A DNA stretch of 64,000 bases from Helianthus annuus (Eukaryota; Streptophyta; Magnoliopsida; Asterales; Asteraceae), in assembly GCF_002127325.2 (NCBI RefSeq), contig NC_035445.2, positions 86,267,912 to 86,331,911 on the forward strand, given 5' to 3'. How positions within the stretch are numbered: position 1 is the first letter of the stretch; every line of letters begins with the position of its first letter. The notes beneath the pieces are model-generated. The model made no database searches. It was not told the origin of the DNA and worked only from the letters and a program-made list of their open reading frames with translations. This document shows, in pieces, positions 1 to 64,000 of the stretch. The translations under genes and the position numbers were made by a program.

Positions 1-265
1 AGTGATCCTTGTACTCAGCTCATTATCATCCGAAGTTGTAACTACATTTTTATTATATTGAAGTTGGTGATCGGTAGTTGCCATCACCCGAGGTTTTTTA
101 TGCCGGAGATCATACATTGATCAAGGGCTTTTTCCTCGTATAAATCATTGTGTCTTTGTATCTTTATCACAGAAGTGATCCTTTACTTTCATAGCTAACC
201 AAGCATCATACCCCGTTTACATAAAGTTTGGTTACATTATCCTTGTGTGATTTTTGACCAAAACA
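1..265 (+). repeat. 3' part of the 5' LTR of element A
   Basis: This is the R-U5 part of the LTR, ending in ...gaccaaaaca just before the primer site. It matches 20456-20720 base for base as far as I compared. The U3 part lies left of the window. Confidence 0.92.
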
Positions 266-268
266 GTT

Positions 269-286
269 TGGCGCCCACCGTGGGGC
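269..286 (+). other. Primer-binding site of A (tRNA-Lys)
   Basis: TGGCGCCCACCGTGGGGC starts three bases after the LTR end. It is the complement of the 3' end of plant tRNA-Lys (CUU), as I remember that tRNA. The same 18 bases follow the 5' LTR of B, C, D, E and F. Confidence 0.85.
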
Positions 287-342
287 AATTGGTGCTTCAT
301 TCATAAGAAAATCTTTTGTTCGAAATCATTTCAGAGAGTTAC

Positions 343-2914
343 ATGGCTTCATCATTGAAGAACACGTCCACGGCGATGTCTGCGGTCACTTCATCACAGA
401 TCACCTTGCCTCCTCCACCGGCAGGATCTCAGAAAAATACTGAGAAGAGATCAACTCCCACTTCCTCTAAACCTCTATCTTCTTCTGCTATGAATTCTTC
501 TATTCCCAGTACTAGTGATGTATTTGCTTTAATTTTGCAGATGAAGGATCGTATGCAGCGGCAAGATGAAACTAACGAAAGGATCCTCAGGGAAATTGGA
601 GATCTCAAAAGACAAAAGAAAGCGGCAGAGGATCATTCCCCACTGATGCCAAAATCCTTGAGTTTTGAGACTCCAATGGTCACCTCTCAGCCATCAGGGA
701 TCCCAGACGTACAGATCACAGGGGAGTCAAGAGGATCACGTCTCAACTCGGCAGCAATGACTCAGACATCAGATTCACATTTTCAGCCAATAGGATCCTA
801 TCCTCAGTACATGGGATCCTTCATTGAATCCGGGAGCCTATCCGGAGGCACAGCAGTTTCAAGGATCCTACTTTATTCCAGGATCATTCCAGGGTCAAGG
901 ATCCTCCTTTGTTCCAGGATCATCCCAGGTTCAAGGATCCTCCTTCGTTCCAGGATCATCCCAGATACCAGGATCCTTACAGATGCCAGGATCCCTAAAA
1001 AGTTTGCAAACAGGGAGTCTAGATGTCCATCAAGGGGACTTCATTCCAATGCAGACCATTGCTTCCACTGGTCCCTCCGTTGTTCCAGAATCCCAGCAAT
1101 ATGGATTCCCTAACTTGAACCCAATGGGAGGTAACACTTTAAATAATTATCCTACCACTAACCATGGATTCATGCAGGATACAGGTACCAATCACGCTAT
1201 GGCCAGGGAATTACAGAAACTAAAGGACATGATCTCAAGTGTTCCAAGGGTAGTCAAGCCTATCCCAGAGATTGCAGATGGAAGCCACAAGGTATCTCGC
1301 TTTGCACCACCAATTTGTGATGCAGAGGTGCCCAAAAGGTTCCATATCCCTACCATGAAGCTGTATGATGGCACAACGGATCCAGAGGAGCATATAGCAC
1401 AATACAGGGAAAGGATGGAAATCAATCCTATCCCAGAAAAGTTGAAGGAAGCATGCCTATGTAAAGGATTTGGATCCACTCTAACTGGATCAGCTCTTAA
1501 GTGGCTGCTAAGTCTTCCCCCTTACTCTATTACTTCATTTGCTAATTTAGTTAATTTATTCAATAACCAATTCTCTTGTAGTAGAAAATTTGAAAAATTA
1601 ACTAGTGATTTGTACAGGATAACTCAAAATAATAATGAATCATTAAGGGATTATATAACTAAATTTAGTAAAGAATCCTTGGATATTCCCAACTTGGATA
1701 TGGCTACGGCTGTTGAAGCCTTCAAAATGGGACTTCTTAAGGATTCATTATTCTATGATGATCTTGTTATGACACCTTGCAGGAATTTAGATGAAGTAAG
1801 AACTCGAGCACTCAGGTTTATCCGGCTAGAGGATGACAAGAGGATCCAGGAGAGACAAGTAGGATCCTCAAAACAAGATAAGCAAGGATCCTCCTTCAAA
1901 AACAACAAGTTCAAATCCTACCATAGAAACGAGAACAAGAATGTGCATGCTGTCGACCAAGAAGAGGATGATGAAGAATATCCTCCAATCTCAGAATATT
2001 GTTTTTCCGTTGATAATCATGAACTAATCCTTGCAATGCAGAATCTAGGTGAAAAGGCTAGGTGGCCCAGGAAGAATGATAAACCATCCGGGACTAAAGA
2101 CAAGTCCAAATGGTGTGCATACCATGAGGATTTCGGCCATCTGACTGAAGATTGCATAGCCTTAAGAAAGGAAATTGGATACCTGCTAAGCAAGGGGCAT
2201 CTAAAAGAATTGCTGGGGAGAAAAAAGCAAAGGACCCAGGATCCTGAAAGGATCCCCGAAAAAGCCCCAGCACCTCCGGCAAATGCACAAGTGATCAACT
2301 TTATATCCGGAGGATCAGACATCTGTGGTACATCCTTCTCAGCGGCCAAAAGATATGCAAAAGAATCAAAAATGGACAATGGAGAAAGGCCTGTTAGAAC
2401 ATCAAGTGTTTCAGAAGGGAAAACGATAACCTTTGATGAGGATGACCGCATTAACATCCAGGATCCTCATCATGATAGTTTAGTTATTACTCTCTTTATT
2501 TCTAACCATTTTGTCCGCAGGATCCTTATTGATGGAGGAAGTTCAGTCAACATTATCCAGCTTGATGTACTGAAGAAAATGGGTATCCCAGAATCAGACA
2601 TCACACCAAGATCCTCCGTGCTTGTAGGATTTAGTGGAGAAACGAAGAAAACTCTGGGGGACATCAAACTCCCAATCTATGTGGAAGGATTACATAATTA
2701 TCAGAAATTTTGTGTTATTGACTGTTTATCTTGTTGCAATGTTATCCTTGGCAGGCCTTGGATACATGATATGAAAGCAGTCCCATCCACCTACCACCAA
2801 TGTGTGAAGCTCCCTAGCCCATGGGGAATAATCAAGATCGAAAGTGATCAGCAAGAGGCTAAGGATTGTTATACCTCATCCATGAAGCCAACATCAAAGC
2901 CAAGGGAGCAATAG
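343..2914 (+). pseudogene. gag-pro: Gag-protease of element A, one frameshift
   Basis: The frame opens at the ATG at 343 (MASSLKN; an upstream in-frame TTG at 316 is not a likely start). One extra T near 824 (cattgaat, where B has catgaat) shifts the frame; from there it is open to the UAG at 2912. The order is: Ser/Pro-rich N-terminus, a coiled-coil-like stretch near residues 70-100, PGSSQ/QGSS repeats, the capsid-like retrotransposon gag domain (about 1330-1850), a CX2HX4HX4C zinc knuckle near 2110, and an aspartic protease with LIDGGSS near 2525. Gag would form the cytoplasmic particle and the protease would cut it. The coding text is full of GGATCC in all three frames. Confidence 0.88.
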
Positions 2915-6085
<3,171 letters not shown>

Positions 6086-6811
6086 TGTTGGGGCTGGATT
6101 TTACTATAAATGATCCTTATACGTGATCCTGACCAGTGATCCTTGTTTCTTTGGCAGATAGTGATCCTCAGCCAGACTTCAGGATCAGGATCATGGGACG
6201 ATATGGTGATCCTTACACTAACGGTCACTTCCACTTGTTACAAAATTGTTTTGCAGGAACACCTAGCAGGATATGCCCTACACATCATGATCCAGGGACG
6301 CGTTTTCACAAATATGGCAAGAGCTAAATTGGAGATAGACGTTGTACCGGATATGGAAACTTAGCTTGATTAATGGGCAGCAATTTAGGCTAGATTATCT
6401 TTATTTCTAAAGGGGTAATGAGCTGATTAGTGGTCTATCTACCTAAAATAAGTTACCTACACATGTATAAATACCACTCTTCCTCATTCGGAAGAACACA
6501 CACAACATATACGGCAACTCTCACACACTCAGACACCAAAAGCGATAGGGATCCTTGTACTCAGCTCATTATCATCCAAAGTTGTAATCATATTTTTGTT
6601 ATATTGAAGTTGGTGATCGGTAGTTGCCATCACCCGAGGTTTTTTATGCCGGAGATCATTCATTGATCAAGGGCTTTTTCCTCGTATAAATCATTGTGTC
6701 TTTGCATCTTCATCACAGAAGTGATCCTTTACTTTCATAATTAACCAAGCATCATACCCCGTTTTCATAAAGTTTGGTTACATTATCCTTGTGTGATTTT
6801 TGACCAAAACA
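6086..6811 (+). repeat. 5' LTR of element B
   Basis: It starts TGTTGGGG and ends ACCAAAACA. A TATA box (TATAAATA, 6466-6473) puts the start of transcription near 6500, so U3 is roughly 6086-6500. The word GATC occurs about 13 times in 726 bp, where about 3 would be expected by chance. Two short open frames in it are chance frames. Confidence 0.96.
6466..6473 (+). promoter_or_regulatory. TATA box of the B LTR promoter
   Basis: TATAAATA lies at the same place in the 3' LTR of B (16116-16123) and in the 3' LTR of A. From about 35 bases further on, the LTRs of A and B stop being identical, which marks the probable U3/R border. Confidence 0.7.
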
Positions 6812-6814
6812 GTT

Positions 6815-6832
6815 TGGCGCCCACCGTGGGGC
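6815..6832 (+). other. Primer-binding site of B (tRNA-Lys)
   Basis: Same 18 bases as in A (TGGCGCCCACCGTGGGGC), three bases after the LTR end. Confidence 0.85.
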
Positions 6833-6888
6833 AATTGGTGCTTCATTCATAAGAAAACCTTTTGTTCGAAATCATTTCAAAGAATTAC

Positions 6889-9370
6889 ATGGCTTCATCA
6901 TTGAAGAACACGTCCACGGCGATGTCTGCGGTCACCTCATCACAGATCACCTTGCCTCCTCCACCGGCAGGATCTCAGAAAAATACTGAGAAGAGATCAA
7001 CTCCCACTTTCTCTAAACCTCTATCTTCTTCTGCTATGAATTCTTCTATTCCCAGTACTAGTGATGTATTTGCTTTAATTTTGCAGATGAAGGATCGTAT
7101 GCAGCGGCAAGATGAAACCAACGAAAGGATCCTCAGGGAAATTGGAGATCTCAAAAGACAAAAGAAAGCGGCAGAGGATCATTCTCCACTGATGCCCAAA
7201 TCCTTGAGCTTCGATACTCCAATATTCACTTCCCAGCCATCAGGGATCCCGGACGTGCAAATCATAGGGGAGTCAAGAGGATCACGTTTCAACTCGGCAG
7301 CAATGACTCAGACATCAGATTCACATTTTCAGCCAATAGGATCCTATCCTCAATACACGGGATCCTTCATGAATCCGGGAGCCTATCCGGGGGCACAGCA
7401 GTTTCAAGGATCCTATTTTGTTCCAGGATCATTCCAGGGCCAAGGATCCTCCTTTGTTCCAGGATCATCCCAGGTTCAAGGATCCTCCTTCGTTCCAGGA
7501 TCATCCCAGATACCAGGATCCTTACAGATGCCAGGATCCCTAAAAAGTTTGCAAACAGGAAGTCTAGATGTCCATCAAGGGGACTTCATTCCAATGCAGA
7601 CCATTGCTTCCACTGGTCCCTCCGTTGTTCCAGAATCCCAGCAATGTGGATTCCCTAACCTGAACCCAATGGGAGGTAACACTTTAAATAATTATCCTAC
7701 TACTAACCTTGGATTTATGCAGGATACAGGTACCAATCATGTTATGGCCAGGGAACTACAGAAACTAAAGGACATGATCTCAAGTGTTCCAGGGGTAGTC
7801 AAGCCTATCCCAGAGATTGCAGATGGAAGCCACAAGGTATCTCGCTTTGCACCACCAATTTGTGATGCAGAGGTGCCCAAAAGGTTCCATATCCCTACCA
7901 TGAAGCTGTATGATGGCACAACGGATCCAGAGGAGCATATAGCACAATACAGGGAAAGGATGGAAATCAATCCTATCCCAGAAAAGTTGAAGGAAGCATG
8001 CCTATGTAAAGGATTTGGATCCACTCTAACTGGATCAGCTCTTAAGTGGCTGCTAAGTCTTCCCCCTTACTCTATTACTTCATTTGCTAATTTAGTTAAT
8101 TTATTCAATAACCAATTCTCTTGTAGTAGAAAATTTGAAAAATTAACTAGTGATTTGTACAGGATAACTCAAAATAATAATGAGTCATTAAGGGATTATA
8201 TAACTAAATTTAGTAAAGAATCCTTGGATATTCCCAACTTGGATATGGCTACGGCTGTTGAAGCCTTCAAAATGGGACTTCTTAAGGATTCATTATTCTA
8301 TGATGATCTTGTTATGACACCTTGCAGGAATTTAGATGAAGTAAGAACTCGAGCACTCAGGTTTATCCGGCTAGAGGATGGCAAGAGGATCCAGGAGAGA
8401 CAAGTAGGATCCTCAAAACAAGATAAGCAAGGATCCTCCTTCAAAAACAACAAGTTCAAATCCTACCATAGAAACGAGAACAAGAACGTGCATGCTGTCG
8501 ACCAAGAAGAGGATGATGAAGAATATCCTCCAATCTCAGAATATTGTTTTTCCGTTGATAATCATGAACTAATCCTTGCAATGCAGAATCTAGGTGAAAA
8601 GGCTAGGTGGCCCAGGAAGAATGATAAACCATCCGGGACTAAAGACAAGTCCAAATGGTGTGCATACCATGAGGATTTCGGCCATCTGACTGAAGATTGC
8701 ATAGCCTTAAGAAAAGAAATTGGATACCTGCTAAGCAAGGGGCATCTAAAAGAATTGCTGGGGAGAAAAAAGCAAAGGACCCAGGATCCTGAAAGGATCC
8801 CCGAAAAAGCCCCAGCACCTCCGGCAAATGCACAAGTGATCAACTTTATATCCGGAGGATCAGACATCTGTGGTACATCCTTCTCAGCGGCCAAAAGATA
8901 TGCAAAAGAATCAAAAATGGACAATGGAGAAAGGCCTATTAGAACCTCAAGCGTCTCAGAAGGGAAGATGATAACATTTGATGAGGATGATCGCGTTAAT
9001 GTTCAGGATCCTCACCATGATAGCTTAGTTATCACTCTCTTTATCTCTAACCATTTTGTCCGCAGGATCCTTATTGACGGAGGGATTCAGTGGAGAAACG
9101 AAGAAAACTCTGGGGGACATCAAACTCCCAATCTATGTGGAAGGATTACATAATTATCAGAAATTTTGTGTTATTGACTGTTTATCTTGTTGCAATGTTA
9201 TCCTTGGCAGGCCTTGGATACATGATATGAAAGCAGTCCCATCCACCTACCACCAATGTGTGAAGCTCCCTAGCCCATGGGGAATAATCAAGATCGAAAG
9301 TGATCAGCAAGAGGCTAAGGATTGTTATACCTCATCCATGAAGCCAACATCAAAGCCAAGGGAGCAATAG
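6889..9370 (+). pseudogene. gag-pro: Gag-protease of element B, protease destroyed by an 89-bp deletion
   Basis: From the ATG at 6889 the gag frame is open through the repeats, capsid-like domain and zinc knuckle (about 8656), showing the frame that A has lost. At about 9080 an 89-bp deletion, compared with A, falls just after LIDGG of the protease active site. It removes the next 30 or so residues and shifts the frame, so the protein ends at 9153. The original frame resumes at about 9083 and reaches the UAG at 9368-9370. Confidence 0.9.
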
Positions 9371-12364
<2,994 letters not shown>

Positions 12365-12756
12365 ACATGATCCTTCCTGCATGTGAAGTATCCTTGAAGG
12401 ATCCTGGAGATATCGGTGATCTTTACTCTGTTCAGGTATCTCCAGCAAATCGTCAAAGATCTCCAAGAGCACCACAGATCCTTGGGTCCAACCCCAGTTA
12501 TCCTTGGGATTATCCCCAGTTTCCGCCAGCAGCGCACGATGATCCTGATATAGTTCATGTCTTTGGGATCAGTACCCATTTTCGGGGCTGGCGACCTCAT
12601 CGTACTGGCTATACTTGGGATCCTACGTATAATGGTGGACGCACCATACATCCGTTCCTAAGGTTTCTAACGTTTTCACGTTAGCTAAGGTTTTGACATT
12701 TTCATGTCACTAAGTTTGGATAGTTGCCAGAAAGGGCCATACTCCAGTTTACATAC
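12365..12756 (+). other. Sense region behind pol of B, with the intron-loss junction at 12430/12431
   Basis: This is the spacer between the pol stop and the tandem repeat. At 12430/12431 B reads ...tactctg-ttcagg..., exactly what splicing of the 104-bp intron seen in A would give. An open frame from the ATG at 12367 to 12684 (105 codons) crosses the junction. D has GTG in place of that ATG and an early stop, so coding is doubtful. Confidence 0.75.
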
Positions 12757-13012
12757 GATCCTTTGGGCTTGTCCCCAGTTATCCTATGGGCTTGTCCCCA
12801 GTGATCCTCCGGGATCATTCCCAGTTATCCTATGGGCTTGTCCCCAGTGATCTTCCGGGATCATTCTCAGTTATCCTATGGGCTTGTCCCCAGTGATCTT
12901 CCGGGATCATTCTCAGTTATCCTATGGGCTTGTCCCCAGTGATCCTTTGGGATTGTCCCCAGTTACCCTTTGGGCTTGTCCCCAGTTATCCTTTGGGCTT
13001 GTCCCTAGTTAC
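12757..13012 (+). repeat. Tandem repeat block in the 3' region of B
   Basis: Units of about 23 bp (GGGCTTGTCCCCAGT plus RATCCT) are paired into 46-bp higher-order units. The block recurs at 17098-17283 (A) and 24601-24787 (D) with different unit numbers. Tandem repeats at this place are known from Tat-lineage elements such as Retand. Confidence 0.88.
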
Positions 13013-13789
13013 TAACTTATCTTTTATATTGGCTTAGTCCCAAGTTATACTCCATTTTTCAGGTTTTCGAAGTTAAACAATTAAGGATCCTTAATCCTTA
13101 TTGTTCATTAAGATTTTTACTTATGGTTACCCTGATTAAAGGTTAGGATCCTAACTTGGATCCTCAGGTATGATCCTTAACTACTTTTAATTTCATTATT
13201 CATTTGAATAACCTTTAGACCTTGACAACTGAACCTATGATCCTTAAAATAAACTATCTTGAAAACTTTCGATTATAGGATATTTGATCCAGGATCATAT
13301 CCTAAATTTCTTAAACATAATTTGCTCAACTTTTCAAACAAACATGTGTCAAAACAATTGAAAATCAAAAAGGATAATAACACAAGATAAGCGACAAAAG
13401 TTTAAGATTTTATTTATTAAACAAAAGGATCTTTAACCCTTTCAAAAAGTTGTCAAAATTACCTACCCAAAGCATCTACCAGCAATACGTGGCCCGTCCG
13501 CTGGGGTAGGTAAAGGGTGTCCATGATAATAGGTTCAAAAGTATTGCAGGGAAATTAAAAGGCGGCAGGATCACAACGGCTTCATCCCCCAAACAGAGGA
13601 TCCCTCCACCATGTGTAATCCTACCTATTGTTCAAAGGATCCAGGATCCTTAACCCTAAGAAACTATTGTTCAGAGATTACAGACCATAATTGTTTCAAA
13701 CATCAACAACCACAAAAAACCACTACCAATCCTAAAAAATTGGGCTCCGGCCTAGTCTCGAAATATCCATCATCGCCCAATCATGCAGC
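13013..13789. other. Spacer between tandem repeat and antisense gene of B
   Basis: No gene is seen. The right part is the likely 3' untranslated region of the antisense gene. Homologous stretches are 17284-18055 (A) and 23840-24600 (D). Confidence 0.6.
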
Positions 13790-15424
13790 TTACTTCTTCG
13801 CTGCTCCATCACCACCAGCTTCTCCACCCTGATCCTTGTCAGCATCACCTCCCTCCAACATTGGGATGTCCTCAGCATCATCATCATCTTCCAACTCTGC
13901 TAACCTTGCCTTCCAGCCTTCAACATCCCATATGCTCCTGTCAAAGGAAGGATCCTGAGCCTCCGTAGCCATCTGCAGTTGTATCCTGTACATGGTTATC
14001 GCGGCAGAGACCTTAGCATCTTGGGTGATCTCCTGCTTCTCGTTATCCATATCAATCAACCTTTGAGCAGCCTCAGTCTTCATGGCCCGGAGTTCCTTCT
14101 CAAGATCTGCTATCTTGAGATCCTTGAGCACGCCCATTTGTTGAAGGTCGGCAATCTGGCTCTCTTGATCCTCAACATGGCCTAGATAGGTCTCGATCTC
14201 GGCAAGTTTCTGCAAAGAAGGGAATAAGGTAAGTACAGAACCGGATGATCCTCGAAAGAAACAGGACATACAAACAGGATATTCAAAACGGATGACCAAC
14301 AGGGGCAGTGATCCTTACCTCATTCACGTAATCAAGGAATTGCTGACGGAGGAGGGGAAATCCTTGGAGATCTTCAGAGGTTTTCCTCTTTTTTCCCTTG
14401 CCCCGGATAGACGCTTTGGGAGCGGATGCTGAAGGACTGACAGCAGGAGCCTTCTTCTTCTTAGAAGACGTGACATTGGCAAGGTCACTTATCCCAAACA
14501 TGGAGGCAGATTTAACAGACCTGGCAGATTTTCCAGCACCTACACAATTCAAAAACAAGATAAGTTCCCTTCTCAAATTAAATATTCTTACATAAAACTG
14601 ACTTTCTATGAGGATACTTACTTGACATCGTGGCAGATGCAGAGGATATCTCTTGAGAATCTTGGATAATGATTTGGAAGCTTCTAACTTCAGGATCAAG
14701 CTTTTTAAAAGCTAACACTCTTTCTCTGGCAGCAGGGGTCAACTTTAAGTGAGCAACGAAGATAGCTGCATAGAAAAACAAAAAAGAAAAGACATCAGTG
14801 ATCTTCATCAGATGAGACAGGACTGATAGTGATCCTTCAAGGATCCTCTACCCTACCATGAGTGGCCCATTCCTTGGGCAGATCCTTCCCATCCGGGATG
14901 GAATCCCTCTTAACAAAGAAAAATCGACGTTTCCAGTTGGTATCATTCTTGGTCACTTTGAAAATAGGGTGATCCTCCCCAGCTTTCCGTTTCAGCAGAT
15001 ACCGGTGGGAACCAAACGTAGTAAGATCATAGAGCTCGGCCAGCTCTGCCATCCCCAGATCAATCCCTTCTTGCTCGATGATCCTCTCGAAGGTATATAG
15101 AACCCTCCAGATCATCGGCATAGCTTGGATATATGAGATGCCGGTAAGAGAAAAGAAAGATTGGGTGAACATCGGAAAAGGATATGAATACCCAATGAGG
15201 AAGGGAGTAGCAGGAAAAGCCACCCAGACATCTGAGACAAGATCGCTCAAAGCAGTAGGATCAAAGGGTTTGAAAACAACATTCGCTGGGAAACAATGGC
15301 GAATCTTGTCTATGTGGACATCAGTAAAGCAGCATCTCTCCACAGGAGAATCCTTGATAATTCCCTGGCTCTTTAAGGGACTCTCCTTCTTGGGACTCTT
15401 GTGCGGAGAATTACGGAGCAGCAT
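13790..15424 (-). CDS. Spliced antisense extra gene of B (450 aa, four exons)
   Basis: The exons, in reading order, are 15424-14857, 14765-14622, 14539-14319 and 14209-13790. Every intron has GT-AG ends and the frame joins exactly (568+144+221+420 nt). Exon 1 begins MLLRNSPHK and codes a globular domain with YPFPMFTQSFFSLTG and NWKRRFFFV. This resembles the plant putative gypsy-type transposon domain found in antisense or extra ORFs of Tat elements. Exon 3 is Lys/Ser-rich with GKGKKRK, a possible nuclear signal. Exon 4 is a coiled coil (QKLAEIETYLGHVEDQ and so on) ending in an acidic, Gly-rich tail. The function is unknown. Being antisense, its introns survived the sense RNA cycle that removed the sense intron. 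The domain name is from memory; the gene structure is seen directly. Confidence 0.85.
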
Positions 15425-15570
15425 ATTTTGAACAAAAAACAGAGTAAAAGCACGAAAGAACAGAGCAAAGAAGAGAAAGAAGAAGATGATACCTGATCAA
15501 GAGTCTTCAATGATGGTTATAAAGGGAGATACTTCGAATTTAAATACAAAATGATCCTAACCCTATCTCC

Positions 15571-15578
15571 TATTTATA
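15571..15578 (-). promoter_or_regulatory. TATA box of the antisense gene of B
   Basis: TATAAATA on the minus strand, about 150 bp before the antisense ATG. It is conserved in A and, on the plus strand, in D (22046-22053). Confidence 0.6.
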
Positions 15579-15721
15579 ATGATGATTTGCAGGGATCGTC
15601 ACATCAGTGACGTAAATATCACAACGGCTAGTCCATATGTAACGGCTAGTAACCCGGAGTCACCCGTTAGAGATAAGCTCAAAACAAAATATAACTCATC
15701 TATTTACAATTAACTCCTTAT

Positions 15722-15735
15722 ATTTTGGGGGCAAT
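15722..15735 (+). other. Polypurine tract region of B
   Basis: attttgggggcaat directly precedes the 3' LTR; the G-run is the likely plus-strand primer. The same sequence precedes the 3' LTR of A (about 19989-20002). Confidence 0.7.
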
Positions 15736-16461
15736 TGTTGGGGCTGGATTTTACTATAAATGATCCTTATACGTGATCCTGACCAGTGATCCTTGTTTCT
15801 TTGGCAGATAGTGATCCTCAGCCAGACTTCAGGATCAGGATCATGGGACGATATGGTGATCCTTACACTAACGGTCACTTCCACTTGTTACAAAATTGTT
15901 TTGCAGGAACACCTAGCAGGATATGCCCTACACATCATGATCCAGGGACGCGTTTTCACAAATATGGCAAGAGCTAAATTGGAGATAGACGTTGTACCGG
16001 ATATGGAAACTTAGCTTGATTAATGGGCAGCAATTTAGGCTAGATTATCTTTATTTCTAAAGGGGTAATGAGCTGATTAGTGGTCTATCTACCTAAAATA
16101 AGTTACCTACACATGTATAAATACCACTCTTCCTCATTCGGAAGAACACACACAACATATACGGCAACTCTCACACACTCAGACACCAAAAGCGATAGGG
16201 ATCCTTGTACTCAGCTCATTATCATCCAAAGTTGTAATCATATTTTTGTTATATTGAAGTTGGTGATCGGTAGTTGCCATCACCCGAGGTTTTTTATGCC
16301 GGAGATCATTCATTGATCAAGGGCTTTTTCCTCGTATAAATCATTGTGTCTTTGCATCTTCATCACAGAAGTGATCCTTTACTTTCATAATTAACCAAGC
16401 ATCATACCCCGTTTTCATAAAGTTTGGTTACATTATCCTTGTGTGATTTTTGACCAAAACA
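15736..16461 (+). repeat. 3' LTR of element B
   Basis: 726 bp, same length as and by eye identical to the 5' LTR at 6086-6811. It is followed at once by the ggaag duplication and the rest of A's integrase. Confidence 0.96.
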
Positions 16462-16601
16462 GGAAGCTAGCACCAAAATGGGAAGGTCCCTACTTGATTG
16501 AAGCTGAAGCAGGAAAGGGGGCATACAGGTTGCTAACCATGGAAGGAAACTTGTTACCAAGAGCCTGGAATGCTGTTCACTTAAAGAAATATTTCATGTG
16601 A
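16462..16601 (+). pseudogene. pol: 3' end of pol of element A behind the B insertion
   Basis: It opens with the ggaag duplication (16462-16466) and goes on with the integrase C-terminal module (KLAPKWEGPYLIEAEAG) to the TGA at 16599. It matches 12225-12364 of B. Joined to 2915-6085 it gives a complete pol. Confidence 0.93.
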
Positions 16602-16667
16602 ACATGATCCTTCCTGCATGTGAAGTATCCTTGAAGGATCCTGGAGATATCGGTGATCTTTACTCTG

Positions 16668-16771
16668 GTAATATGCTTATCCTAAAACTATTGCATTTTC
16701 TTACTTTTTGCCTAAGGATAAGGATCATGTATCCTTCATCCTCTACTCACAAACCATTTGAGTTATGATAG
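16668..16771 (+). other. 104-bp sense intron behind pol in element A
   Basis: The segment begins GTAATATGC and ends TTATGATAG, so it has GT-AG ends, and it is T/A-rich like plant introns. D has the same 104-bp intron at 25113-25216 on the minus strand. B lacks exactly these bases. It starts about 66 nt after the pol stop, where a spliced junction might mark the RNA for nonsense-mediated decay. Confidence 0.88.
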
Positions 16772-17097
16772 TTCAGGTATCTCCAGCAAATCGTCAAAGA
16801 TCTCCAAGAGCACCACAGATCCTTGGGTCCAACCCCAGTTATCCTTGGGATTATCCCCAGTTTCCGCCAGCAGCGCACGATGATCCTGATATAGTTCATG
16901 TCTTTGGGATCAGTACCCATTTTCGGGGCTGGCGACCTCATCGTACTGGCTATACTTGGGATCCTACGTATAATGGTGGACGCACCATACATCCGTTCCT
17001 AAGGTTTCTAACGTTTTCACGTTAGCTAAGGTTTTGACATTTTCATGTCACTAAGTTTGGATAGTTGCCAGAAAGGGCCATACTCCAGTTTACATAC

Positions 17098-17283
17098 GAT
17101 CCTTTGGGCTTGTCCCCAGTTATCCTTCGGGCTTGTCCCCAGTGATCCTCCGGGATCATCCCCAGTTATCCTTTGGGCTTGTCCCCAGTGATCCTCCGGG
17201 ATCATCCCCAGTTATCCTTTGGGCTTGTCCCCAGTGATCCTCTGGGACCGTTCTCAGTATCCTTTGGGCTTGTCCCCAGTTAC
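17098..17283 (+). repeat. Tandem repeat block of element A
   Basis: Same 23/46-bp units as in B but fewer of them. Confidence 0.88.
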
Positions 17284-18055
17284 TAACTTATCTTTTATAT
17301 TGGGTTAGTCCCAAGTTATGTTCCATTTTCTCAGGTTTTCAAAGTTAAACAATTAAGGATCCTTAATCCTTATTATCCATTAAAGTCTTACCTATGGTTG
17401 TTCCGATTGAAGGTTAGGATCCTAACGTGGATCCTCAGGTATGATCCTTTACTATTTTTTATACTCTTTATCCTAACCGACCCTCACACTTTGACAACCA
17501 AACCCATGATCCTTGAACTACAATACTTTGAACATTTTCAACATCAGGATATTTGATCTAGGATCATATCCTGAATTTATTAAGTATACTTTCAACTCTT
17601 GCAAATATATTATAAAGACAACTAAGAAACAAGAAGATAAGGATAACAACACGAGATAAGCCAGAAAAGTTAAATTATAATAATTAAACAGAAGGATCAT
17701 TAACCCTTTCAAAAAGTTGTCAAAATTGCCAACCCACATTTCTACCAGCAAAACGTGGCCCGTCCACATGGGTTGGCAAAGGGTGTCCATTGTCTATGCG
17801 GTCTTAGCATTTTGCAGAAAATAAAAGCGGCAGGATCACAAAGGCTTCATCCCCCAAACAGAGGATCCCTCCACCTTTTGTAATCCTACCTATTGTTCAA
17901 AGGATCCAGGATCCTTAACCCTAAGAAACTATTGTTCAGAAATTACAAACCATAATTGTTCACAAACACCACTACCACGAGAAACCACTGCCGGTCCTAA
18001 AAAAATTGGGCTCCGGCCTAGTCTCGAAATATCCATCATCGCCCAATCATGCAGC
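17284..18055. other. Spacer of A between tandem repeat and antisense gene
   Basis: No gene is seen. It is homologous to 13013-13789 of B but visibly diverged, unlike the flanks, which are almost identical. Confidence 0.55.
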
Positions 18056-19691
18056 CTACACCTTCGCTGCTTCATCACCACCAGCATCTCCACCTTGATC
18101 CTTCTCAGCATCACCACCTTCCAGCATGGGGATCTCCTCAGCATCATCTTCATCCTCCAGGTCTGCCAGCCTTGCCTTCCAACCTTCAACATCCCACGAG
18201 CTTTTGTCAAAGGAAGGATCCTGAGCTTCCTCGGCCATCTGAAGTTGTATCTTATACATAGCGATTGCCGCGGAGACCTTAGCATCTTGGGTGATCTCCT
18301 GCTTCTCGTTATCCATATCAATCAACCTTTGAGCAGCCTCAGTCTTCATGGCCCGGAGTTCCTTCTCAAGATCTGCTATCTTGAGATCCTTGAGCACGCC
18401 CATTTGTTGAAGGTCGGCAATCTGGCTCTCTTGATCCTCAACATGGCCTAGATAGGTCTCGATCTCGGCAAGTTTCTGCAAAGAAGGGAATAAGGTAAGT
18501 ACAGAACCGGATGATCCTCGAAAGAAACAGAACATACAAACAGGATATTCAAAACGGATGACCAACAGGGGCAGTGATCCTTACCTCATTCACGTAATCA
18601 AGGAATTGCTGACGGAGGAGGGGAAATCCTTGGAGATCTTCAGAGGTTTTCCTCTTTTTTCCCTTGCCCCGGATAGACGCTTTGGGAGCGGATGCTGAAG
18701 GACTGACAGCAGGAGCCTTCTTCTTCTTAGAAGACGTGACATTGGCAAGGTCACTTATCCCAAACATGGAGGCAGATTTAACAGACCTGGCAGATTTTCC
18801 GGCACCTACACAATTCAAAAACAAGATAAGTTCCCTTGTTAAATTAAATACTTTCACATAAAACTTATTTTTTATGAGGATACTTACTTGACATTGTGGC
18901 AGACGCAGAGGATATCTCTTGAGAATCTTGGATAATAATCTGGAAGCTTCGAACTTCAGGATCAAGCTTCTTGAAAGCTAACACTCTCTCTTTGGCAGCA
19001 GGGGTCAACTTTAAGTGAGCAACGGAGATAGCTGCATAAAAAGACAAAAAAAGAAAAGACATCAGTGATCCTCATCATATGAGATAGAACTGATAGTGAT
19101 CCTTCGAGGATCCTCTATCCTACCATGAGTGGCCCATTCCTTGGGCAGATCCTTCCCATCCGGGATGGAATCCCTCTTAACAAAGAAAAATCGACGTTTC
19201 CAGTTGGTATCATTCTTGGTCACTTTGAAAATAGGGTGATCCTCCCCAGCTTTCCGTTTCAGCAGATACCGGTGGGAACCAAACGTAGTAAGATCATAGA
19301 GCTCGGCCAGCTCTGCCATCCCCAGATCAATCCCTTCTTGCTCGATGATCCTCTCGAAGGTATATAGAACCCTCCAGATCATCGGCATAGCTTGGATATA
19401 TGAGATGCCGGTAAGAGAAAAGAAAGATTGGGTGAACATCGGAAAAGGATATGAATACCCAATGAGGAAGGGAGTAGCAGGAAAAGCCACCCAGACATCT
19501 GAGACAAGATCGCTCAAAGCAGTAGGATCAAAGGGTTTGAAAACAACATTCGCTGGGAAACAATGGCGAATCTTGTCTATGTGGATATCAGTAAAGCAGC
19601 ATCTCTCCACGGGAGAATCCTTGATAATTCCCTGGCTCTTTAAGGGACTCTCCTTCTTGGGACTCTTGTGCGGAGAATTACGGAGCAGCAT
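18056..19691 (-). CDS. Spliced antisense extra gene of A (four exons)
   Basis: The exons are 19691-19124, 19031-18888, 18805-18585 and 18475-18056, with the same sizes and phases as in B (568, 144, 221, 420 nt; 450 codons plus stop). All donors and acceptors are GT and AG. The protein differs from that of B only at scattered residues, mostly in the acidic tail (KDQGGDAGGDEAAKV). This open gene contrasts with the frameshifted gag of the same element. A TATA box lies about 150 bp upstream. Role unknown; the antisense RNA would overlap the sense genomic RNA. Confidence 0.85.
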
Positions 19692-20002
19692 ATTTTGAAC
19701 AAAAAACAGAGTAAAAGCACGAAAGAACAGAGCAAAGAAGAGAAAGAAGAAGATGATACCTGATCAAGAGTCTTCAATGATGGTTATAAAGGGAGATACT
19801 TCGAATTTAAATACAAAATGATCCTAACCCTATCTCCTATTTATAATGATGATTTGCAGGGATCGTCACATCAGTGACGTAAATATCACAACGGCTAGTC
19901 CATATGTAACGGCTAGTAACCCGGAGTCGCCCGTTAGAGATAAGCTCAAAACAAAATATAACTCATCTATTTACAATTAACTCCTTATATTTTGGGGGCA
20001 AT

Positions 20003-20720
20003 TGTTGGGGCTGGATTTTACTATAAATGATCCTTATACGTGATCCTGACCAGTGATCCTTGTTTCTTTGGCAGATAGTGATCCTCAGCCAGACTTCAGG
20101 ATCAGGATCATGGGACGATATGGTGATCCTTACACTAACGGTCACTTCCACTTGTTACAAAATTGTTTTGCAGGAACACCTAGCAGGATATGCCCTACAC
20201 ATCATGATCCAGGGACGCGTTTTCACAAATATGGCAAGAGCTAAATTGGAGATAGACGTTGTACCGGATATGGAAACTTAGCTTGATTAATGGGCAGCAA
20301 TTTAGGCTAGATTATCTTTATTTCTAAAGGGGTAATGAGCTGATTAGTGGTCTATCTACCTAAAATAAGTTACCTACACATGTATAAATACCACTCTTCC
20401 TCATTCGGAAGAACACACACGACATACGACACAACTCTCGAACACTTAGACACTCAGTGATCCTTGTACTCAGCTCATTATCATCCGAAGTTGTAACTAC
20501 ATTTTTATTATATTGAAGTTGGTGATCGGTAGTTGCCATCACCCGAGGTTTTTTATGCCGGAGATCATACATTGATCAAGGGCTTTTTCCTCGTATAAAT
20601 CATTGTGTCTTTGTATCTTTATCACAGAAGTGATCCTTTACTTTCATAGCTAACCAAGCATCATACCCCGTTTACATAAAGTTTGGTTACATTATCCTTG
20701 TGTGATTTTTGACCAAAACA
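20003..20720 (+). repeat. 3' LTR of element A (chimeric relative to B)
   Basis: It is 718 bp. Its first 420 or so bases match the LTR of B without a difference that I can see. From about 35 bases after the TATA box it differs clearly and instead resembles the R-U5 of element C (for example ccgaagttgtaacta, gtttacataaag). Confidence 0.93.
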
Positions 20721-21202
20721 GATCCCATATGCTGAGGATAGGATCCTGCCGGCTGGAAATGTGAGCCTGATGTCTGAGTCATTATTGCTGAGCCGAGGTG
20801 CAATCCTTTTGATCCACCCATAAATTGAACGTCTGGGACCTCTGATAGGTGAGAAGTAATCATCGGAGTATCAAAATTCAAAGATTTGGGCATCAGTGGG
20901 GAATGACCCTCTGCCGTTTTCTTTTGTCTTTTGAGATCTCCGATTTCCTTGAGGATCCTGTCATTAGTTTCATCCTGCCGCAGCATACGATCCTTCATCT
21001 GCAAAATCAAAGTAAATATATCACTAGTACTGGGAGCAGAAGAAGTTAAAGCAGAAGAAGATGAAGGTTTAAAGAAAGCAGGAGTTGGTCTCTTCTCAGC
21101 ATTTTTCTGAGATCCCGCTGGTGGTGGAGGCAAAGGTGGAGTGCTCTGAGATGAGTTGACTGCAGACATCGCTGTGGAGCTATTCTTCAACGATGAAGCC
21201 AT
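20721..21202 (-). pseudogene. gag: N-terminal gag fragment of C, cut by element A
   Basis: It reads MASSLKNSSTAMSAVNSSQS and so on up to ...SYPQHMGS, matching residues 1-160 of the other gag proteins. The ATG is at 21202-21200. The reading frame then enters the LTR of A at 20720. No internal stop is seen. Confidence 0.9.
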
Positions 21203-21258
21203 GTAATACTTCGAAATGATCACCAACAGAAAATTTTCTTATGAATGAAGCACCAATT

Positions 21259-21276
21259 GCCCCACGGTGGGCGCCA
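21259..21276 (-). other. Primer-binding site of C (tRNA-Lys)
   Basis: The same 18-base site, on the minus strand, next to the LTR end at 21280. Confidence 0.85.
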
Positions 21277-21279
21277 AAC

Positions 21280-22008
21280 TGTTTTGGTCAAAAATCACAC
21301 AAGGATAATGTAACCAAACTTTATGTAAACGGGGTATGATGCTTGGTTAATTATAAAAGTAAAGGATCACTTCTATGAGAAATATGCAAAGACACAATGA
21401 TTTATACGAGGAAAAAGCCCTTGATCAATGTATGATCTCCGGCATAAAAAACCTCGGGTGATGGCAACTACCGATCACCAACTTCAATATAAGAAAAATA
21501 TAGTTACAACTTCGGATGATAATGAGCTGAGTACAAGGATCACTATAGTTTCGAGTGTCTAAGCGTGTGAGAGTTGTGTTGTGTGTCGTCGTGTGTTCTT
21601 CCAAATGAGGAAGAGTGGTATTTATACAAGTGTAGGTGACCTATTTTAGGTAAAAAGACTAATAATCAGCTCATTACCCCTTTAGAAATAAAAGACAATC
21701 TAGCCTAAATTTCCGCCCTTAAATCAAGCCAAGTTTCCATATCCTTTGCAACGTCTATCTTTGATTAAGCTCGTGCTATAATTGTGAAGACGCGTCCCTT
21801 GATTATGATGCTAAGAGCGTATCCTGCCAGATGTTCCTGCAAAATAATGTTGTATTACACGAAGGTAACTATTAGTATGAGGATCCTTTCAATGGTCCAT
21901 GATCCTGATCCTGAAGTCCTGCTGAGTATCACTGTCTGCCAAAGAAACAAGGATCACTGGTTAGGATCACGTATAAGGATCACGTATGATAAAAATCCAG
22001 CCCTAACA
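21280..22008 (-). repeat. 5' LTR of element C
   Basis: 729 bp, starting (minus strand) TGTTAGGGCTGG and ending ACCAAAACA. It differs from the LTR of D at many sites, so the two are separate insertions. Confidence 0.9.
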
Positions 22009-22204
22009 ATTACGTCACTGAAGTGACATCCCTGCAAATCATGATTATAAATAGGAGATAGGGTAAGGATCGATTTGTATTTAAATTCAGGATATACTCC
22101 CTTTATAATCTCCACCGAAGATTGATCAGGTATTCTTTTCCTTTCTTTCTTCCTTTTCCTGCTCTGTTTTTCTGCTTTTGCTCTGTTTCTGTTCCGCCAC
22201 AAGT

Positions 22205-23839
22205 ATGTTGCTCCGAAATTCTCCCCATAAGGATCACGAGAAGAGCAGTCCCCTGAAAAGCCAAGGGATCATTAAGGACTCTCCTACGGAGAGATGTTGC
22301 TTTACCGATGCTCATGTAGATAGGATTCGTCATTGCTTTCCGGCGGATGCTGTTTTCAAATCCTTCACATCCACTGCTTTGAGCGACTTTGTTTCAGACG
22401 CCTGGGTGATCTTTCCTGCAACTCCGTTTACCATAGGATATTCGTATCCTTTTCCGGCCTTCACCCAATCTTTCTTTTCTTTGACCGGCATATCTTATAT
22501 CCAAGCTATGCCGATGATCTGGAGGGTCTTGTATACCTTCGAGAGGATCATCGAGCAGGAGGGGATTGATTTAGGGATGGCAGAGCTGGCCGAGCTTTAT
22601 GATCTTACCACGTTTGGTTCTCATCGATATTTGCTGAAACGGAAGGCCGGGGAGGATCACCCTGTTTTAAAGGTTACCAAAAATGATACAAACTGGAAGC
22701 GTCGTTTCTTCTTTGTGAGGAGGGATACCCTCCCTAATGGGAAGGATCTGCCCAAGGAGTGGGCCACCCATGGTAGGATAGAGGATCCTGGAAGGATCAC
22801 CATCAGACTTGTCTCTTATGATGAGGATCACTAATGTCTTTCTTTGTTTTTTGTTTATTGTGCAGCTATCTCCATTGCTCATCTTAAGTTAACCCCTGCT
22901 GCCAGAGAGAGGGTTCTAGCTTTCAAGAAGCTTGATCCTGAAATTAGAAGTTTTCAAGTCACCGTCCAAGATTCACAAGAAGTATCCTCCGCATCTGCCA
23001 CTATGTCAAGTAAGTATCCTTATTAAAAAGTAAGTTATATGTAAGATTTTTTAGTTAGTAAGGGAACTTATCTTGTTTTGATTGTGTAGGCGCTGGGAAA
23101 CCTGCTAAGTCTGCCTCCAAGTTCGGGATTGATGAACTTGCCAATGTCAAGTCTTCAAGAAAGAAGACTTCTGTTGCCAGTCCCTCTGCTTCGGCCCCTA
23201 AAGCACCTGTTAGGGGTAAGGGGAAGAAGAGAAAGACTTCTGAGGATCTCCAAGGATTTCCCCTGATCCGACGTCAGTTTCTCGACTATGTCAATGAGGT
23301 AAGGATCATTGCCCATGTTGGTTATCCTTCTCGAGTATCCTGCTTGTGTATTCTGCCTGTATATCCTGCTTCTTTGAGGATCACCTGATCCTGAACTTAC
23401 CTTTTTTTCTCTTTTGCAGAAACTTGCTGAGATTGAGACCTACCTTGGCCATGTCGAGGATCAGGAAAGCCAAATCGCCGACCTCCAACAAATGGGCGTG
23501 TTAAAGGATCTCAAGATAGCCGATCTTGAGAAGGAACTCCGGGCTACAAAGGATGAGGCTGCTCAAAGGCTGATTGACATGGATGGCGAGAAGCAGGAGA
23601 TCATCCAGGATGCCAAGGTCTCTGCCGCAACTGCTATGTACAAGATACAACTACAAATGGTTGCGGAGGCTCAGGATCCTGCCTTTGACAAAAGCTCATG
23701 GGACGTGGAGGGTTGGAAGGCAAGATTGGCAGAGCTGGAGGATGAGGACGAAGCTGAGGAGATCCCAATGCTGGAGGGCGGTGACGCTGACAAGGATCAG
23801 GGTGGAGAAGCTGGTGGTGATGGAGCAGCAAAGGTGTGA
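22205..23839 (+). CDS. Spliced antisense extra gene of D (446 aa, four exons)
   Basis: The exons are 22205-22772, 22866-23009, 23090-23298 and 23420-23839, with GT-AG introns and exact phase (1341 nt). TATAAATA stands at 22046-22053. The domain order is as in A and B: globular exon-1 domain (YPFPAFTQSFFSLTG, NWKRRFFFV), basic linker (GKGKKRK), coiled coil and acidic tail. Exon 3 is 12 nt shorter than in A and B. D is an older, more diverged copy whose gag-pol is broken, yet this gene has no stop or frameshift. Function unknown. Confidence 0.85.
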
Positions 23840-24600
23840 GCTGTTGGATTGGGCGATGATGGATATTTCGAGACTAGGCCGGAGCCCAATTTTTTGAGTT
23901 TGGTAGTGGTTTGTTTGTGGTTGTTGATGTTTGAAACAATTATGGTTTGTAACTTGAACAATAGTTTTTAGGGTTAAGGATCATGGATCCTTTGGACAAT
24001 AGGTAGGATTACAAAAGGTGGAGGGATCCTCTGTTTGGGGGATGAAGCCTTTGTGATCCTGCCGCCTTTAATTTCCTGCACCTGCTAAGACCGCATAGAC
24101 AATGGACACCCTTTGCCAACCCATGTGGACGGGCCACGTTTTGCTGGTAGAAATGTGGGTTGGCAATTTTGACAACTTTTTGAAAGGGTTTAAGATCCTT
24201 TTGTTAATAATATAACTCTAATCTGTCTGGCTTATCTCGTATTGTTATCCTTTATTTATCTTCTTATTTCCCAGTTTTTAGAAACATATTTGTTAGAGTA
24301 ACAAGAGTTGAGCAAACCATGTTTAATAAATTTAGGATATGATCCTAGATCAAATATCCTATCATTGAAAATTTTCAAGGATCATAGTTTTAGTTGTCAA
24401 AGTGTACGGGTTGTTTAGTATAATCAAAATAGTCAAGGATCATACCTGAGGATCCAAGTTAGGATCCTAACCTTTAATCAAGATAACCATAAGTGAAACT
24501 TTAATGGATGATAAGGATTAAGGATCCTTATTTGTTTAACTTCGAGAACCTGAAAAATGGAACATATCTTGGGACTAAGCCAATGTAAAAGATAAATTAG
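23840..24600. other. Spacer of D between antisense gene and tandem repeat
   Basis: Likely 3' untranslated region of the antisense gene; no other gene is seen. Confidence 0.55.
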
Positions 24601-24787
24601 TAGCTGGGGACATGCCCAAAGGATAACTGGGGATGATCTCAAAGGATCACTGGGGACAAGCCCAAAGGATAACTGGGGATGATCCCAAAGGATCACTGGG
24701 GACAAGCCCAAAGGATAACTGGGGATGATCCCAAAGGATCACTGGGGACAAGCCCAAAGGATAACTGGGGACAAGCCCAAAGGATCG
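24601..24787 (-). repeat. Tandem repeat block of element D
   Basis: 46-bp units built of GGGGACAAGCCCAAAGGAT and GGGGATGATCCCAAAGGAT halves; the complement of the A and B repeat. Confidence 0.88.
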
Positions 24788-25112
24788 TATGTAAACTGGA
24801 GTATGGCCCTTACTGGCGACTATCCAAACTTAGTGACATGAAAATGTCAAAACCTTAGCTAACGTGAAAACGTTAGAAACCTTATGAACGGATGTATGGT
24901 ACGTCTACCATTATACGTAGGATCCTGGGTATAGCCAGTACGATGAGGTTGTCAGCCCCGGAAGTGGGTACTGGTCCCAAAGACGTGAACTATATCAGGA
25001 TCATCGTGCGCTGCTGGCGGAAACTGGGGATAATCCCAAGGATAACTGGGGTTGGACACAAGGATCTGCGTTGCTTTTGAAGATCTTTGACGATATGTTG
25101 TAGATACCTGAG

Positions 25113-25216
25113 CTATCATAACTCAAAAGGTTCGTGAGAAGAGGATGAAGGATACAGGATCCTTATCCTTTGGTAAAAAGTAAGTAAACGTAATAGTTTT
25201 AAGATAAAGACATTAC
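25113..25216 (-). other. 104-bp sense intron of element D
   Basis: On the minus strand it begins GTAATGTC and ends TTATGATAG. It has the same length and boundaries as the intron of A, though the sequence has diverged. Confidence 0.85.
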
Positions 25217-25294
25217 CAGAGTAAGGATCACTGACATCACCGGGATCCTCTGAGGATACTTCAATGTAAGGATCACATGCTTGAAGGATCACGT

Positions 25295-28386
<3,092 letters not shown>

Positions 28387-30957
28387 CTATTGCTCCCTTG
28401 GCTTCGAGGTTGGCTTCATGGATGAGGTATAACAATCCTTAGCCTCCTGCTGATCACTGTCGATCTTGATTATTCCCCATGGGCTAGGGAGCTTCACACA
28501 TTGATGGTAGGTGGATGGGACTGCTTTCATATCATGTATCCAAGGCCTGCCAAGGATAACACTGCAACAAGATAGACAGTCAATAACACAAAATTTCTGA
28601 TAATTATGTCATCCTTCCACGTAGATTGGGAGTTTGATGTCCCCCAGAGTTTTCTTCGTTTCTCCACTGAATCCTACAAGCACGGAGGATCTTGGTGTGA
28701 TGTCTGATTCTGGAATACCCATTTTCTTCAGAACATCAAGCTGGATAATGTTCACTGAGCTTCCTCCATCGATAAGGATCCTGCGGACAAAATGGTTAGA
28801 GATAAAGAGAGTAATAACCAAACTATCATGATGAGGATCCTGAATGTTAATGTGATCATCCTCATCAAACGTTATCATCTTCCCCTCTGAGACACTTGAT
28901 GTTCTAATAGGTCTTTCTCCATTATCCATTTTTGACTCCTTTGCATGCCTTTTGGCCGCCGAGAAGGATGTACCACAGATGTCTGATCCTCCGGAAATAA
29001 AGTTGATCACTTGTGCATTTGCCGGAGGTGCTGGAGCCTTTTCAGGGATCCTTTCAGGATCCTGAGTCCTTTGCTTTTTTCTTCCCAACAATTCTTTTAG
29101 GTGCCCCTTGCTTAACAGATATCCAATCTCTTTTCTTAAAGCTATGCATTCTTCAGTTAGATGCCCGAAATCCTCATGGTATGCACACCATTTTGACTTG
29201 TCTTTAGTCCCGGATGGTTTATCATTCTTCCTGGGCCACCTAGCTTTTTCACCTAGATTCTGCATTGCAAGGATTAGTTCATGATTATCAACGGAAAAAC
29301 AATATTCTGAGATTGGAGGATAATCTTCATCATCCTCTTCTTGGTCAACAGCATGCACATTCTGGTTCTCATTTCTATGGTAGGATTTGAATTTGTTGTT
29401 CTTGAAGGAGGATCCTTGCTTCTCCTGTTTTGAGGATCCTACTTGTCTCTCCTGGATCCTCTTGTCATCCTCTAGCCGGATGAACCTGAGTGCCCGAGTT
29501 CTTACTTCATCTAGATTCCTGCATGGTGTCATAACAAGATCATCATAGAATAATGAATCCTTAAGCAGTCCCATTTTGAAGGCTTCAACAGCCGTAGCCA
29601 TATCCAAGTTGGGAATGTCCAAGGATTCTTTACTAAATTTAGTTATATAATCCCTTAATGATTCATTATGACCTTGAGTTACCCTATCTAAATCACTGGT
29701 TAATCTTTCAAATTTTCTACTACAAGAGAATTGGTAAATGAATAAATTAACTAAATTAGCAAATGAAGTAATAGAGTAAGGGGGAAGACTTAGCAGCCAC
29801 TTAAGAGCTGATCCAGTAAGAGTGGATCCAAATCCTTTACATAGGCATGCTTCCTTCAACTTTTCTGGGATAGGATTGATCTCCATCCTCTCCCTGTATT
29901 GTGCTATGTGCTCCTCTGGATCCGTTGTACCATCATACAGCTTCATAGTAGGGATATGGAACCTTTTGGGTACCTCTGCATCACAAATTGGTGGTGCAAA
30001 GCGAGATACCTTGTGGCTTCCATCTGCAATCTCTGGGATAGGCTTGACTACCCCTGGAACACTTGAGATCATATCTTTTAGCTTCTGCAATTCCCTGGCC
30101 ATAGCATGATTGACACCTGTATCCTGCATGAATCCATGGTTAGTGGTAAGATAATTATTTAAAGTGTTACCTCCCATTGAGTTCAAGTTAGTGAATCCAT
30201 ATTGCTGGGATTCAGGGATAACGGAGGGACCAGTGGAAGCAATGGTCTGCATTGGAATGAAGTCCCCTTGATGGACATCTAGACTTCCTGTTTGCAAACT
30301 TTTTAGGGATCCTGGCATCTGGAAGGATCCTGGTATCTGGGATGATCCTGGAACGAAGGAGGATCCTTGAACCTGGGATGATCCTGGAACAAAGGAGGAT
30401 CCTTGACCCTGGGATGATCCTGGAACAAAGTAGGATCCTTGAAACTGCTGTGCTCCCGGATAGGCTCCCGAATTCATGAAGGATCCCATATGCTGGGGGT
30501 AGGATCCTGCCGGCTGAAAGTGTGAGCCTAATGCCTGAGTCATTGCTGTCGATCTGTGGTGCAATCCTCTTGATTCTCCCATAATTTGCACGTCTGGAAT
30601 TCCCGATGGCTGAGAAGTGATCATTGGAGTATCAAAGCTCAAGGATTTGGGCATCAGTGGGGAATGATCCTCTGCCGTTTTCTTTTGTCTTTTGAGATCT
30701 CCAATTTCCCTGAGGATCCTTTCATTAGTTTCATCTTGCCGCTGCATACGATCCTTCATCTGCAAAATCAAAGTAAATACGTCACTAGTACTGGGAATAT
30801 AAGAATTCATAGCAGAAGGAGATGGAGTTTTGGAGTTAGTAGAAGTTGGTCTCTTCTCAGCATTCTTCTGGGATCCTGCCGGTGGAGGAGGCAGAGTGTT
30901 CTGAGACGAGGTGACTGCAGACATCGCCGTGGACATGTTTTTCAATGATGAAGCCAT
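28387..30957 (-). pseudogene. gag-pro: Gag-protease of D with one nonsense codon
   Basis: The ATG is at 30957-30955. Gag is open through the PGSSQ repeats, capsid-like domain, zinc knuckle and protease LIDGGSS motif to a TGA at 28611-28609, where A has TTA (leucine). Beyond it the frame stays open to the UAG at 28387. The only visible lesion is this single base change. Confidence 0.92.
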
Positions 30958-31013
30958 GTAATTCTTTGAAATGATTTCGAACAGAAAGTTTTCTTATGAA
31001 TGAAGCACCAATT

Positions 31014-31031
31014 GCCCCACGGTGGGCGCCA
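31014..31031 (-). other. Primer-binding site of D (tRNA-Lys)
   Basis: Same 18-base site on the minus strand, three bases inside the LTR end. Confidence 0.85.
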
Positions 31032-31034
31032 AAC

Positions 31035-31751
31035 TGTTTTGGTCAAAAATCACACAAGGATAATGCAACCAAACTTTATGTAAATGGGGTATGATGCTTG
31101 GTTTATAAAAAAAGTAAAGGATCACTTTAGTAAGAAATATGCAAAGACACAATGATTTATACGAGGAAAAAGCCCTTGATCAATGTATGATCTCCGGCAT
31201 AAAAAACCTCGGGTGATGGCAACTATCGATCACCAACTTCAATATATCAAAATATGGTTACAACTTTGGATGATAATGAGCTGAGTACAAGGATCACTAT
31301 CGTAATGTGTGTCTAAGCGTGTGAGAATTGTGTTGTGTGTTCTTCCGAATGAGGAAGAGTGTTATTTATACAAGTGTAGGTGACCTATTTTAGGTAAAAA
31401 GACTAATAATCAGCTCATTACCCGTTTAGAAATAAAAGTAAATCTAGCCTAAATTATCGCCCTTAAATCATGCCAAGTTTCCATATCCTTCACAACGTCC
31501 ATCTCCGATTAAGCACATGCCATAGTTGTAAAGACGTGTCCTTTAATTGTGATGCTAAGAGCGGATCCTGCTAGTCATTCCTGCAAAACAACATTAAATT
31601 CAACGAAAGCAACTGTTAGCATGAGGATCCTATGATGGTCCGTGATCCTGATCCTGGAACTCTGCTGAGGATCACTATCTGCCAAAGAAACAAGGATCAC
31701 TGGTTAGGATCACATGTGAGGATCATGTATTGTAAAAATCCAGCCCTAACA
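31035..31751 (-). repeat. 5' LTR of element D
   Basis: 717 bp, TGTTAGGG...ACCAAAACA on the minus strand. It is followed on the right by atacc (31752-31756), the expected target duplication inside E. Confidence 0.9.
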
Positions 31752-32083
31752 ATACCTGCTCATAGTAATCTTTCTACCTCTTCCTGGATAATGGCATTTC
31801 TTTCTGGTGCAAATTTCCTCCTCTTTTGATGGATTGGTTTAACTGACCTGTCAATGCCAAGTTTATGAGTGATAATATCTTTAGATATACCTGTCATATC
31901 CTCATATTTCCATGTAAAGGTAGATTTTCTTCTTTTGAGGAAGGATACAATGTCTTCTTTCATTTGTCCAAGGATCCCTGATCCGATATAGATTTTGGAT
32001 TCAGGATCATCAGGATCCAGGAGGATTTCGTCCACATCCTGCTCTCTTGCCTCCAAGACATCCCTTGGAGGATACTTTAATTG
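31752..32083 (-). pseudogene. pol: N-terminal pol fragment of E, cut by element D
   Basis: MEAREQDVDEILLDP... to ...EEVERLL and a few further residues, matching the first part of pol in A. It stops where D begins, before any RT catalytic motif. Confidence 0.9.
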
Positions 32084-32089
32084 CTATTG
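32075..32089 (-). promoter_or_regulatory. UAG readthrough context of E
   Basis: CAA TAG CAA TTA AAG on the minus strand (TAG 32086-32084). The hexamer after UAG is kept although the next codon differs from A, B and D. Confidence 0.72.
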
Positions 32090-34709
32090 TTCCCTTGATT
32101 TCGAAGCTGGTTTCATTGATGAGGTGTAACAATCCTTAGCCTCCTGCTGATCACTATCAATCTTGATTATTCCCCAAGGGCTAGGGAGCTTTACACATTG
32201 ATGGTAGGTGGATGGGACTGCCTTCATATCGTGTATCCAGGGCCTGCCAAGGATAATATTACAACAAGATAAATAGTCAATAACACAAAATTTCTGATAA
32301 TTATGTAATCCTTCCACGTAAATTGGGAGTTTGATGTCCCCCAGAGTTTTCTTAGTTTCTCCACTGAATCCCACAAGTACGGAGGATCTTGGTGTGATGT
32401 CTGATTCTGGGATACCCATCTTCTTTAGAACATCAAGCTGGATAATGTTTACTGAGCTTCCTCCGTCGATAAGGATCCTGCGGACAAAATGGTTAGAAAT
32501 AAATAGAGTAATAACTAAACTATCATGATGAGGATCCTGGATGTTAATGCGGTCATCCTCATCAAATGTTATCGTATTTCCTTCCGAGATACTTGATGTT
32601 CGGATAGGTTTGTCTCCATTATCCATTTTTGCTTCCTTTGCATGCCTTTTAGCCGCTGAGAAGGATGTACCACAGATGTCTGATCCTCCGGAAATAAAGT
32701 TGATCACTTGTGCATTCGCCGGAGGGGCTGGAGCCTTTTCAGGGATCCTTTCAGGATCCTGAGTCCTTTGCTTTTTTTCTTCCCAACAACTCTTTTAGAT
32801 GCCCCTTGCTTAGCAGATATCCAATTTCCTTTCTTAATGCGATGCACTCTTCAGTTAGATGCCCGAAATCCTCGTGGTATGCACACCACTTTGACTTGTC
32901 TTTAGTCCCGGATGGTTTATCATTCTTTCTGGGCCACCTGGCTTTTTCTCCTAGATTCTGCATTGCAAGAATTAGTTCATGATTGTCAACAGAAAAACAA
33001 TATTCAGAAATCGGAGGATAATCCTCATCATCCTCTTCTTGGTCAACAGCATGCACGTTCTGGTTGTCATTTCTATGGTAGGATTTGAATTTATTGGTCT
33101 TGAAGGAGGATCCTTGCTTCTCCTGTTTTGAGGATCCTACTTGTCTCTCCTGGATCCTCTTGTCATCCTCTAGCCGGATGAACCTGAGTGCCCGAGTTCT
33201 TACTTCATCTAGGTTCCTGCACGGTGTCATAACAAGATCATCATAGAACAATGAATCCTTAAGTAGTCCCATTTTGAAGGCCTCAACAGTCGTGGCCATA
33301 TCCAAGTTGGGAATGTCCAAGGATTCTTTACTGAATTTAGTTATATAATCCCTTAATGATTCATTATGACTTTGAGTTACCCTGTATAAATCACTAGTTA
33401 ATCTTTCAAATTTTCTACTACAAGAGAATTGATTATTGAATAAATTAACTAAATTAGCAAATGAAGTGATAGAGTAAGGGGGAAGACTTAGCAGCCATTT
33501 AAGAGCTGATCCAGTAAGAGTGGATCCAAATCCTTTACATAGGCATGCTTCCTTTAACTTTTCTGGGATTGGATTGATCTCCATCCTCTCCCTGTATTGT
33601 GCTATGTGCTCCTCAGGATCCGTTGTACCATCATACAGCTTCATAGTAGGGATACGGAACCTTTTGGGTACCTCTGCATCACAAATTGGTGGTGCAAAAC
33701 GAGATACCTTATGGCTTCCATCTGCAATCTCCGGGATAGGCTTGACTACCCCTGGAACACTTGAGATCATATCCTTCAGCTTCTGCAACTCCCTGGCCAT
33801 AGCATGATTGATACCTGTATCCTGCACGAATCCATGGTTAGTGGTAAGATAATTATTTAAGGTGTTACCTCCCATTGGGTTCAGGTTAGGAATACTGGGT
33901 GTGAATCCATATGGCTGGGATTCTGGGATGATGGAGGGACCAGTGGAGGCAATGGTCTGCATTGGAATGAAATCCCCTTGATGGACATCTAGATTTCCTG
34001 TTTGCAAACTCTTTAGGGATCCTGGCATCTGGGAGGATCCTGGTATCTGAGACGATTCCGGAACAAAGGAGGATCCTTGAACCTGGGATGATCCTGGAAC
34101 AAAGAAGGATCCTTGAACCTGGGATGATCCTGGAACAAAGGAGGACCCTTGAACCTGGGATGATCCTGGAACAAAGTAGGATCCTTGAAACTGCTGTGCT
34201 CCTGGATAGGCTCCTGAATTCACGAAGGATCCCATATGCTGAGGATAGGATCCTGCCGGCTGAAAATGTGAGCCCGATGCCTGAGTCATTATTGCCGATC
34301 CGAGGTGCAATCCTTTTGATCCTCCCACAATTTGAACGTCTGGGACTCCTGATGGCTGAGAAGTGATCATCGGAGTATCAAAACTTAAAGATTTGGGCAT
34401 CAGTGGGGAATGATCCTCTGCCGCTTTCTTTTGTCTTTTGAGATCTCCGATTTCCCTGAGGATCCTGTCATTAGTTTCATCCTGCTGCTGCATACGATCC
34501 TTCATCTGCAAAATCAAAGTAAATACATCACTAGTACTGGGAGCAGAAGAATTCATAGCAGAAGAAGATGGAGGTTTAGAGAAAGTAGGAGTTGGTCTCT
34601 TCTCAGCATTTTTTTGAGATCCTGCCGGTGGTGGAGGCAAAGGCAGAGTGTTCTGAGACGAGGTGACTGCAGACATCGCCGTAGATGTATTCTTCAATGA
34701 TGAAGCCAT
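32084..34709 (-). pseudogene. gag-pro: Gag-protease of E, frameshift in a homopolymer
   Basis: The ATG is at 34709-34707. Gag is open to about 32778, where a run of seven T (six in D) adds one base and shifts the frame after GRKK. The correct frame resumes and runs through the protease (LIDGGSS) to the UAG. E carries one more PGSSQVQGSS repeat unit (33 bp) than A, B and D. Confidence 0.92.
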
Positions 34710-34765
34710 GTAATTCTTTGAAATGATTTCGAACAGAAAGTTTTCTTATGAATGAAGCACCAATT

Positions 34766-34783
34766 GCCCCACGGTGGGCGCCA
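34766..34783 (-). other. Primer-binding site of E (tRNA-Lys)
   Basis: Same 18-base site on the minus strand. Confidence 0.85.
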
Positions 34784-34786
34784 AAC

Positions 34787-35505
34787 TGTTTTGGTCAAAA
34801 ATCACACAAGGATAATGCAACCAAACTCTAAGTAAACGGGGAATGATGCTTGGTTTGTTGAAAAAGTAAAGGATCACTGTAGTGAGAAATATGCAAGTGA
34901 CACAAGGATTTATACGAGGAAAAAGCCCTTGATCAATGAATGATCTCCGGCATAAAAAACCTCGGGTGATGGCAACTACCGATCACCAAACTTCAATATA
35001 ACAAAAAATGGTTACAACTTCGGATGATAATGAGCTGAGTACAAGGATCACTATAGTATCGAGTGTCTAAGCGTGTGAGAAATGTGTTGTGTGTCTTCCG
35101 AATGGGGAAGAGTGTTATATATACAAGTGTGAGTCACCTATTTTAGGTAAATAGACTAACAATCAGCTCATTACCCCTTTAGAAATAAAAGTAAATCTAG
35201 CCTAAATTATCGCCCTTAAATCATGCCGAGTTTCCATATCCTCTACAACGTTCATCTCTGATTAAGCATATGCCAAAGTTGTAAAGACGCGTCCCTTGTT
35301 TGCGATGCTAAGAGCGGATCCTGCTAGACATTCCTGCAAGATAACATTAAATTCAATGAAAACAACTGTTAGCATGAGGATCCCTATGATGGTCCGTGAT
35401 CCTGATCCTGGAACTCTGCTGAGGATCACTATCTGCCAAAGAAACAAGGATCACTGGTTAGGATCACATGTAAGGATCATGTGTTATAAAAATCCAGCCC
35501 TAACA
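34787..35505 (-). repeat. 5' LTR of element E
   Basis: 719 bp, TGTTAGGG...ACCAAAACA on the minus strand; the right edge of the nested block. Confidence 0.9.
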
Positions 35506-36200
35506 ACCACCACCACCCACATTTCTTTCTCCATGCTTGCTCCACCCGACCACCCGTCGGCCACCAACGATGTCTACTGGTAGTGAAGAAACACGAGTCT
35601 AACCCTTCAACTAGGACCTGTTTAACTTCAGACACATAATGCGATTTACAGGTTTTTCAGATGGTAAAATCTGCGTTTCAGATGAGACAGACAATGGTTC
35701 AGATCTATGGGTCGCAGGAAGACGTAGAGAAAGAGAATCATGGTTTGTTATCAGATGCGTTCATACAGTTCAGATATAGTGGTTAGAAGCATTTCGTTTT
35801 TCCGACAAGAAAGAAAGAGAAACAAGGTGGTTACAGTAGTGGTAGTTGCCGGAGCTTGTGGCAGTGTCAGAATCAATTAAGAAACAAAGAAAGATGAAGA
35901 TGGGGACAAAGTTGGTGCTTGCCTCGTTTCTCAAATATATTAAGTAGCCGATGATGATGACGGTGGCTGAGGATGGGGATGGTGACGAACGATGTTGGTG
36001 ACAGTGGCGATGTTAGTTAGGTGGTGGGTTACCGGAGTTTAGTGGTACAACGGTGGCAATGGTGTGGTGGTTGTGGCATGGAGAGAAAGATAAATCTTGT
36101 ATTTATTAAACCGAACAACATAACGAAGTTAGCTGGACAAAATAAAACTTGGTTTACCCAAGCTGGCTTATCATAAAACACACTTTGTAGAGAAACCTCA
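35506..36200. other. Unassigned DNA between element E and the microsatellite
   Basis: No convincing gene, RNA gene or element end was seen. Several GGTGG-like triplet stretches occur near 35900-36080. Confidence 0.4.

Positions 36201-36290
<90 letters not shown>
36201..36290. repeat. Compound microsatellite (CA)n(TA)n(GA)n
   Basis: About 15 CA, 20 TA and 9 GA units in direct succession. A reading frame across it is meaningless. Confidence 0.95.
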
Positions 36291-36298
36291 CTCGTTGT

Positions 36299-37131
36299 CA
36301 GAGCCATCTCCAAAAATCTTCGAAAATATGTAGGCCTTGTGCGAAGATATAATACGGGCCCCTAAAATATAAACGTCTTTAAAAGAATATACAAAAATTT
36401 TTTAAATATATGAAAATGAATTAAAAATTTGTGGAATCACCCGTATGTTGCGGCGGTCTGCTTTTTTTTACATGGAAACATAGATAAAAAGAACATCAGA
36501 TGTGCTTTTGGACAATCAAACGTAGAAAGAAAACACGTTGTAGGAGTAAATTAAGAAAATGTGGAATAGTTACGTCGTAACTTGAAAAATTGTTATTTAT
36601 GATCATGTAAAACCATCGTAACCTATCCAAATTTATTTAGAAAATACACAGAGTTGAAAGAGAAAAAAAATAAAATAAGACTTTTCATAAAAAAGAAAAA
36701 AAAACAAAATAAGATTTTTTCATAAAAAAATGAAACACACAAAACTTACTGTAGATTGAATAATATAATAAAAAATTAACATAGATAAGCATTTTTAAAC
36801 TAGATTTGAGAAATAACAACGATTCGCACTTTGATTTAATGTAACACAAAATTAGTCAATTAATGTCATTTGCATTTAATGCATAGGTTACAAAAATAAA
36901 GAAAAAAATCAACTAAAAATAAAGCTATCAAGATTAGTATCAAAGACCTATTTGCTAATAAAGTGACATGGAAACCACCAGACGACAGACCTCATTTTGT
37001 CATTTTCCAATTAAGTACTTATGTATTGTAAGTTCCACAACGTCAATTTATTAAAAAATAATTTTTTAGGCCACCGGAGGGTTTAGGCCTTGAGCCGTCG
37101 CCCACCTCACACCCCCTCTGGGCCGCCCCTG
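36299..37131. mobile_element. Non-autonomous hAT-like element
   Basis: It begins CAGAGCCATCTCC and ends GGGCCGCCCCTG, so both ends read CAG inward. The flanks are ctcgttgt (36291-36298) and ctcgttgc (37132-37139), an 8-bp duplication with one mismatch, as hAT elements make. GGGCCCC and GTGCGAA blocks near the ends are common in plant hAT derivatives. The inside is AT-rich with no transposase. Confidence 0.6.
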
Positions 37132-37301
37132 CTCGTTGCATCATCCACATCAACAGAAACTAACAGGTCTAAAAAGTTGTTAGCGAAAGAAAATATAAAT
37201 TTCCTAAGTATGGATTAACGTCCCAATGGGGAAAAATTTGGATTATCCAAATCCAATCCCCTTAATTTGAATTCAATAGGTTGTTAATTTCTAATCCCAC
37301 A

Positions 37302-39296
37302 TGTAACACCCCGAAAATAATTAAAAATTTAATATGAATAATTTACCTAAATGGTAGTTATTATAAGCATGCAACTAGGATAATTTAACCTAGTTAACAT
37401 GTGCAATTAAAACATTAATGAAATTCCATGTAAAAGCCCTTTATAGATAAAATGACAAACTTGAGGGGCCAAAAGGGAAAAACTGAAAGTTAGGTTTTAT
37501 AATAAAAATAAAACACCACACACACACTGTGTGTGTGTGCGCGCGCATCGACCAGAGGAAAAGAACAAGGGATAAACCCTTGTTCAATCTTGAAGAAAAC
37601 CAAATTGAAGAACAATTCGGGCCTTTGATTCGTGCATGAACCCCATTTATTGATCACCTAGACTAAAGGATCATAAGGTATGTCAAAAATTCATGTTTGG
37701 TGATGTTATGAAAATTGATGAAGTTCATGATATTGCACTTCTTGCATGAATTGTAGAAATAGTGAAATATGAGATGTTTACATGTCTAGGAACAAACCCT
37801 TGATGAAAAATTAGTGATGGAATACTATGATTTAAGTGTTTGAATGATTAACAATGCTTATGTAAGTGGGGTTTGGTAAATATGTTGTGAATTATGGTAG
37901 TGAAATTAATGTATTTGATGTTAATATAGTGAGCTTTAGATGTTAATTGAACATACTAGTCATAAACATGGGTAATTGTTGAAGTAAAGACTTGATAAAT
38001 TTAGTGTAAAAATCCATGCCAACAAGGTGTTTGATATAATGCCTAAGTGAATATGGATTGTTGAAAAGTATGGAAAAATCGTAACATGAATCTTGTAATT
38101 GAATATTTACAAGTTTGTGAATAATAAATTGTACTATGGGTTCTAAATTATTAATCAGATTGAACTCTACAGACAATTTGGGTGAAGCATCGAGTGGTCA
38201 AACCGAGGTGGACGCATGCTCGAAAGGAAAGGCTTAAGGTACGTGACTATACGTTTCATAGTTATTCCTTGTTTAAATAGTGTGATTTGTTTGATAATAT
38301 AGTTGAGAAAGTGATATCCATGAAGTTCGGTTTGTTCATAAGTGATGGATTTCACACGAACAAACCAAATGGTCAAATAAAGAATGCATAAAGTTTGGTT
38401 TTTCATAAGTGATGGATTCCACACGAACAAACCAAACGGGTCAAATGAGTGTAAACCGGGTAACGGGAACGCGAACACGAAGTGATGAACCCGGTAATCG
38501 GTCGTAGTCGAAAGGATGTGATTCCTTTATATGAACTTGGATAGATTGAGTTTTATTACTAGAATGTCAAATGGGTCGAATAAGTGTGAACGCAAACCAG
38601 GTAACGGGAGCGTGAAACACAAGATTAACAAGCCCGGTTAATGGGTTGTAGTTGTAGGGGAATAATCCTACGAAAAGAATGTGGACGATTTAAGTTTTAA
38701 TACTTAAATGTCGAAACAGGTCAAACGGATAAGGTATCAATAACAAAATATGGCATTGTGACGCCATGGTTATTTATAAGAAGAGTCAACCATGAATTAG
38801 ACTAAGGTTGGAAAATAAATGAAAAACGTATTGAGAAACGGAAGACTTGAGTTAAATAACTTAAAATCTCAAACGGGTCAATTTCAGAGTAGAATACGCT
38901 GACCCCATTAAAATACGTTGGTCCCGAACACTTTTACGCTGTTGTACTCTGCATACGTTGAAAGAATTGTATAAATACGCTGACCCAAAGTAAATTGTTT
39001 TGTTTTCTTATGATTAACGTTTTCGTCCAAATGTTTTCATTTTACTAATCGTTTGGATGAGATCGTATGTTAGGTAAGTACGAAGTCAGGAATCCTCGGA
39101 TGATGGTCAAGCTCCATGAAGAACTGAACACAATCTAAGATCAAGCTTCCGCATTTTATTTAATCATTTTAAGTAATTAAACATCAATATCATGTAGTAA
39201 TATTTTTGGATACTTGTGAAGTTTTAATTAGATCATTAGCACGTATGGTCATATAATTGCATTATGAATATTATGTTATTTAAAATGGGTGTATCA
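37302..39296 (+). mobile_element. Possible solo LTR (TGTAACACCCCG type)
   Basis: It starts TGTAACACCC and ends GGGTGTATCA, imperfect inverted ends typical of a widespread plant gypsy LTR class. The flanks ccaca (37297) and ccgca (39297) would be a decayed 5-bp duplication. No internal coding region is present. Imperfect repeats lie near 38330-38650. Confidence 0.5.
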
Positions 39297-39743
39297 CCGC
39301 ATCTTATCTTCTAGATATTTCTATCTTGACTCTTTGAATCTTTGATCACATAATTGCATTAACTGCCCATGGGTGATGGCCCCCCATGAGTACATGAGAT
39401 ACACATGGTTTGGTTTACGTTATATTATTTATTTATATATTATTATATATCCCAAATGTGATCTAATTAATGATCACCTTCGCCTCTTTTCTTTGCTTTC
39501 TTTCTTGATATATCTACTGTTTTTGGATCATCTTCTCCATGTTCTTTGATGTTTTACAGGTATAGTTTCCATCTATCATAACTCTTATGCAAACCTTTAT
39601 TCTTTTAGTTACACCCATAACTTAGTTAACAGAAAACAAAACAAAAATAGTATTTACTCTAGGTTGAGGGTTAAAACCTTGTCTCTTGCTCTTCTTTTTA
39701 GTTTTTTTTAAGCTTATTTTGAGTTAATTTTTTTTTTTCAGGG
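39297..39743 (+). other. Upstream region of the hydrolase gene with a possible 5' UTR intron
   Basis: TATA-like AT runs lie near 39425-39450. The ATG at 39744 stands two bases behind a strong acceptor (T-run then cag), and a possible donor (acag-gtatag) is at 39560. This suggests an untranslated first exon. Confidence 0.4.
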
Positions 39744-42700
39744 ATGTTGAAGATATTACTAGTCGTCTTCTTATCGGCGTTCTCTTCATGGGTGTATCAA
39801 ACAGCTGTTCCTCCACCGCCTAAGAAGCTTGGATCTCCAGATGGACCTCCTATTACATCTCCAAGGATAAAGCTACGTGACGGACGACATATCTCGTATA
39901 TCGAATCCGGTGTTCCAAAAGATGTAGCTAAATCTAGAATAATTTACATGCATTGCTTTGGTTGTAGCAAGTACCTTAATCCCTTTGCCTCAGCCTCACC
40001 GGTATGAATTAATATTCCTTAACTAATTAGCTTCCTACAGGACTGCAAACGAACCAAACGTTCAGCGAACAGTTCGTGAATCATGGAAGTTCGTTTGTGT
40101 TCGTTAGTTTATTAAACAAACGAATGCGAACAAGAAATTTCGTTCATTTAGTTAAATTAATAAACAAGAACAGAGATCGCGTTTGTTCATTTATGTTTGT
40201 GAACGTTTGGTAACGTGTTTGTTTGTGTTCGATAGTCATTAGTGTTTTTAGTTGTTATATTTTATATAAATACTTCAAAATTCCGAAATAAAATATTTAA
40301 TAAGTGTCGTTGTATTATATATTCTGTTTATGTACGCTTGTTTGTTTTCATTTTGTTCATGATCAACATTAGTTTGTGCTCATTTGTGTTTATCAACGTT
40401 CGTTTTTGTTTGTTGCCTAAAATTAACAAACAAACACAAACGAACACGAACAAGTTCATTTCCTCAATTAACAAACGAACACAAAATCTCGTACGGTAAG
40501 TGTTCATAAACAGTTCGTGAACACATATATTTCTTAACAAACGAACACGAACAAGGTCTTCTTCGTGTTCGTTTTGTTCATTTGCCGCTCTAGCTTACTA
40601 CATTATTTTTCGCGTCCCTAGACCCTACTCTACGAGTGAGATATTGTTGAGTATGTTTATTTATTCTTTTTAGTGTGCAATCTTATGCTCAAACTTTATT
40701 TTTGCAGGCAGTTGTTGAAGAACTAGGAGTATACATTGTTGCTATAGATCGTCCAGGTTACGGAGAAAGTGATCCTGATCCTAAGCGAACTGTGAAGAGC
40801 TTGGCGCTTGATATTGAGGAGCTCGCGGATCAACTGAACCTTGGACCCAAGTTCTATGTGGCTGGATTCTCTATGGGTGGACAAGTGATATGGTCTTGTC
40901 TCAAGTATATCCCTCACAGGTCTGTTTTCAAATCTTGATATTCTCGTACCAAAAAAATATTTTATTTTGAATACAACTCGGTTCGTTTTCATATTTATGT
41001 GATAAGCAGGCTTGCTGGAGCGGTTCTTATTTCTCCCGTTAATTACTGGTGGCATAACCTACCTTTAAACTTAACAAAGGAAGCATATTCTAGGCAACTT
41101 ATACAGGATCAATGGTCTATGCGTGTGGCTCATTATCTACCATGGTTAACCTATTGGTGGAACACCCAGAAATGGTTTCCTTCCTTTTCTGTTATCGATG
41201 GAAACCCTAGTCATAGTCCCTCAGACATAGAAGTTATAACAAAGGTATTCGGTTCCATGGATCCAGTTCAGGTATATATGATTTCGATGGAAAAAAAAAA
41301 CAGTTACACATACCATCTTTTATGATACTAATTATATACCCTTTTATTTTCTCTATCTAGTTTTACTCAGAGAAACAATAGACCACGATAAACTTTGCAC
41401 CACAATTAACCAAAAGAAACGATTATTAATTGTTCTCTTGTTTTATTTACGCCCTTTTCTAGGTTCACTTGTCACATAGAAAGATAAAAAGAGTCTTCAA
41501 TGCATTCAAAACGTACAAAAGAAAAGAAAAAGAAAAAGAAAAAGAAAAGATAAGATAAGATAACATTATGCTTGTTTTTTCTTTTACTGTTCACATGCTA
41601 CTAAAAAACAAGAGACTATGATTTTAGCTTTACGTACACATTTTCATGCTTGTTATTTCTTTTACATGTCATACCCTACTAAAAAACTGACTTCTTCCGA
41701 AGCAATGTTGAATTTTGTTGCGTACTAGGTTGTTTCTTCCTCTGTATTACGGTGGGAAACCAACTTTTTGGAAAGCAAAAGTAACTAAACTAATTAACAA
41801 TTTGGTTATTAAAAATGATTTATGTTTTAGTTAGAGATTTCTAATACAATAACATAACTATTATAAAACTCAAAACTAAATACATACATATCCGAGATAC
41901 ATATCCGAGTGATGCCATTCATAATCCTAACTTATAAATTGATGATGACTCACATGTTGCTAGGAAAAATCTGATAATGTGGATTAGAATAATTTAGTTA
42001 TATAGTCTAAATAACATTAATAGGATCTCAAATTCTACAAACTCTGTCATTGCCTCCCATTGTTAACCATCATTCGGCCGCTCACACCCCAAAGGAATTA
42101 AGTTGTCAAGACTCTTTAGCGTTAGCACCACTTCCTCCAAACACACAACCACCCAAATGTTGCTTTTTAACATGTAGTATGACGTTTTAAACAACCGGTC
42201 GATTTAAAACAATAACGTTATGAAAATTAATGTCGAAATGTAGATAAACAAAAATAACGTGCACTACTAATACTAATTGAAACTATATACAAAAGATAAA
42301 ACATGAAAAAAATCATAACATCGTAACGGTAATTCGTTTAAAATTTAGAGCGGTAACTCTATTAAAATTCAGGGGTTGTAGTGTAAAGCTGTATAAAAAG
42401 AATAAAAATAACTTTATTAGAATTCATGGGACGCTTGATAAATTTATTAAAATTTAAAATTCATGGGCTAAAAATTTTAGTTGGTAAAAAAACTAATAAA
42501 ATTTTAGGGGGGGGGGGGGGGGGGGTAAAGTGTAAGGATAAAAACATTTGTGGTTAAAATATGAAGAAAAAAGAATAATTGGTGTTGCCGGAACTCTTAC
42601 AAATGCCGCTCAAAAGTCACTAAATTACCTAAATGCCATTAAAACAAAAATTAAATATGTGAGTGTATGGCATATGTGACGTAATTTAATATATTGTATA

Positions 42701-44687
42701 ACATAGAAGGGGAACGTTTATTTGAGAAAAAAATTTAATTGAGAAAAAAAAAGAACAAATGGTAATTTTGTAAAACATTAAATAGTTTTTCACTTATCTT
42801 ATTTATTAGAGTGAATTGCAAGTTTTGTCCTTTATCTTTAGGCCATTTTGCAAGTTTTGTCCTTTATGTTTAAATTTGACGAGTTTTGTCCTTTATGTTT
42901 GAAAATCAAGCACGTTTTACCCTTTGGGGCAAAACGTGCTTGATTTTTAAGGACAAAACGTGCTTGATTTTTTAAACATAAAGGACAAAACGTGCTTGAT
43001 TTTTAAACATAAAGGACAAAACGTGCTTGATTTTTAAGGCCCAAAGGGTAAAACGTGCCTGATTTTTAAACATAAAGGACAAAACTCGTCAAATTTAAAC
43101 ATAAAGGACAAAACTTGCAAAATGACCTAAAGATAAAGGACAAAACTTGCAATTCACTCTATTTATTATCATCTTTGACTAATTAATTAGTCATAAAGAC
43201 TATCATCCTCCACACTAACTTTTTTTGCCTACACACATCAAAAGTTATCCTACATATTTCGAAATTTAACCTACACGTTGAAATTTATCTTACACAACTC
43301 GTAATTTATCATATACACCTCGTAATTTATCTTAAACTTTAAATTATTTTATTTTATTTCTTTGAAAAAATATATATTTTGAAGATAAGTTACAAAAAAA
43401 ATTAATGTAGTTAGCTATTAAAAATGTAGACTACAAATTAATGATCTATGTAGATTTACCAATGTACCCTTACAGTAACATTAAATACTTATATTAAATG
43501 AAGTAAAATAAAAAATTCTTATTGGTTGAAATTTCTTCTTTTTTCTTTTTATAAATTTTTTTTTTCTCATTTGAACTCTCCACTATATAAATGATATCTT
43601 TAAAAGTGAAATTGATAAAGCTTAGTGGTAAAATAAAAAAAGAAAAAAAAAGTATAAAAAAGCTCTTGTAGCTAAGGGTGAGAGGGGCACTCCCCTAAGA
43701 GGGGAGTCCCCTCTCTTACGCATAACCAATCCTCGTGTGCCACGTCAACTCCCCTCTTAAACTCCCCTCACACCCTCAATTTGATGGCGGCACTCCCCTC
43801 TTAATCCCCCTTGTTTTTTTATTCAAAAACAAAAAAAAAGGAAAAGGTTTTGATTGGTTGAAAATCAGGCTGGCCCACCATCTCCCCCTCTCCTTCATCG
43901 GTGACTTCTCCCTGCTGCCACTCACCGAATTGGGTCACCGCAGGGATGGCGGCGGTGTTCCCGCTCGGGGAATAGGGTCACCGAAATGCCTCCCCGCTGG
44001 TGCCCCGGACCCCCTAAGAAGATGTTCTTTAATATATAATATAATATAATATAATATAATGTGTCGGAAATAGGAAGGTTTTCTAGTAATGTTATGAATT
44101 GAAGTAATATTTCAATTGAAGTAATATTTCAATTACTGTATTTATTTTTCATTACATGCAAAGTGTATGTTCAGTCATGTGTGCCTACATAGGTACACGT
44201 TCTTTTTAGATTTAACATTGTGCTTATAACTACGATAACCACATAGATAAAATACCTGTATCATGCATTGTTCATTGAATATAATAGAGAAAGTTAGTAT
44301 TAGTTACATACTTAACATTCAAAGCAGAATGTACATATATAACATTATTTGCTTATGCTACTATTTTCTTTTTCATGTTTTAAGGTTCAACTAATGCTAT
44401 CACAACCAAGACTACAAGGAGAATTCGAGTCCTTGCATCGTGACTTAAATATTGGATTCGGAAAGTGGGACTTTGATCCACTTGATCTCAAAAACCCATT
44501 TCCAAACAACGATGGCTCCGTTCATTTGTGGATGGGTGATGAAGATTTGATTGTTCCAGTGACGCTACAACGGTATATAGCCCAAGAACTTGAATGGATT
44601 AAGTATCATGAGGTGAGTGGTGGTGGACACTTGTTTGCTTTTGCGGATGGTATGAGCGATACTATTTTAGAAAGCTTGTTAACATAA
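39744..44687 (+). CDS. Alpha/beta hydrolase superfamily protein (344 aa, four exons)
   Basis: The exons are 39744-40001, 40708-40919, 41010-41271 and 44385-44687, all with GT-AG introns and exact phase (1035 nt). Residues 3-20 form a hydrophobic signal or anchor, followed by a Pro-rich stretch, so it may enter the secretory pathway or sit on a membrane. The fold is clear: RPGYGESDPDP, the nucleophile elbow GFSMGG (serine), GDEDLIVP (acid) and GGGHLFAF (histidine), a full Ser-Asp-His triad. It resembles a plant-wide family of hydrolases of unknown substrate. Intron 1 (706 bp) and intron 3 (3.1 kb) contain transposon insertions. A LINE stands about 150 bp behind the stop, probably in or next to the 3' UTR. 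No lesion is seen, so the gene looks functional. Confidence 0.88.
40039..40590. mobile_element. Foldback, Mutator-like element in intron 1
   Basis: The two halves are inverted, diverged arrays of GAACACAAACGAA-like words. The ends read GGACTGCAAACGAAC and, inverted, GAGCGGCAAATGAAC. The flanks tagcttcctac (40028-40038) and tagcttactac (40591-40601) look like an 11-bp duplication with one mismatch. Confidence 0.5.
41272..42506. other. First part of hydrolase intron 3
   Basis: AT-rich with an AAAAG/GATAA low-complexity run near 41515-41565. No gene or clear element was found. Confidence 0.5.
42507..42527 (+). repeat. Homopolymeric G tract
   Basis: About 21 consecutive G in intron 3; the exact length is prone to sequencing error. 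Confidence 0.9.
42809..43159. mobile_element. Foldback Mutator-like MITE in intron 3
   Basis: A 351-bp near-perfect palindrome. Both ends read GAGTGAATTGCAAGTTTTGT inward, and the arms repeat AAAGGACAAAAC. A perfect 9-bp duplication tatttatta flanks it (42800-42808, 43160-43168), as Mutator-like elements make. RNA from this intron would fold into a long hairpin. Confidence 0.75.
43661..44030. mobile_element. Possible MITE with diverged inverted ends, GC-rich
   Basis: The left end AGCTCTTGTAGCTAAGGG and the inverted right end AAGAACATCTTCTTAGGGG are similar. The inside is rich in ACTCCCCTC and is unlike the AT-rich intron around it. No clear target duplication was found. Confidence 0.35.
44031..44060. 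repeat. Short (ATAAT)n repeat
   Basis: Five or so ATAAT units at the right edge of the GC-rich insert. Confidence 0.8.
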
Positions 44688-44838
44688 ATGATTAGCTTCG
44701 CTATGTTAACTTCGTAATGAAAATCAGTTGTCTTTCTATAATGTGTTATTGAAACTCGAGTCTTTTAATTTGAAAGGTGATACGAAGACTTCATCCTTTG
44801 GCAGGGGTAGCTTGATTGTGTCAAGAAAATAAGCCATA

Positions 44839-44853
44839 CCTAAATTTTCTTGA
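44839..44853 (+). repeat. Target-site duplication of the LINE (left copy)
   Basis: CCTAAATTTTCTTGA occurs here and directly behind the A tail at 50739-50753, a perfect 15-bp match. Confidence 0.95.
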
Positions 44854-45284
44854 AGGGAGGTCACCGTTGTCTTGTTGACAATGTTCTTTTCTCGTACTTA
44901 CTATCTCTTTAAGTAATTAGGGGTGCACCGTTGCTTTCTAATAAACTTTTTCTCTCCCTCTTCGTCTCCCCCTGATCGCCGACGGCTCGACGAGGGCGGT
45001 AAGCCGGTTTAGAGTGCGAGGTCACCTTCCTGTGGTTCGACCCTTCATCCTAAACCGTTATTCTGTTTACTGGCTCTCCATTCGCCGGTTGGGATCGGGT
45101 TTCGTTTGGTCTGTGTTTCTTTCCCTCGACGCTGTTCGGAGACTTTGGCCGGTCCTGTACAGGTTGGCTTAGCGGGTCTGATATCGATCGCGAGTCCCTT
45201 GTTCCCTTGCTTGATCGTTTCGAATCCCGTTAACACTCCCTTGTGTTGGTTGCTGGTCGGAGTTCTCACTGGTGCTCCGGTCTA

Positions 45285-46994
45285 ATGGCTGGGGGTAGGT
45301 TTCTCAAGCTGTTTGTTACTAATCTCCCCGATGGGTGTACTCCTTGGGAGCTCAGAAGAAGTATGGAAGCTTTTGGAGATATTGCAAATACGTACGTTGC
45401 CAAGAAGAGAGACAAGACGGGAAGCAGGTTTGGTTTCGCTACATTTAAGGATATCAGGGATGACCGGGAGTTACTGAAGAGTCTTGAGGGGGTTAAGATG
45501 GGAGACTTCAGGTTAAAGATTAATGTGGCGAGGTTCTCGGCGGAAAACTTGGGTGGCAGCGTTAAACAAGTCAATTATTCTAATCAGGTCAGTAATGGTG
45601 CTAAGAACTCCTTCGGAAGAAACGATAACCTCAGGGGTGCTAGAAGTTATAGAGACGTGGTGGGGATGGCAAAAGAAGCAGGTGGAGCGAGTGCAGGCTA
45701 TGACGGGTCTAAGGAACCTAATGAGAAGGTGATTGTGGTGCCGGACAGATCTGGGGCATTCGAGAACCTTGTTGGGGTGGCTCTGGTAGGAAGAGCAGTG
45801 GATTTGGAGACTTTAGTTGACTTCGACAGGTTATTGAAGATTGCTAAACTGCCAGTTGCGAATTTCCAGTATCTCGGTGGTTTATCTCTGTTAATTACGT
45901 TTCATGACGAGGAGGCGGCTAAGCGTTTTCGGGAAGGTAAGAATATTTGGAGCCCATGGTTTTCGAGGTTAGACCCGTGGAGAGGTCAGACTCTTCCACT
46001 TGAAAGGGTAGCTTGGCTGAAGCTGTTCGGAATTCCCTTGCACCTGTTTGACTCGGAGGTGATGGGTCAAATCGGTGAGTCTTTTGGGAAGGTTCTCTTT
46101 GTGCCCAAGTTTTTTGAAGAGGATCATGATTTATCGGTATCCAGGGTGGGGGTGTTGGTTAGCTCTTCGGTTAGGATCAAAGAAGAGATCTCTTTGAGAT
46201 GGAAAGATAGGACGTTCAGGGTCTGGGTAGAGGAGGACCATCAGATTTGGGTCCCGGATTGCTTCGATAGAGAGGAGTGGTCGGAAGCGTCGGAGATTAA
46301 GTCACCGGAGGTATTTGTGGTTGACGGCATGCAGACCTCCGGCACCGGGGAGAAGGAGGAGAACATCGTTTCGGGTGCAGGTGGGGAAGCCGAGGAGCCG
46401 CATGTTCCAAACGTTTCATCTCCCCATGTTGATGTGCTTCCAGAGAATGTGGAAAGAGAAAAAGGCGGCGCCCCTGTCGAGGGCACCTTTAATGATTCGG
46501 ACAATTTGGAAGGTGGTGTTCATGTTTCAAAAGTGGTGGGGCCTGAGGGCGTGGTGGGCTTCAAAAGTGGGTCAGGACAGAAGTGCAAAAAGACAAAAAG
46601 GAGGGGTATCTTGGGCCAAAAATTTGGTAAGGCCCAAACGCAGTCAAAAGGGATCAAGGACAAGTCGCCAGAAGGGTCTAGGCCCAAGAAAAGGTCCAGG
46701 AACTGCGAGAATGAGGACGAACCTGGATTCGGCTTCATAGGGTTCACTTCCAAATTACCGTCTCAGTTCGATCTGAATTCTAGAGCTCAGTCAACGGATT
46801 CGTTAGCTGCTGACTCTCTCTCTCAAGGGAATCAACTAGTGGAGAACTTCCTTCGGAAGCATGGTGGAGTCTCGGACGAGGAGCTAGCAGCGACGATTGA
46901 TATTGGCGCTCAAGTGGGTGTCGAGCTTGGAAGCAGTGCTCTAAACGCCATCAAGGATCAAGGATTTTCAGGTATTAATGGGGTGAAGCCATGA
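45285..46994 (+). CDS. LINE ORF1, RNA-binding protein (569 aa)
   Basis: The first ATG of the frame is at 45285 (the frame is open slightly upstream but starts there only with GTG). Residues about 6-80 form an RRM with RNP2 LFVTNLP and RNP1 RFGFATF. A DUF4283-like region follows (GGLSLLITFHDEEAAKRF...PLERVAWLKLFGIP), then a long charged tail with GQKCKKTKRR and PKKRSRN, possible nuclear signals. No CCHC knuckle is seen. It would coat LINE RNA. Its TGA overlaps the ATG of ORF2. Confidence 0.88.
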   Translation: MAGGRFLKLFVTNLPDGCTPWELRRSMEAFGDIANTYVAKKRDKTGSRFGFATFKDIRDDRELLKSLEGVKMGDFRLKINVARFSAENLGGSVKQVNYSNQVSNGAKNSFGRNDNLRGARSYRDVVGMAKEAGGASAGYDGSKEPNEKVIVVPDRSGAFENLVGVALVGRAVDLETLVDFDRLLKIAKLPVANFQYLGGLSLLITFHDEEAAKRFREGKNIWSPWFSRLDPWRGQTLPLERVAWLKLFGIPLHLFDSEVMGQIGESFGKVLFVPKFFEEDHDLSVSRVGVLVSSSVRIKEEISLRWKDRTFRVWVEEDHQIWVPDCFDREEWSEASEIKSPEVFVVDGMQTSGTGEKEENIVSGAGGEAEEPHVPNVSSPHVDVLPENVEREKGGAPVEGTFNDSDNLEGGVHVSKVVGPEGVVGFKSGSGQKCKKTKRRGILGQKFGKAQTQSKGIKDKSPEGSRPKKRSRNCENEDEPGFGFIGFTSKLPSQFDLNSRAQSTDSLAADSLSQGNQLVENFLRKHGGVSDEELAATIDIGAQVGVELGSSALNAIKDQGFSGINGVKP

Positions 46995-49900
46995 ATTGCC
47001 TTTCTTTCAATTTACGTGGTTTTGGGGGTTTAGATAAACAGCGGTTGGTTAAGAATTTAAAGGGAAAGCACGGTATTAGTTTCATTGCTTTGCAAGAATC
47101 CAAAAAAAGTTCGGTTAAGGAAGCGGACATTATGGGCTTCTGGGGTAATAAGAGTTTCGGTTTCGACAGCGTGGATTCGGTGGGTCTATCCGGGGGGCTG
47201 GTTTGCATATGGGACCCTTCTGTTTTTCATATGTCCAGTTCGGTGAAGCATAGGAACTATCTTTTAATCAGGGGTACTTTGAAGGGGTGTGGGTCGAGAT
47301 TGAACTTTATTAATGTCTATGCCCCGCAGAGCGTTGTAGCTAAAAAATTGGTGTGGGACGAGATTTACCAGCTAATTTCTGAGTTGGATGGGTTTTGGGT
47401 TATAGCTGGGGATTTTAATGCAGTTCGTTCGCGGGAGGAAAAGAAAAATTGCGGGTTCAAATCAGCGTGTGCTGCCAACTTTAATAGTTTTATTTTTGAC
47501 GCGGGTCTTCTTGAGTACAGAATGTCTGGCAGGAAGTTCACTTACTCGTCGCCGGATGGAAGAAAGCAGAGCAAGTTAGACAGGTTCTTGGTTAACTCGA
47601 ATTTTTTTAATAAGTGGCCTGAAGCTAGCGTGGTTGCGGTGCCTTCGGTTGTGTCCGACCATTGTCCGATCATGTTAAAGTCCGTCTTATGCAACTTCGG
47701 CCCGAAACCATTCCGGATATTCGACTCCTGGTTTGATAAACCTGGTTTTCATGATACGGTTGTCTCAGCTTTGGGTAAAGATTTTGGGGATCTTGGTCCT
47801 CCGGATGTCAATCTCATGAAAAGGCTGAGTGTCCTTAGAGCTGACTTGAAAATATGGAGGGATGAGATGTTGAAAAAAAGCTCGGAGGAAGTGATGTTGG
47901 CTCAGTCGGAGCTGGACAGTATACAGGCTGCCTCGGAGGTTAGAGAGTTAACGGAGGACGAGGAGTGGATTCTGCTGGAAAGTAAAAAGATTATTAAGGA
48001 GGATGAAGAGCGGAAGACTAGCGACTTCAGACAACGTTCCAGAATTAAATGGTCCAAGGAAGGTGACGAGAATTCGAGTTTCTTTCACTCTATGGTGAAT
48101 TGTAGGAAGGCCTCTAATTCGGTGCACGGGTTGGAGGTTGAAGGTAATTGGGTGTCCAAACCGTCTCTCGTGAAAAAGGAGGTTTATAAGTTTTTCAGGG
48201 CAAAATTTGTTGAAGATTGTGAGGTCCGCCCCCGTCTGCTGTGTGCTAACATTAAAAAGCTTTCGGATGTGGATGCCTCAAATCTGGAGTCTCGGTTTAG
48301 CAAGGAAGAAATAAAGGCTGCAGTTTTTGAATGTGGTGAAGATAAGGCTCCTGGCCCCGATGGAGTTAACTTTCGGTTTGTGAAGCGCTTCTGGGATGTT
48401 CTCGAAAATGATTTTGTTAAAATATTGGATGATTTTTACTGCAATGGCGTGATCAATATGGGCTGCGGATCCTCTTTTATCGCCATGATCCCGAAATCTT
48501 CTGATCCTATCGGTCTCAATGACTACCGTCCTATAAGTTTAGTTGGCGTCATCAACAAGGTGATTTCGAAGGTTCTAGCATGTAGACTCAAAAAAGTTAT
48601 GGACAAGATTATTTCGCCCACTCAATCGGCTTTTATTGGGGGTAGATATATACTGGATGGCCCTCTCATTCTGAATGAAATTCTGCGGTGGTCAAAGAAA
48701 GTTAAAAGCAAGATTTTCGTCCTTAAGATTGATTTCGAAAAAGCGTACGACAATGTTCACTGGAATTTCGTGCTGGAGGTTCTCAATCAAATGGGTTTTT
48801 CAGCGAGATGGTGTTCGTGGATCAAAGGAATTTTATCGTCGGCTAGAGCGTCGGTGCTAGTTAACGGATCTCCTACCTTTGAGTTTAAGTGTCATAAAGG
48901 TATGCGCCAGGGAGACCCTATCTCTCCGTTTCTTTTTGTCATAGTTATGGAAGCTCTTTCGTGTATGTTAGAGAAAGCCTGTAATTTGGAGGTAGTTAAA
49001 GGAATTGGGCTCCCGAACGGAGGCCCGGAGATTTCTCATTTGCTTTATGCCGATGATGCGGTGATTATGGGCGAATGGTCCACGACGAATATCCAAAATG
49101 TGGTTAGAATCCTGAGGTGTTTTCATTTGTGCTCGGGGCTCAAAATCAACTTATCGAAATCGAAGCTGTTTGGGGTGGGGGTGCACCCTAGGGAGGTAGA
49201 GGAGATGAGTGGGATGGTCGGGTGTGAAGTGGATTCATTTCCGTGTAAGTTTCTCGGGCTTAACGTGGGGGCTAATATGAACCGGTATGCTAATTGGAGA
49301 CCGGTTTTCGATGTGTTCGAGAAGCGTCTCTCTCTTTGGAAAGCTTCTTTGTTGTCCATTGGTGGAAGAGTCACTTTGATTCGGTCGGTTCTTGAGAGTC
49401 TCCCCAATTATTACATGTCGTTGTATCGAGCTCCAGTTAAGGTGTTGCAAGATTTGGAATCTTTGATCAGAAAGTTTCTTTGGGGAGGGTCTCCGGAGGT
49501 TAAAAAAATTCATTGGGTCGCGTGGGATAGGGTTGCGTCGCCGGTTAAAATGGGCGGTCTCGGGCTCCAAAATCTTAGAGATATAAATATAGCGTTGTTA
49601 TCTAAATGGGGGTGGAGATACAAAAACGAGCAGGACGGTTTGTGGGTTAAGGTCGTTGATGCGTTTCATTCCGGTGGTTCGGATTGGGGGTTTCTCCCGG
49701 TGAAAAAAGCTTTAGGTGGTGTATGGACGAACATTGTTTCGACGATCAACCGGCCTTTGTTTGACGACGTGCCTATCCGGAATTTATTCAAAGGAGAGGT
49801 TAAGTCTGGCGATAAAATATTATTTTGGTTAGACCCATGGTTGTTCGACGTTCCGTTGAAGGAGAGGTATCCCGCTCTTTTTAAATTGGAAGTGGTGAAG

Positions 49901-50629
49901 CCGTGTAGGGTGTGTGATCGGCTTGAAGGTAGTGGTTTGTGGCTCTGGAAACATGACCCGTCGTCTGTCGATGAGTTGGCTGAATGGCGTTCGCTGGAAT
50001 CGGCTATCAGCTTGATTAACCTGTCTTCTGGCGCGGATAAGTGGATCTGGCAGGGGAGCGGCTCTAATGGGTTCTCGGTGGCAGCGGTCAAACGTCATAT
50101 TGGATCCTTACGTGACTTCAGCAACCGGTATGTTATGGATTGGTGCTCATGGGTTCCCAAAAAGTGTAATATTTTCGCTTGGCGAGCTGAACTTGATAGA
50201 ATTGCCACGGTTGAGGCGCTTCAAACGAGGGGCGTCACGATCATTGATGACGAGTGTAAATTGTGCAATGAAGGGTTGGATTCGGTGTTACATATATTCT
50301 CGGCGTGCCCGTTTGCTTTAGGGGTGTGGGAGAAAATAAGCTTTTGGTGCCGAATTCCGAGATTTTTTGTTTTTTCGTTTAGAGACTTGCTGGAGGTGCA
50401 CAAAGTGGGAAATAAGAGGCAGTCGGAACAGGTAGCGATTCATGGGATTGTGATTACGGCCAGTTGGGTCCTGTGGAAGACCAGGAACAATCGGAGATTC
50501 AAAGGTATTAGAAGTGGTATCGATGAGGTTTTTAGCGAGATTAGGGTGGTTAGTTTTTTTTGGTTCAAACATAGAGCTAAGAAAGGAAATTTTGATTGGG
50601 GGGATTGGTGTAAATTTGTAAATATGTAG
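46991..50629 (+). CDS. LINE ORF2, endonuclease-reverse transcriptase (1212 aa)
   Basis: The start overlaps the ORF1 stop as ATGA (46991-46994), which suggests stop-restart translation. An AP-type endonuclease comes first: NLRGFGG, QESK, NVYAP, GDFNAV and SDHCPI within about 230 residues. The reverse transcriptase follows with NDYRPISL, KIDFEKAYD, GMRQGDPISPFLF and YADD (near residue 685). The C-terminal zinc-binding region (WIWQGSGSNGFSVAA, CKLCNEGLDSVLHIFSACP) is the plant zf-RVT domain. All key residues are present. The enzyme would nick target DNA and prime on it. Confidence 0.93.
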   Translation: MNCLSFNLRGFGGLDKQRLVKNLKGKHGISFIALQESKKSSVKEADIMGFWGNKSFGFDSVDSVGLSGGLVCIWDPSVFHMSSSVKHRNYLLIRGTLKGCGSRLNFINVYAPQSVVAKKLVWDEIYQLISELDGFWVIAGDFNAVRSREEKKNCGFKSACAANFNSFIFDAGLLEYRMSGRKFTYSSPDGRKQSKLDRFLVNSNFFNKWPEASVVAVPSVVSDHCPIMLKSVLCNFGPKPFRIFDSWFDKPGFHDTVVSALGKDFGDLGPPDVNLMKRLSVLRADLKIWRDEMLKKSSEEVMLAQSELDSIQAASEVRELTEDEEWILLESKKIIKEDEERKTSDFRQRSRIKWSKEGDENSSFFHSMVNCRKASNSVHGLEVEGNWVSKPSLVKKEVYKFFRAKFVEDCEVRPRLLCANIKKLSDVDASNLESRFSKEEIKAAVFECGEDKAPGPDGVNFRFVKRFWDVLENDFVKILDDFYCNGVINMGCGSSFIAMIPKSSDPIGLNDYRPISLVGVINKVISKVLACRLKKVMDKIISPTQSAFIGGRYILDGPLILNEILRWSKKVKSKIFVLKIDFEKAYDNVHWNFVLEVLNQMGFSARWCSWIKGILSSARASVLVNGSPTFEFKCHKGMRQGDPISPFLFVIVMEALSCMLEKACNLEVVKGIGLPNGGPEISHLLYADDAVIMGEWSTTNIQNVVRILRCFHLCSGLKINLSKSKLFGVGVHPREVEEMSGMVGCEVDSFPCKFLGLNVGANMNRYANWRPVFDVFEKRLSLWKASLLSIGGRVTLIRSVLESLPNYYMSLYRAPVKVLQDLESLIRKFLWGGSPEVKKIHWVAWDRVASPVKMGGLGLQNLRDINIALLSKWGWRYKNEQDGLWVKVVDAFHSGGSDWGFLPVKKALGGVWTNIVSTINRPLFDDVPIRNLFKGEVKSGDKILFWLDPWLFDVPLKERYPALFKLEVVKPCRVCDRLEGSGLWLWKHDPSSVDELAEWRSLESAISLINLSSGADKWIWQGSGSNGFSVAAVKRHIGSLRDFSNRYVMDWCSWVPKKCNIFAWRAELDRIATVEALQTRGVTIIDDECKLCNEGLDSVLHIFSACPFALGVWEKISFWCRIPRFFVFSFRDLLEVHKVGNKRQSEQVAIHGIVITASWVLWKTRNNRRFKGIRSGIDEVFSEIRVVSFFWFKHRAKKGNFDWGDWCKFVNM

Positions 50630-50690
50630 TTGTGTTGTTTTGGTCCGTCCCGGTCTTCGGGTTCGGTTTGTGTTAATGAAGTTTTCCTTT

Positions 50691-50691
<1 letters not shown>

Positions 50692-50738
<47 letters not shown>
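50692..50738 (+). repeat. A tail of the LINE
   Basis: About 47 consecutive A directly before the right target duplication. Confidence 0.95.
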
Positions 50739-50741
<3 letters not shown>

Positions 50742-50753
50742 AAATTTTCTTGA

Positions 50754-51210
50754 TCATATATTAAAAGCGTACATCATTTATTGGTTATTTGAATATGTTT
50801 CTACAGTTTTTGGTACAAATCATGAAGTGTTGGGATAATAACTTTCTAGCAACAATCACAAAAAAGTGTTGTTTTTTAGGTATATTGGGAATTGTTAATT
50901 AGGAGAAAAAAATGAATATTTCATAGCAGGTAAAGTGAGTTTAAGTAGCGTTGAGTTCAAACTGAAACATTCAAGAATCATAGGTTTGTATGTAAATCAA
51001 ATCTTCACCTAATAATAATAAGGTAAAATGCGTGAATCATAAGGACTTAATTAAAAAGGTTAAAATGAAAATTATTTTTGAGTTTTTTCCACCCTTAGTA
51101 GTAGTCCCAGCTAGATGATTCTTGCAAAGATAAGTTTCTGAGTCCTTTTCAAAACTTATCTTGCAACATTGCTAACTCCTCCTTCATTGCGTAGTACACA
51201 TTACTACCCT
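50754..51210. other. AT-rich spacer
   Basis: No gene or element was recognised. It is the continuation of the DNA left of the LINE. Confidence 0.5.
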
Positions 51211-52433
51211 GAGATGGGATCAAATACAAACCTCAATATGTGTAAGAACTATAAGAACCAACCACCATTAGACATGTGTCCTTCATTAAAAAAACTAGAC
51301 AAGGGTATTTTAGACTTTATCACTCTATTTTTTGAATTTAATTAATTCCAAATTTTAATTATCCCCTATATTCATGCACTATTTCAAATCAAAATTTGAA
51401 AATTTCCAACAACAGGCACTTTGTAAATCAGCACAATCTTCACAAATCGCAACAATAGGCACTTTGTTAATCAGCACTTTGTTAATCAGCACAATCTCCG
51501 GCAACAACAGGTAATTTGTTAATCAACACTTTGTAACTAATTATTACAACTATATGATTGTTTTAAACTAAGATAAAAGTCAATAAAGATAAGTACCAAG
51601 AATTCAAATAAAGAAATAAACAGATAAACTAAAATAAAAACTTGAAATTAATTTTCCATTACGCAGTTAGCATGTGTATTTACATAAATTTAGTTTCCTG
51701 TTGTGCTTGTTTTTCAAGTGCAGCAAAAAACAAATTTAATTCCCTGTTGTGCTTGTTTTTCAAGTGCTGCTAAAACATGTGCTACTTATTTTTTTTCAGT
51801 ATGTTTTTAATGTGTTGTTTACACATGTGCTGGTATGTTTCTAAAGTTCTGTTAGCACATGTGCTGATATGTTTTTAAAGTGTTGTTAGCATATGTGCTG
51901 GTATGTTTTTAAAGTGTTGTTAATACACGTTTTGGTTAGTTTTCAAAGTGCTGATTCAAATCACCTTCAAGCAGGATAAAATCTTATGGAAAGAATATTT
52001 AACAAATTTTATGACATATCTCGATGGGCAATTATATTGTAATTAACACATAATCAGCACATTATCAGCACAATTATAAAACAACTTTTAGTAACTTTTT
52101 TAAAAGTTATTTTTATAAATAAAAAAAGTATAGCAATATGGTACTCATATTAAAGATAAAAAAATACTTGATTTTATGGTATATTTTTTTTTAAAAAAAT
52201 AATGAAGTATATAAAAGTTATTTTAGTTTAAAAAACCTTGGTGGAATTTGTATTTAATTGAAAATGTCAAATGAGTAGCAATTTTACATAATTACCCCTA
52301 ACTTGTTAGTACTAATTTTTAATTATAAGGGTTTTATTTATAATCAATCATAACCCTTGATTTAAACTATCAATGGTTCAGATCTGTTCTTACGGTTCTT
52401 ACAGTTAGCACTGTTTGTACAGGATCTCAACCC
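51211..52433. mobile_element. Non-autonomous Mutator-like element, 1.2 kb
   Basis: A perfect 10-bp duplication ttactaccct flanks it (51201-51210, 52434-52443). The ends GAGATGGGATC...TACAAAC and, inverted, GGGTTGAGATC...TACAAAC match at about two thirds of positions, and GTAAGAAC/ATAAGAAC follow on both sides. The inside is AT-rich with four or so 45-bp repeats (about 51790-51960) and no coding region. Confidence 0.7.
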
Positions 52434-52443
52434 TTACTACCCT

Positions 52444-52705
52444 TTCGTACAAATCCTTTGGCTTGCAACCTAATGGCACCCACTTTGATCAGGTGTTTAT
52501 ATTCATGTTGGGAGTGGGTTTGATTTTTGCTGCATCTTCCCTCGTTGGTCCAGTTCCCACACCTAACACATTTTTCATATCTTTTAACTTTTCTTTTGGT
52601 GACACTTTTTGACAAGCCGCAGTATGGTGGCTATTATTCTTGCTTGTGTCACCATTTCCTCACGTGATGTGTTTTGAGGAAAACCAATTCTTTAAGCTTG
52701 GTTGC
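52444..52705. other. Unassigned segment left of element F
   Basis: It ends with gttgc (52701-52705), the left target duplication of F, and is the natural neighbour of 63006 onward. Short open frames exist on both strands, none recognised. Confidence 0.5.
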
Positions 52706-53333
52706 TGTTGATGCAACAAACACGGGACCAAGGATGGTAGCTAAGCTGGTTAGGCAAAAGGGCTGAAGGGTTCAGTTTTGCCTAACGCAGGTCGCGGGGT
52801 CCCTCCACGTTTGCAAAACGTGGAAGGAGGTTCACTAGTATGTTTTTGTTATTTGCTTTGAGGTTCTTTCTCCGAGGCCAGCTCGGATCCAGAAAAGAAA
52901 GCAAATGGAACGAATGTGAGATGAATCAGGTCAAGAGTTGTTTGGAAGTGACAAAGAACTCTTTGAATGACTAGAGATTAAGGAATCTCTGTGTTTTCGG
53001 AATGTCTTTGAAGTGTTCAGGAGCTGTCCTCTTATAGTGGAAGACTCTTCCTGAAATGGCATAAACTATACTAGCGAGACCTGTTTGCATATGGAGGGTT
53101 TCCCCTTTTGGGGTTGAAGGCTTTGGACCCCTGGTTAATAGAGTGTGGCTGTGCAGACCTGCTCTGACTTTGTGAGTTGGTGAGCATGGGTTGGTGAGAC
53201 TAGTCCTTGGACATGACTGATTACTGTTTCTCGATTTCCTCATTTTACAGCTTTTGATCCGATGAACCTTTCAACCTTTTAAGCTCTTTGCATATTAATC
53301 ATTTTGTTTATCCTTGGGCTACCCCCGTCGTCA
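52706..53333 (-). repeat. 3' LTR of element F
   Basis: 628 bp; on the minus strand it starts TGACGACGG and ends GCATCAACA. A G-rich polypurine tract (minus-strand complement of 53334-53343) directly precedes it. Confidence 0.95.
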
Positions 53334-53670
53334 GCCCCCCAAGTCAGAGGTTTTTGGGGTAGTATACTCAAAGACTTCTGACTTTTATGCACGTCTTTTA
53401 AAGGCTTCAAGGGTTCGTTGCTTGGAGGCTTGAGAGGTTTGAGGCAGTTACTTTTTTGAATTTTGAATTTGAAACGATTTGACAGTTGATTTGATTGACA
53501 TGTGTCAGGCGGCGGTTTTGCAGGTACCATTTATTTACCTTTATTACCCTTACTTTATTATCATATTTATTTTGTGTTTGGAAAATTTCTTCACTTTACT
53601 CTCAATCATTCACAGTATCCTTCCTCAGGTTAGTTTCTCTCCTTCATTTTCGTTTTTGCTTTGTTCAATC

Positions 53671-55858
53671 ATGGGTGCCCTTAAGGATTTAGCGAGGTCA
53701 TTTTCTCGAATGACACAAGAGGAAGTAGACCTGTTTTGCCTTGAATATGGTATTGATAAAAAGTTTAATCCAACCGCCCCTTCTTGCGATGTTTCTATTG
53801 ACAAACCGATTCCTGGTTCGATTGCTTTGTATTGTCGCCATTTTCAATGGTCCAATCTTCGTTACCCTTTTTCGTTTTTTGTTCTAAACTTGCTTGAGTA
53901 TTACCGAGTGTCTTTTGGGCAAGTTCATCCAAAAGGAATGGCTAGGGTTTTGCACTTTGAAGTGCTCTGTCGTGCTCTTGGCTATGATCCCTCTCTGTTG
54001 CTTTTCCGGAGGTTTTTTCGTTTAGCCAAAAATGGCGATTGGTTTACTTTTGAAACGACAAAGGTTGATACTTGTCTCATTTTATCCATGGTTACAACCC
54101 TTGGATCCTGGAAGGATCAGTTTTTCTGGGTTTCTGATTCTATTATTCCTTTCAAAATGGTATGGAGGCGTCCGGATGCTGTTCTCAATGATCCGGAGCC
54201 TTCTGAGTCTGAATTGAACGATGCCTTTCTTTCAGCCATTCGGGGGTGCCCTTCGAGGGTTCGTCCCTTTCCCGAACATTTGTTAGTGCTTTTAGGGGTT
54301 AGTAATATTTGGGCAAAAGCCGATCGGGATCCGGTGTTAATGAGAAATGGCCTTGGTATGCATTTTCCCCTTTTATGCCTTTTTACTTTACTTTGTTTGT
54401 GACTTAATTTTCTTTATTTGTTTTTTGCCAGTTATGTCTGCTTTGGATTTTATCAAAAGTGACGACACGTCTGATGTTGTTTTTGAGGATGCCCCGACTG
54501 TTCCGGGTGAGAATGTTGTGGTGAGAACTTCCGAGCAAAGGTTTGAGGGCACGGGTTATGCTAATGTTGCCAATGTTAAGGGTTTTACCAAGTCTACTGC
54601 CCCTAAGTCTTCAAGTCGCCGATCTTCTCGTCGTTTGCTGGAAGCTGGGCTTCAATCCACTTCCACTGAGCCAGTGGATTTGACTGATGATATTGAGGTT
54701 TCGGAGGATCAGGTTGAAGCGGGTGTTGAACAAGATAAGGAGTTGGTTGTTCATGGCAAGAAGGTTCGAGGTAAGAAGGTTATTCCTGTTCAAGAATCTT
54801 CAAGCAGGGACGCTGGAGGGTTGGACCCTGAAGGTGTTTATGTGCCTGCTTGGCAAGTGAAGAATGATGATACCTTCAAGGATGCTGCCGTTTGTGAGGA
54901 TGCTCTTAGTCATCTTGCTCCTCCCTCTGTTCGTGAAACCATTGCTGAGATGGACGATGACTTTATGTTATCTCGCATGGTTTTAACCACTTGTAACCTT
55001 GCTGCCATGCTTCCCCAAGGGAATACTCGCTTTCGCCAAAGGATGCGGGAGTATGAGGATTTTTCTAAAAAGAAGGACAAGATGAAATCCTCCCTAGCAT
55101 CAATGAAGAAGGAAGTGGCTGGGTTTGCAGAGAAGGAGGCAGCGTGGAAGAAGGAGGTTGATGGTTTGAAGAAGATGCATGATATTGAGATGGGTGACCT
55201 GAGGAAGAGCTTTGAAGCAAATTTGTTGAAGTTGAAGGCTGATCGAGAGGCCTTGTCCGTCCAGCAGCAGGCTTTTCGTGAAGAAAAGGAAGGGTTGAAA
55301 GCTTCAGTTGGTCAGGTGACTGCGGACAATCAATGGTTGATCGAGCATGGTTTCCAGCAGGTGGTTACTTACCTTTTGCATTCCAAGGAATTTAACTCTG
55401 CCCTTGGTGATGTTTACACAAAGCTGCTGAACCTGGGGAAGCATCAAGGCCTTACTGCTGGCTATAAACTTCATGAATCTGGACAACCTTTGGAGAAGTC
55501 TCCCATGTTTCGCCCCGAGGCTTCTGATATCTTCAAGGCTTCTGTTGAGCAGATGGAGAGGCTAACCTACCCTTACATTCATGAGGTATCCTCTTGCTTT
55601 GGTAAGCCTTTGTCTGTTTTACAGGGATTGAAGCCTGAGGGTTTGAATGAGAAAGTTTGTGCCGAGGTTTTGGATTCCTTGTCAAGGAAGAGGTCATACT
55701 CTGGGGATAGTGATGATACCCTCTCGAGTTTGCCTGAGGCTTCGAAGGATGCCGGTTTAGAGACCTCTGCGGTTGGTGGTGAAGAAGGGGCTAAGATGAA
55801 GAAGACTAAGAAAGCCAAGAAGTCTAAAGTTGAAGGTTCTAAGCCTTCTATTAACTGA
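53671..55858 (+). CDS. Spliced antisense extra gene of F (703 aa, two exons)
   Basis: Exon 1 is 53671-54355 and exon 2 is 54432-55858; the 76-bp intron has GT-AG ends and the phases fit (2112 nt). Exon 1 (MGALKDLARSFSRMTQEEVD...) codes the plant putative gypsy-type transposon domain: YPFSFFVLNLLEYYRV, GDWFTFE, WKDQFFWV. Exon 2 has a Ser-rich basic linker, a long coiled coil (about 55050-55320) and a Lys-rich C-terminus (KKTKKAKKSKVEG). Architecture and antisense position match the genes of A, B and D, though the sequence is very different. Function unknown. Confidence 0.85.
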
Positions 55859-56745
55859 TATTTATTCGTAGCTTTCTTAGCAAACACTTTTATGTCTGTA
55901 ATGGTTTAAACAATGTTAGGTTTTTGGGAACCCTTAAGGTTCCTGTGGTTGGTTGGGCCTGTATGGCCATTTGAACACTGGTTTTACTTGCAAGTCACTA
56001 GGGCTTGTTTTGACTATTTTCTGAAGGTCTTTTATGGCCTTCCTAACTATGACATGATGGTTGTTGTTTGTGTTATTTTTGTTTGCTCTAGTTGCTTGGT
56101 TTGTCTTGTGAGGTTTCAACCCTTCAGGCTTTTTGTGTAGTTGTTAGTGGGTTGAAGCCTTTAACCTTTCAAGCTTGTTTTCTGTTGGCTTGAAATTTGG
56201 GTACCTTTTGGTTTGGTTTGCATGGTTAGTTGATAAGTTCGTTTAACTTTTGTCCCTTGTTTTTATTTTCTTGCTTTGCCTTTGTTTACTTTGTCTTTAT
56301 GTTTTTTACACTTTAAAGGGTTCAGTGCTGCAGTCACTTTGCCTTAGTGTTTATCATCAAGACGTAGTATCTATCCTTTTCTTTATTTCGTTGTAATTTG
56401 TTTGATTTCGTAAGTCTATTTATTGAGTACTCTTTTTAGACTTAAGGAACGATTGGTGTAGGCTGTTCGAACCTGTCTATGAGACATTGTTGTTTTTCTT
56501 TGATGAGTCTCATGGAGTTGTATTGATCTAGGAACTCACCCCTTATATAGGTCCATTCAACCCTTGAACCTATTGAGCGATATGGCCTGGGAGCTCATCC
56601 CCTTACATGGCCCTTGCCATGGAGTTTTTTGCTAGGTTCTCAACCTGATATTAGGATAGAAAGACAAGTTTGATAAAGTAACTTCATTCATTCAAGCAAC
56701 ATCTGCTTTTACAAAAGGTTTTTGTTTTGCTACAAACCAAACTTT
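55859..56745. other. Spacer of F between antisense gene and pol end
   Basis: No gene is seen. AACCCTTCAA-like words are frequent (for example near 56115, 56150 and 56555). Confidence 0.55.
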
Positions 56746-59700
56746 CTAAACATAGAATTTTCTCAAGGTTTTTCCGTTCCAGTGCCTTGGGAGCCTTTTG
56801 CCTTCCAGATCTCCCAGCTTGTAGGACCCTCCTTTGTGTGCTTCGAGGATGGTGTATGGACCTTCCCATTTCGGGCCTAGTTTCCCTTGATTTTCTTTTT
56901 TGCTTTCTTCGTTGTTTCTGAGGACTAGATCCCCTGGCCTGAATCGTTCGTTCTTGACCTTCTTGTTGTAATAGCTTTCCATCCTTTGCTTGTATTTGGC
57001 TTCTTGTATTGCTGCTTGATCCCGGGCCTCCTCTAGGAGTTGTAAGTTCAACATGGTCTCTTGTGTGTTTACCTCGGGATCCATGTTGACAATTCGTTGG
57101 GTTACAACTCCTATTTCAGCGGGGATTACGGCTTCGGATCCGAATACCAAGCTGTAAGGTGTCTTTCTGTGACTTGCTTTTTCTGTTGTTCTGATTGCCC
57201 ATAGAACGCTAGGCAATTCTTCCAGCCAATTACTTTCATATCTCCCCAATCTTGTTTTGATGCCTTCCACTATGCTTCTGTTGGTCCTTTCAACCTGACC
57301 ATTTGACTGCGGGTAAGCCACTGAGCTGAAGATTTGGTTGATCCTGTACTCCTTGCACCAAAGGCTGAAGGGTTTCTCAGCGAATTGTTTCCTATTATCG
57401 GTGACAATCACCCCTGGCAGCCCATAGCGGCATATGATACTCTCCCATACAAAGTCTATGATTTGCTTTCCTGTGATTTTGGCAAGGGGTTTGACCTCTG
57501 GCCATTTGCTGAAGTAGTCAATTGCTACCAACAGGAATTTTACTCCCCCTTTGCTTGGAGGGAATGGTCCAACAATGTCCATTCCCCACTTATGGAATGG
57601 CCATGCTGAGGTTATGGGGACCAAGTCATGCTTGGGACTTTTTGGTATTGGGGAGTGGATTTGACAGGCATCACATTTCTTCAATTTCTCGACGGTGTCA
57701 CGATGCATTGAAGGCCAGAAATATCCCAAATTCATGAGTTTTGCAACCACCGACCTAGCTCCAAAATGAGCTCCGCATATTCCTTCATGCATTTCCTTAA
57801 CCAAATACTTGCTTTGTTCAGGGCCTACACACCTTAGCAATGGTGCAAGGTAACCTTTTTTATAGAGAGTTTCTCCTTGCAACACATATTGTCTTGCTTT
57901 GATCTTGACCCTTTCAGCTTCCGTTTGATCATTAGGCAGTTCATTGTTTTGAAGGAATTTTTTGATAGGAGTCATCCAATTTGGATCTTCCTCGGTGACC
58001 ACATCTTGTACTTCCAATTCATCAATCGACCGGGCCTTCAACACTTCAACCAACACCTTTTTTGTGAGGTGGGCGAATGTGAGAGATGCCAATTTGCTCA
58101 AGGCATCGGCCTTTTTGTTTTGGGATCTCGGAATCTGTTTGATGTTGCATGCCTGGAAGGTGTTCATTAACTCCTTAGATTTTTCTTTGTATTTTCTCAT
58201 GTTTGGCTCCTTGGCGACATAGCTGTCATTAACTTGGCTTGATACTAGTAGTGAATCAGTGAACACTTCAAGCTTTTTGACTTTCATTTCTTTGGCTAGC
58301 CGGAGACCAGCGATCAGTGCTTCGTATTCAGCCTCGTTATTGGTGGTCTGAAAGTTGAAACGAAGAGCATATGTGAATTCTAGCCCCTCAGGGTTGATTA
58401 GGATTACACCAGCTCCTGACCCTTCAACGCTTGAAGCCCCATCGGTGAATAGTTTCCAGGCTTCAGGGTTGGAGGGTTCAGTGGTTGTGGTGTTTACTTC
58501 TTCAGTCTTTTGGCTTGGGACTTCGACCAGGAAGTCAGCCAGAACCTGAGTTTTGATTGCTTTTCGTGGGACATAGGTGATGTTATGTTCACCTAGTTCC
58601 ACTGCCCATTTTGCCAATCTACCTGAGTTTTCAGGTTTTTCAAGCACATTGTTGACAGGTTGGTCAGTGACCACTTGTATAGGATGTGCTTGGAAGTATC
58701 TTCTAAGCCTTCTGGCTGTTTGGACCAAGGCTAGGGCGAGTTTTTCAAGGGGAGGATATTTGGTTTCAGCTAGTTTTAGAGTTTTGCTGAAAAAATAAAC
58801 GGGTACCTGAGCCTTGTCTCTTTCAATAGTGAGAACTGCACTGATGGCTTCGTTGGCAACTGAAAGGTACACTGATATGAGCTCCCCAGTTTCTGGTGCT
58901 GCAATATCTGGTAGTGAAGCAAGGTGCTGCTTCATTTGATTGAAGGCTTCCTCAGCTTCATCGGTCCATTTGAAATCTCTTTTATCGGAGCAATTCTTGA
59001 GCGTCTTGTAGAATGGTAGAGACCTTTCGGCCAGTTTTGAGGTAAAACGCTTCAAGGCTGCAAGCTTCCCGTTCAAGCTTTCAACCTCCTTCTTGGTTCT
59101 TGGTGGTTTAGCTTCAAGGACAGCTTTTACCTTGTTAGGGTTGGCTTTGATACTTTGCTTTCCAACGATGTGGCCTAGGAATTTCCCTTCATCAAACCCA
59201 AACGAGCATTTTTCCGGGTTAAGCTTCATGTTAATCTTTCTAAGGTTTTTGAAGGTTTCTTGGATATCATCAAGCATTTGGTATTCCGTTTTGCTTTTGA
59301 TCACTAGGTCATCGACATATGCTTCCATGTTTCTACCGATTTGGCTTTCAAAGGCCTTGTCGACGAGTCGTTGATAGGTGGCACCCGCATTCTTGAGGCC
59401 AAAAGGCATCTTTTGGTAACAAAAAATGCCCTTGTCGGTGTGGAAGGCTGGCTTTTCTTCATCCTCCTTCTTCATGAGGATTTGGTGATAACCTTTGTAT
59501 GCATCGAGAAAACACTTAAACGGATACCCTGTGAGAGAATCAACCTTGAGATCAATTTCCGGGAGAGGGTAGCCATCCTTGGGACAAGCCTTGTTAAGAT
59601 CTTTGAAATCTATGCACATTCTCCAAGAGTTGTCGGGTTTTCTGACCATAACAGGATTTGCAATCCATGATTGGTACTTGACCTCTCGGAGGATGCCAGC

Positions 59701-62289
59701 TGATACAAGTTTTTCGACCTCCTGGCAAGCTGCCAGGCTTCTCTCGGGTGCCAAGCTTCTTTTCTTTTGAACCACCGGCTTTACATTGGGTGGTATCCTT
59801 AGCTCGTGTTCAGCAATGCTTCGAGGGATCCCAGTCATATCTTCGGGAGACCAGGCGAATACATCGCTGTGATGTTTCAGCAGCTTTTCAAGGTATGAAA
59901 GGGTCTCTTGAGAAAGGTTGGGGTTGACCCTTATTCGTTGCTCGGGGTATTTAGGGTTGATGACTAACCCTTGCTTGTCTTTCTCACCGCTCGAACTTTC
60001 CCCTTCAATTAGATAAGCTTCCTGAGAGGGTTGAAGGGTTGCAATTCCTCTTTCAGTGGGAAATTTGACAGTGCCATGGCCAACGGACACTGCCATGTAG
60101 AATGCACATTGTCCGGGCCTCCCTATGATTATGTCATAGTTGGAAGGGATGTTGATAACCACGAAGGTTAGTGATCGGGTTCTTTCCTTTGATCCCTCCT
60201 TAAGACAGACATCAAGGGTTATTTGCCCCAAAGGCTTCAGGGTTATATCAGCGATACCCTTTATGGAGGTCCCGGAGGGTTGAAGCCTTGAACGCTCCTC
60301 GTCGCTTAGTTGATTGAAAAACTTCTCGAACATGATTTCAGTGGCTGCTCCCGTGTCTATGTATGCTTTGCATGTTTGTAAGGTACCCACGATGGCTTCA
60401 ACCACAAGGGGACCAGGGAGTGGGTCCTTCCTTGTTGGGGGGAAGCAGACACACTGAAGCTCCCAATCCTCCAACCGTCGCTTCTTGTAAGGGACCTTTT
60501 CGTCAGAATATACCATGTTTACTTCCTTCCCTTTGCCTTCAGCCATTTTGTCTCGAACCCCTTTTACCAAATGGGCGAGTTCTCCTGACTTAACAGCCTC
60601 TTCAATTCTCTTTTTCAATTGGAAGCAGTCATTGGTGTGGTGTCCCTTTTCTTCATGGAATTCACAGAACTGAGAGGAGTTCTCATTTTTTCGACTCTTG
60701 GGAAGAGGTCTGGGAGGTCTAAAGTTTTGCTTGACTTCTTCCGTCGCTAGGATTTCTTGAGGGGTTTTGGTGAGGGGAGTGAAACTCATTCCTTTATCTC
60801 TGCATGAAGGGTTTCGCCCTTCAACCCTTCGAGGGTCTGAACCCTTTGAGCGTCTGTCGTAAGAGTTAAAGTTTCCTCTCTTTCTGGCTGGGCTACTGCT
60901 TCGCCAGCCAGGACCCCTTTTCCTTTGTTCTTTGATATCCACAGCTTCCTCTCCCCGAATGTGAGCCTCGGCTCTTTCGAGGGCTTCTTCCAAGGTTTTG
61001 GGCAGAGATTTATTAAAATCTCGTGTGAGATACTTGGAGGTTATGGCGTTCATAAAACCGGCAACCCTCATTTTCTCATCAGCCCCCACATAGGTTAGCC
61101 CTTCTTTCTTGTATCGTTCAATGAATGCCCGTAGGCTTTCATCATCTCGTTGTTTTATCTGAAAGATCACTGTTGCGTCTTTAACGTACCTCCTTTGTTG
61201 GGAGAAGTTTGCCAGAAAGCCTCTGCTGAGATCGTCGAAGCTTCGAATGCTTTGAACAGGTAGGTCGTTGAACCAGATTCTAGCGGACCCAACAAGAGTC
61301 TGCATGAACATTAGGCAGCATTCAGCGTTCGTCCATTTTTCTATTCGAGCAGCTCCAGTGAAGATCTGAAGATGATCTTCGGGATCTTCAGTCCCATCAT
61401 ACGTTCTGATGTGAGCTGGCATCTTAATTTTAGACTGAAAATCATAATCAGCTATCTGTCTAGAAAAGCATGAAAGGTTACTCGGCTTGTAAGGTTTAGC
61501 CAGGTCTTCTTCATGTCTTGTACCTACGTTGTTGTTATTGCCATGGTTTCCCTGGGTGGCAAGCACTTGATTGATGAAGTGTTGCCAGGGGAAGTTGGCC
61601 ATCATCTGAGACATCATGTTGGGTATGAAATTGAAACCTTGAAGGCTTCCCGGACCAACTGAGCAACTTACCCCAAGAGGGGTGCTGGCAACGGCACTTC
61701 GTGCTAAAGGGAGCACGGATAGGGCTTGCTCCCATGTGGTAGTTAGAGAAGTGGGACAACTGGTCACCGAGGATTGTAGGAGTTGGTCGAGTGTTAACTC
61801 GTGTCCCAGAGGAGTACCACTAACAGTTGGTTGGGAAGAGAGAATAGGATGAACAGTGGGGTTTGTCACAGTGGACAGATAAGGGTGAAGGTTTGAAGGG
61901 TTGCTGGGACCGGCTTCACTTCTTGTAACGAAGGGTGGTAGAGGTGGCCCAGGAGACAACGTTGGCTCAGGTTCGTCGTAATCTAGACGAATCCTTACAC
62001 CTTTTTCCCTTTCTCTGTTCACATGTTGGTTAAGAAGTGATCTTAGCTCAAGGAAGTTATTAGCGACCCCCTCGGGGGTAAGTTCAACGCGTGCCGGAGT
62101 GTCAGACACACCAACGTTGGGAGACGGAGCTCCAGATCTGGATGGGGTTGGTGTGTTAAAGGTAAGAAACTCGGGTGTACTCCCCGGAGTTGAAAAAGGT
62201 GTTGTTATTGTTGTGTGAGCTTGACCACTTCCCGGGGTAGAGGTGTTAGGGATCTGGTTTACCTCTCCCGGAGATCCACTTTCTGACAT
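56746..62289 (-). CDS. gag-pol: Gag-Pol polyprotein of element F (1847 aa, uninterrupted)
   Basis: One frame runs from the ATG at 62289 to 56746. By approximate residue: gag with a capsid-like domain (300-440), CX2HX4HX4C knuckle (CEFHEEKGHHTNDC, 543), protease YIDTGAA (645), RT with FLDAYKGYHQI (928) and YVDDLVIKS (990), RNase H with FTDGASS (1283), NNEAEYEAL and FTDS. Integrase has an H-H-C-C finger (1498-1545), MDIVG (1573), TDNRKQF (1630) and GQVERTN (1666). Retroviral integrases normally read DNG at the second aspartate; here it is DNR, the one change that could weaken it. There is no internal stop or frameshift, so Gag and Pol would be made 1:1 unless regulated otherwise. Confidence 0.94.
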   Translation of the reverse strand: MSESGSPGEVNQIPNTSTPGSGQAHTTITTPFSTPGSTPEFLTFNTPTPSRSGAPSPNVGVSDTPARVELTPEGVANNFLELRSLLNQHVNREREKGVRIRLDYDEPEPTLSPGPPLPPFVTRSEAGPSNPSNLHPYLSTVTNPTVHPILSSQPTVSGTPLGHELTLDQLLQSSVTSCPTSLTTTWEQALSVLPLARSAVASTPLGVSCSVGPGSLQGFNFIPNMMSQMMANFPWQHFINQVLATQGNHGNNNNVGTRHEEDLAKPYKPSNLSCFSRQIADYDFQSKIKMPAHIRTYDGTEDPEDHLQIFTGAARIEKWTNAECCLMFMQTLVGSARIWFNDLPVQSIRSFDDLSRGFLANFSQQRRYVKDATVIFQIKQRDDESLRAFIERYKKEGLTYVGADEKMRVAGFMNAITSKYLTRDFNKSLPKTLEEALERAEAHIRGEEAVDIKEQRKRGPGWRSSSPARKRGNFNSYDRRSKGSDPRRVEGRNPSCRDKGMSFTPLTKTPQEILATEEVKQNFRPPRPLPKSRKNENSSQFCEFHEEKGHHTNDCFQLKKRIEEAVKSGELAHLVKGVRDKMAEGKGKEVNMVYSDEKVPYKKRRLEDWELQCVCFPPTRKDPLPGPLVVEAIVGTLQTCKAYIDTGAATEIMFEKFFNQLSDEERSRLQPSGTSIKGIADITLKPLGQITLDVCLKEGSKERTRSLTFVVINIPSNYDIIIGRPGQCAFYMAVSVGHGTVKFPTERGIATLQPSQEAYLIEGESSSGEKDKQGLVINPKYPEQRIRVNPNLSQETLSYLEKLLKHHSDVFAWSPEDMTGIPRSIAEHELRIPPNVKPVVQKKRSLAPERSLAACQEVEKLVSAGILREVKYQSWIANPVMVRKPDNSWRMCIDFKDLNKACPKDGYPLPEIDLKVDSLTGYPFKCFLDAYKGYHQILMKKEDEEKPAFHTDKGIFCYQKMPFGLKNAGATYQRLVDKAFESQIGRNMEAYVDDLVIKSKTEYQMLDDIQETFKNLRKINMKLNPEKCSFGFDEGKFLGHIVGKQSIKANPNKVKAVLEAKPPRTKKEVESLNGKLAALKRFTSKLAERSLPFYKTLKNCSDKRDFKWTDEAEEAFNQMKQHLASLPDIAAPETGELISVYLSVANEAISAVLTIERDKAQVPVYFFSKTLKLAETKYPPLEKLALALVQTARRLRRYFQAHPIQVVTDQPVNNVLEKPENSGRLAKWAVELGEHNITYVPRKAIKTQVLADFLVEVPSQKTEEVNTTTTEPSNPEAWKLFTDGASSVEGSGAGVILINPEGLEFTYALRFNFQTTNNEAEYEALIAGLRLAKEMKVKKLEVFTDSLLVSSQVNDSYVAKEPNMRKYKEKSKELMNTFQACNIKQIPRSQNKKADALSKLASLTFAHLTKKVLVEVLKARSIDELEVQDVVTEEDPNWMTPIKKFLQNNELPNDQTEAERVKIKARQYVLQGETLYKKGYLAPLLRCVGPEQSKYLVKEMHEGICGAHFGARSVVAKLMNLGYFWPSMHRDTVEKLKKCDACQIHSPIPKSPKHDLVPITSAWPFHKWGMDIVGPFPPSKGGVKFLLVAIDYFSKWPEVKPLAKITGKQIIDFVWESIICRYGLPGVIVTDNRKQFAEKPFSLWCKEYRINQIFSSVAYPQSNGQVERTNRSIVEGIKTRLGRYESNWLEELPSVLWAIRTTEKASHRKTPYSLVFGSEAVIPAEIGVVTQRIVNMDPEVNTQETMLNLQLLEEARDQAAIQEAKYKQRMESYYNKKVKNERFRPGDLVLRNNEESKKENQGKLGPKWEGPYTILEAHKGGSYKLGDLEGKRLPRHWNGKTLRKFYV

Positions 62290-62351
62290 GGTGGTTTTGA
62301 ATGCAAGGAGCTACACGTACCAGGTCTCTTTTGAGGAGAAACAGCGGCGTA

Positions 62352-62369
62352 GCCCCACGGTGGGCGCCA
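62352..62369 (-). other. Primer-binding site of F (tRNA-Lys)
   Basis: TGGCGCCCACCGTGGGGC on the minus strand, close to the LTR end at 62373; the same primer as the A-E family. Confidence 0.85.
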
Positions 62370-62372
62370 ACT

Positions 62373-63000
62373 TGTTGATGCAACAAACACGGGACCAAGG
62401 ATGGTAGCTAAGCTGGTTAGGCAAAAGGGCTGAAGGGTTCAGTTTTGCCTAACGCAGGTCGCGGGGTCCCTCCACGTTTGCAAAACGTGGAAGGAGGTTC
62501 ACTAGTATGTTTTTGTTATTTGCTTTGAGGTTCTTTCTCCGAGGCCAGCTCGGATCCAGAAAAGAAAGCAAATGGAACGAATGTGAGATGAATCAGGTGA
62601 AGAGTTGTTTGGAAGTGACAAAGAACTCTTTGAATGACTAGAGATTAAGGAATCTCTGTGTTTTCGGAATGTCTTTGAAGTGTTCAGGAGCTGTCCTCTT
62701 ATAGTGGAAGACTCTTCCTGAAATGGCATAAACTATACTAGCGAGACCTGTTTGCATATGGAGGGTTTCCCCTTTTGGGGTTGAAGGCTTTGGACCCCTG
62801 GTTAATAGAGTGTGGCTGTGCAGACCTGCTCTGACTTTGTGAGTTGGTGAGCATGGGTTGGTGAGACTAGTCCTTGGACATGACTGATTACTGTTTCTCG
62901 ATTTCCTCATTTTACAGCTTTTGATCCGATGAACCTTTCAACCTTTTAAGCTCTTTGCATATTAATCATTTTGTTTATCCTTGGGCTATCCCCGTCGTCA
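62373..63000 (-). repeat. 5' LTR of element F
   Basis: 628 bp, nearly identical to 52706-53333; the differences seen are ggtgaag versus ggtcaag, and ctatcccc versus ctaccccc. Confidence 0.95.
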
Positions 63001-63103
63001 GTTGCTTTGCGAAGTGAATGCAAGAAAGCAAGTGGAGATCAAATGGATGTGTGAGCTGTGAAGAAGGAGAGTGAGAGAAAATAAATAAATGAGTAAACTG
63101 CCA

Positions 63104-63230
63104 TTTTGGTCCCTGTGGTTTGGCCAGTTTTACCATTTTAGTCCAAATCTCAAACTTATTACATCTGGGTCCTTGTGGTTTGCATTTTGTTGCCATTTTA
63201 GTCCAAAGCTCAAAATCCCTCATTTTTTAC
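63104..63230. repeat. Two-unit repeat (GGTCCCTGTGGTTTG type)
   Basis: Two tandem units of about 65 bp share GTGGTTTG and CCATTTTAGTCCAAA. This is a common dispersed plant repeat. It sits between the F element and the kinesin exons. Confidence 0.6.
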
Positions 63231-63385
63231 TGTTTGAACTCCCCTTTTTTGTCTTTATCTGCAGGGGTAGTTTGGTCATTAATGTTCATTAAATCAATTT
63301 ATTTATTAAAAAACCCACATAAGGTGGATTTAGAACATTAAATGACTGTTATACATCAGAGCACCATAAGTTCCGGTTACAGGCA

Positions 63386-64000
63386 CCTGTCGGCATATTA
63401 ACAAACAAAAAAACTTCAGTTTAACCATCACAATGGTTATAAAAATTGCCTAACAATAACAGATACAATCAAATGCTAATGGATTCTTGATTCCTGCTTA
63501 GAAATACATGAAATTGGGGCATAAAACGAATGCATCTAAATCAGAACAACACGACAACTTCTCCAACAATGGCAAAGAACTTACCTCGGAGATAAGCTCC
63601 GTATCAAACGAATGCAGATCTAACAAGCCAGGACTAAATCCATTGTTGTCATCACCGCCACCGTGCTTCTGTCGCGGTGGCGTCAACGCCTCAGCAAACA
63701 AATCACTCCCACCGCTCAACGACCTTTGCACACCAACATTCCTACTACTATTATCATACATTCTAGCACCTTGATAACCAAAGGCCTACAATCCAAATCA
63801 ATCACGAATCAAATTCATAACCCTAACCTACAACAACAAACAACCAGATCTAAACAATATTCGAACAACTAAACAATTAAAACAACAAATAAACATTAAA
63901 AAACTGAAAAATTTACTAACAGAAGAAGCGTTGGAAGGCGGTTGTAGCCACCGGCCGTTAGCCGACGAAGATGTGGCTTCCAAAAAGTTATCGGAGTATT
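63386..64000 (-). pseudogene. N-terminal exons of a kinesin-13B-like gene (5' end beyond window, rest missing)
   Basis: The exon at 64000-63921 codes SDNFLEATSSSANGRWLQPP. A GT-AG intron (63920-63786) follows, then the exon 63785-63585 codes AFGYQGARMYDN...NNGFSPGLLDLHSFDTELISE, ended by a perfect GTAAGT donor. The words SDN..SSSNGRWLQ and FSPGLLDLHSFDTEL are those I remember from the N-terminus of plant kinesin-13B, a microtubule-depolymerising motor. A candidate next exon starts at 63386 (VPVTGTYGALM) but meets a stop at 63330 unless spliced early. No motor-domain exon lies to the left within the window. It is either a truncated copy or a gene with a giant intron holding element F. Confidence 0.72.

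Follow-up and report, generated by a model that had tools for sequence, protein, structure and literature searches.

A candidate tobacco-mosaic-virus-type leaky UAG between the gag-protease and pol frames of a Tat-clade retrotransposon family in sunflower

The stretch of Helianthus annuus DNA analyzed here (the window; 64,000 nucleotides of contig NC_035445.2) holds in its first 36 kb copies of a single Ty3/gypsy family, some nested and some in tandem, and four of these copies (A, B, D, and E) carry the junction between gag-protease and pol that is the subject of this report (Table 1). Copy A codes for Gag, aspartic protease, reverse transcriptase (RT), RNase H, a second RNase H, and integrase, as read from Pfam matches and motifs. 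Its gag-protease frame contains a Retrotrans_gag match (E=7.8e-14), and the protease, for which copy A gave no Pfam match, is placed by motif alone, through ILIDGGSS and LGRPW in the translation, which we take to be protease motifs. In both A and B the RVT_3 match falls after RT_RNaseH and before Integrase_H2C2, and the domain order is that of the angiosperm type of the Tat clade, GAG-PROT-RT-RH-second RH-INT, with the protease again placed by motif. An additional RNase H placed after RH and before INT is described as a mark of angiosperm Ogre or Retand elements (PMC6317226). TRP28 (PF04195), the antisense ORF typical of Retand, was matched by none of the eight ORFs of at least 150 aa scanned between 13.8 and 23.8 kb; two sunflower Retand clusters without TRP28 have LTRs of 719–720 bp and internal regions of 9.31 kb (PMC11963269), and the LTR of the window family (~726 bp) is close to that length. 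By comparison with published descriptions, the family is a Tat-clade Ty3/gypsy family with a second RNase H and probably belongs to the Retand lineage. Its gag-protease frame is 97% identical to the H. annuus protein P0003, which represents a cluster of 103 sequences. Antisense ORFs of 153–241 aa recur downstream of pol, ahead of the 3′ LTR, in several copies (13790–15496 and 18056–19763 on the minus strand, 22109–23839 on the plus strand), with no Pfam family above cut-off and only weak matches to PF19833.

The copies are damaged to differing degrees, with 706 (A), 113 (B), 73 (D), and 236 (E) open codons before the stop and 1064, 997, 554, and 107 after it. Copy A lacks everything from the end of pol up to its 3′ LTR; the unit that follows (16462–19996) begins at the pol end, and the truncations of copy A and of that unit thus coincide almost exactly, near 12222–12229 in copy B. 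On the minus strand, copy E is cut short and joined to the LTR of copy D at 31753. The window also holds a second Tat-like element (56746–62310, minus strand), in which a single frame of 1,854 aa with no stop spans gag through integrase. Identical repeats bound the element at 52706 and 62373, and its opposite-strand ORF (53473–54402, plus strand) contains Transposase_28 (PF04195). The protease-RT linker of this element is not alignable with the stop-bearing family and therefore carries no information on the stop codon. A LINE at 45234–50629 has an ORF1 with RRM and DUF4283 and an ORF2 with endonuclease, RT, and zf-RVT, the two lying in different frames whose stop-to-stop extents overlap by 16 nt.

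Table 1. Positions of the junction and neighboring features in the four family copies of the window.
Feature	Position	Strand	Remarks
Copy A gag-protease open frame	794..2914	+	Stop-to-stop ORF of 706 aa, ends at TAG
Copy A candidate leaky stop CAA-TAG-CAA-TTA	2909..2920	+	TAG 2912-2914, CARYYA hexamer 2915-2920
Copy A predicted 9-bp hairpin	2927..2948	+	Arms 2927-2935 and 2940-2948; 12 nt past stop
Copy A pol frame	2915..6109	+	RT, RNase H, second RNase H, integrase; gag-protease frame
LTR apparently common to A and B	6086..6811	+	~726 bp, TGTT...AACA, from self-comparison; followed by GTTTGGCGCCCACCGTGGGGC, which resembles a primer-binding site
Copy B 12-mer	9365..9376	+	Identical to copy A 12-mer
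Copy B pol frame	9371..12364	+	In-frame gap in RT relative to copy A
Copy D 12-mer	28381..28392	-	Identical to copy A 12-mer
Copy D pol frame, first part	26722..28386	-	RT and RNase H
Copy E 12-mer	32078..32089	-	Next codon AAG where others have CAG
Copy E pol stub	31763..32083	-	107 codons

The gag-protease frame ends in the exact 12-mer CAA-TAG-CAA-TTA in all four copies, as an earlier note on this DNA had claimed, and the stop site of tobacco mosaic virus (TMV) itself reads CAA UAG CAA UUA. One further place in the window lies within two mismatches of the 12-mer (42576–42587), which brings the matches at that tolerance to 5, vs. 8.7 expected by chance. Each copy translates as ...REQ-stop-QL(Q/K)YPP..., with PREQ or SREQ as the last residues before the stop. 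Pol starts at the base directly after the stop and in the same frame as gag-protease in all four copies, and its first methionine is residue 41 in each, codons 1–40 being without ATG. The earlier statement that there is no start codon near the beginning of pol was thus borne out, and the statement that pol continues in the same frame holds for every copy, with the qualification that pol of copy E ends ~110 codons on, at the next LTR, and is therefore a stub. Type I readthrough sites are defined by UAG followed directly by CAR YYA (PMC2754532, PMC11166343); CAATTA occupies this position in the four window copies, and the frame that remains open past the stop encodes the conserved domains RT, RNase H, second RNase H, and integrase. 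The four copies differ pairwise by 9–37 per 300 nt, and over the opening 100 codons of pol they show silent variation at 30 and amino-acid changes at 10. In the 615-nt junction, 102 of the 604 12-mers (17%) are invariant in all four copies, and the identity of the motif inside the window, taken alone, is weak evidence for more than chance. The idea that this identity proves selection was rejected on the same count, and the hint of selection that had been drawn from copy E, which keeps the hexamer despite a changed next codon, likewise amounts to little evidence.

Across the 3.01-Gb genome, the 12-mer has 7,187 exact matches (3,608+3,579) vs. 203 (106+97) for a reversed-motif control, an excess that makes its occurrence non-random. 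Among 28 motif places (L012–L039), 26 are the gag-protease/pol junction of the family, the exceptions being L012 and L038. Junctions were also sampled from continuous stretches (200 kb, 50 kb, and the window) by tblastn with the last 110 protease-side and the first 110 pol residues as queries, individual junctions not being picked by motif. This gave 17 junctions with full flanks, 4 from the window and 9 and 4 from the other stretches; a further junction, truncated where L060 ends, was set aside, and a match of 39% identity in the single-frame element of the window was left out of the count. CAA TAG CAA TTA is intact in all 17 (the four window copies included), and the family members without the hexamer, or with UAA or UGA in place of UAG, that the earlier note had named as grounds against its reading did not occur among these junctions, whose stretches were picked for richness in motif places, so that motif fixation may be overstated. 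Variation falls on 24 of 40 third positions and 17 of 81 other positions in the flanks and on none of the 12 motif positions. The five motif sites at which a change would be silent or stop-neutral show none (0/5), vs. 24/40 neighboring third positions (hypergeometric 0.017), a value to be read with the descent of the sunflower copies from one another in mind, which makes the 17 junctions non-independent.

Downstream of the stop, a 9-bp hairpin (CCTCCRAGG/TCTTGGAGG) is predicted to start 12 nt past the stop in all four window copies. In 22 distinct sequences, drawn from 43 junctions of which 26 had been chosen for the motif, 99% of cells keep the pairing, vs. 36–66% when the arms are slid by 1–3. 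Changes in the hairpin are one-sided, and the majority still pair, as in G-U to A-U. In a single junction (L013), the opening 42 nt of pol were equaled or surpassed in folding by 0.45% of 2,000 synonymous recodings, and in an exploratory run of the same test on copy A the first window ranks second of 72 pol windows. Folding of the 130 nt that follow the stop is unremarkable (z −0.8 to −1.6). A strong pseudoknot after the stop was rejected as a candidate, folding having given a hairpin only. The predicted hairpin is a lead that may have a role in readthrough.

Relatives in other plants were sought by protein searches that contributed the best 120 of 125, the best 120 of 726, and 80 matches; the first of these, the source of most of the C-termini, was restricted to lengths of 0.55–1.75 × 706 aa, a filter biased toward proteins whose end is at the stop. 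The set comprised 282 proteins among the matches listed, two of them window fragments. Of these, 46 end within 75 residues of GRPW, and 43 of the 46 end 50–57 residues past its G, again among the matches listed; the 43 include one fragment of the window itself and many Helianthus proteins. The homologous end point is found in Helianthus, Tagetes, Deinandra, Erigeron, Bidens, Lactuca, and Centaurea, and further in Chenopodium, Beta, Spinacia, Saponaria, and Silene, so that the position of the stop recurs across genera and orders at ~37–75% identity. The last residue before it is A in 16 of the 43 proteins, Q in 13, I in 5, G in 3, and another in 6; this residue is not conserved, the 5′ CAA is therefore local, and the CAA that the earlier note read before the stop in all four copies does not generalize.

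Among the matches listed, proteins with GRPW that run past the site number 20 with the conserved CY motif and 55 without it, in our reading mostly gene-model joins, deletions, or different lineages. Three natural proteins have one sense residue (K, K, and Y) at the position of the stop, followed by QL, in an otherwise unbroken junction. Silene P0088 reads LPS-K-QLQ vs. LPS* in P0081 (P0088 has SY instead of CY and so falls among the 55); Centaurea P0156 reads PQDI-K-QLQ vs. PQDI* in P0278 (P0156 is without GRPW and so stands outside the run-on count); and Microthlaspi P0161, one of the 20, reads HQL-Y-QLES, with Y as the 53rd residue from the G of GRPW. Lysine and tyrosine codons are one step away from UAG, and also from UAA. 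The Tagetes gene models P0028 and P0124 resume exactly at QL. The Daucus proteins P0152, P0155, P0162, P0163, and P0164, together with P0059, form one frame with no clear stop-QL site, except for PQL in P0155; P0152, P0155, P0162, and P0163, and P0164 in part, are single-ORF gene models, and the existence of such relatives means that a leaky stop is not required across the whole lineage. The remaining run-on proteins are uninformative about the site. Protein sequence alone was compared outside sunflower, so we infer UAG CAR YYA there from the Gln-Leu, and with it the identity of the stop (UAG or UAA) and the Leu codon. These comparisons suggest that relatives of the family elsewhere among flowering plants retain a stop of the leaky type. 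No DNA of relatives was found in viral contigs, in which 11 pattern loci hold no relative at E 1e-3; a scan of genome contigs yielded 18 loci, and plasmids yielded three distant records. The closest of the 18 loci (L065, a 4.7-kb Streptomyces clavifer contig, BMWJ01000029.1) has 40% identity and one open frame without a stop, encoding a Tat-like polyprotein that includes two RNase H domains, and is perhaps plant contamination of the assembly.

Taken together, the UAG that ends gag-protease is read here, with a probability of roughly 75%, as a programmed leaky stop of type I that would set the ratio of Gag-protease to Gag-Pol as in TMV. Most ribosomes would stop at the UAG and release Gag-protease, and a minority would insert an amino acid there and produce Gag-protease-RT-RNaseH-RNaseH-integrase, so that RT and integrase would be made in smaller amounts than Gag. 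The protease, lying upstream of the stop, would be made together with Gag, unlike that of murine leukemia virus (MLV), and a stable hairpin predicted 12 nt past the stop may increase the leakage. From the sequence we infer each of these elements, namely the readthrough, the inserted amino acid, the product ratio, and the part played by the hairpin. A TMV-UAG site gave 32% readthrough in leaves, with tyrosine inserted in Nicotiana benthamiana, and UAA or UGA in place of UAG at the TMV site did worse (PMC2754532). The TMV-type interpretation of the earlier note is partly supported, by the exact type I context, the in-frame pol, the 17 of 17 junctions, and the position of the stop in relatives, with Gln-Leu after it in the three sense variants; its hint of selection and its claim of novelty are weakened.

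The main rival is splicing, because Ogre does so: with an Ogre-like intron over the stop, unspliced RNA would give Gag-protease and spliced RNA would give Gag-Pol. The Ogre ORFs are parted by a region averaging 274 bp, an intron that only some of the transcripts lose by splicing (PMC6317226), and alternative splicing is known for some sunflower retrotransposon RNAs (PMC7730604). Gene models from Centaurea, Arctium, and Tagetes apparently bridge the stop site with introns, and the metagenome protein P0145, from a jgi contig 2,915 bases long, is without the stretch around the stop, where Arctium P0188 is also joined, a gap that reflects either spliced RNA or a deletion. In the window family, however, a lone stop parts the two frames, and the would-be intron region (DQQEAKDCYTSSMK) is conserved protein. 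Under a rough plant matrix, all donors within 400 nt upstream score below zero in the four copies, and no phase-matched donor-acceptor pair at least 70 nt apart exceeds 0.9 bits. Splicing, which also gives no reason for the conservation of the hexamer, is considered unlikely.

A second alternative is that the stop is a neutral relic inherited from one founder and that the match to the TMV context is coincidental. The sunflower copies do derive from related founders, 17% of junction 12-mers in the window are equally invariant, and single-ORF relatives exist; against this, the stop recurs at the same position in other genera and orders, Gln-Leu follows the three sense variants, and a fixed stop with no bypass would leave pol unexpressed despite thousands of family copies, which makes a relic very improbable. 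Least probable is an ordinary stop with Pol made separately (through internal initiation, through reinitiation, or on a short RNA transcribed from a promoter inside the element), for which there speak the suspected readthrough junction of Candida Tca2 that turned out to contain a weak promoter (PMC2194720) and the in-frame methionine at pol residue 41, ahead of the RT core, and against which stand the absence of that methionine from the relatives P0127 and P0128, the lack of any in-frame ATG closer to the stop, and the conservation of UAG and hexamer that it leaves unexplained.

A broader proposal, that in eudicots (Asteraceae, Caryophyllales, and Brassicaceae) this branch of Tat/Retand has long kept under selection a leaky UAG of the TMV type where protease meets RT, with help from a hairpin, is about evenly balanced. 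If true, plant genomes, rather than RNA viruses, would carry a widely conserved type I signal, in thousands of copies per genome. The mechanism behind the excess of Gag over Pol in plant LTR retrotransposons is settled for few families, and the main strategies in a 2025 review are frameshifting and short GAG transcripts (PMC12786077); a genome-encoded leaky stop of the TMV type would, if true, be a third, testable route. A signal studied in viruses would then exist in thousands of host copies, and host control of stop leakage would therefore bear on transposition as well as on viruses.

The likeness to the TMV replicase lies in UAG followed by the CAR YYA hexamer, in the in-frame extension, and in the plant ribosomes that would read it, whereas the sunflower site lies at the Gag-protease/Pol boundary of a retrotransposon, has a predicted hairpin after it, and has relatives without the 5′ CAA. 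The parallel with MLV (type III) drawn in the earlier note stands as far as UAG between Gag and Pol in one frame and the setting of a Gag to Gag-Pol ratio are concerned, but the sunflower family has the CAATTA hexamer, a protease upstream of the stop, and a predicted hairpin. MLV uses a purine-rich spacer and a pseudoknot, and its protease arises through stop suppression according to a title in the reference list of the same source (PMC2194720). Type III sites have a purine-rich octanucleotide followed by a compact pseudoknot; at the sunflower junction the next 8 nt are CAATTACA or CAATTAAA, which do not fit this pattern, and folding predicts a hairpin. Ogre, also of the Tat clade, shares Gag-protease and RT-RNaseH-integrase in two ORFs and a second RNase H before the integrase, but its ORFs are parted by the intron region averaging 274 bp, whereas the sunflower family has a single stop codon; no intron region of some hundred bp was found between its frames, and the splice sites are weak. 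Soybean SIRE1 (Ty1/copia) is likewise a plant retroelement with stop suppression (PMC2829016, PMC2194720), but its stop lies between pol and the envelope-like ORF. Candida Tca2 has a similar gag-stop-pol layout with readthrough undetectable in a Saccharomyces cerevisiae reporter (PMC2194720), and by analogy it is a warning that such a plausible layout can exist without detectable readthrough in yeast. Closer to the present family, 41% of Retand clusters, those without a single ORF, have gag and pol in two ORFs (PMC11963269), and no mention of readthrough was found in the available text of that paper. In the literature searched, which lacked most subscription papers, no description of UAG CAR YYA at a plant Gag-Pol junction was found, and in one literature search PMC2754532 alone combined "retrotransposon," "CAR YYA," and "readthrough." That 2009 paper cites rice RIRE2, which has been placed in Retand (PMC6317226), for candidate stop readthrough (PMC2754532), and the claim that no description existed for this family was therefore too strong for the lineage. 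RIRE2 is a cited readthrough candidate of the same probable lineage, and what is new relative to this precedent is the pattern across plant families, the predicted hairpin, and better support.
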